Assembly (NCBI RefSeq): GCF_004123845.1
Contig: NZ_NBDP01000036.1
Coordinates: 124,001-188,000, forward strand
Length of the DNA stretch: 64,000 nucleotides
Source of the DNA: Allobosea sp. Tri-44
GTDB lineage: Bacteria > Pseudomonadota > Alphaproteobacteria > Rhizobiales > Beijerinckiaceae
Direction: 5' to 3'
Made by a program: the position numbers and the translations under genes. The notes under the pieces were generated by a model. It made no database searches and was not told the DNA's origin. It was given only the letters and a program-made list of their open reading frames with translations. Within the stretch, counting starts at the first letter, position 1. Every line of letters starts with the position of its first letter. This document shows positions 1-64,000 of this stretch, in pieces.

Positions 1-1
1 C

Positions 2-184
2 TGGCTGCCACCCTGGCCAGAAGGCGCCAATGTGCGCCGAATCAAGGCGAGCGGCGCACCGACACGCGATGTCGGTATCCTCTGGTCGCGAAGTTCGAAG
101 CGGTTGCCGCTTATCCACGCCTTCATGGCCGAGGCAGTCAAGGCGATCCGTCTGAAGCATTCCCCTGGCGTACAGCCTGCGTAG
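2..184 (+). CDS. LysR-family regulator, C-terminal fragment (cut by window start)
   Basis: The reading frame is open from base 2 to a TAG at 182-184 and encodes about 60 residues. The segment RDVGILWSRSSKRLPLIHAF followed by an alanine- and lysine-rich helix is typical of the last helix of a LysR effector-binding domain, where the protein packs against the end of the second subdomain. The HTH and most of the effector domain lie outside the window, so neither the effector nor the target can be named. It runs toward the pxp genes but on the opposite strand, so it is not part of that operon. Family assignment is moderately sure. Confidence 0.6.
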   Translation, partial: WLPPWPEGANVRRIKASGAPTRDVGILWSRSSKRLPLIHAFMAEAVKAIRLKHSPGVQPA

Positions 185-409
185 AGACAGCCACGGCCCT
201 ACACTGCGGCGCTCGGGCGTCCGTGATGCCGGGCCGGGCCGGCCGAATGGAAGACTGCCGGTGTGTTCCTGGCGATGAGGGTCACACGGTCCGGCCGACT
301 GCATAGGCCAACGTCGGCGAAGCTCGCCTGCGCCTTGGCTAGGCCGGCCGCGATTGCACAGACAGGAAGCCGATGGCGATTATCCCGCTTCGCACATACT
401 CCGTGACGG

Positions 410-1435
410 TCAGATCGGTTTGTGGGCGTCGACCCAGCCATCGACGAGATTGAGGCTGAGCAGGAATTCAGAGCTGAAACGCTTGCGAACCAGCGGCTCG
501 ACTGGGATTGCCGCAGACAGGAAGGCCTGTTCCGCGGCCCGCGCTGCCACCGCCTCCGCATGCGTCGCGACGTGGAAGCGGAGCGAGGTCCCGGGCCGCG
601 CCTGGGCGAGACGCCCGAGGTCGGGACCGATGATCGTCGCGATTTTGGGATAGCCACCCGTCGACTGCCGGTCGGCCATCAACACGATTGGCTGGCCCTC
701 GCCCGGCACCTGGATCGCACCCATGGCGATGCCGTCGGAAGCGATGTTGTAGCCGAGGAGATGACTGAGCTTCGGCCCTTCCAGGAAGCAGGCCATGCGG
801 TCGCCGCGGGCTGAGATCGTCCAGGGGCCGGCGAGGAAGTCGGCGATCTGGTCCGGCGCGAAATAATCGTCCTGCGGGCCGAGAATGACGCGGATTGCCT
901 CGGCCGGCCGTTCCAGTAGCGGCGCGATGATCTGGCCCGTCTCGACCTCGGCGGGCGACGCTCCGCCAATCGCCAGGCGATCGCCGATCATGAGCCCCCG
1001 CCCTTCGATGCCGCCAATGCCGGTGCGGGTATGGGTCGCGGCCGAGCCGAGGACCTGCGGCACGTCAAAGCCGCCCGGCACAGCGAGATAGCACCATGCT
1101 CCGGCCTGGCCGGCTCGCAGCTTCAGCTTGGCACCCGGCTCGACCGCGACGACGACGGCCGGCGGTAACGCCTGGCCGTCGAGCGTCACTGCAAAGGAGC
1201 CGCCGGCGAGCGCGACCGCAACGGGGCCTCCTTCCGCCGTGACCTCGAGACCGCCGAGCGAGACCTCGATCGCGGCAGCGCAGGCAGGATTACCGAGGGC
1301 GCGGTTCGCGAGCGCATGGGCGAAAGGGTCCATCGGGCCCGCGCCGGTGACGCCGTAGCGCAGATAGCCATGGCGGCCGCCGTCCTGGATGGTAGAGCCC
1401 GGGCCGGCCGCAAGCACACGCAGCGCCGCGGTCAC
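410..1435 (-). CDS. pxpC: 5-oxoprolinase subunit PxpC (biotin-dependent carboxyltransferase family)
   Basis: 341 aa. PxpC belongs to the KipA/allophanate-hydrolase subunit 2 family and acts with PxpA and PxpB in ATP-dependent hydrolysis of 5-oxo-L-proline to glutamate in the cytoplasm. The N-terminus carries the family signature GPGSTIQDGGRHGYLRYGV and then GPMDPFAHALANRALGN, and the whole length matches the family. It starts with GTG at 1433-1435, which overlaps the TGA of pxpB (1432-1434), so the two are probably translationally coupled. It is the last gene of the minus-strand run. The family was once annotated as allophanate hydrolase or urea carboxylase-like, but the linked pxpA and pxpB favour 5-oxoprolinase. 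Confidence 0.9.
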   Translation of the reverse strand: MTAALRVLAAGPGSTIQDGGRHGYLRYGVTGAGPMDPFAHALANRALGNPACAAAIEVSLGGLEVTAEGGPVAVALAGGSFAVTLDGQALPPAVVVAVEPGAKLKLRAGQAGAWCYLAVPGGFDVPQVLGSAATHTRTGIGGIEGRGLMIGDRLAIGGASPAEVETGQIIAPLLERPAEAIRVILGPQDDYFAPDQIADFLAGPWTISARGDRMACFLEGPKLSHLLGYNIASDGIAMGAIQVPGEGQPIVLMADRQSTGGYPKIATIIGPDLGRLAQARPGTSLRFHVATHAEAVAARAAEQAFLSAAIPVEPLVRKRFSSEFLLSLNLVDGWVDAHKPI

Positions 1436-2166
1436 GCTGTCTGCCTCAGGGCGATGACCTCGCCCGACTCGGCGCGCGCGTCCAGCCTGGCGAAGGTCGC
1501 GACGTCGATCGGCTCGAAACGCAGGCTGTCGCCGGGCTCGATCAGGAAAGCGCTCGGGCGCTCCGGCGCATAGAGCCGTTCCGGCGTGCGCCCGACCACA
1601 TACCAGCCGGTCGGCATGGAGAATGTGGCGATGGCGCTCAAGCCCCCGCCGACGAGTACGACCTTCGTGTCATGCGGCGGGCGCGGCTTCGTCCGACGTG
1701 AGATCGCGATCTCCTCGGGCAGGCCGCCGAGATAGGTGAAGCCCGGCGCGAAGCCGTACATGTAGGCGCGATACGTAGCACCGGCATGGATCGCGACCGC
1801 CTCGGCGGCTGACAGGCCCATGATCGCCGCCATCTCGGCGAGATCCTCGCCATAGGGTTCGTCGTAGCAGCAGGGAAGCGTCCAAAGTGAGGCCGCGCGC
1901 GCGTGCGCCACCGGCGCGGCCAGGCGTTCCTCCACGAGTGCGACCAGAGCGTCCCGGCCGAGCCGCAGCGGATCATAGTGGATCATCAGGGAGCGATAGG
2001 TCGGGACCAGCTCGCGGACACCTTCAGGAGTGGCGGCCGCCAGCGCGGCGTCGAGGGCGAGCACGCGGTCACTGATTGCCGGGTCGACCTCCGTGCCGAA
2101 CTCGACGACCAACGCCGCCTCGCCGGCGTCGAGAAAGCGCGGGCGCAAGGGACACTCCGAGGTCAT
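1432..2166 (-). CDS. pxpB: 5-oxoprolinase subunit PxpB (KipI family)
   Basis: 244 aa, the usual length for PxpB/KipI. The N-terminal part contains FLDAGEAALVVEFGTEVDP and the middle the family signature YMYGFAPGFTYLGGLPEEI, followed by PRTKPRPPHDT-like residues close to the sequence seen across the family. It partners with PxpC, and with PxpA forms 5-oxoprolinase. Its ATG (2164-2166) overlaps the pxpA stop codon (2163-2165), and its own stop overlaps the pxpC GTG, so the three subunits form a tight translationally coupled block. KipI-type proteins in Bacillus also inhibit a sporulation kinase, but nothing here suggests that role. Confidence 0.9.
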   Translation of the reverse strand: MTSECPLRPRFLDAGEAALVVEFGTEVDPAISDRVLALDAALAAATPEGVRELVPTYRSLMIHYDPLRLGRDALVALVEERLAAPVAHARAASLWTLPCCYDEPYGEDLAEMAAIMGLSAAEAVAIHAGATYRAYMYGFAPGFTYLGGLPEEIAISRRTKPRPPHDTKVVLVGGGLSAIATFSMPTGWYVVGRTPERLYAPERPSAFLIEPGDSLRFEPIDVATFARLDARAESGEVIALRQTA

Positions 2167-2921
2167 GCGAAGGCTGCGAGCCGCACGCCCGCCTGTTCCA
2201 GCGCCCTGCGCACATGCCGCGCCATCGCGACGGCATGGCTGGAATCGCCGTGCACGCAGACCGAGTGCACCTTCGTCGGCAGGCGCCTGCCCGAGGCGGT
2301 GATGACGACGCCTTCCGTTACCATCTCGACGACGCGGCCGGCGGCTTCCTCCGGATCGGTGATCATGGCGCCGGGCTGGCTGCGGGCAATCAGCTGGCCC
2401 TGTTCGGTGTAGCCGCGATCGGCGAATATCTCCTGATGGACGGAAAGTCCGGCGGCTTCACCGGCGGCGACCTGCTCGGTCAAGGCTATCGCCAACAGCG
2501 CGAGGCCGGGATCGACCGCCTTGACGGCGCGCGCGATCGCATCGGCCACCGGGCGCTCTTCGCAGGCGATGTTGCCGAGCGCGCCATGTGGCTTGACGTA
2601 GGTGATGCGATGCCCGGCATAGACCGCGAGCGCCACCGCCGCGCCGACCTGATAGGCGACGAGGCGCTCGATCTCGCCGGTCGAGAACGGGATTCGCCGG
2701 CGCCCGAAACCCCAGAGATCAGGAAAGCCCGGATGGGCGCCGACCGCGACGCCGCGCTGATGCGCCACCGCGAAGGCCTTCGCCATGATCTCGGGGTCGC
2801 CGGCATGCAGTCCGCAGGCGACATTGGCCGAGGTGACGATGGCGAGCATGGCTTCGTCGTCGCCGCAGCTATAGGCACCGAAGCCTTCGCCAAGATCGGA
2901 GTTGAGATCGACGGACACCAT
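2163..2921 (-). CDS. pxpA: 5-oxoprolinase subunit PxpA (LamB/YcsF family)
   Basis: 252 aa from the ATG at 2921. I preferred this start to the upstream one at 2954 because family members begin almost directly with VDLNSDLGEGFGAY, which is here at residues 3-16. Other family motifs follow: SANVACGLHAGDP, GAHPGFPDLWGFGRR and the YVKPHGALGN segment. PxpA supplies part of the active site of 5-oxoprolinase, which hydrolyses pyroglutamate at the cost of ATP. It lies 69 nt downstream of livF on the same strand, so the ABC importer and the enzyme are probably one transcript. It overlaps pxpB by 4 nt. Confidence 0.92.
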   Translation of the reverse strand: MVSVDLNSDLGEGFGAYSCGDDEAMLAIVTSANVACGLHAGDPEIMAKAFAVAHQRGVAVGAHPGFPDLWGFGRRRIPFSTGEIERLVAYQVGAAVALAVYAGHRITYVKPHGALGNIACEERPVADAIARAVKAVDPGLALLAIALTEQVAAGEAAGLSVHQEIFADRGYTEQGQLIARSQPGAMITDPEEAAGRVVEMVTEGVVITASGRRLPTKVHSVCVHGDSSHAVAMARHVRRALEQAGVRLAAFA

Positions 2922-2990
2922 CGGAAATCCTCGCTGGCCGGATGGAACGGACACGGAGCGCGGCCCCGCCGGCCGGCGGAGCCGCCGCCA

Positions 2991-3687
<697 letters not shown>

Positions 3688-3698
<11 letters not shown>

Positions 3699-4422
3699 GG
3701 TGTCTCTCCCCCAGATAGGCGGTGATGACGGCGTCGTCGCGGACCACGTCCTTCGGCTTGCCCTCGGCCAGGACCTTGCCGAGATTGAGCACCACCGCGC
3801 GGTCGACCAGCGGCATCACGATCTCCATGACGTGCTCGACCATGATCACGGTGACGCCCTGGTCGCGGACCTTGCGGACGAGCTCGACGCCGAGGCGAGC
3901 CTCGCTCGGGGTGAGGCCGGTCATGACCTCGTCGAGCAGCAGGAGCTTCGGCTTCGTCGCGAGCGCGCGGGCGACTTCCAGCCGGCGCTTCTCCGGCGGG
4001 GTCAGGTCGCCGGCCGAAGCCTCGGTGCGGTGAGCTAGGCTGCAGAAGTCGAGCGTCTCGATGGCCGTCCGGCGTGCGGCGTGACTGCCGGGAACCTTGG
4101 CGAAGGCGCCCACCATCACATTGTCCAGGACGCTCATCGAGTCGAAGGAGCGCGGCACCTGGAAGGTGCGGGCGATGCCGAGCCGGCAGCGCGCCGGCGC
4201 CGGCAGCCCGGTGATGTCCTGGCCCTCGAAGAGGATGCGGCCCTCATTCGGCGGGAACGTTCCGGCGATGAGGTTGAACAATGTCGACTTGCCGGCGCCG
4301 TTGGGGCCGATCAGGCCGAGCATCTCGCCGCGGTGGACGGTCATCGACACGTTGGAATTGGCGACGAGGCCGCCGAAGCGCCGCGTCACATTGGCGACGG
4401 TCAGCAGGGTGTCCGTGCTCAT
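3688..4422 (-). CDS. livG: branched-chain-type ABC transporter ATP-binding protein LivG
   Basis: 244 aa. Walker A GPNGAGKSTLF is near residue 38. The segment ITGLPAPARCRLGIARTFQ is the characteristic LivG extension. The usual LSGGQ loop is altered: LTPPEKRRLEVAR stands where the signature is expected, a variant seen in this subgroup. Walker B is LLLLDEVMTGLT, with E following D. It pairs with LivF in the ATPase heterodimer. Its start overlaps the livM stop (ATGA), and its end overlaps livF. Confidence 0.92.
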
Positions 4423-5429
4423 GAACGTGCCTCCGCCTTGGGCTTGCGCCGAAACAGGCTGAGGAGGCCCTCTGGCTTGGCCAGCGAGACGAGCATGATC
4501 AGCCCGCCATAGATGATCAGATCGATGCCGGAGCCGGAGCCGCCAAGATAGGATCGGGTGATCTCGGTCAGCGGGATCAGGATGGCGGCGCCGACGACAG
4601 GCCCCCAGAGCGTGCCGATGCCGCCGAGCACCGCCGGGAGCGCGAAGAGCAGCGAGAAGCGGAAGCTCATCACGCTTTCGGGGTCGATATAGGCGAGGAA
4701 GCTCGCATAGAAGCTGCCGCCGACCGCCGTGAAAAAGGCCGAGACCGCCGCCGCCGCCATCTTCGAGTGGAATATCTCGACGCCGAGGCTTTCGGCCGCC
4801 TCAGGATTGTCCTTGACCGCCCGCCACCAATAGCCCCAGCGCGAGCCCTCGATCAGGAAGGTCACGAACCAGGTGATGGCGAGCAGGCCGAGGGCAAGGT
4901 GAACGTAGGGCACCTTGTCGCGGGCGAACTGCAGGGTCCACCAGCTATCGGAACCGAACGGCCACTGGATGCCGAGCGCACCGCCGACGAAATCCCAATT
5001 GTGGACGAGCACGAGCCCGATCTCGGCGATGACGATCGTCGCGATCGAGAAATAATGGCCTTTGAGGCGGAAGCAGGGATAGCCGAGCAAGAGCGCGATC
5101 GCCGCCGAGAGCACGCCGCCGACCAGCATGCCGCCCCAGGGCACGACGCCATAGGTCACGAACAGGACCGAGGTCGCATAGGCGCCGATGCCGAAATAGA
5201 GCGCGTGGCCGAGCGAGATCTGGCCGCAATAGCCGCCGAGGATGTTCCAGCTCTGCGAGACCGCGGCATAGAGCAAGGTCAGCACCAGGACGTTCTGAAG
5301 GTAGACGTCCCTGACCAGGAACGGGATCAGGGCGATCGCCGCGAAGACAGCCGCGGCAACGAGAAGCTGGTTGCGGCGCCGCGGCAGCAGGCCGGTGGCG
5401 GGCGGGAAAGGCAGCACATCCGTCGTCAT
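4419..5429 (-). CDS. livM: branched-chain-type ABC transporter permease LivM
   Basis: 336 aa from the ATG at 5427-5429 (MTTDVLPFPP). The open frame extends upstream to 5879, but that part lies inside livH and has an arginine-rich shadow composition, so it was excluded. The protein is a multi-helix inner-membrane permease. The family motif GQISLGHALYFGIGAYATS is near residue 80, and a helix-rich C-terminus ends in YGGLIMLVSLAKPEGL. It follows livH by 2 nt and overlaps livG by 4 nt. The ligand cannot be read from the permease itself. Confidence 0.92.
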   Translation of the reverse strand: MTTDVLPFPPATGLLPRRRNQLLVAAAVFAAIALIPFLVRDVYLQNVLVLTLLYAAVSQSWNILGGYCGQISLGHALYFGIGAYATSVLFVTYGVVPWGGMLVGGVLSAAIALLLGYPCFRLKGHYFSIATIVIAEIGLVLVHNWDFVGGALGIQWPFGSDSWWTLQFARDKVPYVHLALGLLAITWFVTFLIEGSRWGYWWRAVKDNPEAAESLGVEIFHSKMAAAAVSAFFTAVGGSFYASFLAYIDPESVMSFRFSLLFALPAVLGGIGTLWGPVVGAAILIPLTEITRSYLGGSGSGIDLIIYGGLIMLVSLAKPEGLLSLFRRKPKAEARS

Positions 5430-5431
5430 GA

Positions 5432-6310
5432 TCAGAGCTTTCCGAACAGGCCGCTCGGCCGGATGAAGACGATGCCCAGATAGAGCGTGTAGATGCCGAT
5501 CGACTTCATCGCCGGCGGCAGCAGCGCCGCGGTGAGGGCCTCGACCAGGCCGACGATGACGCCGGCGGCGAGCGCCCCGAAGACGCTGCCGAAGCCGCCG
5601 AGCGCGACCGTGACATAGGCGATCAGGCCGAAGGTCGCACCGACCTGGGGATGAATGTAGTAGAAGATCGCGAGCACCGCGCCGGCAAGGCCGACGAGCG
5701 CGGCGCCGAGCCCCCAGCCGAGCGCGAAGACGCGGTTGCGGTCGATGCCGACCAGCGCCACCGCGCCCTGGTCCTCGCGGGTCGCTTCCAGGGCCTTGCC
5801 GAAATCGGTGCGCGACATCAGCAGATAGAGCCCGCCGAAAGCGGCGATCGAGACCAGCCCGCCGAAGATCTGCGGCCAAGGCAGAAAGACGCCGGCGAGG
5901 TTGAGCGTCTTGCCGCCGAGCCAGGAGTTGCCGATGCTGCGATAGTCCGGTGTCAGGAAGTACTGAGCGGCACCCTGCATCAGCGTCGCCAGCCCGAAGG
6001 TGGCGAAGATTTGCACCATGCCCTGATTGGCCTTGGCGCGCATGGCGAAGCGCACCACGCCGAGATAGGCCGCCGCACCGACCACGAAGAGTGCGGCGGC
6101 CGCGACCGGCACGAGCAGGACCGGGTCGATCGCGGTGAACAGGAACATCCCGAAGACGACGTACATCGCCGTCATCAGGAACTCGCCATGAGCGAAGTTC
6201 ACGACGTCCATCAGGCCGAATATGAGCGAGAGGCCAACCGCGATCAGGGCGTAGATCAGCCCCATCAGCAGGCCGCTCGCAAGCACCTGAAGCAGGGCTT
6301 GCGTCGTCAT
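5432..6310 (-). CDS. livH: branched-chain-type ABC transporter permease LivH
   Basis: 292 aa inner-membrane permease. Residues 13-45 hold the family signature LMGLIYALIAVGLSLIFGLM followed by DVVNFAHGEFLM. The EAA-like loop VVARA/ALGGFGSVFGALAAG lies in the second half, and the C-terminus ends in PSGLFGKL, as is usual for LivH. Length is standard. The gene lies 26 nt downstream of the periplasmic binding protein gene and 2 nt upstream of livM. Confidence 0.92.
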   Translation of the reverse strand: MTTQALLQVLASGLLMGLIYALIAVGLSLIFGLMDVVNFAHGEFLMTAMYVVFGMFLFTAIDPVLLVPVAAAALFVVGAAAYLGVVRFAMRAKANQGMVQIFATFGLATLMQGAAQYFLTPDYRSIGNSWLGGKTLNLAGVFLPWPQIFGGLVSIAAFGGLYLLMSRTDFGKALEATREDQGAVALVGIDRNRVFALGWGLGAALVGLAGAVLAIFYYIHPQVGATFGLIAYVTVALGGFGSVFGALAAGVIVGLVEALTAALLPPAMKSIGIYTLYLGIVFIRPSGLFGKL

Positions 6311-6336
6311 GGCGAAATTCCTTCCAGTGCTGCGGT

Positions 6337-7596
6337 TCAGCCGTTCATCGGCCAGATCGCGTCCGCGATCGCCACGTCGCTCGGGAAGATCGTCACGAAC
6401 TTGTTGCCGACATACTGCAGCAGCACCGGGCTGGCATCGGCGTTCTGTCCGTCCGCGCCGTATTTCACGCGCGACCAGGGCATGATCGTGCTGGTGCCCG
6501 GGATGTCGGTCGCGGCAATCGCATCGCGCACCTTGGGACCTTCAAGGGAGCCGGCGCGGTCTATCGCCTCGGCGAGCAGGAGCATTCCCATGAACTGCCG
6601 CGAGGTGTTGTCGTTCAGGTCGCGGTTCGAGCGAGCCTTGAACATCTCGTTCACCTTGGCGATGAACGGGCGCTTCGCCGCCAGATCGAGCGAGAAACTG
6701 GCGCGGGTGATCGCGCCCTTCAGCTTGTCGCCGACCGCGTCATAGGTCACCTGTTCGGAGAAGCCGCTCGCCTGTGCCACCAGGTTCTTCGGCTTGTAGC
6801 CGAGCTCGGCCGTGGTCTTCACCAGCAGCATGGCGTCGGTGGTATAGCTCGAGGGCATGAGCACGTCGGCATCGGCCGATTTGAGCTGCTGGACCTCGGC
6901 GGTCAGCGAGGGTGAGTTGGTCTTGTATTTAATGTCCGCCGCGATCTTGTAACCGCGGTCGTTGGCGAGCTTGCGCTGCGTGTTCGAGGAATCGACACCG
7001 AAGATCGTGTCCTCGAAGAACAGCGCGACCGTGTCGATCTTCTTGCCCTTCTTCTTCTGCGCGTCGAAGAAATCGAACATCGCGGCCGAGAACATCTCGT
7101 CCTGCGCAGCCGGGCGGAAGAAGAACTTCATGCCGCGCTTCTGCAGGCTCGGCGATGAGGAGTCCGCACACAGGAACGGCACGCCATAGCGCTCCGTCAC
7201 GGCGCTGACCGTGGCCGAAACGGAAGACTGGTAGCAGCCGATGATGGCCGAGACCTTCTCCTGCGTGATCAGGCGCTCGGCTTCGGCCCTGCCTTTTTGC
7301 GGGTCGGCCTGGTGATCGGCGAAGACGAGGCGGACCTTGGCGCCGCCGAGCGCGGTCAGGCCTGCGCCCTTGGCGGCCACCAGATCGAGCGCATGATCGT
7401 TGTTGATGATGTCGAGCGCGGTCTCGAAGGCGTGGCGCGCATCGATGCCGACCTGCGCGCTGGCGCCGGACATCGGGTAGATGACGCCGATCGTCACCTC
7501 CTTGGGCGCCTGGGCGAGCGCGGCGTTGCGCGGATAGGCGACGGCGGCCGCGGCAACGGTCGATGCACCTGCCAGGAGCAGTTCTCTACGATTCAT
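6337..7596 (-). CDS. ABC transporter periplasmic substrate-binding protein (Peripla_BP_6, LivK/urea-type)
   Basis: 419 aa from the ATG at 7596. Earlier in-frame starts would place coding sequence before the signal peptide. The N-terminus MNRRELLLAGASTVAAAAVA is a signal sequence with a twin-arginine-like RR pair, and cleavage is likely after ALA near residue 28. The mature part opens with EVTIGVIYPMSG, the family hallmark, and contains VSAIIGCYQSS and YGVPFLCADSSSPSL, with a two-lobed layout. It delivers the ligand to LivHMGF encoded directly downstream. Family members bind amino acids, amides, urea or carboxylates. The linked 5-oxoprolinase and DUF1445 genes point to 5-oxoproline or a glutamate derivative, an inference. 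Confidence 0.88.
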   Translation of the reverse strand: MNRRELLLAGASTVAAAAVAYPRNAALAQAPKEVTIGVIYPMSGASAQVGIDARHAFETALDIINNDHALDLVAAKGAGLTALGGAKVRLVFADHQADPQKGRAEAERLITQEKVSAIIGCYQSSVSATVSAVTERYGVPFLCADSSSPSLQKRGMKFFFRPAAQDEMFSAAMFDFFDAQKKKGKKIDTVALFFEDTIFGVDSSNTQRKLANDRGYKIAADIKYKTNSPSLTAEVQQLKSADADVLMPSSYTTDAMLLVKTTAELGYKPKNLVAQASGFSEQVTYDAVGDKLKGAITRASFSLDLAAKRPFIAKVNEMFKARSNRDLNDNTSRQFMGMLLLAEAIDRAGSLEGPKVRDAIAATDIPGTSTIMPWSRVKYGADGQNADASPVLLQYVGNKFVTIFPSDVAIADAIWPMNG

Positions 7597-7664
7597 GGTG
7601 ACCCCTCTTTGCTGTGTTGTGATGGCTGCGCGGCTCTTTGCGGCCGGCAGGTCGAAGAACCGTT

Positions 7665-8495
7665 TCAGATGACGGCAAACTCCGTGTTGCGGCGATCGGT
7701 TACGAGCATGCACCCGGGCGCATGCGTGATAGCGAAGACCGGCTTCACCTTGGCGATGACCGATTGCGGCGTGACTCCGCAGGCCCAGAACACCGGGACT
7801 TCGTCCGGCAGCACCTCGACAGCATCGCCATAGTCGGGCTGCGAAACGTCGCAGATGCCGATCAGCGCAGGATCGCCGATATGGACGGGCGCGCCGTGCA
7901 CCGCGGGAAAGCGCGAGGTGATCTGGATGGCGCGGATCGCATGCGCCGCCTTCAGCGGGCGCATCGAGACCACCATCGGGCCCTCGAAACGGCCGGCCGG
8001 GGCGCAGGGAATACTGGTGCGAAACATCGGCACGCGAATGCCGCGCTCGACATGGCGCAGCGGGATGCCCTCCTGCAGCAGGGCCTCCTCGAAGGAGAGC
8101 GAGCAGCCGATCACGAAGGAGACGAGATCGTCGCGCCAGTATTCACTGACGTCACCGATCTCGGAGATCAACTCGCCGTTCCGCCAGACGCGATATCCCG
8201 GGAAATCGGTGCGGATATCGAGGTCCTCGCCGAGTGCCGGAACCTTCGGGCTGCCGACGTCGGACACGCCGATGATCGGGCACGGACGCGGATTGGCCTG
8301 GCAGAAGCGCAGGAAATCGGTGGCGAGATCAGCCGGTAGGATCGCAAGATTCCCCTGTACGAAGCCCGGCGCCAATCCCGATGTCGTACCCGCCAGCGAG
8401 CCGTCGCGACAGGCAAGCCGGATAGCGCGCGCCGAAGCCGCATCGCCGATCATATCCGGGTCACACCATGCTGCGAGGGTGCTTGCCTGTTTCAT
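7665..8495 (-). CDS. DUF1445 protein, D-glutamate cyclase / putative hydro-lyase family
   Basis: 276 aa from the ATG at 8495 ([10 protein letters not shown]). The frame remains open to 8543, but that extension looks unlike the family. Recognisable family segments are [47 protein letters not shown] and the C-terminal [13 protein letters not shown] followed by [10 protein letters not shown]. The mitochondrial homologue domain forms 5-oxo-D-proline from D-glutamate. Bacterial members are mostly annotated as putative hydro-lyases. It is the first gene of the minus-strand run and ends 68 nt before the binding-protein start. Linkage to 5-oxoprolinase supports a role in glutamate/5-oxoproline chemistry, but the stereochemical preference here is unknown. 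Confidence 0.85.
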
Positions 8496-8529
8496 CGCGC
8501 CTGAGTTTCGATCGCGCCGCTGGTGACGA

Positions 8530-8601
8530 CACAATGGACGCATTCCTTAGCCGGCTCGTCCAATCGTGAATTGGGATGGGTCACAATAAGATTCCATTGT
8601 G
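8530..8601. promoter_or_regulatory. operator-like inverted repeats upstream of the DUF1445-liv-pxp operon
   Basis: Three related motifs sit just upstream of the operon: CACAAT at 8530-8535, the palindrome CCAAT-N5-ATTGG at 8560-8574, and the perfect inverted repeat CACAAT-N8-ATTGTG at 8582-8601. A cluster of symmetric sites at the head of an operon is what a dimeric repressor or activator would use. The regulator is not known. The adjacent LysR pseudogene may once have been it. Confidence 0.4.
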
Positions 8602-8788
8602 CAACCAGGCGCCCCCGGCCGCACGATGTCCTGACGGCGGAGGGCACCGGCGATACGCAAATCTCGCATGCAGCCGATGAGGCAAGGTCCAGTCTGAGGC
8701 CTCGGGCCTGAAACCAGAAATGCGTTTCCCTGTTTTCAGGTTTAAGAAGAACTGCAAGCCGTCCGACGCGGCTTCGAGACGTTCTGGG

Positions 8789-9720
8789 TCACTCACGCCG
8801 GCGCCGGAGCCTCGTAGGCGCCGCGACCTCCTGGGCGAAATCGGCCAAGGGTCGCGCGAGGCTGCCGCTCAGCGTGAGTGGGAAGGCGGCCATGCAGACC
8901 AGGTCCGGCAGCCGCAGTGCCGTTTCGATGGTGCGCAGCCGCCCTTCCCTCAGCTCCTTCTGGACCACGATCGGCGGGATCAAGCTCAGGCCGATCCGGT
9001 CCAGCGTCATCTGGACGATCGTGGTCAGCGAGGAATTGCCGAAGATGCGCGGCGGCGGCAGGCTGGGATCGTCCAGCGTCTCGCGCAGCCGCGGATAGGG
9101 CGCGGTCGCCTTCGGATACGTGATGATCGGGAAGTTGCGAATCCCGGCGATGCTCAGCGGCTCCTCGCCGAGGGCCAGATCGGGCGAGGCGATCACGGCG
9201 AGCGGATAGGCGCAGAGATCGCAGCTCGCCATGGTGAGGTCGTCGACCGGGCCCAGCAGGAAGGCGAGGTCGAGGTCGCCGCGGGCCAGGAGCTCGCGCA
9301 TCACCGGTCGATGACGATATTGGGATAGACCGCGCGGGCGCGTTCCATGAACCGGCTGAGCCAAGTCCGGGCGATTGTCTCCGAGACGCTCAGCCGCAGA
9401 ACGAGGCCAGGGATGGTGCGGAACGCCCGCCGAGGCGTGTACTATCATTGAGCTGCGATGGCGCTTACGATAGATGGCGAGCGCCCGCTCCCTGGAAGCG
9501 ATTTCGGTACGCAGCTGGCGCATCTCGCCATCCCGATTACAGAAGCCTCGTGCGCCGGCGCTCTCGATGCGGCGATCCGGAGCTCCGCCTTGACGTGAGA
9601 CAGACTGCGTTCTTGGGCTCGATCCTGATGCGCACAAGAATGTCGCGGAGGGGCCTTAAGCGCGGCCGCAATCTGGCCGATCTCGTTCCTGCGATGCTGC
9701 TTCGGGATCGCGGTTTTGAG
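8789..9720 (-). pseudogene. LysR-family regulator broken by several frameshifts
   Basis: The effector domain is open from about 9300 down to the stop at 8789 and reads well (VMRELLARGDLDLAFLLGPV, then GNSSLTTIVQMTLDRIGLSL). Just upstream, at about 9302-9410, a different minus-strand frame encodes LRLSVSETIARTWLSRFMER and RAVYPNIVIDR before a stop, which is the expected start of the same domain. Further upstream (about 9440-9580) the first frame returns with GARGF, the region after an HTH, and an HTH recognition-helix-like SLSHVKAELRI appears in yet another frame near 9585. At least three frame changes are needed to rebuild the gene, so it cannot make a normal regulator. It sits between the liv/pxp operon, which it may once have controlled, and the transposon. 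Confidence 0.8.
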
Positions 9721-10244
9721 CCCCTTCCGAGATATCGCCCATCGCTTCGAGAACGGGCGGATCGGCAGCGCGATTGAGCGGTCGACGCTGCAAGGCTACG
9801 CCGCAGCCGATCAGAATGGACGGGCCGCCCCACCTTGCCTTCCGGCGCGGCAGCTGCCTGCCGGATCACAGTCGAAGTGTCCCCGCCGACCTTGCAGTTG
9901 CTCAGGCAGTTCGTTCGCCTCGACTACAAGGATAGATTTTGTAATCCTTTGAGCGACAGAGCCCGATTTCCAATTCGATCAACTGAGGATCGCGCGCAGG
10001 CATTTCCATGTCACCGAAGACAGAAGCACGACCACATAACCAGCGGAAACAAATGTCCCGTTCAGCGGTACCGAAAGCAGTAAAGGCCTCGCGCGGCTCT
10101 AACGGTATCACGCATGAAAGGCCTCAGACGATTCCAATGGGCGATTCATTCCTGAGTTCCGACTGGAATTTTAGCAGTGCTATAAAAATATTTCATCTTG
10201 GAAAGAATCGCCCTGCACCATTAACGGGGACAGGCTTCCTTCCC
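9721..10244. other. 524-bp stretch without a convincing gene; probable junction zone
   Basis: No frame here gives a recognisable protein. GC content falls from about 9925 onward. Visible features are an inverted repeat AAGGAT-N8-ATCCTT (9929-9948) and a TATAAAAATATTT-like AT-rich run near 10181 that could be the -10 region for the XRE gene. The left boundary of the Tn7-like element should lie in or before this stretch, but I could not fix it. A frame on the minus strand (about 9820-9665) gives SILIGCGVALQRR, too little to name. Confidence 0.4.
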
Positions 10245-10535
10245 ATGCCCCCAGATAGCCCAGTGCCAGGTTACGTCTGTCAGGCGGCTCGTGCCCTCCT
10301 CAATGTGTCGCAGGCTTGGCTTTGGCAGCGTGCCAAGGTCTCCCGGAAGACAATCAACGATTTCGAGAATGGGCTTGGATCGCCAAAAATTGCCTTGAAT
10401 CTTCGGCTGCGGCGGGCGTTGGAAGAGGCTGGGGCGCAGTTCGTATGTGGTGAGGACGTGGTAGGGGTCGTGGTCTATTCGTCAAAGAGCAATACTGCTC
10501 AGAGGTCGCGCTCGGACAGGCCCCGCGGGGCGTAA
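10245..10535 (+). CDS. small XRE/Cro-CI-type transcriptional regulator
   Basis: 96 aa from the ATG at 10245. The frame is open further upstream to 10008, but that part shows no domain and a different composition. The HTH spans roughly residues 10-60: GYVCQAARALLNVSQAWLWQ followed by VSRKTINDFENGLGSPK, the pattern of an XRE recognition helix. The tail VCGEDVVGVVVYS resembles short single-HTH regulators from mobile elements. It lies just upstream of two AT-rich intergenic regions with matching palindromes (10586-10602 and 14020-14038), so it may repress the cargo and tns operons. That link is an inference. Confidence 0.75.
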   Translation: MPPDSPVPGYVCQAARALLNVSQAWLWQRAKVSRKTINDFENGLGSPKIALNLRLRRALEEAGAQFVCGEDVVGVVVYSSKSNTAQRSRSDRPRGA

Positions 10536-10558
10536 ATGATTTCTGCGTTAACCATAAT

Positions 10559-10602
10559 TAGCTAAATTTGTATCATTAATTTTTTATCAATTGTATATTG
10601 AT
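10559..10602. promoter_or_regulatory. AT-rich control region with operator-like repeats, cargo operon
   Basis: This is the most AT-rich patch of the window. It holds TAGCTAAATTTGTAT (10559-10573) and the perfect palindrome ATCAAT-TGTAT-ATTGAT (10586-10602). Both have close copies upstream of tnsA: TAGCGTAATTTGTAT at 14095-14109 and ACTCAAT-TAATG-ATTGAGT at 14020-14038. Two different motifs shared between the two intergenic regions suggest common regulation of the cargo and transposition operons. Confidence 0.5.
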
Positions 10603-10786
10603 CTCGTTCGATGCGCTGTCATGGCCTCGGCGCGTCGATTGCGATCATCTGCAACGCAGTAATCATAGCTGGCAACCTTTAGGCCAACTCTCCGCAGTCC
10701 CCCAACAGCTGACTGGTTGTCCATGTTTCGCATGAAGCATGGCCCCCCGGGCGATTTGTCTTCGACGTAGCAATGGAGCCCTTTTC

Positions 10787-11014
10787 ATGGCCACCCAGAG
10801 GCGCTTCCGCTTGGCCTATCGACTATCTCCGCATACCGCGCTGGGGCGACGTCGGCGCGATGCCGGTCGAGCCAGAGCTCACCGGTTGGCAGTGCGGATA
10901 CGTACTGCAATTCCGCAACTTGGCGATGAGTATCTGACTGCCTTGTTGGATGAGGAGTTTGACGACCTCTCCTGCGAACCACGGCTCCTTGTGCAGTTAG
11001 CCAACCAACACTGA
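10787..11014 (+). CDS. possible small arginine-rich protein, unknown
   Basis: 75 aa if the ATG at 10787 is used; GGAG lies 6-9 nt upstream. The first half is arginine-rich (QRRFRLAYRL, then GRRRRDAGRARAHRL) and the end is acidic (GDEYLTALLDEEFDDL). No domain was recognised. It lies in the 586-bp gap between the XRE gene and the AAA protease gene and in the same direction. A long minus-strand open frame overlaps it, so it could be a chance ORF. Confidence 0.3.
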   Translation: MATQRRFRLAYRLSPHTALGRRRRDAGRARAHRLAVRIRTAIPQLGDEYLTALLDEEFDDLSCEPRLLVQLANQH

Positions 11015-11121
11015 GGGATCGGGCGCCCACCGCAGCGGCTCTGCGGCGGCGGCGTGCCGAACCCGCTCGGCGAATTGCATCCAAACAATCTTCGACCGGC
11101 TGACGCCCCAAGGGAGTCATC

Positions 11122-13236
11122 ATGCAGCGTAGAAAATCCCTCTCGGGAGCAATCAAGCGCACTCCAGCTCGTTCTGATCTGCTGGCGCGCGCTTACCTCG
11201 AAATCCTCGCCCGGGAGGCGGGAGCGAGGAGCAAGGCAATGCTTCGCGGTGAATATTCCGATGCGGCTTTGGAGCGCCTGATCGACGACCTCGAGGACGA
11301 CGCCCGCGATTTCGCCATCTCGCCTCTCCGGCCAGATCTGGCGGCCGTCGCGATCTTGATGGCGCGGGCGATTGAAGGGGAGCCTGGATTGGCACGCTGC
11401 ATTCGCCGTGACGCTCCAGTCGTGGTCGTGACCACCCATAGTCCCAGTCTCGTCGAGATGGCCAAGGAGGTCGCGCAGCTGTGCGTGCTTCCCTCGAACT
11501 CGCGAGTTTTGGAGATTGATTCGACGGCGTCGGTTGGGCCTCAGACGCGCGGGATTCTGGTGGTGCGTGACGGCACTGCGAAAGCCGATCGCCGGGATAA
11601 AGGCAATCGCGAGGTCGCCGCGGCGCTTCAGCATCGCATTCCCATTATGGGCATCGCGCCGGACCCTTTGCGGCACCTGCCTCAAGCGCTGACAAGGACG
11701 GCAGAGTTCAGACTTGCCCTGCCATCGCTCGATCAGGCTGCCATCGCTCTGGTGGTCGAGGCAGTGTCGGGATTTGCACCAACGCGTGCGATAGATCCCG
11801 ACCTACTGCGCCTTATCGACATCGACGATCTTCCTTTGGCTTTCCGGTTTGGTCGTCGTGGTGACGACTGCCTCTCCGCCATCGAGGACGTCGTGAGAAA
11901 GAGGGGTGAATACCTCTTCGAGGGCCCGTCGCTGGCAGAGCTTGCAGGCTACGGCGCTGCGAAGGAATGGGGGCTCCAACTGGCCGATGACTTGACGGAG
12001 TTCAAAGCCGGCCGCCTCAGCTGGGCTGACGTCGATCACAAGGGGCTCTTGCTTTCGGGCCCTCCGGGAACGGGCAAGACGCAGTTCGCTCGTGCCCTCG
12101 CAAAGACTGCTCAGGTTCCGCTGGTATCGACTTCAGTCGCGGAATGGAATTCGGCCTCGTACCTTTCCGGCACACTCCAGGCCATCCGTGACGCCTTCTC
12201 GCGAGCCCGTCGTCAGGCGCCGTGTATTCTCTTCATCGATGAGATGGACGGGATCTCGGACCGATCGAAGATCCGCGGCGACTACATCGAGTACTGGACG
12301 CAGATCGTGAACCTGTTGCTGGAGCAACTCGCCGGCATAGAGGAGCGAGCTGGCGTCGTCGTGATTGCCGCGACCAACCATTCCGACCGTATCGACCCCG
12401 CGGTAAAGCGAGCTGGTCGGCTCGATCGAGAGATCCAGATCGAAAAGCCTGATACGCGTGCACTTGCGGAGATATTCCGGTTTCACCTAGGCCCCGAGCT
12501 GTTGAAGGAGGCTGACCTCATTCCTGTGTCGCTGGCATCGCGCGGAGCTACCGGCGCGGATGTCGAGGCTATGGTTCGCCGTGCGAAGGGGGCTGCGAGG
12601 CGGGGCCGTCGCGCGCTCACGTTGGAGGATCTGGTCGCTGCCAGAGACGGGGACATCCCCGCTCTTCCTCCAGACTCTCGGTGGCGCATCGCGATCCACG
12701 AGGCTGGCCATGCTTTGGCCGCTCGCGAACTTCAGGCCGGAAAAGTGGGTGGGATCTCGATCCACCCGGCCGGTGGATTCGTCGAGTTCGAGAGCGATCT
12801 TTCCGGATCGGCGACGTACGACCGTCTCCAGCGGGAGATTGCCGTGCTGTTGGCCGGGCGGGCCGCGGAGCAGTTGATTCTCGGTGATGCCGGCGCCGGG
12901 GCTGGGATGAGCCGCGACTCTGACATCGGTCGTGCGACCGGCCTCGCGCTGCTGATCGAAACGCAGTGCGGCCTCGGGCACTCCGGGGGAGCGTATCTGG
13001 GTGACGTCAAGGACCTGGTTTACGCCCCGTCGGTGCACCTCGCGGTCAACTTGCAGCTGAAGGAGGCTGAGGCACGAGCGGCCGAGGCCTTGGCGCCCAA
13101 TCGGGAAACTCTATTGGCGTTAGCCCAGGCGCTCGACCGGCAGGGCTATCTCTCAGCAGCGGAGGTCGAAGCGCTCCTCCGCGGCAGGCACGAGCCTGAA
13201 GCAATCAATTCGTCAGAATTTGCGAGGTCCGCATGA
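11122..13236 (+). CDS. soluble FtsH-like AAA+ ATPase with M41 zinc metalloprotease domain (transposon cargo)
   Basis: 704 aa with GGGAG upstream of the ATG. Residues 1-290 are a domain I do not recognise and contain no membrane segment, unlike FtsH with its two N-terminal helices. The AAA+ module follows: Walker A GPPGTGKT at 313-320, Walker B LFIDEMDG near 370, ATNHSDRIDPAVKRAGRLDR as sensor and arginine-finger region. The protease domain has the zinc motif HEAGH at 526-530 and an acidic DSDIGRAT segment (about 599-605) where FtsH carries its third ligand. An energy-dependent cytoplasmic protease is expected; its substrates are unknown. It overlaps the next gene by ATGA. The location inside a Tn7-like element makes a role in defence or element maintenance possible. 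Confidence 0.85.
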   Translation: MQRRKSLSGAIKRTPARSDLLARAYLEILAREAGARSKAMLRGEYSDAALERLIDDLEDDARDFAISPLRPDLAAVAILMARAIEGEPGLARCIRRDAPVVVVTTHSPSLVEMAKEVAQLCVLPSNSRVLEIDSTASVGPQTRGILVVRDGTAKADRRDKGNREVAAALQHRIPIMGIAPDPLRHLPQALTRTAEFRLALPSLDQAAIALVVEAVSGFAPTRAIDPDLLRLIDIDDLPLAFRFGRRGDDCLSAIEDVVRKRGEYLFEGPSLAELAGYGAAKEWGLQLADDLTEFKAGRLSWADVDHKGLLLSGPPGTGKTQFARALAKTAQVPLVSTSVAEWNSASYLSGTLQAIRDAFSRARRQAPCILFIDEMDGISDRSKIRGDYIEYWTQIVNLLLEQLAGIEERAGVVVIAATNHSDRIDPAVKRAGRLDREIQIEKPDTRALAEIFRFHLGPELLKEADLIPVSLASRGATGADVEAMVRRAKGAARRGRRALTLEDLVAARDGDIPALPPDSRWRIAIHEAGHALAARELQAGKVGGISIHPAGGFVEFESDLSGSATYDRLQREIAVLLAGRAAEQLILGDAGAGAGMSRDSDIGRATGLALLIETQCGLGHSGGAYLGDVKDLVYAPSVHLAVNLQLKEAEARAAEALAPNRETLLALAQALDRQGYLSAAEVEALLRGRHEPEAINSSEFARSA

Positions 13237-13451
13237 CGCATCTCGACCAAGTTCCCCATCATGACCGACAGCCCGCGTCGGTGCCCGAAGTCGAGGCGCT
13301 TCTACTGAAGGCCACCCACGATCTTGCTGCGACGCTTGGTGTGGAGCCTCAACAGGCTCTCCGCGCCCTCGCGACGGTGGTTCAACGGCGCGCAGACTTC
13401 GAGCGGCTCCGGGGGGCGGCCAACGCAATCTCAGCTCGTCTCGCGCGCTAG
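13233..13451 (+). CDS. small helical protein of unknown function, coupled to AAA/M41 protease
   Basis: 72 aa. The ATG (13233-13235) overlaps the stop of the protease gene, so translation is probably coupled. The protein looks wholly helical: VEALLLKATHDLAATLGVEP then LRALATVVQRRADFERLRGA. Coupling suggests an adaptor or regulator of the protease, but no family was recognised and this is an inference from position only. Confidence 0.65.
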   Translation: MTHLDQVPHHDRQPASVPEVEALLLKATHDLAATLGVEPQQALRALATVVQRRADFERLRGAANAISARLAR

Positions 13452-13546
13452 CGCCCTTCGAATTTCCTCTCCTGAGAAAATGCTGCGCCTCCTCAACACA
13501 GGAGGCCATCGCGGCTGCTGGCCTAGCGACACCGGAGGATCGGCTC

Positions 13547-13885
13547 GTGCGTGAACTGGTAGAAAAAATCACAGCGGCGTCTGCAGACCTACGGCGACTA
13601 GAAAAAGGCTGGCTTCCCTCGGGAGCGGATCTCAGCAGCGCGGTAACCCTCGAGGGCTGGGTGATCGGCGTCGATCCACAAACCAATCAGACGGTCTTCT
13701 GGGGGCGATCGATCGGGCACCCCATCCTTGGCGATCGGTTGATCATGACCAGTCCCGTGCTGTGGGTTAGCAAGGACCGGACGATCGCGCGCACACTGAG
13801 CCGTTGGTATCGCTTGGGAAAGCCAGCGGAGCTCGCGCTCCATCCGTGCGGCTCTGATCCGGACGATCAAGAGCCAGTTGGCTGA
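13547..13885 (+). CDS. small conserved-looking protein, unknown function (DUF6634-like)
   Basis: 112 aa from a GTG preceded by a good CGGAGG site. A helical N-terminus (residues 1-25) is followed by LEGWVIGVDPQTNQTVFWG, then GHPILGDRLIMTSPVLWVS and TIARTLSRWYRLG. From memory the second half resembles a family of small rhizobial proteins annotated DUF6634, but this was not checked. It lies 95 nt after the 72-aa gene and completes the cargo operon. No catalytic motif is evident. Confidence 0.6.
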   Translation: MRELVEKITAASADLRRLEKGWLPSGADLSSAVTLEGWVIGVDPQTNQTVFWGRSIGHPILGDRLIMTSPVLWVSKDRTIARTLSRWYRLGKPAELALHPCGSDPDDQEPVG

Positions 13886-14019
13886 GCCGCGGTGCCGGTC
13901 CGGGAGGCAGAGTTCCGTCGCCGCATGATCGGAAGCTCCAAGCCATGCGCCAACTTCCGGATTGAAGGATTGCTTTAAGGATACGCGATCAAGTCCAGAT
14001 AGTGGTGCTTGGAGCGTTC

Positions 14020-14140
14020 ACTCAATTAATGATTGAGTCAGAATCGCTGTCGTACGCCTGTATGCACAAGAGCGGCGAGCGAGCGCACATTACCTAGCGT
14101 AATTTGTATTGTATCGTGCCTCTTAGAACAAAACGTTCTA
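14020..14140. promoter_or_regulatory. tnsA upstream control region with two palindromes
   Basis: The 350-bp gap before tnsA is AT-rich from about 13970. It has two perfect palindromes with the same 5-nt spacer: ACTCAAT-N5-ATTGAGT (14020-14038) and TAGAAC-N5-GTTCTA (14124-14140). Between them lies TAGCGTAATTTGTAT (14095-14109), which repeats a motif ahead of the cargo operon. These look like operators for the tns operon. Such regions in Tn7-like elements often also hold transposase sites, but I found no 21-22 bp array here. Confidence 0.5.
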
Positions 14141-14235
14141 GGAATAATCTGCAATTTCTCAATTGCGGCCACCAGAAATCTGCACGCGATCAGCGTGAAT
14201 CAGATCGAAAACTTATGGGTTTTCGGGGGGTAGAC

Positions 14236-14946
14236 ATGGAAGTACTAACAAGAGCGACGGCTGTCGACCCGTCGAAAGCAAGTCGGAACGTCGTCACCGG
14301 CTCGCGTGACAACTTCACGGGCTATTTTCCGTCACGGAAGAACGGGCGGCTGATCCAGTACGAGAGCCTGCTTGAGCAACGGATGATCCGGCTCATGGAG
14401 GCGGACAAGCATATCGTCGAATACACCGACCAGCCGAAGGCCAAGGAATGGCGTGACGGTTCCTACCGCACGCGGTGTTCCACCTTCGACTTCGAGTACA
14501 TTGCCGACGACGGGACGGTCACGATCGTCGAGGTGAAACCGTGGTCGCGTGTCCAGAAGAAGGGCTTACTTGAAGAGTTTGCGTTCGCGCGCTTCGAGCT
14601 CGGGAAGCAGGGCTACAATTTCGAGCTTTGGACCGACCGGGAACTCAATGCCGGCGTCCGGCTGGCGAATGCTGAGATTCTGTCGTCTTCCGACACCGCA
14701 TTCTCTTCCGACGAGCTCCTGATCCGTCTTCGGAATGCGATCTTCCACTTCGGTGACCGGGCGACGGTCGCTCAGCTGCGATACGCGCTGGATGGGGAAG
14801 CCCGAACCAACTTCGCGTGGTGGGGCATCGCCCGGCTTATCGCGCGCGGCGAATTCATCCTGTGCACGCCCGACGCGCCCCTCGACGACAACGCCATCGT
14901 TTCCGCCTTCCGCGCAAGCGACTCCCCGAAAGGAGCTGCCGGATGA
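14236..14946 (+). CDS. tnsA: Tn7-like transposon endonuclease TnsA
   Basis: 236 aa from the ATG at 14236, preceded by a GGGGGG tract; an in-frame ATG also exists at 14215. The first half is the TnsA endonuclease fold: E43 in QYESLLEQR, D85 in STFDFEYIADDG, and E99-V-K101 in TIVEVKPWS, the restriction-enzyme-like catalytic set. The C-terminal half is the helical TnsA domain. TnsA cuts the 5' ends of the element so that it moves by cut-and-paste rather than by replication. The stop overlaps the tnsB ATG. First gene of the tnsA-tnsB-tnsC-tniQ-tniQ operon. Confidence 0.88.
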   Translation: MEVLTRATAVDPSKASRNVVTGSRDNFTGYFPSRKNGRLIQYESLLEQRMIRLMEADKHIVEYTDQPKAKEWRDGSYRTRCSTFDFEYIADDGTVTIVEVKPWSRVQKKGLLEEFAFARFELGKQGYNFELWTDRELNAGVRLANAEILSSSDTAFSSDELLIRLRNAIFHFGDRATVAQLRYALDGEARTNFAWWGIARLIARGEFILCTPDAPLDDNAIVSAFRASDSPKGAAG

Positions 14947-17309
14947 ATGCGCCCTCTTTCAACCTCCACACCGGTGACGCCATTCGCGTTGGCGCTGACT
15001 GGTGGGAAGTCCTGCACCGATCCCGCAACGAGGTCGCTCTCCGTCTCAGCGGGACGTTCACGACGCGCACCCTTTCCAACGGCGAGCTCGTCGACGCCTA
15101 CTTCAAGCACGAGATTGAGATCCTCCGGAAAGCCCTGGGAGCCGGACTCCCCAAGGGCATCGATGAGATGATCGCCCGCACCTTCGAGACCATCCCTCGC
15201 CAGTGGCAGGAGGAGGCGCTTCGGCGGCTGGACTTCGTCGAGATCACCCATCGGCTATTCAAGCGGTTCCGCGGAAAGCCCGGTTGGGCCATGCGCCCGG
15301 GAAAAGGTGAAGGCTACGAGAAGGCGGCACTTGTTGCTGCCCACATGCGGCAGAAGCGGCAGGCTGATCGTCTTGGTATCCGTCGCTCGGAGGTCGGGAA
15401 GGAGACGGTGGGCGCGTCGACCCTCCGAGCCTGGTACACACGTTGGCGCAAGGCTGGCTACGCCCTGGGAGCCCTTGTGCCACTGCACGAGAAGAAGGGC
15501 GTCAGCACTCCGCGGATGGATGAGATCGTCGTGCGGATCATCGCCGACGTCGTGCGCAGCCGCTACATGACCCTGGAGCGTCTTCCGCTACGCATGGTCT
15601 ATCAGCTGATCTGCGCGGAACTGATCAAGAAGAACAACGAGCTCAAGCAAGCCGATCCATCCTTCGAGGTCCTGCCGCGGCCCAGCGAAATGGCAGTCCG
15701 GCGCTGGATCAAGGAGTATCTCACGCCGTACGAAATCACGCTCGCTCGTGAGGGCAAGCGCGTTGCCGACCACCGCTTCAAGCTCGCGAAGCCAGGCCCG
15801 ACCGCGATCCGGCCGCTCGAAGTGGTCGAAATCGACTCGACGCTTATCGATGTCCTGGTGATTTCACCGGGCGAGGCCAACCGGAACGCTCCGCTCAAAG
15901 AGCGCCGGACCGAGCGGGTGTGGCTCACCCTCGGCATTTGCCGCGCCACCCGCATGATTTTCGGTTGGGCATTCTCCCGCGACAAGCCGGATTGGTCTGC
16001 GATCATGGACCTGCTCCGGATGGGTGTGCAGCCCAAGGACCTGGAGGGCGCGGATCTCAAGACCGATTGGCCGGTCCTCGGCGTGCCAGAAGTTCTGGTC
16101 CTAGATAACGCCAAAGAGTTCCACTCGCATTCTATGCGTGCTGCCGCCGGGCAGTTGCTGATGGAGCTGCGATATACGCCCCGGCGCAAGCCTTGGCTGA
16201 AGGGCCGGGTCGAGCGGTTTTTCCGCGAGGTCAGCTCCGATTTCGTCGTCCCGATGCCGGGCCGCACGTTCAACAACGTCGTGAAAAAGGGCGACTACGA
16301 TTCCAAGGGGCTGGCGATCATGTCCCAGGAGAAGCTCGAAGAGCTCTTCAAGATCTGGGTCGTGGACATCTATCACAACCGTCCGCATGCGGGATTGCTC
16401 GGAAAAACGCCGCTCCAGGCGTGGGAAGACCTGTCGGGCTTCGGGGTGCGTGTCCCGCCGAAGGCATCGGACCTCGATTCTCTGATCGGGCTCGTCGTCC
16501 CAAGGACAATCCAGCGGCGCGGCATCGAGTTCATGGGGCTGATCTACAGCTCGCCGGACCTCATCCAGCTGAAGCGCCGCGGCGGACATCTCGGTCGGCA
16601 GTACCTGGTCAAAATCGATCCTCTCGATCTGACCGTGATCCTGGTGCTGAATGAGACGGGCAAGGAGTGGGTGCCGATCCCCTGCGTCAAGGCCGCCGAG
16701 GTCCAGCACATCAACCTGGCAGTCTGGAAGGAAGTCGTTGCGATCGCTCGCGCGAAAACAGCAGCCGGCCAGCGCGTCGCCTGGGAAACTCTGCACGAGA
16801 CCCGAGTTCGTATCGAAGAAGAGCTCACTGCCTTGGCAGGCACGATGTCCGCCGAGGACCGCCAGCGTCACAAGCTTCTCCGCCGGCAGTCGAAGAAGGA
16901 CTACGAAGCGATCCTTGCAGACGTCGAGACCGTGAACTTCTCGGTCGCCGTTGTGCCCGGCGCCCCCGTGCAATTTGACGATATTCCGGAGGACCTCGAG
17001 GTCATCGAGATGGTCCCCCTGAAGCCGGTCAGCGAGGCCGGGGGCGTCCCGCTGGAGGAGCGCGATCCCGAGGCTCATCGCGAGGAGACGCTGCGGGAGA
17101 CCACGGCGATTAGCGAGGACATCAAACGCCGCGAGCGCGAAATGCGCGAAGCGGTGGCGTTGACCGAAGAGCATCTCAACTCGGCTGGGAAGCTGCCGCC
17201 TCCTGCAGCGGCGCTGATTGGAAAGCCTGCAGACAGGGCTGCGCCGCTCCATCCCGTGGTGGCGGACTACGACGATGTCTCAAATTTCATGATGTCGGAA
17301 GACGATTGA
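14943..17309 (+). CDS. tnsB: Tn7-like transposase TnsB (DDE, rve integrase fold)
   Basis: 788 aa from the ATG overlapping tnsA. The catalytic triad is visible: D298 in VVEIDSTLIDV, D388 in EVLVLDNAKEFHS and E424 in GRVERFFREVS. There are 35 residues between the last two, the canonical DD(35)E arrangement. Upstream residues (about 60-270) form helical DNA-binding domains. The Mu-type C-terminal beta-barrel follows near 530-640, and an acidic helical tail of about 100 residues would contact TnsC. TnsB binds the element ends and carries out 3' cleavage and strand transfer. Length is slightly above Tn7 TnsB. An open frame extends upstream to 14817 inside tnsA and was excluded. Confidence 0.92.
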   Translation: MNAPSFNLHTGDAIRVGADWWEVLHRSRNEVALRLSGTFTTRTLSNGELVDAYFKHEIEILRKALGAGLPKGIDEMIARTFETIPRQWQEEALRRLDFVEITHRLFKRFRGKPGWAMRPGKGEGYEKAALVAAHMRQKRQADRLGIRRSEVGKETVGASTLRAWYTRWRKAGYALGALVPLHEKKGVSTPRMDEIVVRIIADVVRSRYMTLERLPLRMVYQLICAELIKKNNELKQADPSFEVLPRPSEMAVRRWIKEYLTPYEITLAREGKRVADHRFKLAKPGPTAIRPLEVVEIDSTLIDVLVISPGEANRNAPLKERRTERVWLTLGICRATRMIFGWAFSRDKPDWSAIMDLLRMGVQPKDLEGADLKTDWPVLGVPEVLVLDNAKEFHSHSMRAAAGQLLMELRYTPRRKPWLKGRVERFFREVSSDFVVPMPGRTFNNVVKKGDYDSKGLAIMSQEKLEELFKIWVVDIYHNRPHAGLLGKTPLQAWEDLSGFGVRVPPKASDLDSLIGLVVPRTIQRRGIEFMGLIYSSPDLIQLKRRGGHLGRQYLVKIDPLDLTVILVLNETGKEWVPIPCVKAAEVQHINLAVWKEVVAIARAKTAAGQRVAWETLHETRVRIEEELTALAGTMSAEDRQRHKLLRRQSKKDYEAILADVETVNFSVAVVPGAPVQFDDIPEDLEVIEMVPLKPVSEAGGVPLEERDPEAHREETLRETTAISEDIKRREREMREAVALTEEHLNSAGKLPPPAAALIGKPADRAAPLHPVVADYDDVSNFMMSEDD

Positions 17310-17321
17310 GGGGGATTCCAG

Positions 17322-17957
17322 ATGAACGTGGCTGTCAAAATCAACCCGGACGATGCTTATTCCAAGGCTCCGGATTTCGAGGAGCGAGCCAAGAAGGGCG
17401 GTCGTCACGCTCAGATCGCAGCGCTGGTCAGGGGTAGGCACGAGTCGAGCCCTCGCGAACGAGCCACCGAGTGGTTTCGCCGTATGCGCATGATCGAAGT
17501 TCCAACCGGGACTTGGGCCCAAGCGCGTGATTGTTTCGATCAGATCATCGCGGGGCTCGGCGAGGAAGATGAGGGCAAGGCATTCGCAGTCGACGGCCCC
17601 ACCGGAGCTGGCAAGACTCACATCTTGAGGCGCCTTAGCCGGCATAAGAGTCTTGAACAGATCGAGACCGAAGATGGCCCGCTGAGACCCCTGCTGAAGG
17701 TGGAAATCCCTGCGGCCTGCGATCTGCGAAAGCTGGGCGTGCGCATGCTTCGTCGCATGGGTGTTGGAGTGGCACTGGCCGAAGACGCCGGTGAAGGCGA
17801 CGCCGTAATCACGAAAGGGCTCCGCCTCGACCCCGAAGATGTTTGGGACGTCGTCCGGTCGCAGATCATGGCGCAGGGCGTCGTGGTCGTGATCATAGAT
17901 GAGATCAATAACGTGTTCTCAAACCCAAGAGTCATGAGCGGCTCCAGATCGCCATGA
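17322..17957 (+). CDS. tnsC: TnsC/TniB-type AAA+ regulator, N-terminal part (split gene)
   Basis: 211 aa as translated in frame. It has Walker A GPTGAGKT (residues 92-99) and Walker B VVVVIIDEINN (D193, E194), then runs out after a short aberrant tail to a TGA at 17955-17957. The sensor-1 strand and the rest of the ATPase are encoded in the -1 frame directly after (to 18457). The join is clean: slipping at A_AAC_CCA (17921-17927) would give NVFSNPKSHERLQIAMKFKE and a 378-aa product, a normal TniB/TnsC size. TnsC links target selection by TniQ to activation of TnsA/TnsB. It follows tnsB by 12 nt with a GGGGG ribosome-binding tract. Confidence 0.82.
   Translation: MNVAVKINPDDAYSKAPDFEERAKKGGRHAQIAALVRGRHESSPRERATEWFRRMRMIEVPTGTWAQARDCFDQIIAGLGEEDEGKAFAVDGPTGAGKTHILRRLSRHKSLEQIETEDGPLRPLLKVEIPAACDLRKLGVRMLRRMGVGVALAEDAGEGDAVITKGLRLDPEDVWDVVRSQIMAQGVVVVIIDEINNVFSNPRVMSGSRSP
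17921..17927 (+). promoter_or_regulatory. possible programmed -1 frameshift site in tnsC
   Basis: The heptamer A_AAC_CCA fits the X_XXY_YYZ slippery form exactly in the reading frame of the N-terminal tnsC part, and the -1 shift lands in the frame that encodes the rest of the ATPase. Y is C here, which slips less well than A or T in known cases, and I see no strong downstream stem-loop. A simple mutation, an assembly error, or reinitiation at the ATGA overlap (17954-17957) are alternatives. Confidence 0.4.
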
Positions 17958-18457
17958 AGTTCAAGGAGATGCTAGCCGACAAGGAGTGGCCGGTCTCTCT
18001 GGTTTTGGCAGGGGTCAAAGCAGCTAAGTTCGTTGAGGAATACAACGAACTGCGCCGGCGCACTCCGATAATCGAGGTTCGCCGCCTCGACAATGCTCGT
18101 CGTCAGCATATGGCGATTCTGCTGCAGAACTTCGAAAAGAAGCTAGGCTTCGCGGAGAAGCTTGATCTCCACCTCGGTGACTATCCGGAGCGGATGATTC
18201 ATGCGACCGACGGAGAGGTCGGCCGCGTTGCCGATCTCTTCAAGCTTGCTGGGGTCGGTCCCTGGATGGCCGGCCGGTCAATGACCGTGCAGGACTTGGC
18301 TGCGGCTGCGGAGGCGATCGGGCTCTGCGACGTGAAGTCCAATCCTTTCCGTGTGGCCGACCTGTCGAAGCTGAAAAAGAAGAAAAAGTCCCTTGAGGAC
18401 TATGATCGAACGCTCCTGCGGGGGAACCAGCGTCCTTCGGTCGAGGATAGAGAGTGA
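17954..18457 (+). CDS. tnsC: TnsC/TniB-type AAA+ regulator, C-terminal part (split gene)
   Basis: 167 aa if initiated at the ATG that overlaps the upstream TGA (ATGA). It starts inside what should be the helix after Walker B and contains the sensor-1 strand WPVSLVLAGV, then the TniB-like RRTPIIEVRRLDN and a helical lid. The last part ends in a lysine-rich LKKKKKSLEDY. Alone it has no nucleotide-binding loop, so it can only act as a separate subunit or as the C-terminal half of a frameshift product. The stop overlaps the GTG start of the first tniQ gene. Confidence 0.78.
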   Translation: MKFKEMLADKEWPVSLVLAGVKAAKFVEEYNELRRRTPIIEVRRLDNARRQHMAILLQNFEKKLGFAEKLDLHLGDYPERMIHATDGEVGRVADLFKLAGVGPWMAGRSMTVQDLAAAAEAIGLCDVKSNPFRVADLSKLKKKKKSLEDYDRTLLRGNQRPSVEDRE

Positions 18458-20343
18458 GGCTCGCAACCCTCCCGGTTCGCCCGATTCGTCATTCGGGTGA
18501 ACCGGCCTACGCTTATTGCGCGAGGATAGGGGCGACGAACGGCCTGAAGACGCTAACCGACTGCGGTTACGTCTTTGGCTTCCGGTCATTCGAGATCATC
18601 CAGGGCAAAGGCCTAGAATGCGTTGCGGAACTGGCGGGCCAGGATATCGCTGCCTTGTCGTTCGACACAGCGAAAACCGCTCCTGACAGCGTTGAGCTGC
18701 GCGGCGAGCGACTGTTCAGAAGGCAGTGGAGCATCGCTTCACATTGCAAGGTTTGCCCGGGATGCGTTCGTCAGGACGTGGCGACGCCTGAGCAGTTTCG
18801 CCGGCGCTTTCCGAGAGCGTGGCGCCGGACCTTCTGGGACCTAAGAGCCATCGATGTATGCTTGGAGCATTCAGCGCGACTCATCGACGCCTGTGAAGCA
18901 TGTGGCGAAGCTCTGTCCTATGAGAACGCCTCGGTCGGCCGATGCCCGCTGGGGCACGACATAGCGCGGTTCATCTGTGAAGCGGTTCCGGAAGGCGAGA
19001 CGCTCGGAGCTCGGTATATCATGGGCAGGCTCGGCTTCGCGGACCGGGTAGCCTCTGCACTTCTCGATGACCTCGAACTGGGTCGCGCGATCACGACGAT
19101 GGAGGCCGTGGGACGAGCCGCCATGGGGATAGAGCGGTTTGCCGAGGAGGCTTCAAACGCTTCGTCCGGTGCGATCCTCTCTGCAGGCTTCAATGCCATG
19201 CAGGGACTGTCTGAGCGGCTGCCGGTGATCCTAGACGGACTCGTTGCTCTGTCCGGGCAGCGCCCCTGGCGATGGGGCTTGCTGAAGGCTTATGGCGAAT
19301 TCTACGAGTGGGTGATGGACGAGCCGCAATCTGCGGTCGCCCATGCGTTGCGTGCTGGAATTGTGGAGCACGCGCAGGCTTCGGACCAGGTCACCTTCAA
19401 AGCCAATACCAACGTCGCCGGCGTGGTGATGGCGACCTCGAAATATGTTCCGCTGGCTGAAGCGGCGGCGGAATGCGGCATGGGCACTGAGCGCTTCCGT
19501 CGTTTCTGTGAGGCGCAGGGCGTTCTCCCGAGCGCGAGGCTTCGCCAGGGGGAGAGTGCACGGATCTCCCGAGCGTTCGTGGATCAGTTCAAGGACATGG
19601 TCTCCGAGTGCTTCAATGCCACCGAGCTCGAAATCGCGCTTGGAGTGTCGTCTGCAGCCGCCAGGGCCATCGTCGATGCTGGCCTTGTCGACCCGATCCT
19701 CCCGGCTGAGCAGCGCCGTGAGCTCAAATTCAACATCGCGCTCTTTTCCGTCCAATCGGTTCGCAGGCTGATTGACGACCTCGCGGCAAGGATCGAACTG
19801 AGCGGAGAAAATCTCACCGCTCTGCCAAAAGCCGCTGCGACGGTGCGATTTGCTACGAGCAAGGCCGTCGAACTCGTCCTGTCGGGGCGGCTGTCTATCA
19901 GAGGCTACGACGGCAGCGCGCCAGGGCTTCAGGCTTTTCTGATCGACCGCTCCGAACTCTCGAAGGCAATCGGCAAGCAGCTATCCGATGAATACGTGCC
20001 GATCACGGTTGCGGCGGACCAGATTGGCATCAAGGGCGAGACCGCTCGGGCTTTGCGAGATCACAACCTACTCGACACAACCCGCCATCGAAACAGCCTT
20101 CTCGTGCGGCGGGACACCCTCCAGAAATTCGTCGACGACCACGTGACGTCGCAAAGCCTCGCAGCCAAGGGCGGCTTCGGCTCGGCAAGCGCCGCGACAA
20201 AGCAACTCAAAAAGGTCGGCCTCAGTCCGATCTTGCCTGTCGAGCTCGCTCGGCAAGCCATTTTCCGTCGGTCTGATGCCGAGGCGGCTCTGGATCGATG
20301 GCATCGACTCGAATCTGGCGCACCACGCGCTACCGAACACTGA
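18454..20343 (+). CDS. tniQ: TniQ/TnsD-family target-site selector 1 with tandem winged-helix units
   Basis: 629 aa from the GTG overlapping tnsC. Residues 1-180 are the TniQ domain: PIRHSGEPAYAYCARI at the start, then a zinc-binding set of CKVCPGC (about 99), CLEH (about 136), CEACGE (about 147) and CPLGHD. From about residue 331 onward come some five repeats of 50-60 residues, each an HTH followed by a wing-like strand pair, such as VPITVAADQIGIKGETARAL. TniQ proteins bridge target DNA and TnsC. Proteins with added DNA-binding domains (TnsD type) select a fixed site. The target cannot be read from the sequence. Confidence 0.85.
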   Translation: MRLATLPVRPIRHSGEPAYAYCARIGATNGLKTLTDCGYVFGFRSFEIIQGKGLECVAELAGQDIAALSFDTAKTAPDSVELRGERLFRRQWSIASHCKVCPGCVRQDVATPEQFRRRFPRAWRRTFWDLRAIDVCLEHSARLIDACEACGEALSYENASVGRCPLGHDIARFICEAVPEGETLGARYIMGRLGFADRVASALLDDLELGRAITTMEAVGRAAMGIERFAEEASNASSGAILSAGFNAMQGLSERLPVILDGLVALSGQRPWRWGLLKAYGEFYEWVMDEPQSAVAHALRAGIVEHAQASDQVTFKANTNVAGVVMATSKYVPLAEAAAECGMGTERFRRFCEAQGVLPSARLRQGESARISRAFVDQFKDMVSECFNATELEIALGVSSAAARAIVDAGLVDPILPAEQRRELKFNIALFSVQSVRRLIDDLAARIELSGENLTALPKAAATVRFATSKAVELVLSGRLSIRGYDGSAPGLQAFLIDRSELSKAIGKQLSDEYVPITVAADQIGIKGETARALRDHNLLDTTRHRNSLLVRRDTLQKFVDDHVTSQSLAAKGGFGSASAATKQLKKVGLSPILPVELARQAIFRRSDAEAALDRWHRLESGAPRATEH

Positions 20344-20364
20344 CTGGCCGATGGGATTGTGAGC

Positions 20365-23301
20365 ATGAGGATCAACTACGTTGCCGTTTATCCCGCTCGT
20401 CAGGATGGGGAACCTGCATACGCCCATTTGATGCGTGTGGCTCAAGCCAACGGCGTCAAGCGCGTTGCGACTCTGGCGACAAACCTCGGTCTGGAATCAT
20501 ATCGCCTGCATATGCGGTCGTCTCTGGAGACGATCGCGCACGTCGGCCGCTCGGATACGGTCAGCCTCGCGCATGACACGGCCACTGATGATCGCGACAT
20601 CGTCACCCTTCGCGGAGAAACGCTCAGACGCGGTACGCAGTGGGCCTCGCTTGGCATCCGGCGTGCTTGTCCGGCGTGCTACGCCGAGGACAAGAGGGCA
20701 GTCGAACCCTATAAGCGCCGGCTGCCCCGGGCGTGGCACCGGACCTGGTGGGACGTGACCGCGGTCACGGCTTGTCCGGTCCACTATTGCCGGCTGATCT
20801 CCCGCTGCCCGCAGTGCTCCGAGCCATTCGATCCGGGTCGCGGGTCGATCGATCGATGCCCGAATAATCATGACATCAGCCGTTTCGAATGCGTTCCGGC
20901 CGACGCTCAAGAGGTTCGGTCGTCAGCGTATATCGTCGGGCGGCTGGGCGGGGGACCGCGCATCAATGTGCCCGCTCTCGACGACATGCCTCTGCACTGG
21001 GCGATCGAGACCATGGAGGTGATCGGCTACGCAGCAACAGAACGTAGCTTCGTAAAGCAGCACGGCGATAGCCGAGGAGCGTCCAGCCAGTCGTGCGGCA
21101 TTGGGCTGTCGGTCGTGGAGGATCTCGGTATCGCTGCTCCCAAGCTCGTTGCGGGGTTGAGGGAGGGGGCTCATACGGTCCGGGGCTCCGGCAAGCAGAA
21201 GGCTTACGGTGGTTTCGACACGTGGGCGTTCGGACTTCCCGACGGCGCACTAAAGCGCCACCTGACCAAGGCCATCGAACGGGATATGGCAGCCGCTGGT
21301 ATCGGCAGGGCCATTCGCATCGTGCCAGTGGAAGCCTCCGGGATCAGTCTCTCCAAGGCGGCGCAGATGATCGGGACAAATGTCGACTGGGTTCGACGTG
21401 TGGCTGTCGAAAAAGGGTTTATCGAGCCGCGGAGGCGCTGGAAGGGAGCGCCAATCACTTTATCAGAGCAGACTGTTGAGATTCTCCGGCACGAGAAGGA
21501 CGCTTGGCTGAATCTCGAAGAGACCGCGGCTCGGTTGCGCGTTGATGTTTACGCCATGCGGCGATTGCTGGACGCGGGGCACTTGGACGGAATCACCTCG
21601 GAAAACCCCCGGTTCGAAGCCACCTCCGGCGCGCACCAGTGGCGGATTTCGCCGGAAACAATCGACGGCTTCATTGCCAAGCTGGCGGGCACGCTAGACG
21701 AGAGCGTGAGTCCATCTTTGTCGTTAATCGAGGCCAGCTTCGCCGCATCCAAGAGTCTGACTCGCGTTGTGGGCTTGATCCTGCGGGGGCATCTTTGTGT
21801 ATGCGCCATCGACGAGGCCGCCGAAGGCCTGGCTCGCTTGAAGGTCCGCGTCGTCGACATAAAGACGGCGTTGCAGAAAGATCGCGGGGATATGCGCACC
21901 TTCCTCGAGGCCAGCGCTGAGATCGGGCTTACGCCGGCCGCGGCGAAAGAGGTCCGCGATGCTGGCTACCTCCCTTTCACAAAGACGGGGCGCCGGTATG
22001 CCGTGTCGAAACAGGACATCGATGAGTTCAACGACCTCTACACGACATCCAGCAAGCTTGCAGAGAAGTTCGGTCTGCTGGGCTGGCAATCGGCGGATCA
22101 GCTGCTGAGAACCATAGGTGTCAAAGCCGTCGGCGACCGGGATTTCGCAAAGCGCTTCATCTACCACCGTAAGGAAACCGAGGAAGCAATTCGGGGATGG
22201 TCCCAGTCCGAAACCAAGGCCGAGTCGTATTCCGCCGGCGGATGGCTGACACCAAAGCATGCCCTCAATCAGCTTCAGGTTCCTTACATCCTGGGGATGG
22301 AGCTCATAGCGGCCGGTATTCTGCCGAGTGAAGATAACAGTCGCGGGCGGCGCCTCAGCGAGGAAGCTGTCAGCGAGTTTCGTGCCCGCTACCTCACCAC
22401 TGTCGAAGCCGGAGAGCTCCTCGGCTGTACCGCCCAAAAGGCAATCAACCTGCTCCGCGAGCAGAAGCTGGTGGCTGGTCCACCGGACTACTCGGGGTAT
22501 TTGTACGAGCGGAAATCCGCGTTGGAGGCGATCGAACGCCTGAACTCTGTGGTGGTAGAGGAGCCGCCGCGCTTCGAGTTCGACCCCGACGAGCACATCA
22601 CTGCGTCCCAGATCACGGAACTCGTTGGCATCAATCGCGACACGATCACCTTTCTGGAAAAGAAGGGACTTCTCTCGTCCGCCCGACAGGGCGGCCAGTT
22701 CTATTTTTCGGCGACCCAACTCGCCGCCTTCCGTGAGCGATATCTAGGCGGAAGGGACGTCGTTGAGGCGCTGGCGGCGAACACCAAAGACCCTGGGATG
22801 AACCCAGTTTGGTTCTCGAAGCGCCTCGGGCTGAAGTCGGCCTTCGGCCCTCCCGAGATCAAGGCCTACATTTTCAACCGCGACGAGTTCGTGGAGGCAG
22901 TCCGCCAGTACGAAGTCGAGCGGCAAGCGGACGAAGATCGACAGGCGAAAATCGCAGAAATCCCCGTCCTCCTATCTCGGGATGTAGGAGCGAGGCTCAG
23001 AATCGTCTCAAAATTGATGGCCAATCTGGTTAGAGCTGGCATCCTTCGAGGCGAAAAGCGCGGCCTTTCCGTCGTCTTCACCCTTGAGGAAGTCGAGCGG
23101 TTTGAAAAAACCTACATCCTGGCTACGGAAGCCTCGGAGCACATCGGCAAAAAGGGCTCCATGACCGCGGTTGCCGCTCTGCAGCGGCTGGGCGTGCCTC
23201 CGATCGCCCCGTATTCAGAGCTTGGAGGCTACATTTACAATCGGGAGCAGGCTCTGCGTGCCCTTGATGGGCTCACACACAATCTTTGGTCAGCGGCCTG
23301 A
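20365..23301 (+). CDS. tniQ: TniQ/TnsD-family target-site selector 2 with about eleven tandem winged-helix units
   Basis: 978 aa from the ATG at 20365; a GTG at 20359 is also possible. The N-terminal TniQ domain parallels its neighbour: DGEPAYAHLMRVAQANG, CPACYAED, CPVHY, CPQCSE and CPNNHD. From about residue 326 to the end I count roughly eleven repeats of 50-60 residues, each an HTH (for example ITASQITELVGINRDTITFL or RDVGARLRIVSKLMANLV), a GLL/AGIL turn, a wing with aromatic-rich strands, and a closing helix. This resembles MerR/excisionase-type winged helices in tandem. It is almost twice the length of Tn7 TnsD (about 508 aa). A protein of this type could read a long, fixed DNA site. Confidence 0.85.
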   Translation: MRINYVAVYPARQDGEPAYAHLMRVAQANGVKRVATLATNLGLESYRLHMRSSLETIAHVGRSDTVSLAHDTATDDRDIVTLRGETLRRGTQWASLGIRRACPACYAEDKRAVEPYKRRLPRAWHRTWWDVTAVTACPVHYCRLISRCPQCSEPFDPGRGSIDRCPNNHDISRFECVPADAQEVRSSAYIVGRLGGGPRINVPALDDMPLHWAIETMEVIGYAATERSFVKQHGDSRGASSQSCGIGLSVVEDLGIAAPKLVAGLREGAHTVRGSGKQKAYGGFDTWAFGLPDGALKRHLTKAIERDMAAAGIGRAIRIVPVEASGISLSKAAQMIGTNVDWVRRVAVEKGFIEPRRRWKGAPITLSEQTVEILRHEKDAWLNLEETAARLRVDVYAMRRLLDAGHLDGITSENPRFEATSGAHQWRISPETIDGFIAKLAGTLDESVSPSLSLIEASFAASKSLTRVVGLILRGHLCVCAIDEAAEGLARLKVRVVDIKTALQKDRGDMRTFLEASAEIGLTPAAAKEVRDAGYLPFTKTGRRYAVSKQDIDEFNDLYTTSSKLAEKFGLLGWQSADQLLRTIGVKAVGDRDFAKRFIYHRKETEEAIRGWSQSETKAESYSAGGWLTPKHALNQLQVPYILGMELIAAGILPSEDNSRGRRLSEEAVSEFRARYLTTVEAGELLGCTAQKAINLLREQKLVAGPPDYSGYLYERKSALEAIERLNSVVVEEPPRFEFDPDEHITASQITELVGINRDTITFLEKKGLLSSARQGGQFYFSATQLAAFRERYLGGRDVVEALAANTKDPGMNPVWFSKRLGLKSAFGPPEIKAYIFNRDEFVEAVRQYEVERQADEDRQAKIAEIPVLLSRDVGARLRIVSKLMANLVRAGILRGEKRGLSVVFTLEEVERFEKTYILATEASEHIGKKGSMTAVAALQRLGVPPIAPYSELGGYIYNREQALRALDGLTHNLWSAA

Positions 23302-23727
23302 GACGTAAGTCCCGAGCAATGCGGAATCCCAACTGCCCGGATCCGGATTGTCACGGCGCCTTCTTGGTACGCTTCTGCTTTCGAGCGTGTGCGCGTAGTT
23401 CGCGCACCCGTTGCTTACTGGCGTCGGCCAGTTGGGCATGATTGCGTTCACCCTCCTGGGTGAGCGCAACCGACGCCTGCCTTTTCAGAGCCGGTTTCCT
23501 CTGTTCCGGCGATTGTGACGGCCGCTCGGTCAATTCTCGTTCCAATCAATAGGGCGGTCTGAGCTGCAACTACCGTGGCCTCATGTCAGTGAGACACACC
23601 GCTGACGATGCCGGGAGGCATCGTCAGCGAGCTCAAGCCACGAACTGATCAGGTCACGCCCGGGTCGGCCCAGTCAGCTCCCACATCTGCTCGATACTCG
23701 CGCCGCCTCACTAGCGGCCCCAACGAC
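23302..23727. other. 426-bp intergenic stretch after tniQ2
   Basis: No convincing gene. A minus-strand frame (23351-23545) would need a TTG start and encodes a lysine- and arginine-rich 64-aa chain without a recognised domain. The only clear structure is the 13-bp hairpin at 23600-23629. Confidence 0.5.
23600..23629. terminator. perfect 13-bp hairpin between tniQ2 and the transposon end
   Basis: CGCTGACGATGCC (23600-23612), loop GGGA and the exact reverse complement (23617-23629). No T-run follows on either strand, so a factor-independent terminator is uncertain. It may end transcripts entering from tniQ2 or gyrB, or serve the element in another way. Confidence 0.4.
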
Positions 23728-23798
23728 CTGAGTCGATGATCTACGTCATTTGAGTCCGGATACCTGGCCAGAGAGTCAGGCTTTAGGGTGCCCCTACA
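23728..23798 (-). mobile_element. probable right-hand terminal end of the Tn7-like element
   Basis: Read on the minus strand from 23798, the sequence begins TGTAGGGGCACCCTAAAG, which resembles the known Tn7 end (TGTGGGCGGACAATAAAG) in its TGT, GGG and TAAAG positions. GACTC occurs three times on that strand, at 23777-23773, 23756-23752 and 23734-23730, spaced 21 and 22 bp, as for transposase-binding sites in Tn7. The end lies 12 bp beyond the gyrB stop codon. The flank AGCGG (23799-23803) would be the 5-bp target duplication, but no matching copy was found at a left end. Confidence 0.6.
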
Positions 23799-23810
23799 AG
23801 CGGCGCGGTC

Positions 23811-26312
<2,502 letters not shown>

Positions 26313-26363
26313 TCAGGATGGCTTTTTCACATGCGCACGCACGCGTACGCGAGAGTGGCGGAT

Positions 26364-28202
26364 TTAGCCAGAGAATGTCGCGATCGCATCCAGGAAAACC
26401 TCGCCGTACTGGGCGAGCTTGCGTTCGCCGACGCCTTCGATAGCCCGCATCTCTTCGAGGCCGAGCGGGCGCTCGCGCGCCATCGCAATGAGCGTCCGGT
26501 CGGTGAAGATGATGTAGGCGGCGACGCCTTCCTCGCGGGCGATGCTCAGCCTGAGTTGGCGCAGGTGCTCGAACAGGGCGGCGATGTCGCCGTCGAGTCC
26601 GTCGGCGCGTGCCGCCTCGCGCTGGCCGCGGCGCGAGCGCCGTTCGGCAAGCGGGTCGACGCGCAGCGCGATCGGCTCGCGGCCGAACAGGATGTCCTCG
26701 CCCTTCGCCGTCAGGCAGAAGCCGCCATGCTCGACGCTGGCCTCGGCAAGCGCACCGGCGGCGAAGAGCTTTCGCGTCAGCGCCATCCAGGCGCCCTTGG
26801 ACTTGTCTGTGCCGACGCCGAAGGTCTTCAACCCGTCATGGTTCTGGCGGCGGATCGTATCGGTAGTCGTGCCGGTCAGGATGTCGGCGAGGTGGCCGGC
26901 GCCGAAGCGCTGGCCCGACCGGATGACGGCCGAGAGCAGCTTGCGCGCGTCGAGCGTGGCATCGGTGAGTTCGGGAGTAGCGGGTCCGCAGAGGTCGCAG
27001 CGGAACGGCGCATCGCCATGCCGACAGGGCGTGACGGCCTCGCCGAAATAGGACAGCAGGGCCGAGCGCCGGCAGAGCGCCGATTCGCACAGGTCGATCA
27101 TCGCATTGAGGCGCTTGTGCTCGATGCGCCGGCGTTCCTCGTCGATCTGCTTCTCGTCGATCTGGCGGCGGCGCAACGCCATGTCGTCGACGCCGTAGAG
27201 GGTCAGCGTATCCGCGGGCAGGCCGTCGCGGCCGGCACGGCCGATCTCCTGGTAGTAGCTCTCGATCGAGCCTGGCATGTCGGCATGGACGACGAAGCGG
27301 ACATCCGGCTTGTTGATGCCCATGCCGAAGGCGATAGTGGCGCAGACGACGACGCCGTCCTCCTGCAGGAAGATGTCCTGGTTGCGGTTGCGCTCCGCCT
27401 GCTCCAGCCCGGCATGATAGGCATAGGCCTTCCAGCCCTTCTCGCTCAGGCCTGCAGCCAACCGCTCGGTGCGCCCGCGCGAGGAGCAGTAGACGATGCC
27501 CGAGCCGCCGCGATGGACCTTCAGGAAATCGTCGATCTGCCGGCGCGGCTGCTCCTTCGGCGCGAAGGCGAGCTTCAGGTTAGGCCGGTCGAAGGAATGG
27601 ATGACGAGATGCGGCGGCGCCGGGAACAGTTGCTGGGCGATGTCGTCGCGCGTCTGGCGGTCGGCCGTCGCCGTCAGTGCCGTCACCGGGACGTCGCCGA
27701 GCGCCTCGCGCACCTTCGAGAGCAGCCGGTACTCCGGGCGGAAGTCGTGGCCCCATTGCGAGACGCAATGCGCCTCGTCGATGGCGAGGCGAGTTACGCC
27801 CAGGCGGCGCAGGCGGGCGACCAGCCCCTCTCCTGCCAGCCGCTCGGGCGAGACGAAGAGCAGTCTGAGCTCGCCGGCGTTGAGCTTCGTCCATGCTTCG
27901 CTCGCCTCAGCTTCGCTGTTCATCGAGTTGAGCGAGGCGGCGGAGACGCCGGCGCGCACCAGCTGGCCGACCTGGTCGCGCATCAGGGCGATCAGCGGCG
28001 AGACCACCAGCGTCAACCCGCCGGCGACCAGAGCCGGCAGCTGGTAGCACATCGATTTGCCCGAGCCGGTCGGCATCACCGCGAAGACATCGCGGCCGGC
28101 GAGCGCAGCCTCGATCACCTCCCATTGCCCGGGGCGGAAATCATCATAGCCGAAGACCGACTTCAGGATCGCGCGGGCTTCTGATTCGCGGGGCGACGAC
28201 AT
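26364..28202 (-). CDS. recQ: ATP-dependent DNA helicase RecQ
   Basis: 612 aa. Helicase motifs in order: FGYDDFRPGQWEVIEAALAG (motif 0), Walker A MPTGSGKSMCYQ, DEAH in LAIDEAHCVSQWGHDFRPEY, TATADRQT, and QEIGRAGRDGLPA in motif VI. The RQC zinc site follows (cysteines in CESALCRRSALLSYFGE and CDLCGP). The HRDC domain is at the C-terminus (RPLGLEEMRAIEGVGERK). It unwinds DNA 3' to 5' in recombination and fork repair. Length is typical. Confidence 0.95.
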   Translation of the reverse strand: MSSPRESEARAILKSVFGYDDFRPGQWEVIEAALAGRDVFAVMPTGSGKSMCYQLPALVAGGLTLVVSPLIALMRDQVGQLVRAGVSAASLNSMNSEAEASEAWTKLNAGELRLLFVSPERLAGEGLVARLRRLGVTRLAIDEAHCVSQWGHDFRPEYRLLSKVREALGDVPVTALTATADRQTRDDIAQQLFPAPPHLVIHSFDRPNLKLAFAPKEQPRRQIDDFLKVHRGGSGIVYCSSRGRTERLAAGLSEKGWKAYAYHAGLEQAERNRNQDIFLQEDGVVVCATIAFGMGINKPDVRFVVHADMPGSIESYYQEIGRAGRDGLPADTLTLYGVDDMALRRRQIDEKQIDEERRRIEHKRLNAMIDLCESALCRRSALLSYFGEAVTPCRHGDAPFRCDLCGPATPELTDATLDARKLLSAVIRSGQRFGAGHLADILTGTTTDTIRRQNHDGLKTFGVGTDKSKGAWMALTRKLFAAGALAEASVEHGGFCLTAKGEDILFGREPIALRVDPLAERRSRRGQREAARADGLDGDIAALFEHLRQLRLSIAREEGVAAYIIFTDRTLIAMARERPLGLEEMRAIEGVGERKLAQYGEVFLDAIATFSG

Positions 28203-28328
28203 GGCCCGGATGTGCCGGATTCGCGCAGCGAAGGCCAGCCGCCTTGCGATTCCGTCCCCGGTTCCCGCAAGCCCGCTTGATCGGCCGCGGTCTGTGCCTC
28301 ACGCTGCGGCAGCCCGGCAAGGAGGGTC

Positions 28329-28846
28329 ATGATGCGCCTGCCCTTCGTCGCCCTGATGGTTGTATTGGCAGCTCCAGCGCACGCTCGGCCGTTGAGCGCG
28401 AATTGCCACCTAAGGGAAACGCCTGCTGGGAGCGCAGCTACGATGCCGCTCATCTCGCCAGCCATCCCCGGCAGAAGGTCACGCGAATTCGGCTGCTGCA
28501 CAGCCCCCGGAACTGGCAACCGGGCGAAGGCGGCAGCCTCTACGTCATGCTCTACATCAACCTGCGCGAGCGCGTGAACGCAGGGCAAAACTTCGACTAT
28601 CAGCTCAGCGGCTTCTGCCGGGCAGCCGGGCAGAGCCTGCGCTGCGTGCCCGAATGGGAGGCCGGCAGCTGGCGGATCGAACGCGGACCGAACGGGGCGC
28701 TCGACATCCGCAATGCCGGCATCACCGCCAATCCGAACCCCTATGATGCCGAGGAGATCGCTGACGATGCAGTCAGTATTCCAGCCAAGCCCGACGACGG
28801 GCTCTGGCGCCTGTCGCCGGCAAGCGGGCGCTGCGAGATCGAGTAG
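28329..28846 (+). pseudogene. frameshifted gene for a putative secreted protein
   Basis: A strong AAGGAGGG site precedes the ATG at 28329, which opens a clear signal peptide: MMRLPFVALMVVLAAPAHA. The rest of that frame is nonsense. The continuation lies in a different frame with SAVERELPPKGNACWERSYD and a well-formed C-terminal domain (SLYVMLYINLRERVN, GFCRAAGQSLRCVPEWEAG, ending SGRCEIE with paired cysteines). The frames join near 28378-28390. It could be a real inactivating mutation or a sequencing error. I do not recognise the family; a periplasmic or secreted protein is likely. It lies just upstream of and convergent with the FMN reductase gene. Confidence 0.65.
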
Positions 28847-28852
28847 CCGGGC

Positions 28853-29413
28853 TCAAGGATTGAGCGCCGCCACCTTCACCAGCCGCGCCACCATCTTGTC
28901 ACGCATGCCGCGCAGCCGCTTGTCGGTGAAGTCGCCGTCTTCGCCATAGGCCTTGTCGGCGCCGTTGACCGCCAGCATTTCCGGCACCAGCAGTGCGCCG
29001 AAGCCGAGCTCGAGCACGGTGCGTAGCTGCGTCAGGCAGCGATAGGTACCGAGATTGCCGGCCGAGGCGCCGCCGATGGCGACGACCTTCTCGCGCAAGC
29101 CTGGCCCGCCGGAACGGACGATGCTGATCCAGTCGAGTGCGTTCTTCAGCGCCGGCGGGTAGCCGGAATTATATTCGGGGCTGGCGATGAAAAGCCCGTC
29201 ATGGGCGTCGACCAGGGCTGCCAGCGCCTTTGCCTCGCCGGGCGGGTCGTTGTCATAGGCGCGCGCGTCGATCAGCGGCAGCGGATAGTCGCCGAGCGAA
29301 ATCTGCGTCACCTCAGCGCCCGCATCTGCGAGATTCCCGGCGATCAGGGTCGCGAGCCGGGCATTCATCGAGCCCGGCCGCCAGGAGCCGGCGAAGACGA
29401 GGATTTTGGGCAT
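28853..29413 (-). CDS. NADPH-dependent FMN reductase family protein
   Basis: 186 aa from the ATG at 29413, chosen because GGAG lies 5 nt upstream; a GTG two codons earlier is also possible. The flavodoxin-like fold shows ILVFAGSWRPGSMNARLA at the N-terminus, the FMN-site SPEYNSGYPPALKNALDW near residue 80 and GGASAGNLGTYRC. Members reduce FMN, quinones, azo dyes or chromate with NAD(P)H in the cytoplasm. Substrate cannot be specified. It ends 6 bp from the convergent frameshifted gene. Confidence 0.88.
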   Translation of the reverse strand: MPKILVFAGSWRPGSMNARLATLIAGNLADAGAEVTQISLGDYPLPLIDARAYDNDPPGEAKALAALVDAHDGLFIASPEYNSGYPPALKNALDWISIVRSGGPGLREKVVAIGGASAGNLGTYRCLTQLRTVLELGFGALLVPEMLAVNGADKAYGEDGDFTDKRLRGMRDKMVARLVKVAALNP

Positions 29414-29504
29414 GGTCACTCCGACTGCGCGGCCGGAGCGAGCGCCCCGGATTTTTCATCGCGCGATGTCGAAGCGATGCAGGGCTTCCGTCAACCCCGC
29501 GCTG

Positions 29505-30305
29505 TCACGGCTTGGCGCGGCGATAGACCCAGACGCGCGCCGGCGGGATGTTGCGCAGCACCCAGTCGGAGACCTGCGCCTTGAGATGGGAGCCCTTGCG
29601 CGGCACCGGCGAGATCACCGCGTAGGTGAACTGGATGAAAGGTGCGCCGGGCTTGAGCACATTGGTGAAAGCGTCCTGCACCAGCTCCGTCCGTTCGGCC
29701 GGCGGCTTGTTGAACAGCGGTAGCGAGGACACTACTGCGCTCGCTTTTTCGGTCAGATGCCCGGCGAGCGTCGCCGACAGCGCATAGGCATCGCCCTCGA
29801 TGACGGTAGCCTGCGGGAAACGGCGGCGCAGCAGCTCGCAGAATTCCGGGCTGTACTCGACCAGGATCAACCTGGACTCGTCGATGCCGCGCGCGATCAG
29901 CGCCTCGGTGACCGGGCCGGTGCCGGGGCCGATCTCGACCACCGGCCCCTCGGCCAACGGGTCGACATAGGACGCCATGCGCCTGGCCAGGAACGGGCTC
30001 GAGGGTGCGACGGCGCCGGTGCGGCCGGGCGAATCGATCCAGGATTTGAGGAAGCGGGCATCGTCGCTAAAACGCGCCTTGGCCTCGTCGGCCGCCTTGC
30101 GGACGCGCGATTTGAACTTGTCGGCGGTGTTGCGGACCTCGTCCTCGACCTTGTAGCGCGCCGCAGCGACCCGCAATCTCGCCTCGGCGACGCTGTCGAC
30201 GAGATCGGCGGCGGTCAAACGCACCTCGTGCTCCAGCCGCGCGGCGACGGACGAGCGTCCGAGGCGGGTGGTGCGCAGGCGCTGACCGGAAGCGGAATGG
30301 GCCAT
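29505..30305 (-). CDS. PmtA-like phospholipid N-methyltransferase (class I SAM-dependent)
   Basis: 266 aa from the ATG at 30305, with GAGG upstream. The C-terminal 190 residues match the PmtA type: FLKSWIDSPGRTGAVAPSS, FLARRMASYVD, the SAM-binding VVEIGPGTGPVTEALIARG, VIEGDAYAL and SSLPLFNKPP. PmtA converts phosphatidylethanolamine to phosphatidylcholine by successive methylation at the membrane surface. The N-terminal ~75 residues are a charged helical extension not found in standard PmtA of about 200 aa. Other ribosomal or lipid methyltransferases share parts of the fold, so the substrate is a likely but unproven assignment. Confidence 0.75.
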   Translation of the reverse strand: MAHSASGQRLRTTRLGRSSVAARLEHEVRLTAADLVDSVAEARLRVAAARYKVEDEVRNTADKFKSRVRKAADEAKARFSDDARFLKSWIDSPGRTGAVAPSSPFLARRMASYVDPLAEGPVVEIGPGTGPVTEALIARGIDESRLILVEYSPEFCELLRRRFPQATVIEGDAYALSATLAGHLTEKASAVVSSLPLFNKPPAERTELVQDAFTNVLKPGAPFIQFTYAVISPVPRKGSHLKAQVSDWVLRNIPPARVWVYRRAKP

Positions 30306-30439
30306 CCAGAACCTCAGTTTGGCGACGGAAATGGCCCGCGCCGAAGCGACATGACAATGCCGTGACGTTACGCCGCTGTCATATGGGGTCAAGAGCAGGC
30401 CGAAGCCAGCGATTTCTCAAGCGTCGCGGAGCGAGGCGC

Positions 30440-31201
30440 TCAGAATAGCGGGCGCGGCTGCAATTCGCTGTCGAAGAGCAGCGCCATGCGTTCCGTCAGC
30501 CGCGGGTTATGGACAGTGAGCCGGCCACGTTCGAGCGAGAACATCCCGGCCTTGCGCAGCCGGGCCCAGGTCTTGCTGGTGTGGACCAGCGACAGGCCGA
30601 GCGCATCGGCGAGCTGCTGCTGCGTCAGCGGGAAGGCGAAGCTCTTCTCGGCGACCAGACCAAGCGCCTCGGCCCTTCGATAGAGCGAGATCACCAGTGC
30701 CGCGATCCGCTCTTGGGCGCTGCGTTGGCCGACCGAGGTCAGGTTCTCGTCGATCAGGCTCTCCTCACGCGATCCGAGCCAGGCGAGCTCATAGGCCAGT
30801 GCCGGCATCCGCCCGAAGAATTCATAGGTGCGTCGGCGCGGGAAGACGCAGAGCTCGACGTCGGTCAGCGCCTCGATGCCGTGCTGGGCGGCGCTCAGCA
30901 GCGAAGCCTGAAGCCCGACGAGATCGCCTGGCAGGAGGAAGTTGAGGATCTGCCGGCGCCCATCCGGCAGCGATTTGTAGCGGAAGGCCCAACCCGAGAA
31001 GAGCGTGTAGAGCTCGGCATCCTCCTGGCCGGGATGGATGATGTCGGCGCCGGCCGGCAATTGCCGGTGGTCGAGCTTCATTGTCTGGATGAAGCGGATT
31101 TCCTCGTCGGACTTGTCCTTGAAGGCCGGCTTCAGCCGCAGCGGACAGGCAAGGCAGGACGGGCTGCGGTGATTGCGATGATTGCTCGATGCGACGATCA
31201 C
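30440..31201 (-). CDS. Crp/Fnr-family transcriptional regulator
   Basis: 253 aa from a GTG at 31201 with GAGGGAG upstream; an ATG-type start further out (31279) is less likely because the added sequence does not fit the family. A cysteine pair SCLACPL lies at about residues 14-20. The cyclic-nucleotide-binding-type beta-barrel follows (PAGADIIHPGQEDAELYTLF, LLPGDLVGLQASL), then the Crp-type HTH near the C-terminus (LTQQQLADALGLSLVHTSKT). The effector is unknown; two cysteines are too few to argue for an Fnr iron-sulfur cluster. Divergent from the ABC transporter at 31324. Confidence 0.85.
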   Translation of the reverse strand: MIVASSNHRNHRSPSCLACPLRLKPAFKDKSDEEIRFIQTMKLDHRQLPAGADIIHPGQEDAELYTLFSGWAFRYKSLPDGRRQILNFLLPGDLVGLQASLLSAAQHGIEALTDVELCVFPRRRTYEFFGRMPALAYELAWLGSREESLIDENLTSVGQRSAQERIAALVISLYRRAEALGLVAEKSFAFPLTQQQLADALGLSLVHTSKTWARLRKAGMFSLERGRLTVHNPRLTERMALLFDSELQPRPLF

Positions 31202-31222
31202 GCCGGGCTCCCTCGCCCGCCC

Positions 31223-31247
31223 GGAACTCACGGCGAACGCTTGCGTT
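31223..31247 (+). promoter_or_regulatory. EcfG-type promoter for the ABC transporter
   Basis: GGAAC at 31223-31227, 16-nt spacer, CGTT at 31244-31247, 77 bp before the ATG at 31324. This is the consensus of alphaproteobacterial general-stress sigma factors of the EcfG type. Confidence 0.75.
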
Positions 31248-31323
31248 TTCTGTTTGGCGCGAAAGCCGCTGCTTAGCAATCGCGCTCCTTCGTCTCACGG
31301 CAGAATGCTCTGGAGGCCATCGC

Positions 31324-33135
31324 ATGAAAACACCCGCCTCCGGGTTGCGGCGCTCGCGCCTGCGCCAGTTCTTTCGCGTGGCACGGCACTTCTGGACCGG
31401 GAAGAGCCGGCTGCGCGCCTGGGTGCTCACCCTCGCAGTCCTGCTGTTCGTCGCTACCCAGCTTGGCGCGGCGGTCGGTGTCAACGCCTGGAACCGGCTA
31501 TTCTTCGACGCACTGGAGAAGCGCGACCTCGACAAGGTCTGGACGGCGGTCGGCTGGCTGCCGCTGATCGTTGCGGCGTCGGCAGCGTCGTTGTCTTGCC
31601 TCGTGATCAGCCGGATGCTGCTGCAGATGCGCTGGCGCGAATGGCTGACATATCGCCTCGCCGGCTGGTGGATCGCCGACCAGCGCTATTACCGGATGCA
31701 GTTCGTCGCGCCCGACCAGAGCGCGCCGGAATACCGCATCGCCGAGGATGTCCGTCTCGCCATCGAGCCTCTGGTCGAGTTCGCGATCGGGTTGCTCAGC
31801 GCCTTCGTCACCGCGGTGACCTTCGCCGCGATCCTCTGGCAGGTCGCCGGCGCGGCGCACTTCACGATCGGTGGGTCTGAGATCGTGATCCCCAGCTATA
31901 TGGCGATCGCCGCGATTATCTATGCGGTCATCGCCTCGCTCGCGGCCTATTTCGCCGGTCGGCCTCTGGTGCCGCGCATCGCCGCCAAGAATGAGGCCGA
32001 GGCGCAGTTCCGCGCCGAGATGACGCGACTGCGCGAGAACGCCGAGAGCATCGCCCTGATCAAGGGCGATGCCGACGAGCGCGATTCGGTCGGAGAGAAC
32101 TATGGCCGCATCGTCGCCGCCTGGCTGAAGGTGATCCGGCAGCAGGCGGTCATCGCCATCGTGCTCAACACCAATGGCGCGCTGTTCCCGATCGTGCCGT
32201 TGCTGCTGATCGCGCCAAAATACCTGTCGGGCGAGATCACGCTCGGCGCGGTCATCCAGGTCGTCGCCGCCTTCAGCGCCGTGCAGGCCGCGTTGATCTG
32301 GTTTGTCGACAATTTCGTCCGGCTGGCGGAGTGGTTCGCCTCGGTGACCCGCGTCGACGAGCTGGCGGAGACGCTGGAGGCGCTGGATGTCGGCACGATC
32401 ATGGACGGCGAGACCCGGATCGAACTGGGCGAGAGCGAGGACGGCGCGATCCACATCGCCGATCTTTCGATCGCTCACAGCAACGGACGGATCGTCATCG
32501 CCGATGCGTCCGTGGTGATTGCGGCCGGCGAGAAGGTGCTGATCGCCGGCGAGAGCGGGACGGGCAAGAGCACGTTGATTCGGGCGATCGCCGGCCTCTG
32601 GCCCTGGGGCTCCGGTTCGATCAGGCTGCCGCCCGGCAAGCGCATCGCCTTCGTGCCGCAGAAGCCCTATCTGCCGATCGGCACGCTGCGCGACGTGATG
32701 CTCTATCCGGAAGCTGAGAGCCGCGTCGACGACGAGGCAGTCAGGGATGCGCTGAAACGCTGCGGCCTCGCCTCGCTCGGCCAACGACTCGACGAAGAGG
32801 AGCGTTGGGACCAGACCTTGTCCGGCGGCGAGCGCCAGCGTGTCGCCTTCGCGCGGCTGCTGATCCAGAAGCCCGACATCATCATCATGGACGAGGCGAC
32901 TTCGGCGCTCGACGAGGCCAGCCAGGACTCGCTGCTCGGCCTGATCGAGAGCGAGCTCTCCTATGCGACGATCATCAGCGTCGGGCATCGGCCCGGCCTC
33001 GAGGATTTTCACGAACGCAAGATCACCTTCGAGAAGCGCGAGGCTGGCGCGCATCTGACCACGAAGCGTCTGACCAGGTCGCTCTGGCGGCTGTTTCGCC
33101 GCCGCGAGGCCGCCAACGATCAGCCGTCAGCCTGA
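31324..33135 (+). CDS. ABC transporter, fused permease/ATPase (SbmA/BacA-like, YddA type)
   Basis: 603 aa from the ATG preceded by GGAGG. Six transmembrane helices fall within residues 30-330 (for example VLTLAVLLFVATQLG). The SbmA/BacA-like family signature includes WREWLTYRLAGWWIADQRYY and PEYRIAEDVR. The ATPase has Walker A AGESGTGKSTLIR, signature LSGGERQRVAF and Walker B IIIMDEATSALDE. Related proteins import peptides or peptide antibiotics, or export very-long-chain fatty acids; the substrate here is unknown. An EcfG-type promoter lies upstream, so it is probably stress-induced. Confidence 0.88.
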   Translation: MKTPASGLRRSRLRQFFRVARHFWTGKSRLRAWVLTLAVLLFVATQLGAAVGVNAWNRLFFDALEKRDLDKVWTAVGWLPLIVAASAASLSCLVISRMLLQMRWREWLTYRLAGWWIADQRYYRMQFVAPDQSAPEYRIAEDVRLAIEPLVEFAIGLLSAFVTAVTFAAILWQVAGAAHFTIGGSEIVIPSYMAIAAIIYAVIASLAAYFAGRPLVPRIAAKNEAEAQFRAEMTRLRENAESIALIKGDADERDSVGENYGRIVAAWLKVIRQQAVIAIVLNTNGALFPIVPLLLIAPKYLSGEITLGAVIQVVAAFSAVQAALIWFVDNFVRLAEWFASVTRVDELAETLEALDVGTIMDGETRIELGESEDGAIHIADLSIAHSNGRIVIADASVVIAAGEKVLIAGESGTGKSTLIRAIAGLWPWGSGSIRLPPGKRIAFVPQKPYLPIGTLRDVMLYPEAESRVDDEAVRDALKRCGLASLGQRLDEEERWDQTLSGGERQRVAFARLLIQKPDIIIMDEATSALDEASQDSLLGLIESELSYATIISVGHRPGLEDFHERKITFEKREAGAHLTTKRLTRSLWRLFRRREAANDQPSA

Positions 33136-33170
33136 AAAGAATTCGGATCGCCGCGAATTCCACGCAAACC

Positions 33171-33195
33171 GGAACAAGTCCCCGCCGAACGGGTT
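33171..33195 (+). promoter_or_regulatory. EcfG-like promoter for the small exported protein
   Basis: GGAAC at 33171-33175, 16-nt spacer, GGTT at 33192-33195, one mismatch from CGTT. It lies 50 bp before the start codon at 33246. Confidence 0.6.
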
Positions 33196-33245
33196 GAGAA
33201 GCCGTCCCCGCCTTGAAGGGCGGTCACACGAACGGGAGAGCGAAG

Positions 33246-33521
33246 ATGACCACCGCCAGCCTTGCCCCCCTCAAGCGCGCTGCCACCTTCTTCGGCGGCA
33301 TGGCCTTGGTCGTGACCGCGCTGACCATGGGCGCTTCGATCCAGAACGGCTTCGGCGAGAGCTCGGAAGCGGTCGCCCAGGCTAAGATCCAGCGTGGCGC
33401 TCCGGCCGACGTCCAGTTCGCGGCGGTCAACCCGGCCGAGATGCGCCGTGACTTCGCCCACCGGGTCGTGCCGACCTCGCAGCGCGAGGCCAGCCTCAAG
33501 GGCAATACCATCCTGCGCTGA
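33246..33521 (+). CDS. small exported protein of unknown function
   Basis: 91 aa from the ATG at 33246, with AACGGGAGAG upstream. The first 45 residues are a membrane or signal segment (FFGGMALVVTALTMGASIQN). The rest is polar and basic (AQAKIQRGAPADVQFA, ending SLKGNTILR). No domain was recognised. An EcfG-like promoter precedes it, and a strong terminator follows at 33581-33604, so it is probably a monocistronic stress gene. Confidence 0.65.
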   Translation: MTTASLAPLKRAATFFGGMALVVTALTMGASIQNGFGESSEAVAQAKIQRGAPADVQFAAVNPAEMRRDFAHRVVPTSQREASLKGNTILR

Positions 33522-33535
33522 TCCGAAACTTTGGC

Positions 33536-33560
33536 GGAACCGATCCGCCGCTCGCGCGTA
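33536..33560 (+). promoter_or_regulatory. possible EcfG-like promoter before the transglutaminase gene
   Basis: GGAAC at 33536-33540, 16-nt spacer, CGTA at 33557-33560 (consensus CGTT). It lies 80 bp before the start at 33641, but a terminator stem lies between them, which weakens the assignment. Confidence 0.4.
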
Positions 33561-33580
33561 GTCTTATGTGACCGATCAGC

Positions 33581-33604
33581 AAAGCCGCCGCGAGGCGGCT
33601 TTTT
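33581..33604 (+). terminator. factor-independent terminator
   Basis: AAAGCCGCC (33581-33589), loop GCGA, GGCGGCTTT (33594-33602), with the T-run to 33604. It ends the transcript of the small exported protein gene. Confidence 0.85.
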
Positions 33605-33640
33605 GCCGTGACCGCGAGATCGGCCAGGCTGGGGACGAAC

Positions 33641-34513
33641 ATGTATCTGCGCATTCGCCACGCGACGACTTACCGCTATGCCGCTCCGGTCAACTTTGGC
33701 CCGCACCGGCTGATGCTGCGCCCGCGCGATTCCTTCGATCTGCGCGTGATCGACACGGCGATCACGATCTCGCCGCAGGCCAATCTGCGCTGGATGCACG
33801 ACGCCTATGGCAACCCGGTCGCCATGGCGACGTTCGCCGGCAGTTCCGATACGCTCGATGTCGTCAGCGAACTCGTTGTCCAGCGCTTCGGCTCGGCCTT
33901 GCCGCGCAGCAGGGTGGAGCCCGACATCGAGAGTTTCGAGATAAGCTACACGCCGGCCGAGCGCGCCGTGCTCCAGCCTTATCTCGATCTGGCCGCGGCC
34001 GATCCAGATGGGGCTCTCGAAGCCTGGCTGCAGGCGTTCAGAGCACGGCTGAACGGCGGCCACCTGCTACGGGCACTGGCGCACGAGATCAGCACCGGCC
34101 TGACCTATGCGGTCCGTTATGACGAAGGCACCCAGCATCCGCTCGACACGCTGCAGATGGCGGCGGGCTCCTGCCGCGACTATGCTTGGCTGTTCATCGA
34201 GTTGGCGCGCCGGCTCGGCTTCGCTGCGCGCTTCGTCACCGGCTATATCCACGACCGCTCACCCCAGGGCGGGGCGATGGCCTCCGTGGTCGGGCTGACC
34301 CATGCCTGGGCCGATGTCTTCATCCCCAATGACGGCTGGGTCGAGTTCGATCCGACCAACGATCTCGTCGCCGACCGGCAATTGCTGCGCGTCGCGGTGG
34401 CGCGGGTGCCGGAGGACGCCTCGCCGATCGCCGGCAGCTATGTCGGCCCGACCGGGGCCTTCCTCGGGCTCAGCGTCGGGGTGGCGATCACACCGGCCGA
34501 AGGGCTGGGCTGA
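33641..34513 (+). CDS. transglutaminase-like cysteine protease family protein
   Basis: 290 aa from the ATG at 33641. The N-terminal domain (residues 1-90) is the bacterial transglutaminase-like N-terminal region (IRHATTYRYAAPVNFGPHRL then MLRPRD). The core has the Cys-His-Asp set: GSCRDYAWLFIELARRLGF, HAWADVFIPNDGWVEFDPT. No signal peptide is seen. Members act as peptidases or amidases on unknown partners and often occur in small clusters. The last 76 nt overlap the 3' end of the convergent kinase gene. Confidence 0.88.
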   Translation: MYLRIRHATTYRYAAPVNFGPHRLMLRPRDSFDLRVIDTAITISPQANLRWMHDAYGNPVAMATFAGSSDTLDVVSELVVQRFGSALPRSRVEPDIESFEISYTPAERAVLQPYLDLAAADPDGALEAWLQAFRARLNGGHLLRALAHEISTGLTYAVRYDEGTQHPLDTLQMAAGSCRDYAWLFIELARRLGFAARFVTGYIHDRSPQGGAMASVVGLTHAWADVFIPNDGWVEFDPTNDLVADRQLLRVAVARVPEDASPIAGSYVGPTGAFLGLSVGVAITPAEGLG

Positions 34514-36162
34514 GTCGTCTCGCCTTGGATGCCGTGGCCGAGCTGCCAGACGCCGAGGCTTTGGCCTTGCGGCGGGCTGATCTCGACCGCCTCGATCTGC
34601 ATCAGTAGCCCGGCGAACAGGCGTGGCGGGGCGATCCGCGGAGCGTCGCGATCGGTCGTGATCGCGATGTCGATGAGGTTCTCGCCGACCTTCGTCACCG
34701 CAAGGTCGATGCTGATGCCGGGAGCGGCCCGCAATGCGCGGGTGACCACGTCGACGATCAGGAAGCCGAGCGGGATGATCCGGTCGATCGGCAGGGCCGC
34801 TTCCGTCTCGATCCGGCTCTCCAACCGCTGCGTCCGGGCAAGGATCAGGCTCGAGATCATCGCGACGACATCGTCCAGGAAGAGGTCGATACGCACCGGC
34901 TGCATCTCGCCGTCGGCGAGGGTGAAACGATACGCCGCCGAGAGCACATGGACGCGGCATTCGGCGTCCGAGAGCGCCATCCGCGCCTCGCCCTGATGGT
35001 CGCGCTTGGTGAGGCCGATATAGCTCTGGACGACCTGCAGGCTGTTCTTGACCCTGTGATGCAGCTCGCGGACCAGAAAACGGTTGTCGTCGAGCGCGAG
35101 CCTGAGCTTGCTTTGACGCACCTCCTGCTCGTCCACCATCGCGTTGAACGCTTCGGCGACGCTGCGGATGTCACGCGGCATCTCATCGGAAAGCGCAACT
35201 CGGGCGCTGGTTGAGGCGGACCTCGCCCGGGCGGTCGCTTCGATGCCGCGCAGCCAGCGCACGCAATGCTGGTCGATCGCCTTCATGTAGACCAGCCCGA
35301 GCAGGGTCAACGTCAGGAGCGGTGCGAGCAACAGGATGTAGAACTGTGTCTTGGCCGCCTGTTCTGCGGTGCCGTCGAAGCTCACCACGACATAGAGGTC
35401 TGGTTCTACAACCATGCGGGCGCCATAGATTCGGCCCGGCCCGGCACGACTCGGGGCTGTCCAATGCGCCGTCTGAGCAGGTACGGTCTCAGCCTTCGGA
35501 AGCCATGATGCATCGGCCTGCGCGCCGCCGCGCGCGACGACGACCTCGCCGCCCCTTCGGACCAGCGCCGCCATCATGCCTGCATCGCCGCTGCCGAGAT
35601 CGAAGACGTCGTCGAGCGGGTCCGGCTTGGTCAGCAGGAGGGCATCGCCCTCGTCGAACGGCGTGTAGATGGCCAGATAGGAGCGGCCCCCGATGGTGAC
35701 CTGATCGTAGCGGGCCTTTGCGAATTCGGTGCCGCCCCAGAGCTTGATCGGCGGGCGGGCAGCGAGTTGGCTGGCGATCTCGCTGAGCTCGCTGTGGGCG
35801 ATGCTGCCATCCAGCCCGCCGAGGCAATCCGGCCGGCCTGAAACCCGCAACAACAGCGCCTCATAGCCCGAGACCGCGGCGATCGTCCTCTCGGCGATCC
35901 GGTCGCAAGTATCGGTAGGCGGCGGCATGGCGCGAATCGCCGTCGCGCTGGCGACCAGCGACCGTAGCGCGCCGCGATACCAGACGCGGGTGCGGACGGC
36001 GAAATCGTCCGCCGTCCGCGTCTGCGCCGTCTGAATCGCCTCGAAGACGGTTCGATAGGTCGCGACCGCCGCCGCTGCAGTGAGGCAGGCGATCGGCAGG
36101 ACGATCGCGACCATCAGTGCCAGCAAGCGGCCGCGGACCGTCCTGAACAGCGAGAGCGTCAT
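34438..36162 (-). CDS. phyK: PhyK-like sensor histidine kinase (HisKA_2/HWE type) of the general stress response, with degenerate ATPase motifs
   Basis: 574 aa. A transmembrane helix lies near residues 10-30 and a second near 275-295, flanking an extracytoplasmic sensor region. The dimerisation domain has LVRELHHRVKNSLQVVQSYI with the phosphoacceptor histidine. The ATP-binding domain is poor: where a normal kinase has NELVTNAIKHAF this has VDVVTRALRAAPG, and no clear DxGxG box is visible. It is next to ecfG and nepR, the usual position of the PhyR kinase. It may therefore act as a phosphatase or require a partner kinase. It overlaps ecfG at the start and the transglutaminase gene at its end. 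Confidence 0.75.
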   Translation of the reverse strand: MTLSLFRTVRGRLLALMVAIVLPIACLTAAAAVATYRTVFEAIQTAQTRTADDFAVRTRVWYRGALRSLVASATAIRAMPPPTDTCDRIAERTIAAVSGYEALLLRVSGRPDCLGGLDGSIAHSELSEIASQLAARPPIKLWGGTEFAKARYDQVTIGGRSYLAIYTPFDEGDALLLTKPDPLDDVFDLGSGDAGMMAALVRRGGEVVVARGGAQADASWLPKAETVPAQTAHWTAPSRAGPGRIYGARMVVEPDLYVVVSFDGTAEQAAKTQFYILLLAPLLTLTLLGLVYMKAIDQHCVRWLRGIEATARARSASTSARVALSDEMPRDIRSVAEAFNAMVDEQEVRQSKLRLALDDNRFLVRELHHRVKNSLQVVQSYIGLTKRDHQGEARMALSDAECRVHVLSAAYRFTLADGEMQPVRIDLFLDDVVAMISSLILARTQRLESRIETEAALPIDRIIPLGFLIVDVVTRALRAAPGISIDLAVTKVGENLIDIAITTDRDAPRIAPPRLFAGLLMQIEAVEISPPQGQSLGVWQLGHGIQGETTQPSPSAGVIATPTLSPRKAPVGPT

Positions 36163-36722
36163 CAGCTGCCGACGGTTTCAGGCCCGGCGCGCTGGACAGC
36201 CGCGGTGATCCGGCGATCGGGGCCGAGATCGTCGACGCCGCCGATAGACAAAAGCTCCGCCAGCTTGGCGCGCGCCCGGTTGACGCGACTCTTGATCGTG
36301 CCGATGGCGACGCCACAGATCTCGGCTGTCTCCTCATAGGAAAGCCCGGTGGCGCCGACCATGATCAGCACCTCGCGCTGCTCCTCGGGCAGCTTCGCCA
36401 ACGCTTTGCGGAAATCGGCGAGGTCGAGATAGCTCTCCTGGTTGCCATGTGTGGCGAGCCTGTCGGCATAGGTGCCGTCGCTGTCCTGCACCTCGCGTCC
36501 GCGCTTGCGATACAGCGAGTAATAGGTGTTGCGCAGGATAGTGAAGAGCCAGGCCCGCAGGCTCGTGCCGGGTTGGAACTTTTCGGCGTTGCCCCAGGCC
36601 TTGAGCAGCGTATCCTGAACCAGATCATCGGCGAGCTGCATCGATCCCGACAGCGACGCCGCGAAGGCGCGCAGGTTCGGGATTTCGGCGATCAGCCCAT
36701 CCTTGAAGTCAGGCGCGCTCAT
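36162..36722 (-). CDS. ecfG: general stress ECF sigma factor EcfG
   Basis: 186 aa from the ATG at 36722; GAGG lies 9 nt upstream of it, while the ATG at 36731 has no such spacing. Region 2 shows LADDLVQDTLLKAWGNAEKF and SLRAWLFTILRNTYYSLYRK; region 4 has LSYEETAEICGVAIGTIKSRVNRAR. The pattern and linkage to nepR and phyR identify EcfG, which directs transcription from GGAAC-N16/17-CGTT promoters. Sequestered by NepR until phosphorylated PhyR binds NepR. Overlaps nepR by 14 nt and phyK at its end. Confidence 0.92.
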   Translation of the reverse strand: MSAPDFKDGLIAEIPNLRAFAASLSGSMQLADDLVQDTLLKAWGNAEKFQPGTSLRAWLFTILRNTYYSLYRKRGREVQDSDGTYADRLATHGNQESYLDLADFRKALAKLPEEQREVLIMVGATGLSYEETAEICGVAIGTIKSRVNRARAKLAELLSIGGVDDLGPDRRITAAVQRAGPETVGS

Positions 36723-36933
36723 TGGCACCATCCTCGGTGCTCAGGCGTCGCTCGGTCGCCTCGAGCTGTGCCAGCAGGGCCAGGAAGCGATCCGGGATCG
36801 GCGCGGTAACGAGATCCTCATAATGAGCCTTGAGAGATCGGCCGATCGACTCTTGCACCCTTGGGTCGAGCACCACGTCCTCGTCGGGTTCGACAGGGGC
36901 CGCCTGGGGCGGGTCGACATTCATCAGATTCAT
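36709..36933 (-). CDS. nepR: anti-sigma factor NepR
   Basis: 74 aa from the ATG at 36933 (MNLMNVDPPQAAP). The conserved core is RVQESIGRSLKAHYEDLVTA followed by PIPDRFLALLAQLEA, the two helices by which NepR holds EcfG. The short length is typical. It overlaps ecfG, so the two are coupled. An EcfG-type promoter lies 112 bp upstream, giving positive autoregulation. Confidence 0.93.
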   Translation of the reverse strand: MNLMNVDPPQAAPVEPDEDVVLDPRVQESIGRSLKAHYEDLVTAPIPDRFLALLAQLEATERRLSTEDGANERA

Positions 36934-37044
36934 GATCCCTCGCTCGATAGACGTCCCGACGTTCCGCCGGTCACGCCTCCACGTGTCGCACGCTCGATGC
37001 GCTTGCACGCGATTGCCCCGAAACGCACCTTCATTCAGCCCAGA

Positions 37045-37069
37045 AACGAGGTCACAGGCAAAAGGTTCC
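37045..37069 (-). promoter_or_regulatory. EcfG-type promoter for nepR-ecfG
   Basis: On the minus strand GGAAC (37069-37065), 16-nt spacer and CGTT (37048-37045) match the EcfG consensus. It lies 112 bp before nepR and should give autoregulation of the sigma-factor operon. Confidence 0.8.
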
Positions 37070-37198
37070 GCTGCCACAAAAAAATAAATTTCTTGTCATA
37101 ACAGCGACTTGGGTGCTCTCTTCCGGCAACTTTGTCCAGAGCTGGATCCGATCGGGTTGAATCACCCTATCGGTGAATCCGCCTCTCACTTTTGGATG

Positions 37199-37244
37199 GA
37201 GCCCGTTCCGATCAGCTTGACCGCAAGCTGATCGGAACGGGCTC
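37199..37244. promoter_or_regulatory. perfect 21-bp inverted repeat in the phyR leader
   Basis: The arms 37199-37219 and 37224-37244 are exactly complementary with a 4-nt loop (ACCG). The right arm ends 14 nt before the phyR ATG at 37259. It contains GATCGGAAC and its complement. If transcribed it forms a very stable hairpin just ahead of the start codon. There is no T-run, so it is not a standard terminator. It may be an operator or a translational control element. Confidence 0.6.
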
Positions 37245-37258
37245 TCGGGGATAGCACC

Positions 37259-38053
37259 ATGTCGATCGCCACTGAAATCGCGCCACACCTGCCGTATTTG
37301 CGCCGGTTCGCCCGGGCACTGAGCGGTACCCAGGCAAGTGGCGACGCTTACGTCGTCGCCTCGCTGGAAGCGCTGATCACCGACCCTGGCACCTTCCCGC
37401 GCGAGTTCGGCCCGCGAGTCGGCCTTTATCGTCTGTTCCTGCAGATGTGGTCGTCCGTCGGCCTCAACACGCAGGCTGCGGCGCCGGAGGTGGACCGCTC
37501 GGCCGCAGAGCGCAATCTCGATGCGCTGACGCCGCGTTCGCGCCAGGCCTTCCTGCTGCGGACGGTCGAAGGGTTCCCGATCGAGGAGGTCGCCCAGATC
37601 ATGAACGTCACCACAAGCGACGCCGCCGGCCTGGTACAGTCCGCCGGTCAGGAGATTGCCGAGCAGGTCGCCACCGATGTGCTGATCATCGAGGACGAGC
37701 CGATCATTGCCCTCGACATCGAGACCATGGTCGAGGAGCTCGGCCACAGGGTCACCGGCGTCGCCAGGACGCATCGCGAGGCGATCGCGCTCGTCGCCAA
37801 GAAGCGCCCCGGCCTGGTGCTCGCCGATATCCAGCTGGCGGATGGCAGCTCCGGTCTCGAGGCGGTCAACGAGATATTGAGCGCGATCGAGGTGCCGGTG
37901 ATCTTCATCACGGCCTATCCGGAGCGGTTGCTCACCGGCGACCGGCCGGAGCCGGCCTTCCTGATCACCAAGCCGTTCCAGCCGGAAGCCGTGAAGGCTG
38001 CGATCAGCCAGGCGCTGTTCTTTGACCGCCGCGCTGGCCGCAAGGCCGCCTGA
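37259..38053 (+). CDS. phyR: response regulator PhyR (sigma-factor mimic)
   Basis: 264 aa. The N-terminal 140 residues are the EcfG-like decoy: HLPYLRRFARALSGTQASGD, then LTPRSRQAFLLRTVEGFPIE. The receiver domain (about 143-260) begins VLIIEDEPIIALDIETMVEE, has the phosphoacceptor aspartate in LVLADIQLADGSSG, and the PVIFITAYPERL and TKPF motifs. When phosphorylated it binds NepR and frees EcfG. It is divergent from nepR-ecfG. A 21-bp hairpin precedes it. Confidence 0.95.
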   Translation: MSIATEIAPHLPYLRRFARALSGTQASGDAYVVASLEALITDPGTFPREFGPRVGLYRLFLQMWSSVGLNTQAAAPEVDRSAAERNLDALTPRSRQAFLLRTVEGFPIEEVAQIMNVTTSDAAGLVQSAGQEIAEQVATDVLIIEDEPIIALDIETMVEELGHRVTGVARTHREAIALVAKKRPGLVLADIQLADGSSGLEAVNEILSAIEVPVIFITAYPERLLTGDRPEPAFLITKPFQPEAVKAAISQALFFDRRAGRKAA

Positions 38054-38072
38054 CCACCAGCCGAGGTGACTG

Positions 38073-38098
38073 GGAACAAACCGGCCGTCCCTCGCGTT
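38073..38098 (+). promoter_or_regulatory. EcfG-type promoter for the 23-aa peptide and extensin-like gene
   Basis: GGAAC at 38073-38077, 17-nt spacer and CGTT at 38095-38098. It lies 33 bp before the ATG at 38132. Confidence 0.8.
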
Positions 38099-38131
38099 GC
38101 CCCGACCCAGGCGATGCGAAGGAGATCGGTC

Positions 38132-38203
38132 ATGTCCATGGCTCTGCTGACAGCGTTGATCGTCGCAGCCTCTCTGACGGTCCTGTTCTCGGCCGTCGGC
38201 TGA
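38132..38203 (+). CDS. 23-residue membrane peptide under EcfG control
   Basis: Encodes a hydrophobic peptide of 23 residues: MSMALLTALIVAASLTVLF, followed by SAVG. It is a single membrane helix with no charged residues. An AAGGAG sequence lies 7 nt upstream of the ATG and an EcfG-type promoter 33 bp upstream. It ends 4 nt before the extensin-like gene, so both are probably co-transcribed. It was below the length at which ORFs are normally called. It could act as a membrane stress peptide, or serve only as a leader that couples translation of the next gene. Confidence 0.65.
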   Translation: MSMALLTALIVAASLTVLFSAVG

Positions 38204-38207
38204 CGGC

Positions 38208-39002
38208 ATGCGAAAGCGCTGGCTCATGCGGCAAGGCGGCTGCGCCGTGATCGTGGCGGCCGGGCTCGCCAGCATCGGCGGCCCTGCAGGGGGCCGCGAA
38301 GCCCGCCCGGCAACAACGCTTTTGCCCCCGCCGCGACCTACCTCTTTGCCGGCCGCAGCTCCCATACCCGCTCCGGCGCCGCCGGCTGCGCCGGTCAGTG
38401 CCGAGCCTGCTGCTACAGAAGGCAGCGCCTGCCTCCGGATTCTGACCGGTATGGCCGGAAACCAGATTCGCCCGGCGGTGCCGACCGCAAAACCGGAAGC
38501 GGAGGATTGTCGGGTGGTCGATGCGGTCGTGGTCGAGGCGCTGGCGGTCCGCACCCCGTCGGGACAGGCGCAGGTCAGGCTGCTTCCGCCGCCGACGGTG
38601 AGCTGCGAGCTGGCGCGCGCGATCTCGCTCTGGCTCGACACGAGCCTGCAACCCTTGGCGCGTGGGGCATTTACGCGCGAGCTGACGGCGCTTCGCGTCG
38701 GCGGCGGGCATGAGTGCCGCAGGCGCAATCGCCAGACGCAAGGTCAGCTGAGCGAGCACGCCACGGGGCGGGCGCTCGACATCTTCGCCTTCCAGATCGG
38801 CGACGAGAAGCAAGGTGGGGTAGCAGTGTCCGTCGAGCGACCCAACGGTCTGGAGCAGGTGCGCTTTCTCGATGCGGTGCGCCAATCGGCCTGCGGCGCC
38901 TTCATGACGGTCCTGGGCCCCGGCTCGGATGCAGCCCACGCCAATCATCTGCATGTCGATATTCAGCAGCGCAGGGCGGCGTCGAGCCGCTTCTGCCAAT
39001 GA
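38208..39002 (+). CDS. extensin-like family secreted protein
   Basis: 264 aa. A basic N-terminus and hydrophobic segment (residues 10-28) form a signal peptide, followed by a proline- and alanine-rich linker (PPPRPTSLPAAAPIPAPAPP). The C-terminal ~190 residues are the extensin-like domain found in proteobacteria: cysteine pairs, GHECRRRNRQTQGQLSEHA, GRALDIFAF and HANHLHVDI. The SEHA/LDI and HLHVD motifs suggest a metal-dependent peptidoglycan-hydrolase-like fold. A periplasmic or cell-wall role is likely. It shares an EcfG-type promoter with the 23-aa peptide. Confidence 0.85.
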   Translation: MRKRWLMRQGGCAVIVAAGLASIGGPAGGREARPATTLLPPPRPTSLPAAAPIPAPAPPAAPVSAEPAATEGSACLRILTGMAGNQIRPAVPTAKPEAEDCRVVDAVVVEALAVRTPSGQAQVRLLPPPTVSCELARAISLWLDTSLQPLARGAFTRELTALRVGGGHECRRRNRQTQGQLSEHATGRALDIFAFQIGDEKQGGVAVSVERPNGLEQVRFLDAVRQSACGAFMTVLGPGSDAAHANHLHVDIQQRRAASSRFCQ

Positions 39003-39015
39003 TCCCGGCTCGGCC

Positions 39016-39246
39016 CTATGACACAATCGTGAAGATGCTGTCCGGCACGTCGGACTGCGCGGCCACCGGCGGCGGGCACCTGCCGCTCGACCAGCTCTCA
39101 CGTCGGCGCGCGAGCTCCGCTAGCGCCGAATCATGGTCGAAACCTTCGCGCAGAAGTTGTTCGAGGTCCCAGAATGGCGGAAGATCGCGCGCCAGGGTGG
39201 GCGTTGGGAATATGCGCACCGGGTCGGTCCGTCCTTGCTTTGGCAT
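39016..39246 (-). CDS. small protein of unknown function with EcfG-type promoter
   Basis: 76 aa from the ATG at 39246. The sequence is PTPTLARDLPPFWDLEQLLR followed by EGFDHDSALAELARRRESWS, an acidic helix pair, and no domain was recognised. An EcfG-type promoter (39298-39274) puts the transcription start about 20 nt before the ATG, which argues that the frame is real. A GTG at 39258 is an alternative start. It is convergent with the extensin-like gene. Confidence 0.55.
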   Translation of the reverse strand: MPKQGRTDPVRIFPTPTLARDLPPFWDLEQLLREGFDHDSALAELARRRESWSSGRCPPPVAAQSDVPDSIFTIVS

Positions 39247-39273
39247 TTGCGCGTCCACTGTTCTGTTCCCGTC

Positions 39274-39298
39274 AACGCAAGCACCGGATTGAGGTTCC
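39274..39298 (-). promoter_or_regulatory. EcfG-type promoter for the 76-aa protein
   Basis: On the minus strand GGAAC (39298-39294), 16-nt spacer and CGTT (39277-39274). Confidence 0.7.
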
Positions 39299-39428
39299 GG
39301 ATTATTTGAGAACTATGGAGCGATTGGGGCGTTTTGGTGCGGTTTCGAGGCGCGGCGCGGATGGTCGAATCGGTTCCGAGCCGGGCAGGGGGCAAGATGC
39401 TTCCGGGACAGGGCGCAGGAGAGGGTGA

Positions 39429-39890
39429 ATGAGACGTTTGATCGGAATGATCCTCCTGGCAGCCGGATCGAGCCTGTCCGCAGCTCCGGCCCTGGCGCAG
39501 AGCGGTGCGCCAGCCGGGCGCCTGACCTGCACGATCGGTGCAGGTCTCGCCCAGGCCGTGGCGACGCAGAAGCCGCTCGACTGCCGCTTCCGGCCGCGGC
39601 GCGGGCCCCTGCAGACTTATTCAGGTGTGATTCGCGGCTTCGCGCTCGATGCCAGGACGGTCGGGCGCAGCCTGCTCGCCTGGCGGATCTACGGGCCCTA
39701 TGCGCGTGCGCCGCTCGGTGTCCTCAACGGCCCCTATGCTCGCAAGCAGGGCGAGGTCGCGTTGACCGGCAGCGTCGACAACGATGTCCGGCTGGTGCCG
39801 CGGGGCCTGCCGCTGCAGCGCGGCGCCAATGTCGCGCTCGGCGTCACCGCCTTCGAGCTCAACCTGGTCCGGACGCCGCGCAAGCGCTGA
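39429..39890 (+). CDS. DUF992 family exported protein
   Basis: 153 aa with GGAGAGGG upstream of the ATG. The N-terminus MRRLIGMILLAAGSSLSA is a signal peptide with a likely cut after ALA (about residue 23). The mature part follows the DUF992 pattern: GRLTCTIGAGLAQA, LDCRFRPRRGPLQTYSGVIR and GFALDAR, ending in GVTAFELNLVRTP. Function is unknown; a periplasmic location is expected. No EcfG-type promoter was seen ahead of it. Confidence 0.8.
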   Translation: MRRLIGMILLAAGSSLSAAPALAQSGAPAGRLTCTIGAGLAQAVATQKPLDCRFRPRRGPLQTYSGVIRGFALDARTVGRSLLAWRIYGPYARAPLGVLNGPYARKQGEVALTGSVDNDVRLVPRGLPLQRGANVALGVTAFELNLVRTPRKR

Positions 39891-39975
39891 TCGTCGATGC
39901 TTACGCTTTCCTAACCATATCCTGGCAATTTGAATTGAATTTGAGGAGTTTACAGCAGAGAATCCGGCTCAGAGC

Positions 39976-40001
39976 GGAACAAGGCTGATCGAGCAGGCGT
40001 T
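39976..40001 (+). promoter_or_regulatory. EcfG-type promoter for the single-domain response regulator
   Basis: GGAAC at 39976-39980, 17-nt spacer, CGTT at 39998-40001; 41 bp before the GTG at 40043. Confidence 0.8.
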
Positions 40002-40042
40002 CATGAGGCTCACAAGCAAGTAAATCAGCTTGGGAGCGTATC

Positions 40043-40429
40043 GTGAAGTTAGAAGGTTATCTCGGGCTTATGGCCGGTATCCGGGTTCTCATCGTCGAGG
40101 ACGACCCTTTTATCGCGATGGATATCGAGAGCGCCGTGAGCGAGGAGCTCGGCGACGACGCTGAGCTGATCGTGGTCGAATCGCTATCGCAGGCGCGCCG
40201 CGCCGCCGACCAGCCGCTCGACTGCGCCTTGCTCGACATCGACGTCATCGGCGGCAAGACCTTCGGCATCGCCGCCAGCCTGCGCGCCAAGGGAACGCCG
40301 CTGGCGTTCGTGTCAGGCTCGGCGCCGAGCGAGGTGCCGCCCGAGCTGCGTGACGTGCGTTTCGTGCGCAAGCCCTTCTCGGCCAACGAGCTGAGCCGTT
40401 TCGTTTCAAAGGCCGTGAACAAGACCTGA
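40043..40429 (+). CDS. single-domain response regulator
   Basis: 128 aa from a GTG with GGGAG upstream; an ATG at 40070 is an alternative. It is a receiver domain only: VLIVEDDPFIAMDIESAVSE (acidic pocket), phosphoacceptor aspartate in CALLDIDVIGG, and the lysine in VRFVRKPFSANEL. No output domain. It is transcribed from an EcfG-type promoter and converges on a CHASE3 kinase gene 10 bp away, which is probably its partner. Similar stand-alone receivers adjust phosphate flow in the general stress response. Confidence 0.85.
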   Translation: MKLEGYLGLMAGIRVLIVEDDPFIAMDIESAVSEELGDDAELIVVESLSQARRAADQPLDCALLDIDVIGGKTFGIAASLRAKGTPLAFVSGSAPSEVPPELRDVRFVRKPFSANELSRFVSKAVNKT

Positions 40430-40439
40430 GACCAGTCGG

Positions 40440-41831
40440 CTACTCCGCAGCCTCCTCCTCGGCCGGCTGCTCCCGCTTTGGGAAGGTGACGGCGACGCGC
40501 GTGCCGGGGCGCGTGGCGGCACCCAAGGAGAGTGGTACGACCTCCATGGTAGCCCTCATGCTCCGCAACAGGCTGTTGATCACCGACTTGCCCAGCCCGG
40601 CCGTCTCCTGATCCTCCGGCATTCCAACGCCGTCATCTTCGACGGAGAGGACCAAATCCTCTTCGGACGTGCGGCCGAGGCGGATCGTGATCTTACCCGC
40701 GGCACCATCTGGAAACGCGTGCTTGATCGCGTTGGTCACCAGCTCGTTGATGACGACGACGAAGGAGACGGCGTCGCGACCTGGCAGACGGATCGCATCC
40801 ATCGCCAGGCCGATCTCGATCGGCCGGCCTTCCGCCGCCTTGCCGATCTCGGCCAGCAAGTCTTCCAGATAAGGCTGGGCCTCGATCTCATCGGCCTCGA
40901 TGTCGAGCCGCAGACGGCGTTGCCCGGCGGCGATCGCCTGGATGCGAGACTGTGCCTGCGCGAGCGCCTGCTTGACGGCCGGCTCGCGCGTCTGCCGGCT
41001 CTGGACGTTGAGGAGCGCCGAGACCATCGCCAGATTGTTGCCGACGCGATGGTTGACGTCGCGCAGCAGCGCCTCGATGCGCAGGCGTTCGTTCTCGAGC
41101 TGGAGCGTTCGTTCTGCGACCTTGCGCTCCAGCTCGGCGTTCGAACTCGACAGCGAAACTGCGCGCCGATACCGAACCCGCAATTGCAGCCAGGCCGCAA
41201 AGCACAGGCCGGCGAGGGCGACCAGGATGCCGACGCTGGCGAGGACGCGGCGGCGTGCCTCGCGGCGACTGCTGGCGTTCAGTCGATGATTCTCCTCGAG
41301 CTGGATTGTGCCGACGATGTCGCGCAAATCCTGGGTGAGCCGGTTGCCCGTGCCCTGTGTCACCAGGGTGATGGCGTCGCCGCGCCGACCCGCACGCACC
41401 AGCGCGATGGTCTCGGCCATCTCGGCGAGCTTGCGATTGGTGATCGTACGCGCGTGCCGGACGCGCTCGGTTTGAGTCAGGCTGTAGGCGACGAGGCGCT
41501 CTATCGCGTCCAGGCTCGGAAGCAACTCCACCCGCCGCTCGTTATAGGGTTCGAGATAATGCTCGTCGCCGGTGAGCAGGAAGCCACGCTGTCCGGTTTC
41601 CGCGTCGAGCAGATTGCTCAGAAAGCGCTCGCTGCGTTCACGGATGTCGATCGAGCGCGCGACGAGCCGCGAGGCCTCGTCGGCCTGCATGTTGATCCAG
41701 GTGGCGATGAGCACGGCAGCCGTGACCACCGCGATCGCGATCGCCGCCGAGGATGCGGTGTAGAGGCGCGCACCGAGCGAGGGGAGTCCCGGTAACAGCC
41801 CGCGTGGACGGAGCTTCAGCTGGGCATTCAT
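40440..41831 (-). CDS. CHASE3-containing sensor histidine kinase (HisKA_2 type)
   Basis: 463 aa from the ATG at 41831; an upstream TTG at 41867 was rejected. One transmembrane helix at about residues 23-45, a periplasmic CHASE3 domain (SERFLSNLLDAETGQRGFLL then TGDEHYLEPYN), a second helix near 200, a coiled segment, and the HisKA_2 domain with phosphoacceptor in LLRDVNHRVGNNLAMVSALL. The ATPase domain is intact: INELVTNAIKHAFPDG, SVEDDGVGMPED and GLGKSVINSLL. It could supply the kinase activity that the phyK-like protein at the stress locus seems to lack. Its stop is 10 bp from that of the response regulator. Confidence 0.88.
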   Translation of the reverse strand: MNAQLKLRPRGLLPGLPSLGARLYTASSAAIAIAVVTAAVLIATWINMQADEASRLVARSIDIRERSERFLSNLLDAETGQRGFLLTGDEHYLEPYNERRVELLPSLDAIERLVAYSLTQTERVRHARTITNRKLAEMAETIALVRAGRRGDAITLVTQGTGNRLTQDLRDIVGTIQLEENHRLNASSRREARRRVLASVGILVALAGLCFAAWLQLRVRYRRAVSLSSSNAELERKVAERTLQLENERLRIEALLRDVNHRVGNNLAMVSALLNVQSRQTREPAVKQALAQAQSRIQAIAAGQRRLRLDIEADEIEAQPYLEDLLAEIGKAAEGRPIEIGLAMDAIRLPGRDAVSFVVVINELVTNAIKHAFPDGAAGKITIRLGRTSEEDLVLSVEDDGVGMPEDQETAGLGKSVINSLLRSMRATMEVVPLSLGAATRPGTRVAVTFPKREQPAEEEAAE

Positions 41832-41931
41832 TGATGCCTTGAATAGACGCTGAAGATCGATCGCCAAAGGTAAAAAGACAGACCGCAGTGGGACGGCCGC
41901 GATAAAGGCGCCGCTTCAAGCCGGATCCGCC

Positions 41932-42348
41932 TTATTTTTCAGCGTCATCACCCTGCCCAAACTGCCGGCCCAGAATGAGGCCGAGCAGAACGACGCCGCC
42001 GACGAGCGCGGTGCGCCAGCCGAGCTTGCGACTGCCGACCAGCGATGCCGCGATCGGCGCTGCGGCGACGGCGGCGGCAAGGCGCCGGTCCGGGCGCGGC
42101 CGGTTCTTCACATAGAGCGCGATCCCGAGGGCGAGTAGCGCGGTGGCGAGCAGGCCACCGGCAATCGACAGGCTGGCGATGATGGCGCCGTAGTGCAGCG
42201 TCAGCAGCGTATGCAGTGCGTCGAGCGCGTAGCCGACAGCAGCAGTCGCCAGCACGCCGGCCAGCAGATAGAGCACGACGACCGTGACGTTGCGGCGCAC
42301 GACGCCGCCGATCTCGCGCGTGACCAGACCGGTCAGCCCCCCCAGCAT
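41932..42348 (-). CDS. phage-holin-like membrane protein (Phage_holin_3_6-like)
   Basis: 138 aa from the ATG at 42348, 4 nt after the stop of the YqjD-like gene. Two transmembrane segments lie near residues 22-45 (VVVLYLLAGVLATAAVGYAL) and 52-78, and a third hydrophobic stretch near the C-terminus (ALVGGVVLLGLILGR). The composition resembles the holin-superfamily membrane proteins that often accompany YqjD/ElaB proteins. Likely co-transcribed with that gene from the EcfG-type promoter at 42802-42778. Function unknown. Confidence 0.7.
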   Translation of the reverse strand: MLGGLTGLVTREIGGVVRRNVTVVVLYLLAGVLATAAVGYALDALHTLLTLHYGAIIASLSIAGGLLATALLALGIALYVKNRPRPDRRLAAAVAAAPIAASLVGSRKLGWRTALVGGVVLLGLILGRQFGQGDDAEK

Positions 42349-42352
42349 GGCC

Positions 42353-42715
42353 TTAGCGCGCCGAGAGGAAGCCGACGAACAGCCCGACCGCAGCCGCCAG
42401 GCCAAGCGCCCGCAAGGGCCGCTCGCGGATCTCGCGGATGATCAGCTCTTCCAGGTCACCGGCTTGCTCGCGGGCGATCTCGACCATGCGGTCGGTGTCG
42501 ACGCCGACAGATTTCAGCTTGCTGCTGACGGTCGCGGCGAGGTCTTCGGCTCCGCGCGTCAGGCTGGCCTCGATCTCTTCGGCCTCGTTCTGCACGCGGC
42601 GGCCGGCGCGGCCGGCGCGCTGAGCCGTGTCGGAGGCGGCGTCGGCGACTTCGTCCTTGGCGCGTTTGACCGAGGCCGCGGCCTGTCGCTTCGCAGTGGT
42701 GCTGGTGGCGGCCAT
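42353..42715 (-). CDS. YqjD/ElaB-like (DUF883-type) membrane-anchored protein
   Basis: 120 aa from the ATG at 42715, with AAGGAG upstream. A long amphipathic helical region (SVKRAKDEVADAASDTAQRA, then EAEEIEASLTRGAEDLAAT) precedes a C-terminal membrane helix preceded by the family-typical RERPLRALGLAAAVGLFVGF. YqjD-type proteins attach ribosomes to the membrane in stationary phase in Escherichia coli. Here an EcfG-type promoter indicates stress induction. First gene of a two-gene unit. Confidence 0.8.
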   Translation of the reverse strand: MAATSTTAKRQAAASVKRAKDEVADAASDTAQRAGRAGRRVQNEAEEIEASLTRGAEDLAATVSSKLKSVGVDTDRMVEIAREQAGDLEELIIREIRERPLRALGLAAAVGLFVGFLSAR

Positions 42716-42775
42716 CAAACGGCTCCTTTGGTGCTGGAATGGCGACGATGCCACGCCAATGGCGTGGCGCAAAGC

Positions 42776-43951
42776 TCAACGCGCCAGCGCCGGCGCAGTT
42801 CCGGCCGGGGGGGCGGTGGCGGGCGTTGTGTCGCTTTCGGCTTGCTCGGCGTCCTGCTGCGCTTTTCGGTAGTTGGCGATCTCCTCTCGGGCGAGGAGGC
42901 CGACCAGCAAGATCGGCGTTGAGAGCACCGCGCCAATCGGCCCCCATAGCCAGAGCCAGAAGATGAAGGAGATGAAGACGAGGAAGGGCGAGATCGTCAG
43001 CCGCCGGCCGACGAAAACGGGTGTCACCGCATTGCCTTCGATCAGGTGGACGATGAAATAGGCCATCGCCGGCCAGGCTGCGACGAGCAGCGAGGATGGC
43101 GACAGCAGGCCGGCGGCAAAGAACGCGACCGTGACCATGATCGGCCCGATGAAGGCGAGATAGTTGAGGAAGAAGGCGAGCGCCCCCCAGAACACCGGAT
43201 AGGGCAGGCCGGCCGCCCAGGCGATCGCCATCGAGATCACGCCCATGCCGAGGTTGATCAGCGTCACCAGGCCGAAATAGCGGGCGGTGCGGATCTCGAT
43301 TTCCTCAAAGAAGGATCCTGCCGATCGACGTGCGCCGCGTCCGAAGCAGAGCCTGAGCACACGGGCCTTGAGATGGCGCCGCGTCGCCAGCCAGAAATAG
43401 ACGGTGGCGATGAAGATCAGGAGGCCGCCGGCTGCGGTGGTCGATGACACCGCGATCGAAACCAGCGGATTGCCGTCGGAGACGCTGACCTTGGCGCCGT
43501 CGCCGCCGGCGAAATTCTCGGCGAACTTCTTGAAGTCCTCCATGAAGGCGAGCACGCCGACCAGCTTGAACTTCAGCGCAGCCACCATCTTCGGAAACTG
43601 GTCGCTCCAGGCGGCGATCGGGACGGTCAACGTGCCGATCAGCACGAGCAGCAGCACGACGCCGGCGAAGACGATAAGGCCGGCGGCGAGGTGCTGTGGC
43701 ACGCCACGCCGCACCATCGCATCGACCGGAGGCCCGAGCACCAGGCCGAAGATCACGCCGGCGGTCACCGGCAGCGCGATGACCCGCGTCAGGTAGAGCG
43801 AGGCGGTGGCGAGGATGACGAAGATGCCGACGATGCAGTAGCGGACGATGAGATCATGGTCGTGCGGCGTGATCTCGCTGGAGGTGGTCTCCTCCACCTC
43901 CGGCTCGGCCATGTAGCGCGGAAACGGCTTCCAGGCGGATGCGTTGAGCAT
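42776..43951 (-). CDS. AI-2E family transporter
   Basis: 391 aa from the ATG at 43951; an ATG at 43912 (MAEPEVEETT) is nearly as likely. About seven to eight membrane segments, with family motifs VTAGVIFGLVLGPPVDAMVR, GVPQHLAAGLIVFAG, the central coiled region and the C-terminal NYLAFIGPIMVTVAFF, LIEGNAVTPVFVGRR and FWLWLWGPIGAVLSTPIL. Members export autoinducer-2 or act as sodium/proton antiporters. The role here is not known. It runs in the same direction as polA, which ends 95 bp upstream. Confidence 0.88.
   Translation of the reverse strand: MLNASAWKPFPRYMAEPEVEETTSSEITPHDHDLIVRYCIVGIFVILATASLYLTRVIALPVTAGVIFGLVLGPPVDAMVRRGVPQHLAAGLIVFAGVVLLLVLIGTLTVPIAAWSDQFPKMVAALKFKLVGVLAFMEDFKKFAENFAGGDGAKVSVSDGNPLVSIAVSSTTAAGGLLIFIATVYFWLATRRHLKARVLRLCFGRGARRSAGSFFEEIEIRTARYFGLVTLINLGMGVISMAIAWAAGLPYPVFWGALAFFLNYLAFIGPIMVTVAFFAAGLLSPSSLLVAAWPAMAYFIVHLIEGNAVTPVFVGRRLTISPFLVFISFIFWLWLWGPIGAVLSTPILLVGLLAREEIANYRKAQQDAEQAESDTTPATAPPAGTAPALAR
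42778..42802 (-). promoter_or_regulatory. EcfG-type promoter for the YqjD-like/holin-like operon
   Basis: On the minus strand GGAAC (42802-42798), 16-nt spacer and CGTT (42781-42778). It lies at the very end of the AI-2E family gene, 63 bp before the YqjD-like start. Confidence 0.78.
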
Positions 43952-44045
43952 ATCGGCGAAACCAGCGCGCAAATGGCGCCCCCCGGCGCACTTCGCCTGC
44001 TCAACGCGGCGGTTGCGACGAAGGTTCCGGCGTTCGGGCCGCTGC

Positions 44046-47000
44046 TCAGTGCGCCTCGTCCCAGTTGTCGGCGGCGCGCGCATCGACGACGAGCGGCACC
44101 TTGAGCGCAACCGCCGGCTGCGGCGCCTCGACCATGACCTTGCGGATCACCGGCAGCGCCGCCTCGACCTGGGCCTCCGGCACCTCGAAGACCAGCTCGT
44201 CATGCACCTGCAGCAGCATGCGCGCGTCGAGCTTTGCTTCCGCCAGCGCGTCCTCCATCCGGATCATGGCGCGGCGGATGATGTCGGAGGCCGAGCCCTG
44301 GATCGGCGCGTTGATCGCCTGGCGCTCGACGAAGGCGCGCTCGGACGGGTTCTTCGAGGCGACAGCCGGGAAATGGCAGACGCGGCCGAAGATCGTCTCG
44401 ACCGCGCCCTTGGCACGCACCGTGGTGCGGGCCTGGTCCATATAGTCGCGAATGCCGGGGAAGCGCTCGAAGTATTTGCGGATATAGGCGCTGGCCTCCT
44501 CGCGCGAGATACCGAGCTGATTGGCGAGGCCGAAAGCCGAGATGCCGTAGATGATGCCGAAATTGATCGCCTTGGCGCGCCGGCGCACCTCGCTCGGCAT
44601 GCCCTGAACCGGCACCCCGAACATCTCGGATGCGGTCATCGCATGGATGTCGACGCTATCGGCGAAGGCCTGCCGGAGCTGCGGGATATCGGCGATATGG
44701 GCGAGGATGCGCAGTTCGATCTGGCTGTAGTCGGCCGAGACCAGCTTGTGGCCCTTCTCGGCGACGAAGGCGGTCCTGATCTTGCGGCCGGCCTCGGTCC
44801 GGATCGGGATGTTCTGCAGGTTGGGCTCGGAAGACGACAGACGCCCGGTCGTCGTCGCCGCCAGCGCATAGGAGGTGTGGACCCGGTGGGTCTGGGGATT
44901 CACATAGGTCGGCAGCGAATCGGTATAGGTCGATTTCAGCTTGGCGAGCTGGCGCCAGTCGAGAATGCGGGCGGGCAGCTCGTTGCCCTGCTCGGCGAGT
45001 TCCTCGAGCACGCCGGCGCCGGTCGCCCATTGTCCGGTCGCGGTCTTCTTGGCGCCGGGCAGGCCCATCTTGCCGAACAGGATGTCGCCGAGCTGCTTGG
45101 GGCTGCCGATGGTGAACTTCTCGCCGGCGAGCGTGTGGATCTCGTCCTCCAGCCGTGCCAGCGACTGGGCGAATTCGCCAGACAGTCGCGACAGGATCTG
45201 GCGGTCGATCGAAATGCCGCGGCGCTCCATCCGCACCAGAACCGGCACCAGTGGGCGCTCAAGCGTCTCGTAGATCGTGGTCTTGCGCTCGGACACGAGC
45301 CGCGGCTTCAGCGCGAGCCAGAGCCGCAAGGTGACGTCGGCATCCTCGGCGGCATAGGCGGTCGCCCGGTCGAGCGGCACCTTGTCGAAGGTGACCTGGC
45401 CCTTGCCGGTGCCGGCGACCTCGGAATAGGGGATCGGCTTGTGGCCGAGATGGGTCTCCGAGAGCCGGTCCATGCCATGGCTGCCATTGCCGGCGTCGAG
45501 GGCGTAGGAGACCAGCATCGTGTCGTCGAAGGGCGCGACCTCGACCCCGTGCCGGTTGAACACGGCGATGTCGTATTTGAGATTCTGGCCGATCTTCAGC
45601 ACGCCGGGGTCGATCAGCAGCGGCTTCAATTCGGCCAGTGCCTGATCGAGCGGGATCTGGCCTTCGAGCAGGCCTGAATCGAACAGGCCGTCGCCGGCGC
45701 GATGCTGCAGCGGGATATAGCAGGCCTTGCCCGGCGCGACCGCGAGCGAGATGCCGATCAGGTCGGCCTGCATCACGTCGAGCGAGTTGGTCTCGGTATC
45801 GAGCGCGACGAAGCCGGCCTCATAAGCCCAGCCGATCCAGCGCGAGAGCTCGGCGATGGTGCGCACGCATTCGTAAGTTGCATGGTCGATCTTGACCGCG
45901 AGCGCCGCATCCTTGCGCGCGGCGGCGAGATCGGCCGGCCGCAGCCAGCCATCAGCGGCGGGTACGGGCTTGCCCTCGGCCGGCGCAGCGGCGGTGGTCG
46001 TCGCACCATCCGTGGCGACGGCCGTGCCAACGGTGGGCAGGTCGGTCTCGGCATAGAGCGCCTTGAGCGCGGCGGCGCGGGCGCCGCCGGGGGCGAGGTC
46101 GGGGTCGGCATCGATCGCCGAGACATCGGCGTCATAAGCCTCGGCGGCGCGCTTGGTGATGGTGGTGAACTCCATCGCCTTGAGGAAAGCGATGAGCTTG
46201 GCCGGGTCGGGCTGGTTCAGCGTGAGCTCGCCAAGCGGCGTCTCGACTGCGACGTCCTCGACCAGCGTCACCAGCCTGTGGGAAATGCGGACCTTCTCGA
46301 TCACCTCGGGATTGGTCAGCGTCTCCCGGCGCTTGGGCTGCTTGATCTCGCCGGCGCGCTTCAGAAGCGTTTCCAGATCGCCATATTCGCCGATCAACTG
46401 CGCTGCCGTCTTGATGCCGATGCCGGGCGCACCCGGGACATTGTCGGTCGCGTCGCCGGCCAGCGCCTGGACGTCGGTGACCTTGTCCGGCGTGACGCCG
46501 AAATACTCGACCACCTCGGGCTCGCCGATGCGCCGTTCCGGACGGAAGCCGACGCCCTTCTTAGCGTCGCCGGAGGCCGGGTCGTACATCGCGACGCCTG
46601 GTCGCACGAGCTGCATCAGGTCCTTGTCGGCCGAGACGATCAGCACGTCGGCGCCGGCCTCGCGCGCCTGGCGTGCATAGGTCGCGATCAGGTCGTCGGC
46701 TTCGTAGATGTCCTGCTCGACCGGGATCAGCCCGAAGGCGCGCACCGCGTCGCGCATCAGCGGGAATTGCGGGATCAAATCCGGCGGCGGGTCGGAACGA
46801 TTGCCCTTGTAGGCCGGGTAGATTTCCTTGCGGAAGGAGTTCTCGCTCTTGTCGAAGACAATGGCGAGATGGGTCGGCTTCACCCCGAGCACGCCCTCGC
46901 GCACGAACTGGAACAGCTTGGTTGCGAACAGCCGGACCGCGCCCGACGGCAGCCCATCCGAGCGGGCATTGTATTTCCTGTCCTGGTTGATCGACTGGAA

Positions 47001-47081
47001 ATAGGCGCGGAAAATGAAATTCGAGCCATCGACCAGGAAGAGGTGGTCGCCGGGCTTGAGCGAGGGGCTGTCGTTCGTCAT
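44046..47081 (-). CDS. polA: DNA polymerase I
   Basis: 1011 aa from the ATG at 47081; another ATG at 47093 would add four residues. The 5'-3' exonuclease is at residues 1-290 ([33 protein letters not shown]). The 3'-5' exonuclease is intact ([13 protein letters not shown]). The polymerase has motif [13 protein letters not shown], motif [15 protein letters not shown] and motif [12 protein letters not shown]. It fills gaps in repair and replaces RNA primers. Length slightly above the E. coli enzyme. Confidence 0.96.
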
Positions 47082-47163
47082 GGCCGGGACCATAGGGCTG
47101 CGTGCCGGGATGGTCTATTGTGCAAGCAGGCAAGCTCGCAAGAAGCTGTCAGGAGGAAATGTG

Positions 47164-47829
47164 ATGAATGCCTATGTCACAATGCCGCTCGCCTTCGAGG
47201 GCCTGCCCGAGGCGGAGATGAAGGCGCGCGCGGCGCAGTTCCTTGAAACTATGCGCAAACGCCGCACCGTGCGCGACTATTCCGACAAGCCGGTGCCGCG
47301 CGAGGTCATCGAGGCGGCGGTCGCGACCGCCGGCACGGCGCCGTCGGGCGCCAACCAGCAGCCCTGGACCTTCGTCTGCATCTCCGATCCGGAACTCAAG
47401 CGGAAGATCCGCGAGGGCGCCGAGGAAGAGGAGCGCGTCTTCTATGCCGGCCGGGCCGGCGATGAATGGCTGGGTGCGCTCGCTCATCTCGGCACCGACG
47501 AGCACAAGCCCTTCCTCGACACCGCGCCCTGGCTGATCGCGATCTTCGCCCAGCGCTGGGGCTATGATGCCGAAGGCCGCAAGGTGAAGCACTATTACGT
47601 CCCGGAATCGGTCGGCATCGCCGCCGGCTTCCTGATCGCCTCGCTGCATCAGGCCGGCTTGGCGACGCTGACACATACGCCGGCGCCGATGAACTTCCTC
47701 AACCAGCTTTGTGGTCGCCCCGACAATGAAAAGGCGCTGATCCTGCTCGTCGTCGGCTATCCCGCCGAAGGCTGCGTCGTCCCGGCGATCGGCAAGAAGC
47801 CGCTGGAGGAGATCGCGAGCTTCCTCTGA
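47164..47829 (+). CDS. nitroreductase family protein
   Basis: 221 aa from the ATG at 47164, preceded by AGGAGG. The FMN-binding region has [16 protein letters not shown] and [18 protein letters not shown], followed by [19 protein letters not shown] and [17 protein letters not shown]. The family reduces nitroaromatics, quinones or halogenated tyrosine using flavin. The [12 protein letters not shown] and MNFL segments are reminiscent of the iodotyrosine deiodinase-like subgroup, a guess. Divergent from polA. Confidence 0.85.
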
Positions 47830-47905
47830 GGCGCTGCCGCACTTGAGCATTCCGGCCGGCCATGGCTGATAGGCCGATATGGCCGGCAGGAGATTCGCTC
47901 ACGTC

Positions 47906-48640
47906 ATGCAGACCGGTTCCTCGCCGATCCGCCGGGCCATGGTGCTCGCCGCCGGGCTCGGCAAGCGCATGCGCCCGATCACCGATACGCTGCCGAAGCC
48001 GCTGGTCGCGATCGGCGGCAAGACCATGCTCGACCATGCACTCGACCGTCTGGCCGAAGCCGGCATCGCGGATGCCGTGGTCAATGTCCATTACCTCGCC
48101 GAGCAGGTCGAAGCCCGGGTTGCTGGCCGGACTCAGCCGCGGATCGTCATCTCCGACGAGCGGGCGCGTCTGCTCGAAACCGGCGGCGGCGTGAAGAAGG
48201 CGCTGCCGCTGCTCGGCGCCGAGCCATTCTTCCATATTAACTCGGATTCGCTCTGGAGCGAGCGAGGAGCGTCCAATGTCGCCGCCATGGCCGCCGCCTG
48301 GGATGCGGGGCGGATGGACATGCTGCTCCTGCTCGCCGAGCGCGAGAGCAGCGTCGGCTTCGACGGCGCAGGCGACTTCTTCCGGGACGCGGCCGGCAGG
48401 CTGACGCGGCGCGGAAAGGCAGCTGCCGCCCCTCACGTCTATGCCGGCGTCGCGATCATCAAGCCGGAGCTCTTCGCCGACACGCCGGAGGGCCCGTTCT
48501 CGCTGAACCTGCTGTTCGACCGCTGCATCGCCAAGGGCACTCTCTTCGGCCATCCCCTCGACGGGCGCTGGCTCCATGTCGGGACACCCGAGGCGATCCC
48601 GCTGGCGGAGCAGGCCTACGCCGCCCATCAGGCGAGTTGA
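47906..48640 (+). CDS. murU: nucleotidyltransferase, MurU-like (N-acetylmuramate-1-phosphate uridylyltransferase)
   Basis: 244 aa from the ATG at 47906; 47879 is an alternative that would lengthen the N-terminus. The nucleotidyltransferase signature RAMVLAAGLGKRMRPITDT is at residues 10-28, and NVHYLAEQVEARV and HINSDSLW provide sugar and metal contacts; the C-terminus ends GRWLHVGTPEAIPLAE. MurU recycles cell-wall muramate by forming UDP-MurNAc. Proteins of this type commonly sit in front of addB in alphaproteobacteria, as here. Sugar specificity is inferred. Confidence 0.75.
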   Translation: MQTGSSPIRRAMVLAAGLGKRMRPITDTLPKPLVAIGGKTMLDHALDRLAEAGIADAVVNVHYLAEQVEARVAGRTQPRIVISDERARLLETGGGVKKALPLLGAEPFFHINSDSLWSERGASNVAAMAAAWDAGRMDMLLLLAERESSVGFDGAGDFFRDAAGRLTRRGKAAAAPHVYAGVAIIKPELFADTPEGPFSLNLLFDRCIAKGTLFGHPLDGRWLHVGTPEAIPLAEQAYAAHQAS

Positions 48641-48647
48641 GGCCGCG

Positions 48648-51600
48648 ATGGCCGGGCTCAACCTGTTCAACATCCCGGCCGGCGCACCCTTCCTGTCCGT
48701 GCTCGCCGAGGCGCTGCTCGCAGGCCGCTTCGGCAAGGCCTATGACCCGGCCGATCCGACCGCCCTCTCGCGCACCACGCTCTATCTGCCGACGCGCCGT
48801 GCCGCGCGCGCTTTCTCGGCCGTACTCTCGGAAAAGCTCGGTGGCCGGCCGCTGCTGTTGCCGCGGATCGTCCCGCTGGGAGATGTCGACGAGGCCGAGA
48901 CGGCACTGATCGCAAGTGCAAGCGATGCGTTGGCGCTGGAGCGGACCGCGCCGATCGATCCCTTGCGCCGCCGCTTCATCCTGACGACGCTGATCTCGGC
49001 CTGGGGCCGCACCGCGAACCGCCAGCATCTCAAGCTCGATCCGGCCGAGCCGTCCCTGATGCCGGCGACATTGGCCGAGGCCTGGGGCCTCGCCGGCGAT
49101 CTTGCTCATCTGCTCGACCAGTTGCAGACCGAAGGCGTCTCGCCGGCCCGGCTGAAGGGGCTCGATGCCGCTCGCTTCGACGAGATCTGGCAGTTCAACG
49201 CTCGTTTCCTCGATATCATCGCCGAGGCCTGGCCGGCGATCCTGGAGCAACGCGGCGAGTGCGACCCGGCCGAGTTCCGCAACCGCATGCTCGCCGCCGA
49301 GCGCGACCGGCTGCTCGCCGGCGACTTCCACGGGCCGGTGATCGCGGCAGGCTCAACCGGCACTGTGCCGGCGACGGCGCGCCTGCTCGCCGCGCTCGCC
49401 CGCGCGCCGAACGGCGCCGTCGTCCTGCCCGATCTCGACGAGGCGCTCTCCGAGCAGGCCTGGCGTGCCATCGTCCAGGAGCCGGCGCCGTCGCATCCGC
49501 AGGCGGCGCTGCATCGCCTGCTCGACGAAATCGGCGCCGATCGCGATGAGGTCGTCGCGCTCGCCCAGCCTTCGCCTGCCTTGGCTCTCCGCCGCGACCT
49601 GTTGCGCCGGGCCTTGCTGCCGGCCTCGGTCACCGATGACTGGGCCGGCGCCGCGCCGATCGCTGCTGGGGCGCTGGATGGTCTGCGCATCGTCGAGGCG
49701 GCGGATGAACGCGAGGAGGCGCTCGCGGCAGCGCTCGCCTTGCGCGAGGCGCTGGAGGAGCCGGGCGCCCGCGCCGCCTTGATCACGCCGGATCGCGGCC
49801 TCGCCGAACGCGTTGCTGTCGAGCTCCGGCGCTGGGGCATCCAGGCCGATGATTCCGCCGGAATGCCACTCGGCCGCTGGCCGGCGGGCGCTCTATTGCG
49901 CCTCGCGCTCGACGCGGTCGAGGCTGAGCTTTCCCCGGCGAGCCTGGTCGCGCTGCTGGCGCATCCGCATTGCCGACTCGGCCTGCCCGAGCCACGCCTG
50001 CGACAGGGCGCTGCGGCGCTGGAGATCGGCTGCTGGCGTGGCGAGGCGGTTGGTCCGGGTTTTGCCGGCCTGCGCCGTGCCTTCGAGGCGATGCCTGAAC
50101 TGCGAAAGGCGACCTATGCGCCGCGCCCCCGCCGCAAGCTCACCGACGAGGATATCAGCGCGGCTGAAGAGGTACTCGCCGCGCTGGAAGACGCACTCGC
50201 CCCGCTCGTGGCGGCGCTCGTGGGTCCCGCATCGGGACTACGCGAGATCGCGGCGCAGGCCCGCCGTGCAGTCGAGACACTGAGCGGCGACGAGGCTGGC
50301 GTGGTCCTCGCCTGGCGCGGTCCGGATGGCGAAGCGCTCGCGGCCTTATTCGACGATCTCGAAGCGGCGCTGCCGGAGGCGCCAAGCGAGGGCCGCGCTC
50401 GCGACTTGATCGCGATCCTCGAAGGGCTGATCGGCGAGCGCGTCGTGCAGCGCCGCGATCCCGGCCATCCCCGGGTCAAGATCTGGGGCCTGCTCGAAGC
50501 CCGCTTGCTGGAAGCGGAGCATGTCGTGCTTGGCGGGTTGATCGAGAGTGTCTGGCCGCCCGCCACCGAGACCGACTCCTTCATCAACCGGCCGATGCGA
50601 GCGGAGCTGGGCCTGTCCCCGCCCGAGCGCCGCATCGGCCAGACCGCACACGATTTCGTCGCGGCGGCGCTCGCCGGCAAGGTGACGCTGACGCGGGCCC
50701 GCAAGGCCGGCGAGGCTGAGACGATCCCCTCGCGCTTCTGGCAGCGGCTCAAAGCGGTCGCGCCGGCGGATGCCTGGGCGGCGGCCGAGGCCCGCGGGCG
50801 CGAGCTCACCGCCTGGGCCGGGCTGCTCGGCGCGCCGGCCGATCTTCTGCCCGTGCCGCGGCCAAAACCCTATCCAGCGCCGCATCTGCAGCCGAAGCGG
50901 TTCAGCGTCACGGAGGTCGAGACGCTCTATCGCGACCCTTATGCGCTCTATGCCCGCAAGATCCTCAGGCTCGATGCCCTGCCGGAGCTGGTCGAGGATC
51001 CCGGCGCGACCGATCGCGGCTCGCTGTTGCACGATATCGTCGGAACCTTCGCGCAAACCCATCCCGAGCACATTCCGGCCGGCGCACTCGGCAGCCTGAT
51101 CGAGATCGGCGAGCGCTTCTTCCGTGCCTATGAGGACACCCCCGAGGTGCGCGCCTTCTGGTGGCCGCGCTTCCTGTTGATCGCGCAGAACTTCCTCGGC
51201 TGGGAGGAGCGGCGCCGGCCGGGCCTCGCCCGTATCGCGGTCGAGCGCGATACGCAAGGCGAGTTTCCGCTGGCGGACGGCTCATCGATCCTGCTGACCG
51301 GCCGGGCCGACCGTGTCGAGATCACGCGCGAGGGCGCCTTGCGCATTATCGATTTCAAGACCGGTGCGCCGCCGAGCGATGAACAGGTCCGTCTCGGCTT
51401 CGCTCCGCAATTGACGCTGGAAGCCGAGCTTGCCCAGCGCCACGGCTTCACCCCGGACATCCTGCCCGGCCCGGTCGAAGCGCTGATGTACCTCAGGCTC
51501 AACCACGATCCCAAGAGCTGGGACAAGGACAAGAAGCTGTCGTTCAAGGACGAGACACAGGCGGACGTCACCGCCCGCCATCTCGTCCAATTGCTCGATC

Positions 51601-51752
51601 ATCTTTCGGTGCTGCGCGCCGGGCGCGAGCCCTGGCTGTCGCGGCGTGCACCGGCCTACATCAAATATGCCAGCCCCTATGACCAGCTCGCCCGGGTCAA
51701 GGAGTGGTCGGCGGCGCCCGATCTCGGCGGCGATGCCGGAGATGAGGCATGA
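48648..51752 (+). CDS. addB: double-strand break repair nuclease subunit AddB
   Basis: 1034 aa. The N-terminus GLNLFNIPAGAPFLSVLAEA and LYLPTRRAARAFSAVLSEKL match alphaproteobacterial AddB. The C-terminal PD-(D/E)xK nuclease is visible as GRADRVEITREGALRIIDFK. There is no functional Walker A loop, as expected for the Rhizobiales type. With AddA it forms the helicase-nuclease that processes double-strand breaks. The gene starts 7 nt after murU and overlaps addA by ATGA. Family-typical iron-sulfur cysteines are not evident. Confidence 0.93.
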   Translation: MAGLNLFNIPAGAPFLSVLAEALLAGRFGKAYDPADPTALSRTTLYLPTRRAARAFSAVLSEKLGGRPLLLPRIVPLGDVDEAETALIASASDALALERTAPIDPLRRRFILTTLISAWGRTANRQHLKLDPAEPSLMPATLAEAWGLAGDLAHLLDQLQTEGVSPARLKGLDAARFDEIWQFNARFLDIIAEAWPAILEQRGECDPAEFRNRMLAAERDRLLAGDFHGPVIAAGSTGTVPATARLLAALARAPNGAVVLPDLDEALSEQAWRAIVQEPAPSHPQAALHRLLDEIGADRDEVVALAQPSPALALRRDLLRRALLPASVTDDWAGAAPIAAGALDGLRIVEAADEREEALAAALALREALEEPGARAALITPDRGLAERVAVELRRWGIQADDSAGMPLGRWPAGALLRLALDAVEAELSPASLVALLAHPHCRLGLPEPRLRQGAAALEIGCWRGEAVGPGFAGLRRAFEAMPELRKATYAPRPRRKLTDEDISAAEEVLAALEDALAPLVAALVGPASGLREIAAQARRAVETLSGDEAGVVLAWRGPDGEALAALFDDLEAALPEAPSEGRARDLIAILEGLIGERVVQRRDPGHPRVKIWGLLEARLLEAEHVVLGGLIESVWPPATETDSFINRPMRAELGLSPPERRIGQTAHDFVAAALAGKVTLTRARKAGEAETIPSRFWQRLKAVAPADAWAAAEARGRELTAWAGLLGAPADLLPVPRPKPYPAPHLQPKRFSVTEVETLYRDPYALYARKILRLDALPELVEDPGATDRGSLLHDIVGTFAQTHPEHIPAGALGSLIEIGERFFRAYEDTPEVRAFWWPRFLLIAQNFLGWEERRRPGLARIAVERDTQGEFPLADGSSILLTGRADRVEITREGALRIIDFKTGAPPSDEQVRLGFAPQLTLEAELAQRHGFTPDILPGPVEALMYLRLNHDPKSWDKDKKLSFKDETQADVTARHLVQLLDHLSVLRAGREPWLSRRAPAYIKYASPYDQLARVKEWSAAPDLGGDAGDEA

Positions 51753-54700
51753 CGCCGGCCGGCTGGACGATTCCCGAGCAGACGCGCCGCAATCAGGCGC
51801 TGGCGGCCGAGCCCGATCTCAGTGCCTGGGTCTCGGCCAATGCCGGCTCGGGCAAGACCCATGTGCTGGTCAACCGCGTGCTGCGCCTGCTGCTCGACGG
51901 TGTCGCGCCCGGCCGCATGCTCTGCATCACCTATACCAAGGCTGCTGCCGCCAACATGTCGAACCGGGTCTTCCGGGCGCTCTCGGTCTGGGCGGTGGCA
52001 TCCGATTCGGTGCTCTGGGCGGCCTTGTCGGCGCTGACGGGACAGCTGCCGGCCGCGAGCGACATCAGCCGGGCGCGGCGCCTGTTCGCGCAGGCGCTGG
52101 AGACGCCGGGCGGCCTCAAGATCGAGACGATCCACGCCTTCTGCACCCGCGTGCTGCAGAGTGCGCCCTTCGAGGCCAACGTCCCGCCGCGCTTCGAGGT
52201 CGCCGACGATCTCGCCCAGGCCGAACTGATGCGCGATGCCAGACGGGACCTGCTTGCCGCTGCCGAAGCCGATCCTGACGGCCCGCAGGCCAGGGCGCTG
52301 CGCTTCATGGCCGAGCATGCGGCGCAGGACACATTCGACCAGATCATGCGCGAGGCCCTGCACCAGCGCGCCGTGTTCAGCGATGCGGAGGGGCGGGCGC
52401 GGAAGTCGGAGGAGATCGTCGAGGGGCTCAGCGCCTTCCTCGGCATCGCGCCGGAGCTGACGGTGGAGACGGTACGCCAGCGCTTTCAGCGCGAACTGGT
52501 AGCCCTACCCGGTCTCGAGCGGTTGCTCGCGGCCTTCGAGGCCGGCAGCGCGACGCGCATCAAGGCGGCCGCTGCGATCCGGCTCGCTCTTTCGGATGCG
52601 CCGGGCATCGATCCGGTCACAGCCTGCCGAGCCGGCCTGCTGACGGCCGAGGGCAATGTTACCCAGCATGTTCGCGGCAAGGGCAATAGCGCCCTGCCGG
52701 CCGATCTCGATGCGGCGCTCGATGCGCTCGCCACCTGCCTGACCGAAGCGACCGACCAGCTCAACGCCATCGCCGTGCGCGAGCGCAGCGCGGCGCTCGC
52801 CGTGCTGGTGACGCATATCCTCGCCGCCTATCGCCGGCTGAAGGCGCAGCGCTCGCTGCTCGACTATGACGATCTGATCGCCAAGACCCGCTCGCTGCTC
52901 GACCGGGTCGATCCGGCCTGGGCGCTCTACAAGCTCGATGCCGGCATCGATCACATCCTGCTCGACGAGGCGCAGGATACCAGCGAGGCGCAATGGGCGA
53001 TCCTGCGCCGCCTCGCCGAGGAATTCTCGGCCGGAGAGGGCGCACGCGAGCTGGTCCGGCCGCGCACCGTCTTCGTCGTCGGCGACGAGAAACAGTCGAT
53101 CTATGGCTTCCAGGGCGCGGCGCCCGCGCATTTCAGCGAGGAAAGGCGGCTGCTCGGCCGGCGCCTCTCAGAGGCCGGCCAGCGTTTCGAACCGATCAGC
53201 CTGACTACCTCCTTCCGCTCGGCTCTCGACATCATGCGTGCCGTCGACGCGGTGTTCGCGCCTCGGGAGCATTGGCGCGGCCTCGTCTTCGACGGCGGCG
53301 CCGGACCGGAGCGGCATGACACGGTCAAGCGGTTGGCGATCGGGGCGGTCGATCTCTGGCCGATCTGCGCCGACGATGCCGGCGACAAGCCCGATGCCTG
53401 GACGGCGCCGGTCGATGCGCCCGAGCGGCGCTCGGGTCTGGTCAAACTCGCCGCCCGCATCGCCGATGTGCTGAAGCGCTGGAGCGATGCCGGCCGCGAC
53501 GATATTGGCCGGCATTTCAAGCCGGGCGACGTGATGATCCTGCTGCGCCAGCGCGGCGCGCTGTTCGAGGCGATCGTCAAGGCGCTGAAGGATCGCGGCG
53601 TGCCCGTCGCCGGTCGTGACCGCCTCACGCTCGCCGACCATCCGGCGGTCGAGGATCTCGTCGCGCTTGGCCGTACCATCCTGCTGCCGCAGGACGATCT
53701 CTCGCTGGCGATCACGCTGAAGACACCACTCTTCGGCTTGGACGACGATAACCTCATGCGCCTCGCGCCAGAGCGAAAGGGCTCCTTGCGCGAGGCTTTC
53801 CGCCGGGCAGCGCAGACCGAGCCGCGTTACGCCACGATCGAGGCGCGCTTGGCCGAGCTCGCCGAGGAGGCCGGGCGCTGCGGCCCGTTCCGCTTCTTCG
53901 CCGGTTTGCTCGGCCCCGGCGGCGGTCGCAATCTTGCGCTCGCTCGCCTCGGCCCGGAAGCCGCCGACGCGCTCGACGCATTCTTGAGCGCCGCGCTCGA
54001 TCATGAGCGCCGCTATGGGCCCTCGCTTGCCGGCTTCCTGCACCATATCGGCGCGGTGGCGACGCAGGTGAAGCGCGACCTCTCGGCCAGCGCCGGCGAG
54101 GTTCGCGTGATGACCGTGCACGGCTCGAAGGGGCTGGAGGCGCCGATCATCATCCTCGCCGATCTCGGCGTCGCGCCCGGCGAGCGGCGCCTGCCGAAGC
54201 TGATGGCGGTTGCGCCGCCGCGTGGCGCGCAGGTGCCAGTCTGGCCGACGAAGCGGGCCGATGATCCTGCCGCGATGCGGCGCGCGAAGGACGCGGTCGT
54301 CGCGCAGATGATCGAGGAGCATCACCGCCTGCTCTATGTCGCGCTGACCCGCGCCGAGGAGCGCTTGATCCTCTGCGGCGTGCAGGCCAAGGGCGAGGCG
54401 CCGGAAGGCTCCTGGTACGCCATGGCCGAACTCGGGCTCGCCGGCTCCGAGCCCTGGCTGCGCGACGTCCCCGCGCCTGATGGCGACGGCGAAATCCGCC
54501 GCTTCATGGTTTCGCAGCCGGGAGAGGTGGCGGCCGAGGAGGCCGTTACGGCACCGGCCACGACCACGCCGCCCGACTGGCTCGCGCGTTCTGCGCCTGA
54601 TGAGGCCGAGCCGGCGCCGCCGCTGCGTCCGTCGAGCGCGCTTTCCGCAGCCGATGCGCAGGAGCGCCCGCATGACGGGCCGTTCCTCGCCGGAGCGGCG

Positions 54701-55228
54701 GCGGCCGGCCGGCTTGCGCACCTGCTGCTGCAGGTTCTGCCGGAGGTGCCGCCTGAACGGCGCACGAGCACCGCCCATGCGCTGGCGCAGGCGCGTGGCG
54801 GCTCGCTTCCTGAAGAGCGCCGCGCCGGAATCGTCGAGGACGCGCTCGTGCTCATCGCCACGCCTGAGTTCGGCGGGCTGTTCGGGCCGGGCAGCCTCGC
54901 CGAGGTGCCGCTCGCGGGCGAGATCACCATGGCTGATGGCAGCAGGCGCCCGGTTCAGGGCCGGATCGACCGGCTCGCGGTCGGCGATGACGAGGTGCTG
55001 ATCGCCGATTTCAAGACGGCGGCCCGCCCGCCTGAGAGTGCCGCGGCACTGCCGGCCTCGACGCTGGCCCAGCTCGCGGTCTATCGCCGGCTGATAGGTG
55101 AGATCTATCCCGGCCGCCGTGTCCGCGCGGTCGCGATCTATACGGCGAGCCTGAAGCCACTGGAGCCCGGTGGCGAGCTGCTCGACGCCACCCTGGCGGC
55201 GATGACGAGACCGTCATTGCGAGCGTAA
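51749..55228 (+). CDS. addA: double-strand break repair helicase-nuclease subunit AddA
   Basis: 1159 aa UvrD-type helicase with Walker A SANAGSGKTHVLVNR (residue ~29), ITYTKAAAANMS, motif II ILLDEAQDTSEAQW, VVGDEKQSIYGFQGA, and VMTVHGSKGLEAPI. The C-terminal nuclease shows QGRIDRLAVGDDEVLIADFK. It loads with AddB at DNA ends. The last residues (PSLRA) and TAA stop are supplied by a palindromic repeat (55211 onward) that has inserted at the gene end. Confidence 0.94.
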   Translation: MTPAGWTIPEQTRRNQALAAEPDLSAWVSANAGSGKTHVLVNRVLRLLLDGVAPGRMLCITYTKAAAANMSNRVFRALSVWAVASDSVLWAALSALTGQLPAASDISRARRLFAQALETPGGLKIETIHAFCTRVLQSAPFEANVPPRFEVADDLAQAELMRDARRDLLAAAEADPDGPQARALRFMAEHAAQDTFDQIMREALHQRAVFSDAEGRARKSEEIVEGLSAFLGIAPELTVETVRQRFQRELVALPGLERLLAAFEAGSATRIKAAAAIRLALSDAPGIDPVTACRAGLLTAEGNVTQHVRGKGNSALPADLDAALDALATCLTEATDQLNAIAVRERSAALAVLVTHILAAYRRLKAQRSLLDYDDLIAKTRSLLDRVDPAWALYKLDAGIDHILLDEAQDTSEAQWAILRRLAEEFSAGEGARELVRPRTVFVVGDEKQSIYGFQGAAPAHFSEERRLLGRRLSEAGQRFEPISLTTSFRSALDIMRAVDAVFAPREHWRGLVFDGGAGPERHDTVKRLAIGAVDLWPICADDAGDKPDAWTAPVDAPERRSGLVKLAARIADVLKRWSDAGRDDIGRHFKPGDVMILLRQRGALFEAIVKALKDRGVPVAGRDRLTLADHPAVEDLVALGRTILLPQDDLSLAITLKTPLFGLDDDNLMRLAPERKGSLREAFRRAAQTEPRYATIEARLAELAEEAGRCGPFRFFAGLLGPGGGRNLALARLGPEAADALDAFLSAALDHERRYGPSLAGFLHHIGAVATQVKRDLSASAGEVRVMTVHGSKGLEAPIIILADLGVAPGERRLPKLMAVAPPRGAQVPVWPTKRADDPAAMRRAKDAVVAQMIEEHHRLLYVALTRAEERLILCGVQAKGEAPEGSWYAMAELGLAGSEPWLRDVPAPDGDGEIRRFMVSQPGEVAAEEAVTAPATTTPPDWLARSAPDEAEPAPPLRPSSALSAADAQERPHDGPFLAGAAAAGRLAHLLLQVLPEVPPERRTSTAHALAQARGGSLPEERRAGIVEDALVLIATPEFGGLFGPGSLAEVPLAGEITMADGSRRPVQGRIDRLAVGDDEVLIADFKTAARPPESAAALPASTLAQLAVYRRLIGEIYPGRRVRAVAIYTASLKPLEPGGELLDATLAAMTRPSLRA

Positions 55229-55300
55229 GCGAAGCAATCCAGAGGAGCATAGAGTGAGCCGTTCTGGATTGCTTCGTCGCTGCGCTCCTCGCAATGACGG
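55211..55300. repeat. palindromic intergenic repeat overlapping the addA stop
   Basis: The left arm (from 55211, CCGTCATTGCGAGCG...) and the right arm (55263-55300, ending CTCGCAATGACGG) are near-perfect inverted copies with a ~20-nt centre. Both contain the GAAGCAATCCAGA / TCTGGATTGCTTC pair. This looks like the short palindromic elements spread in Bradyrhizobium, Bosea and relatives, from memory. The left arm encodes the AddA C-terminus and its stop. Confidence 0.75.
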
Positions 55301-55444
55301 GAAGCGGCGATCCATTCTCAGTGGAAGCACGGCAGCCCCGCTTCACCGGAAGGTGAGCCAGCCTTGACCCTGTGCCCGCCCGTTCATAGCTTCGGCAGTG
55401 AATGGCGGCGTTGTTGCCGCGCGCGAATCGAAAGGCGATGAGCC

Positions 55445-55765
55445 ATGGCGACGATCAAAGTGACCGATGCGAGCTTCGAGGCCGACGTGCTGAAGTCGAG
55501 CGAGCCGGTGGTTGTGGATTTCTGGGCCGAGTGGTGCGGCCCCTGCCGGATGATCGGCCCGGCGCTCGAGGAAATCGCCGGCGAGATGAACGGCAAGGTC
55601 AAGATCGTCAAGATGAATGTCGACGAGAACCAGCAGATCCCGGCCCAGTTCGGCATCCGCTCGATCCCGACGCTGATGCTGTTCAAGGACGGCAAGCTCG
55701 CCTCGCAGAAGGTCGGCGCTGCCCCCAAGAGCGATCTGTCGCGCTGGATCTCGGCCGCGGTCTGA
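55445..55765 (+). CDS. trxA: thioredoxin
   Basis: 106 aa, classical thioredoxin 1: [20 protein letters not shown] with the WCGPC redox site, [20 protein letters not shown] with the cis-proline, and FKDGKL. A general cytoplasmic disulfide reductase. It follows addA after 216 bp that hold the palindromic repeat. A terminator follows at 55788. Confidence 0.96.
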
Positions 55766-55787
55766 TCCAGTCAGCAGTAGAATGAGA

Positions 55788-55816
55788 AAGGCCCGCCCTC
55801 GTCGAGGGCGGGCCTT
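55788..55816. terminator. bidirectional terminator between trxA and the DoxX gene
   Basis: AAGGCCCGCCCTC (55788-55800), loop GTC and the exact complement (55804-55816), followed by CTTCTTCGTTTC. The two genes converge here, so it probably serves both. Confidence 0.85.
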
Positions 55817-55837
55817 CTTCGTTTCAGCTGTTCTGGA

Positions 55838-56233
55838 TCACTTCGAGCGGTTGTCGAGAGCCCAGGCTCCGGCGCCGGCGAAGATCAGGTAGAAGAAGAT
55901 GAAGCAATAGAGGATCGCGGCGTCGCCATTGTTCAGCAGCGGGTAGACGTTCCGGGGCGCATGGAACATCCAGTAGGCATAGGCCATCTCGCCCGCGAGG
56001 ATGAAGGCGACGGGACGGGTCCACAGGCCGATCAGGATGAGCAGGCCGCCAAAGGCTTCGAGGATCGCGCCGAACCAGAACAGCGTGAACACCGCCGGCA
56101 GCCCGCTGGCCGGCGGAGCCGGGAAACCGAACAGCTTTTGCGTGCCATGGGCGATGAAGATCAGCGCCGTCGCGATGCGTAGCAGCGCGAGCGCCTGTGG
56201 TGCGTAGCGACTGGGGGAGTTGAGAGCCTGCAT
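55838..56233 (-). CDS. DoxX family membrane protein
   Basis: 131 aa with four membrane segments: ALLRIATALIFIAHGTQKLF, FWFGAILEAFGGLLILIGLW, PVAFILAGEMAYAYWMF and CFIFFYLIFAGAGAWALD. The first helix motif RIATALIFIAHGTQKLFG is the DoxX signature. Members occur in quinone-linked oxidoreductases and in redox protection. Function here is not known. Convergent with trxA. Confidence 0.88.
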   Translation of the reverse strand: MQALNSPSRYAPQALALLRIATALIFIAHGTQKLFGFPAPPASGLPAVFTLFWFGAILEAFGGLLILIGLWTRPVAFILAGEMAYAYWMFHAPRNVYPLLNNGDAAILYCFIFFYLIFAGAGAWALDNRSK

Positions 56234-56535
56234 GGGCGGGTTGCCTTCCGTCCGATTTGAATGGATCTAAGTAGTTGTGTTTGCTGGCGAAGAAATGACC
56301 CTGCGCCCGCCGCGCTTGTCCCTGTGCAAGGAATGCCGATCAAGTCACATTTTCGTTTGCAGCGCAGCAAAATCGCCGAGCGGCAAATCCGCAACAGCGG
56401 AGCCCTCGTTCACCATCGCGAAAAATTCGCCGAAATCGGGCTTAACCACCCCTTAAAAGCGCCATGTTTGAATCCTGTCTGGAAAATCGTCGGGCTGCGT
56501 ACTGCGGCGTGGCGATGGGGCCTGAACGGGGCGGG

Positions 56536-58683
56536 ATGAACGACCGGTCGAAACGAGGCGGAGAGCGGCGCGAGCCGTCGTTCGAGCGTGCGCGCGACGA
56601 TTACGAGCGCGACGACGGCGATTTGCGCCTGTCGGCCGACGACCGCCCCTATCGCGGAGGAAGGAACCCGGTGGCACCGCGCCAGCAACCGAGCCGTCAG
56701 AAGACCGAGCAGCGCGGCGGTCGCAAGCAGCGCCGCAAGCGCGGCTCCTTCTTCGGGCGCATTGTCTACTGGGGCTTCGTGCTCGGCCTCTGGGCCGTGC
56801 TCGGCCTCGGCGGCGTGGTCGCCTATCACGCTGCGCAATTGCCGCCGATCGACCAGCTTACCGTGCCGAAGCGGCCGCCCAACATCGCGATCCTGGCCGC
56901 GGACGGCACGCTGCTCGCCAATCGCGGCGAGACCGGCGGGCGCACGATCACGATCGGCGAGGTGCCGCCCTATCTGCCCAAGGCCTTCGTCGCGATCGAG
57001 GACAAGCGCTTCTATGAGCATTTCGGCATCGACCCGATCGGGCTCAGCCGCGCCGTCGTCAACAACCTGACCAAGCGTGGCGGTGTGCAGGGCGGCTCGA
57101 CCCTGACCCAGCAGCTCGCCAAGAATCTGTTCCTGACCCAGGAGCGCACCGCCGCGCGCAAGATCCAGGAGGCGATCCTCTCGCTCTGGCTGGAGCGGAC
57201 TTACACCAAGGACCAGATCCTCGAGCTCTATCTCAACCGCGTCTATTTCGGCTCGGGCGCCTATGGCGTCGAGGCGGCGGCGCAGCGTTATTTCAACAAA
57301 TCGGCGCGCTCGGTCTCGATCGCCGAGGCCGCCATGCTCGCCGGCCTCGTCCAGGCGCCGTCGCGGCTTGCGCCCAACCGCAATCCCGAAGCGGCCGAGA
57401 AGCGCGCCCAGCTCGTCGTCGCCGCCATGGCCGATCAGGGCCTGATCTCGCAGGCTTCGGCCAAGACGGCGCTCGTCGCGCCGGCCGAGGTGCCCGAGCG
57501 AGTCGGGGCCGGTTCGGTCAACTACGCCGCCGACTATGTCATGGACGTGCTCGACGACTTCATCGGCGCGATCGAGGGCGACGTCACCGTCCTGACCACG
57601 GTCGACACCAAGCTGCAGAGCTCGGCTGAGACGATCCTGGTCGATGCGCTCTCGGCGCAAGGGAGCAAGCTCAACGCCTCGCAGGGCGCGGTGGTCTCGC
57701 TGGCGCCGGACGGGGCGATCCGCGCCCTGATCGGCGGGCGCGACTACACCAAGAGCCAGTTCAACCGCGCCACCGCTGCGCATCGCCAGCCGGGCTCGTC
57801 CTTCAAGCCCTTCGTCTATCTCACCGCGATCGAGAAGGGCCTGACGCCGGATACGATCCGCGACGATTCCCCGGTCTCGATCAAGGGCTGGGAGCCGGAG
57901 AATTTCTCGCGCACCTTCCGCGGCCCGGTCACGCTGCAGACGGCCTTCGCCCATTCGCTGAATACGGTCGTGGCGCGCCTGATCCAGGAGGTGACGCCGC
58001 GCGAGGTGGTGCGCACGGCCCAGCGCCTCGGCATCAACTCGTCATTGCAGCCCAATCCGTCGCTGTCGCTCGGCACCTCGGAGGTGACGCCGCTCGAGAT
58101 GACCGCCGCCTATGCCACCTTTTCCAATGGCGGGCAGTCGGTGCTGCCCTATGTGATCCGCGAGGTCAGGTCGACGAGCGGCAAGGTCGTCTACGCCCGC
58201 AAGGCGAACAATTTCGGCCCGGTGATCCAGCCGCAGACGCTTTCGATGATGAATTCCATGTTCCACGCGGTGATGACGGGCGGCACCGGCAGCAAGGTCA
58301 ACCTTCCCGGCTGGGAAGTCGGCGGCAAGTCGGGGACGACGCAGGATTATCGCGACGCCTGGTTCGTCGGCTTCACCGGGCGCCTCGTCACGGCCGTCTG
58401 GGTCGGCAACGATGACAACTCGACGATGAAGCGCGTGACAGGCGCCGGCTTGCCGGCCGAGATCTGGGGCAAGTACATGAAGGCGGCCCATGCCGGCCAG
58501 CAGCCGGTGCAGCTGCCGGGCGGGCTCTGGCAGTCTGCGCCGAAATCGATCTTCGACACCGGCGAGCCGGTTGCCGGCGTCGCGCCGTCGCCGCGAACCC
58601 AGCAGGCCGCCACTGGCGACCGTGCCTGGACGCCGCCGGCGCCGCAGGAGAAGAACTTCTTCGAGCGCCTGTTCGGCGGTTGA
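56536..58683 (+). CDS. class A penicillin-binding protein (PBP1a-type transglycosylase/transpeptidase)
   Basis: 715 aa from the ATG at 56536; the frame is open to 56464. A long basic cytoplasmic tail (residues 1-75) precedes one membrane helix (IVYWGFVLGLWAVLGLGGVV). The glycosyltransferase domain has AIEDKRFYEHFGIDPIGLSR and GGSTLTQQLAKNLFL. The transpeptidase has the catalytic serine motif GSSFK, SLN and KSGTT. The C-terminus is short compared with PBP1a of enteric bacteria, lacking an OB insertion. It builds and crosslinks peptidoglycan. Ends 4 bp from hrpB. Confidence 0.92.
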   Translation: MNDRSKRGGERREPSFERARDDYERDDGDLRLSADDRPYRGGRNPVAPRQQPSRQKTEQRGGRKQRRKRGSFFGRIVYWGFVLGLWAVLGLGGVVAYHAAQLPPIDQLTVPKRPPNIAILAADGTLLANRGETGGRTITIGEVPPYLPKAFVAIEDKRFYEHFGIDPIGLSRAVVNNLTKRGGVQGGSTLTQQLAKNLFLTQERTAARKIQEAILSLWLERTYTKDQILELYLNRVYFGSGAYGVEAAAQRYFNKSARSVSIAEAAMLAGLVQAPSRLAPNRNPEAAEKRAQLVVAAMADQGLISQASAKTALVAPAEVPERVGAGSVNYAADYVMDVLDDFIGAIEGDVTVLTTVDTKLQSSAETILVDALSAQGSKLNASQGAVVSLAPDGAIRALIGGRDYTKSQFNRATAAHRQPGSSFKPFVYLTAIEKGLTPDTIRDDSPVSIKGWEPENFSRTFRGPVTLQTAFAHSLNTVVARLIQEVTPREVVRTAQRLGINSSLQPNPSLSLGTSEVTPLEMTAAYATFSNGGQSVLPYVIREVRSTSGKVVYARKANNFGPVIQPQTLSMMNSMFHAVMTGGTGSKVNLPGWEVGGKSGTTQDYRDAWFVGFTGRLVTAVWVGNDDNSTMKRVTGAGLPAEIWGKYMKAAHAGQQPVQLPGGLWQSAPKSIFDTGEPVAGVAPSPRTQQAATGDRAWTPPAPQEKNFFERLFGG

Positions 58684-58687
58684 TCCG

Positions 58688-61186
58688 TCAGGTCCCGCGC
58701 GGCTTGGCGCGGGTCGTCGGCGCTGCTGCGGACGGGTCGTCCGGCCAGGGATGGCGCGGATAGCGCCCTTTCATCTCAGCCTTCACCGCCGCCCAGGAGC
58801 CGCGCCAGAAGCCCGGCAGGTCGCGAGTGACCTGGATTGGCCTGTGCGCGGGCGACAGCAACTCCAGCACGAGCGGCACGCGCCCACCGGCGAGCGAAGG
58901 GTGCTGCGCCAGCCCGTAGAGCTCCTGCACCCGGACCGAGATCGTCGGACCCGCCTCGGCGCCATAGTCGACTGCGAGCTGCGAGCCGGTCGGAGCCGCA
59001 AAATGCGTCGGCGCCTCCGCATCGAGCCGCCGCTTCAGCTCCCAGGGCAGCAGGGTCGAAAGCGCCGCGTCGAGGTCGCCTGGCGTGATCGCCGCCAGCG
59101 AGCTTCGGCCGACGATGTTCGGCGCGAGCCAGTCCATGGCGCTGCCGGCGAGCCCGCTGTCGGACAGGTCGGGCCAGCCGGCATCCGGCTCTTCGGCCGC
59201 GCGCAGGAAGGCGACGCGCTCGCGCAATTGCTGCTGCCCCTTGCTCCAGGGCAGCGTCTCGACTCCGAGCGCGGCGATCCCCCTCGCCAGCACCTCGGCA
59301 TTCTCCGGCGAGGCCTCGACCGGCAAAGGGCGCTCGGCCAGCACCAGAGCGCCGTATTTGCGGGCGGCGCGGGCTCGCAGCGCCCGCGCCGTTCGATCAA
59401 ACACTGTCTCGTTGCGCTCCGACAGCGCGATCCGGATCAGGCCCGAGGCGGCGAGCGCGGCGATCTCGGCTTCGTTGATCGCGGCGGAGCTGAGGATACG
59501 GGCCTGCTGTGCCGAACCGGTCATCTCCCCGACGACGAGATAGGGCTCGCGCGCCAGCCTCTGGCCGGGTTCGAGCGCAGCGCCGCGGCCATTGGCGAGC
59601 AGATACTGCCCCGAGCCGGGCTGGCGCGCCCTGGCGACGCGATCGGGAAAAGCGAGCGCCAGCAAAAAGCCTACGGAGAGCGGTTGCTCTTCTCCTGCCG
59701 ATACCTTGCTCGACGCCTGCCGTGCCCAGCCCTCGGCGAGGCGGCGCATGTCGCCGGCGCGGCCGCCGCGCTCGCGCCCGAAGCGCTCCAGTCGCTCGGC
59801 GAGGTCGATCGCATCGCCACCAAGCCCGCGCTCGACCAGCAGAGCCGCCAGCAGGGCGGCGGGCTCGGCCTGGCGATGATGCGCCGCGCCGACGACCATA
59901 TGCGCCAGCCGTGGCGGCAGTGGCAGCACCTGCAGCGCCTTGCCGTCTTCGGTGATGCGTCCGTCCGGATCCAACGCGTCCAGGTCGGCCAGAAGCGTCC
60001 GTGCTTCCTTCAGTGCCGGTGCGGGCGGCGGATCGAGGAAAGAGAGCGTGGTCGGATCGGAGACGCCCCAGGCGGCGCAGTCGAGCAACAACGGGGCGAG
60101 ATCGGCGGAGAGGATTTCAGGCCGGGCGAAGGCTTCGAGCGCGCCGTTGCCCGCCTCCTCCCAGAGACGGTAGCAGGTGCCGGGCTCGGTGCGGCCGGCG
60201 CGGCCACGGCGCTGGTCGGACGCCGCCTTGCTGGCGCGCTGGGTGATGAGGCGGGTGACGCCGATATCGGGCTCGTAGACCGGCACGCGGGCAAGGCCGG
60301 AATCGATGACGACGCGCACGCCCTCGATCGTCAGCGAGGTCTCGGCGATCGAGGTTGCGAGCACGACCTTGCGCCTGGTTTTGGGCGCCGGCAGCACGGC
60401 GCGGTCCTGCTCGGCTTGGTCGAGTGCGCCATAGAGCGGCGCGATCTCGATCGAGGGATCACGGATCTTCTCGCGCAGGCGTTCCTCGACACGCTTGATC
60501 TCGCCCTGGCCTGGCAGGAAGACGAGCAGCGAGCCGGCCTGCTCGTTCAGCGCCTGCAGGACAGCCTCGGTGACCTGGTCCTCGATTCGCTTCAGCGGGT
60601 CGCGGCCAAGATAGCGCGTCTCGACCGGGTAGGCCCGGCCTTCGCTCTCGATCACCGCGGCATCGCCGAGGAGTCTGGCGACACGCGCGCCGTCCAGCGT
60701 CGCCGACATCACGAGGATGCGCAGATCCTCGCGCAGGCCGGCCTGCGCATCGAGCGCCAGCGCCAGGCCGAAATCGGCGTCGAGCGAGCGCTCGTGGAAT
60801 TCGTCGAACAGCACGGCAGCGATGCCGTCGAGCGCGGGATCGTCGAGGATCATCCGGGCGAAGACGCCTTCGGTGACGACCTCGATCCGCGTCTTCGGCC
60901 CGATCTTCGAGCCGAGCCGGACGCGCAGGCCCACGGTCTCGCCGACGCGCTCGCCGAGCGTTTGCGCCATGCGGTTGGCCGCACCGCGCGCTGCAAGTCG
61001 CCGCGGCTCCAGAACGATCAGCTTGCCGCCTTTGGCCCAGGGCTCATCGAGCAGAGCAAGCGGCACGCGCGTGGTCTTGCCGGCGCCGGGTGGGGCGACG
61101 AGCACGGCATTCGGCCGCTCGCGCAGGGAGCCCGCGAGGGCGTCGAGAACCGCGTCGATCGGAAGGGCTGTGTCGAAGGCGCGCAT
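58688..61186 (-). CDS. hrpB: ATP-dependent helicase HrpB
   Basis: 832 aa DExH helicase. Walker A APPGAGKTTRVPLALLDE, the DEFH-type box AVLFDEFHERSLDADFGLAL, SATLDGARVA, and the arginine-rich motif QRRGRAGRTEPGTCYRLW. The C-terminal half has the HrpB-specific domain ending with RDLPGFWRGSWAAVKAEMKG. The family is a nucleic-acid helicase of uncertain cellular role. Length is standard. Confidence 0.94.
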   Translation of the reverse strand: MRAFDTALPIDAVLDALAGSLRERPNAVLVAPPGAGKTTRVPLALLDEPWAKGGKLIVLEPRRLAARGAANRMAQTLGERVGETVGLRVRLGSKIGPKTRIEVVTEGVFARMILDDPALDGIAAVLFDEFHERSLDADFGLALALDAQAGLREDLRILVMSATLDGARVARLLGDAAVIESEGRAYPVETRYLGRDPLKRIEDQVTEAVLQALNEQAGSLLVFLPGQGEIKRVEERLREKIRDPSIEIAPLYGALDQAEQDRAVLPAPKTRRKVVLATSIAETSLTIEGVRVVIDSGLARVPVYEPDIGVTRLITQRASKAASDQRRGRAGRTEPGTCYRLWEEAGNGALEAFARPEILSADLAPLLLDCAAWGVSDPTTLSFLDPPPAPALKEARTLLADLDALDPDGRITEDGKALQVLPLPPRLAHMVVGAAHHRQAEPAALLAALLVERGLGGDAIDLAERLERFGRERGGRAGDMRRLAEGWARQASSKVSAGEEQPLSVGFLLALAFPDRVARARQPGSGQYLLANGRGAALEPGQRLAREPYLVVGEMTGSAQQARILSSAAINEAEIAALAASGLIRIALSERNETVFDRTARALRARAARKYGALVLAERPLPVEASPENAEVLARGIAALGVETLPWSKGQQQLRERVAFLRAAEEPDAGWPDLSDSGLAGSAMDWLAPNIVGRSSLAAITPGDLDAALSTLLPWELKRRLDAEAPTHFAAPTGSQLAVDYGAEAGPTISVRVQELYGLAQHPSLAGGRVPLVLELLSPAHRPIQVTRDLPGFWRGSWAAVKAEMKGRYPRHPWPDDPSAAAPTTRAKPRGT

Positions 61187-61229
61187 AGGCCTGCGATGTG
61201 ACGCAGGCTGTGCGCGTGCGCAAGCTGGG

Positions 61230-62021
61230 TCAGGCGGCCGCCTGCCGCGATCCCACTGCGAACGGGGTCATGCTGACCGCGCCGGCCTTGGCCGAAACCA
61301 GTGTGTTGCAGGGCAGCGCCTGCCAGCAGTCGCGGGCAGCATCGACCGGTTCGGAAGCGATGATCACCGCATCGCCGCGATCGCAGAGGTAGAGCGTCGG
61401 CGGTTTCGTGTCGGAGGACCAGCGCACCGCATGGATCGTCTCGCCATCGGCGAGCGCGGCGGCGCAGCGCAGGGGCTCGCGCACGCCGGCCTCCTGCATC
61501 AGCGCCAGCGCGTCGCCGAGTGCGCCGGCGAGAGCTTCACCGGGCGCCGCGCCCTCGGCGATGCGCGCCAGCGCCAGCAGGAACAGCGCTTCGGAATCGG
61601 TGGTGCCGACGCGGGCGCCGTAGAGGCCGTCCGGAATCAGGCTCTCGAGCCGGCGCCTGATCAGGGCATAGCCGCCGATCTGGCCGTTATGCATGAAGAG
61701 GTGCCGGCCATGGACGAAGGGGTGGCAGTTCGCCCGCGTCGTCGCGGTACCGGTCGCGGCGCGCACATGCGCGAAGAACAGATGCGAGCGCACCAGGCGC
61801 GCGATCGAGAGCAAATTCTCGTCCGACCAGGCCGGCCTGATCTCGCGATACTGGCCAGGCTCTACCCGCTCGCCATACCAGCCGACGCCGAAACCGTCGC
61901 CATTGGTGCCGGTCTTGGCCTCCTCGGCATGCAGCGACTGGTGGATCAGCGAATGGCAGGGCGAGGCGATGAAGTCCTCGAGGAAGACGGGGGCGCCGGC
62001 ATAGGCGAGGAAACGGCACAT
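61230..62021 (-). CDS. class II glutamine amidotransferase (YafJ-like)
   Basis: 263 aa. The mature enzyme begins MCRFLAYAG, with Cys2 as the nucleophile after loss of methionine. Other motifs are NGDGFGVGWYGE, FFAHVRAATGTATTRANCHP and HNGQIGGYALIRRRL, all typical of the YafJ-type family. It takes amide nitrogen from glutamine; the acceptor is unknown. Confidence 0.9.
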   Translation of the reverse strand: MCRFLAYAGAPVFLEDFIASPCHSLIHQSLHAEEAKTGTNGDGFGVGWYGERVEPGQYREIRPAWSDENLLSIARLVRSHLFFAHVRAATGTATTRANCHPFVHGRHLFMHNGQIGGYALIRRRLESLIPDGLYGARVGTTDSEALFLLALARIAEGAAPGEALAGALGDALALMQEAGVREPLRCAAALADGETIHAVRWSSDTKPPTLYLCDRGDAVIIASEPVDAARDCWQALPCNTLVSAKAGAVSMTPFAVGSRQAAA

Positions 62022-62165
62022 GATGGTCCCGAATCAGGTGCGGGCGGGACGCCGCAGGAGAAGATTATTCCACGAGAATGAATGCAGGCATAGCGATTCA
62101 TCTCTCGTCTGCTTGTTCGGATTCGACGATCGCATTTGTCGAACACCGTGCTGGCAGGCACGTCC

Positions 62166-62325
62166 TCCTCCCTTCCCCCTTGTGGGGAAGGGTATGGGGA
62201 TGGCGGGCGAACGACTGGGTGCAAGGCCGCATTGTAGGAGCGGGCCGATCCATTTTCCGCCGGATTCGCCGCGACTTCGCGCCCCCCACCCCTAACCCCT
62301 CCCCACAAGGGGGGAGGGGAATAAG
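62166..62325. repeat. pair of inverted GC-rich repeats
   Basis: Two inverted copies of about 40 bp: 62166-62208 (centred on CCCCCTTGTGGGGAAGGG) and 62282-62325 (CCCCTCCCCACAAGGGGGG). They share about 80% identity and flank a 75-bp centre. Likely another short palindromic family. It occupies part of the 400-bp gap between the amidotransferase and antiporter genes, where no gene was seen. Confidence 0.7.
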
Positions 62326-62423
62326 GTAGCGTGATTGCGAGCCGCATAGCCTTGATATAACCGTCGCGACGATAGGTGGCGACGACGTCCCGCGGCAAGC
62401 GGGCAGGGAAGGGGCCGATTTTC

Positions 62424-63836
62424 ATGCTGACGAGGCTCGCCGGCGCTACGCTCCTGTTCGCCCTGACTCCGCAAGTCGCCTTCGCCGCCGGCGACATCGG
62501 CGGCGCGACCATGGGCGTCGCCTGGGCGCTGCCCTTCGCCGGCATGCTGCTCTCGATCGCGCTCGGTCCGGTACTGTTCCCGCATTTCTGGGAGCTGAAC
62601 TATGGCAAGTTCGCAGCCTTCTGGGCCGTTCTGGTGGTGGTGCCGCTCGTGCTGTTCCGTGGCATTGATCCGGCGCTGGGCGCGCTCCTGCACACCGGCC
62701 TGCTCGACTACATCCCCTTTATCATCCTGCTGTTTGCGCTGTTCACCATCGCCGGCGGCATCCTGATCACCGGCAACCTCCACGGCACGCCGGTGACGAA
62801 CACCGTGCTGCTCGCGATCGGCACGCTGATGGCGAGCTTCGTCGGCACCACCGGCGCCTCGATCATCATGATCCGCCCGGTGCTGCGGGCCAATGACAAC
62901 CGGCGCCATAACGTCCACGTCGTCGTCTTCTTCATCTTCCTGGTCTCGAATATCGGCGGCTCGCTGACGCCGCTCGGAGACCCGCCGCTCTTCCTCGGCT
63001 TCCTGCGCGGCGTCTCCTTCTTCTGGACGACGACGCATCTGCTGCCGGAGACGCTGTTCGCGGTCGTTGTCCTGCTCGCCGTGTTCTACGCGCTCGACAG
63101 CTGGCTCTTCCGCAAGGAGGAGGATTTCCCGCCGCTGCGCGATCCGACGCCGGACCGCGCCATCAAGCTGTTCGGCAAGATCAACATCCTCCTGCTCGGT
63201 GGCGTGATCCTCGCCATCCTGATGTCTGCGAGCTGGAAGCCGGGCATTGCCTTCACCATCCATGGCATCGCCGTGGAATGGCAGAACCTTGTGCGCGATC
63301 TCGCCTTGCTGGCGCTGGCAGGCCTCTCGCTCGTCCTGACGCCGAAGCCGGTGCGCGCCGGAAACGAGTTCAGCTGGGGCCCGATCAGGGAGGTCGCCAA
63401 GCTCTTCGCCGGCATCTTCGCCTGCATCATCCCGGTGCTGGCGATGCTCCAGGCCGGGCGCAACGGCGCCTTCGCACCGCTCGTCGCCCTCGTCAGCAAT
63501 GCCGATGGCAGTCCGAACAACACAGCGTACTTCTGGCTGACCGGTGCGCTCTCCTCCTTCCTCGACAACGCCCCGACCTATCTTGTCTTCTTCGAGCTCG
63601 CCGGCGGCGATCCCAAGGCGCTGATGACGACCGGAGCGCTGACGCTGACCGCGATCTCGGCCGGCGCCGTCTTCATGGGCGCCAACTCCTATATCGGCAA
63701 CGCTCCCAACTTCATGGTCTACGCCATCGCCAAGGACCGGAAGGTCGCGATGCCGAGCTTCTTCGGCTACATGCTCTGGTCCGGCGCGATCCTGATCCCG
63801 CTCTTCCTGCTTGAGACGCTCATCTTCTTCCGCTGA
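62424..63836 (+). CDS. NhaD-type sodium:proton antiporter
   Basis: 470 aa from the ATG at 62424. About eleven to twelve membrane segments. Family motifs include WALPFAGMLLSIALGPVLFP, GNLHGTPVTNTVLLAIGTLM, FVGTTGASIIMIRPVLRAND, LTPLGDPPLFLGFLRGVSFF and LSSFLDNAPTYLVFFE near the C-terminus. NhaD-type proteins expel sodium or lithium in exchange for protons. The gene stands alone between repeats and the next transporter. Confidence 0.9.
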   Translation: MLTRLAGATLLFALTPQVAFAAGDIGGATMGVAWALPFAGMLLSIALGPVLFPHFWELNYGKFAAFWAVLVVVPLVLFRGIDPALGALLHTGLLDYIPFIILLFALFTIAGGILITGNLHGTPVTNTVLLAIGTLMASFVGTTGASIIMIRPVLRANDNRRHNVHVVVFFIFLVSNIGGSLTPLGDPPLFLGFLRGVSFFWTTTHLLPETLFAVVVLLAVFYALDSWLFRKEEDFPPLRDPTPDRAIKLFGKINILLLGGVILAILMSASWKPGIAFTIHGIAVEWQNLVRDLALLALAGLSLVLTPKPVRAGNEFSWGPIREVAKLFAGIFACIIPVLAMLQAGRNGAFAPLVALVSNADGSPNNTAYFWLTGALSSFLDNAPTYLVFFELAGGDPKALMTTGALTLTAISAGAVFMGANSYIGNAPNFMVYAIAKDRKVAMPSFFGYMLWSGAILIPLFLLETLIFFR

Positions 63837-63911
63837 CAGTCCGTGCTGCCGCCTCGACAGGCTGGCAGGGGCGACATAAACCGGCGGCCACCGACCGAGA
63901 GCCGCCGAACC

Positions 63912-64000
63912 ATGCCCCTGCGCCCCGACACGCTGGCGATGACCGCCGTCCTCGCCATGCTGACGGCGCTCGGCCCGCTTTCGACCGATTTCTATTTGCC
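63912..64000 (+). CDS. MFS drug-efflux transporter, Bcr/CflA type (cut by window end)
   Basis: About 29 residues from the ATG at 63912: LAMTAVLAMLTALGPLSTDF then YLP. This is the first transmembrane helix of the Bcr/CflA multidrug subfamily, with the diagnostic G-P-L-S-T-D-F/M-Y-L-P ending. The rest lies outside the window. Confidence 0.7.
   Translation, partial: MPLRPDTLAMTAVLAMLTALGPLSTDFYL

Follow-up and report, generated by a model that had tools for sequence, protein, structure and literature searches.

An eleven-unit winged-helix array in a TniQ protein encoded next to gyrB in Allobosea sp. Tri-44

What is a TniQ-family protein of 978 residues, encoded beside gyrB, built to read? The gene, tniQ2, lies in a 64,000-nucleotide stretch of the Allobosea sp. 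Tri-44 genome (the window). A sequence-only reading had proposed that TniQ2 consists, from about residue 326 onwards, of some eleven tandem winged-helix units of 50–60 residues each, and that the protein could be an unusual target-reading architecture. The array, the element that carries it and its relatives were therefore analysed computationally.

A Tn7-like gene set behind gyrB

Genes similar to tnsA, tnsB and tnsC are adjacent to tniQ1 and tniQ2 at positions 14104–23301 (Table 1) and form a Tn7-like gene set in which the tnsC frame is broken; in the G023 genome, tnsC is a single ORF of 378 aa. The TniQ family model PF06527 matches residues 10–144 of TniQ2 at 42.3 bits, above its curated cut-off of 27. 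The tail is matched by HTH_17 (69.6 bits, cut-off 27), and the excisionase model TIGR01764 matches TniQ2 at 44 bits, also above its cut-off. PF15978, the Pfam model of TnsD, was absent among the families matching TniQ2 at E ≤ 0.1 in the profile search, and TniQ2 is thus not classed as TnsD proper. When the PDB was searched by sequence, the best matches were TniQ cores (E 0.023 for TniQ2 and 0.0011 for TniQ1), with no match worth reading in the tail.

A strong gyrB match was present in 63 genomes of the genus, 32 of which allowed the junction to be read; in five of the 63, the right end of the TniQ2 element was found behind the gyrB stop codon. The distance was 12 bp in G000, 14 bp in G443, 11 bp in G026, 13 bp in G023 and 17 bp in G438, a fixed short spacing behind a conserved gene such as is characteristic of TnsD-like selection. 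A different element, in G442, whose TniQ has about seven units, lies 14 bp past the gyrB stop. Because the position behind gyrB is repeated, the 3′ end of this gene is likely to be the selected target. The three GACTC-cored repeats of the right end are likely TnsB sites. The left end was sought with the right-end sequence, which had no second match in the 64-kb window at 3 mismatches and no convincing match in 124 kb upstream at 5 mismatches; a second cluster of three GACTC was absent from the window. A target-site duplication (5 bp in Tn7-like transposons) was not found, and the distant junction of G000 gave no clean transposon-end reading. Both near-complete elements look damaged. In G023, tnsA and the part of tnsB before residue 394 were not found within the 40 kb examined, and only fragments remain of the G443 and G442 elements.

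Table 1. Positions of the element genes, the TniQ2 units and the gyrB junction in the window
Feature	Position	Strand	Basis
tnsA-like endonuclease	14104..14946	+	NF033179 49 bits, below cut-off 110
tnsB-like transposase; true start probably inside ORF	14817..17309	+	Mu-transpos_C over cut-off, integrase-core matches
tnsC (TniB-like ATPase), two overlapping ORFs 17322-17957 and 17954-18457	17322..18457	+	frame broken near 17.92 kb
tniQ1, 629 aa, five units	18454..20343	+	ORF, U1-U5 models, tree
tniQ2, whole gene, putative target selector	20365..23301	+	ORF and profile matches, 978 aa
TniQ core, residues 1-325 (TniQ domain 10-144)	20365..21339	+	profile match, family comparison
Unit U1 (A-like), residues 326-379	21340..21501	+	by eye, shuffle test, family models, AlphaFold2
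Unit U2 (A-like), residues 380-449	21502..21711	+	by eye, shuffle test, family models, AlphaFold2
Unit U3, residues 450-509, common to family	21712..21891	+	winged helix from AlphaFold2 model only
AB block 1 (U4+U5), residues 510-625, common to TniQ1 (z 16)	21892..22239	+	block alignment, models
AB block 2 (U6+U7), residues 626-743, extra	22240..22593	+	alignment, shuffles, dN/dS, model
AB block 3 (U8+U9), residues 744-867, extra	22594..22965	+	alignment, shuffles, dN/dS, model
AB block 4 (U10+U11), residues 868-978, extra	22966..23298	+	alignment, shuffles, dN/dS, model
Element right end (TGTAGGGGCACCC...), three GACTC-cored repeats	23727..23798	-	junction comparison, repeat scan
gyrB, presumed attachment gene; stop 12 bp from element end	23811..26243	-	profile matches, junction

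Eleven winged-helix units with a two-unit period

Eleven units fill residues 326–978, the rear two-thirds of TniQ2, with starts placed by eye at residues 326, 380, 450, 510, 560, 626, 677, 744, 794, 868 and 918. Profile models, shuffle tests for ten of the units and an AlphaFold2 model confirmed the proposed tandem array; the unit size held at its lower bound and was exceeded at its upper, the measured range being 50–74 residues. The array consists of a three-unit start followed by four copies of a two-unit block, here called AB, of 111–124 residues each. Profile models trained on U1–U5 of 22 family members only, with U6–U11 excluded from training, found exactly eleven units in TniQ2, in the order U1-U2-U3-(U4-U5)x4; the same models gave 7 matches in 620 shuffled tails (62 tails, ten shuffles each). 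With leave-one-out models in which the A and B classes were kept separate, ten of the eleven units outscored at least 994 of 1000 shuffles. The exception was U3, for which 152–307 of 1000 shuffles were equally good and which thus gains no support from similarity to the other units. A weaker, one-class version of the test left equally good shuffles for U3 (121 of 500), U1 (37), U7 (13), U10 (7) and U5 (2), and none for the remaining six units.

The array alone (residues 322–978) was modelled with AlphaFold2 from 43 sequences, and repeated winged helices were predicted throughout. In the DSSP line of this model, read by eye, the order strand-helix-helix-...-strand-helix is present in all eleven units, U3 included. 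The mean pLDDT was 82.8; with a pTM of 0.51, the model does not predict how the units are placed relative to one another. A single-sequence AlphaFold2 model of whole TniQ2 was set aside (mean pLDDT 37.7). Compared with PDB structures, single units resembled BldC (Z 7.9, 52 residues, 1.9 Å), Xis (Z 6.8, 51 residues, 1.9 Å) and RdfS (Z 6.7, 68 residues, but 6.8 Å); the listed matches come mostly from U8 and U10–U11, so that the absence of other families from them is uninformative. Foldseek with the long model gave weak and unspecific top matches (UFL1 and others, TM 0.07–0.14), and clearer matches for single units only. The profile matches over cut-off, the modelled fold and the BldC match place the units among the winged helices of the MerR/excisionase type.

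The repeat claimed by the sequence-only reading is tandem, as it stated, but its true period comprises two units, not one, which that reading had missed. A motif at the end of the A units, F-x3-Y (F-x3-[YH] in its wider form), occurs at residues 555, 672, 789 and 913, and a B-unit motif, [FY]-[ILV]-[YF]-x-R, at residues 598, 712, 835 and 956; neither is found elsewhere in residues 321–978. Unit against unit, z was 4.7–7.4 for B with B, -1.0 to 1.8 for A with B and 1.6–4.6 for A with A, the two lowest A-A values (1.6 and 1.7) being no higher than the best A-B value. AB blocks within TniQ2 resembled one another at z 3.7–10.6. As controls, out-of-phase blocks (B+A) also resembled one another in register (z 3.7–6.9), and A+B compared with B+A, without common units, gave z 2.4–4.8. 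The AB block of TniQ1 showed no resemblance to the U6–U7 block of TniQ2 (z -0.7).

Every block is under constraint. Between two genomes, dN/dS was 0.09–0.11 in each extra AB block and about 0.1 over whole tniQ2, at dS near 0.9, and all 978 codons are stop-free in both; simple decay of the extra blocks was discounted because of this dN/dS of about 0.1. Recognition-helix positions had changed at 16 of 135 sites versus 92 of 518 elsewhere, and are not significantly more conserved (p 0.12). The TniQ2 tail carries no net charge, per length the third lowest value among 45 relatives; the charge of the G023 orthologue is +8.

Relatives and known systems

Among 66 related TniQs examined with the U1–U5 models, exactly five units were found in 35, the commonest form, to which the neighbouring TniQ1 belongs; others have about seven and nine. 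The existence of these relatives indicates that arrays differ by whole AB blocks. The five-unit proteins (about 580–670 aa) share the core and the U1–U5 order with TniQ2, but lack its three extra AB blocks. TniQ1 and TniQ2 cluster together in the tree. The TniQs of G458 (1020 aa) and G070 (970 aa) are near TniQ2 in length and have a TniQ core and several HTH matches; unlike TniQ2, they match HTH_33 and HTH_32 (G458 also HTH_23), and the U1–U5 models match each of them once. The G445 protein ends in a block whose best match is the last one of TniQ2 (z 18–19), and for block 1 of G442 the best match is block 2 of G445 (z 21–22); this pattern looks like exchange or old expansion and gives no order of block gain. 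No relative was found in a scan of IMG/VR; a scan of GTDB contigs gave one distant relative, in a Sphingomonas MAG, and plasmids gave distant TniQs in eight records, none with 80% coverage.

Tn7 TnsD is a protein of 507 aa that binds 36 bp of glmS. Both it and the TnsD-like selectors of type I-B, I-B2 and I-D CASTs have, like TniQ2, a TniQ-type N-terminal core and a long multi-HTH C-terminal region. TniQ2 differs from Tn7 TnsD in its missing PF15978 match, in its eleven units arranged as three plus AB pairs, and in the location of its element by gyrB. The genes parE and gyrB are paralogues. In passages of one report, a parE-targeting TnsD is described for some type I-F3 CASTs (PMC11406308); by that description, this is also protein-guided insertion at the gene for a type II topoisomerase B subunit, though parE and not gyrB. 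Insertion just past a conserved gene, as seen here, is likewise described for Tn7 TnsD (PMC2918618, in part). No report of gyrB or DNA gyrase as a TniQ-linked attachment site was found in the titles and opening lines of abstracts searched in an open-access library; PMC12452197 mentions TniQ, gyrB and Tn7-like elements, with gyrB as a phylogeny marker. BldC, RdfS and Xis share the single-unit fold, but are separate small oligomerizing proteins, whereas in TniQ2 a single chain holds all the units, which have diverged from one another. On DNA, BldC is described as arranged head-to-tail with 9 bp per protomer (sections of PMC5859096).

TnsD-like C-terminal regions folding into multiple HTH domains have already been described (PMC10293859, in part), and the kind of protein is therefore known; what differs here is the length and the two-unit period. 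TniQ2 is an extreme variant of the multi-HTH TnsD proteins. What stands of the unusual architecture originally suggested is that a TniQ target selector adjoining gyrB does carry a tandem winged-helix array, and one of unusual length, though not of a new kind.

Probable target selection and its alternatives

TniQ2 probably selects the attachment site for a Tn7-like transposon, with its eleven-unit array on the gyrB 3′ end. The N-terminal TniQ core would hold the TnsC ATPase while the MerR/excisionase-type array grips the end of gyrB, and the TnsAB transposase would then insert the element at the observed distance past the stop. In the TniQ2 line, the array may have expanded from the common five-unit form through gains, rather than losses, of whole AB blocks, and the extra blocks would probably lengthen or strengthen the contact with DNA. 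A very long footprint is possible. It is doubtful that the family forms a ladder of one-chain readers with 5, about 7, 9 and 11 units, in which each AB step adds a defined stretch of site and eleven units read 50–100 bp of gyrB. At the same gyrB site, an array of about seven units seems to be enough, and the idea that the target dictates unit number was rejected because the G442 protein has about seven there. This protein, the zero net charge and the recognition-helix result together argue against simple unit-per-base reading.

The same G442 spacing and neutral tail, with the prevalence of the five-unit form, favour another arrangement, in which only the first units touch gyrB DNA, as in the five-unit relatives, and U6–U11 act as a ruler, bend or wrap DNA without reading its sequence, or dock TniQ1 or TnsC. 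Parts of two reports also describe distortion of DNA by BldC and superhelical filaments formed by RdfS (PMC5859096; PMC11963761). Against this, the modelled A and B blocks retain the winged-helix pattern and evolve under strong purifying selection, and the G442 element may read another stretch of gyrB; we regard this arrangement as having a minor chance of being correct. TniQ2 rather than TniQ1 would be the reader in the preferred account. A division of labour, in which the five-unit TniQ1 selects gyrB and TniQ2 some other target, such as a second chromosomal site or plasmids, would match the two separate pathways that other Tn7-like elements use. Tandem tniQ/tnsD genes occur often (1,048 loci; PMC10293859, in part), two TniQ proteins usually mean two pathways (PMC11406308, in part), and the two proteins group in the tree. 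Little speaks against such a division; the TniQ2 end retained beside gyrB in the G443 relic is already explained by its position in the element. We nevertheless consider the division unlikely. A further account, in which the long array has no current function and is decaying within a dead element, appears improbable. The broken tnsC, the G023 sequences that were not found and the G443 and G442 fragments would fit such decay, but the low dN/dS and the intact 978 codons point to constraint over a long period, even if the recent copies are now dying.

Tn7-like selectors illustrate how a protein, with no guide RNA, can direct kilobases of DNA to a single safe site. The stepwise AB arrays of 5, about 7, 9 and 11 units form a natural series for relating protein length to target length and could supply modular DNA readers, and the gyrB 3′ end is indicated as an attachment site for two different elements.

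The tail of TniQ2

TniQ2, the 978-aa TniQ protein, carries a TniQ domain at residues 10-144 and an HTH_17 match in its tail, each over the curated Pfam cut-off. The NCBIfam excisionase model also scores over its cut-off. Division of the tail (residues 326-978) by eye gave eleven units (U1-U11) of 50-74 residues each, a wider range than the 50-60 aa first proposed from the sequence alone. Unit-versus-unit scores against shuffles form a checkerboard pattern. U5, U7, U9 and U11 (B units) are alike (z 4.7-7.4), and U4, U6, U8 and U10 (A units) are alike less strongly (z 1.6-4.6). The two lowest A-A scores do not stand out alone, because cross-class A-B pairs (z -1.0 to 1.8) reach 1.8. What repeats in TniQ2 is a pair of units, the AB block, which is 111-124 residues long and present four times (blocks 1-4, U4+U5 to U10+U11). 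These blocks score z 3.7-10.6 against one another. Within residues 321-978, the motif F-x3-[YH] occurs only at 555, 672, 789 and 913, and [FY][ILV][YF]-x-R only at 598, 712, 835 and 956. The block of the 629-aa neighbour TniQ1 matches block 1 (z 16.1), block 4 (z 6.8) and block 3 (z 3.1) and shows no resemblance to block 2 (z -0.7).

In leave-one-out tests with a single undivided class, 6 of the 11 units scored better than all 500 shuffles; shuffles equal or better numbered 121 for U3, 37 for U1, 13 for U7, 7 for U10 and 2 for U5. With A and B separate, 10/11 units scored better than at least 994 of 1000 shuffles, and U3 was not supported (152-307 of 1000 as good); unit borders and classes had been set beforehand by eye or from the unit-versus-unit scores, so the shuffles control for composition and not for that choice.

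An AlphaFold2 model of residues 322-978 built with 43 sequences had a mean pLDDT of 82.8 and a pTM of 0.51, a low value, so the path of the array along the model is not predicted. By our DSSP reading, all eleven units, U3 included, run from a short strand through two helices and another strand to a final helix. The wing is two-stranded in each of the four A units of the AB blocks, and in B units a long loop replaces its first strand. The tail modelled alone is predicted as a repeated winged-helix pattern, and the sequence-only reading of about eleven tandem units holds by this model and by the U1-U5 models described below. With VIA-align, single units align with the MerR-type winged helix of BldC (Z 7.9, 52 residues, 1.9 A), Xis (Z 6.8, 51 residues, 1.9 A), RdfS (Z 6.7, 68 residues, 6.8 A) and residues 337-400 of the CAST TniQ 7u5e (Z 6.4, 56 residues, 1.9 A). 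Values of Z <8 lie in the range of common folds, so these matches show a winged helix and not a relationship.

Coordinates of the features discussed (nucleotides of the window unless a locus, contig or residue is named; G, other genomes except G000, the window's own; L, loci fetched from them; C, contigs)
Feature	Position	Strand	Remark
tniQ2 ORF	20365-23301	+	978 residues
Unit starts in TniQ2	residues 326, 380, 450, 510, 560, 626, 677, 744, 794, 868, 918		by eye
tnsC	17322-18457		frame break near 17.92 kb
FtsH-like gene	11122-13236	+	M41-type peptidase domain
Frame antisense to gyrB and recQ	24081-28184	+	1367 aa
Stretch between gyrB and distant match	G000:C2 ~14480-147798		133 kb; right part, window 1-23798
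G023 tnsB piece	L008, ~2900-8911 of reverse complement		
G445 TniQ	L037:5936-8431		831 aa, nine units
Second element, G442	G442:C1 ~10404-27700		L036, L088-L089
G458 TniQ	L143:7217-10276		1020 aa, HTH_33/HTH_32-type tail
G070 TniQ	L202:5179-8088		970 aa, HTH_33/HTH_32-type tail

Array length and selection in the TniQ family

Twenty-four relatives were aligned, and U1-U5 models were built from 22 of them, leaving out the relic in genome G443 and a 550-aa protein of G1066 with AB blocks and without the core (residues 1-325). The models were applied to 66 distinct TniQ proteins from the loci fetched (core match E <= 1e-6); a shuffled-tail control gave 7 matches in 620. Exactly U1-U2-U3-U4-U5 was found in 35, including 17 outside the training set. 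Eleven units were found in two, those of the window and G023, and the extra six units of TniQ2 were read as U4-U5-U4-U5-U4-U5 by models not trained on them. One protein (G445) has nine units; it stands alone, with no tnsA, tnsB or tnsC matches within the 20 kb fetched. Another (G442, 772 aa) has six, or seven with one more A unit by other models. The remaining 27 have 0-4 units, and many of these proteins are shorter or more distant. TniQ1 has U1-U5, with unit lengths nearly those of TniQ2.

Measured from the core start, five of the 66 are <400 aa, eight 400-570, 42 570-670, six 670-800, one 800-900 and four >=900. The long proteins besides those of the window and G023 are in G458 and G070, and their tails match other HTH families. 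From these sequences, different HTH families seem to have given rise to long multi-HTH tails. Among 67 genomes of the genus, complete TniQ2 was seen in two, the window's and G023. Two draws of 397 genomes, one from the order and one from the family, yielded no additional complete copy. Another genome placed in the genus, G441, matches a plasmid of Bosea sp. F3-2 without a difference over 4001 bases, so Bosea, a genus of Alphaproteobacteria, is the probable source of the window. A tree of 45 proteins (midpoint-rooted for display only) puts TniQ1 and TniQ2 of the window's genome and G023 together (99/93) and G445 with a five-unit protein of G355 (99/80); G442 lies on a long branch at a fork that does not resolve. 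Arrays of more than five units are thus likely to have arisen or been retained at least twice.

Every TniQ2 block has been under selective constraint. Between the window and G023 proteins (85% identical residues; dS 0.7-1.2), the core has a dN/dS of 0.06, U1-U5 have 0.11, and blocks 2, 3 and 4 have 0.11, 0.11 and 0.09. Changed positions number 16/135 in recognition helices and 92/518 in the rest of the tail, a difference that is not significant (Fisher p 0.12).

The gyrB 3' end and the surrounding DNA

In the window, 12 bp separate the gyrB stop from the right end of the element, TGTAGGGGCACCC..., behind which come three GACTC-cored repeats. The gyrB 3' region, used as a query against the 67 genomes of the genus, found 65 matches: two weak (E 4e-4 and 9e-4) and 63 strong. 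Junction sequences come from 32 of the strong ones, namely 31 loci and G438. The same right end is present in five (G000 12, G443 14, G026 11, G023 13 and G438 17 bp past the stop). In the other 31 strong-match genomes, judged by alignment stop only, the stop is near the gyrB stop codon, G456 excepted; 20 kb of G456 held no right-end copy at 4 mismatches. In G442, also among the 32, gyrB is followed after 14 bp by another end, TGTTATTTCACAG, with repeats of TGACTC. It belongs to a second, different Tn7-like element, with tns genes oppositely directed relative to gyrB and TniQ2-element remnants on its far side; one attachment site serves two types of element. Of TniQ2, the 20 kb fetched from G443 retain just residues 848-978, adjoining gyrB, and in G434 a 49-bp piece lies 16 bp past gyrB. 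Thus, the gyrB end is a repeatedly used site.

Upstream of tniQ2 are tnsA-, tnsB- and tnsC-like genes and tniQ1. The window's tnsC is read as two overlapping ORFs, and the break is either a mutation or an assembly error; tnsC of G023 is a single intact ORF of 378 aa. In the 40 kb fetched from G023, tnsA, and tnsB before residue 394, were not found. The tnsB piece there lies between two opposed copies of one ORF set, IS21-like by eye. The left end of the window's element was looked for and not found. In 4/29 loci, including the closest relative G447, the sequence past gyrB corresponds to ~12.8-14.5 kb of the window's contig, a place 133 kb away from the right end. A search of 188 kb turned up a single tnsABC set. 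The intervening DNA is therefore either one large island or has been rearranged. Its window part holds CT_A_B, CT_C_D and LamB/YcsF genes, and a branched-chain amino acid ABC transporter. The FtsH-like protein is AAA+; its AAA part matches PADLOC IetA defence models at 100 bits and falls far under the NCBIfam anti-phage ATPase cut-off. The long frame antisense to gyrB and recQ is probably a by-product of high G+C and no gene.

Possible target length

Tn7 inserts ~20 bp past the glmS stop codon, at a distance of ~25 bp from the 36 bp of the glmS end to which TnsD binds; TnsD loses this binding when its C-terminus is deleted, and it engages TnsC through residues 1-309 (PMC2918618). On the same plan, TniQ2 would engage TnsC with its core and the gyrB end with its array. 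RdfS forms superhelical filaments (PMC11963761), and BldC a head-to-tail array with 9 bp per protomer (PMC5859096). At 9 bp each, TniQ2 would span ~100 bp if all eleven units took part and ~54 bp if just the six A-type units did. A long gyrB target is conceivable, because the last 120 bp of gyrB in 32 sequences have a mean identity to the window's of 90-98% per 20 bp. Counted against it are the zero net charge of the tail (median of 45 relatives +2.4 per 100 residues; G023 orthologue +1.2) and the G442 TniQ, which has ~seven units and a strongly positive tail (+7.1 per 100) and is encoded by an element at the same place behind gyrB.

The C-terminal regions of TnsD-like proteins have already been described as multi-HTH (PMC10293859). 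TnsD targets named in a review are parE, glmS and tRNA genes (PMC11406308). The portions of that review and of PMC10293859 (Faure et al. 2023) examined make no mention of gyrB, an AB period or eleven units, and 'gyr' is absent from the main text of PMC10293859 and of PMC8649781. By comparison with these open-access papers, the eleven-unit array of TniQ2 is a variation on an already known kind of protein.
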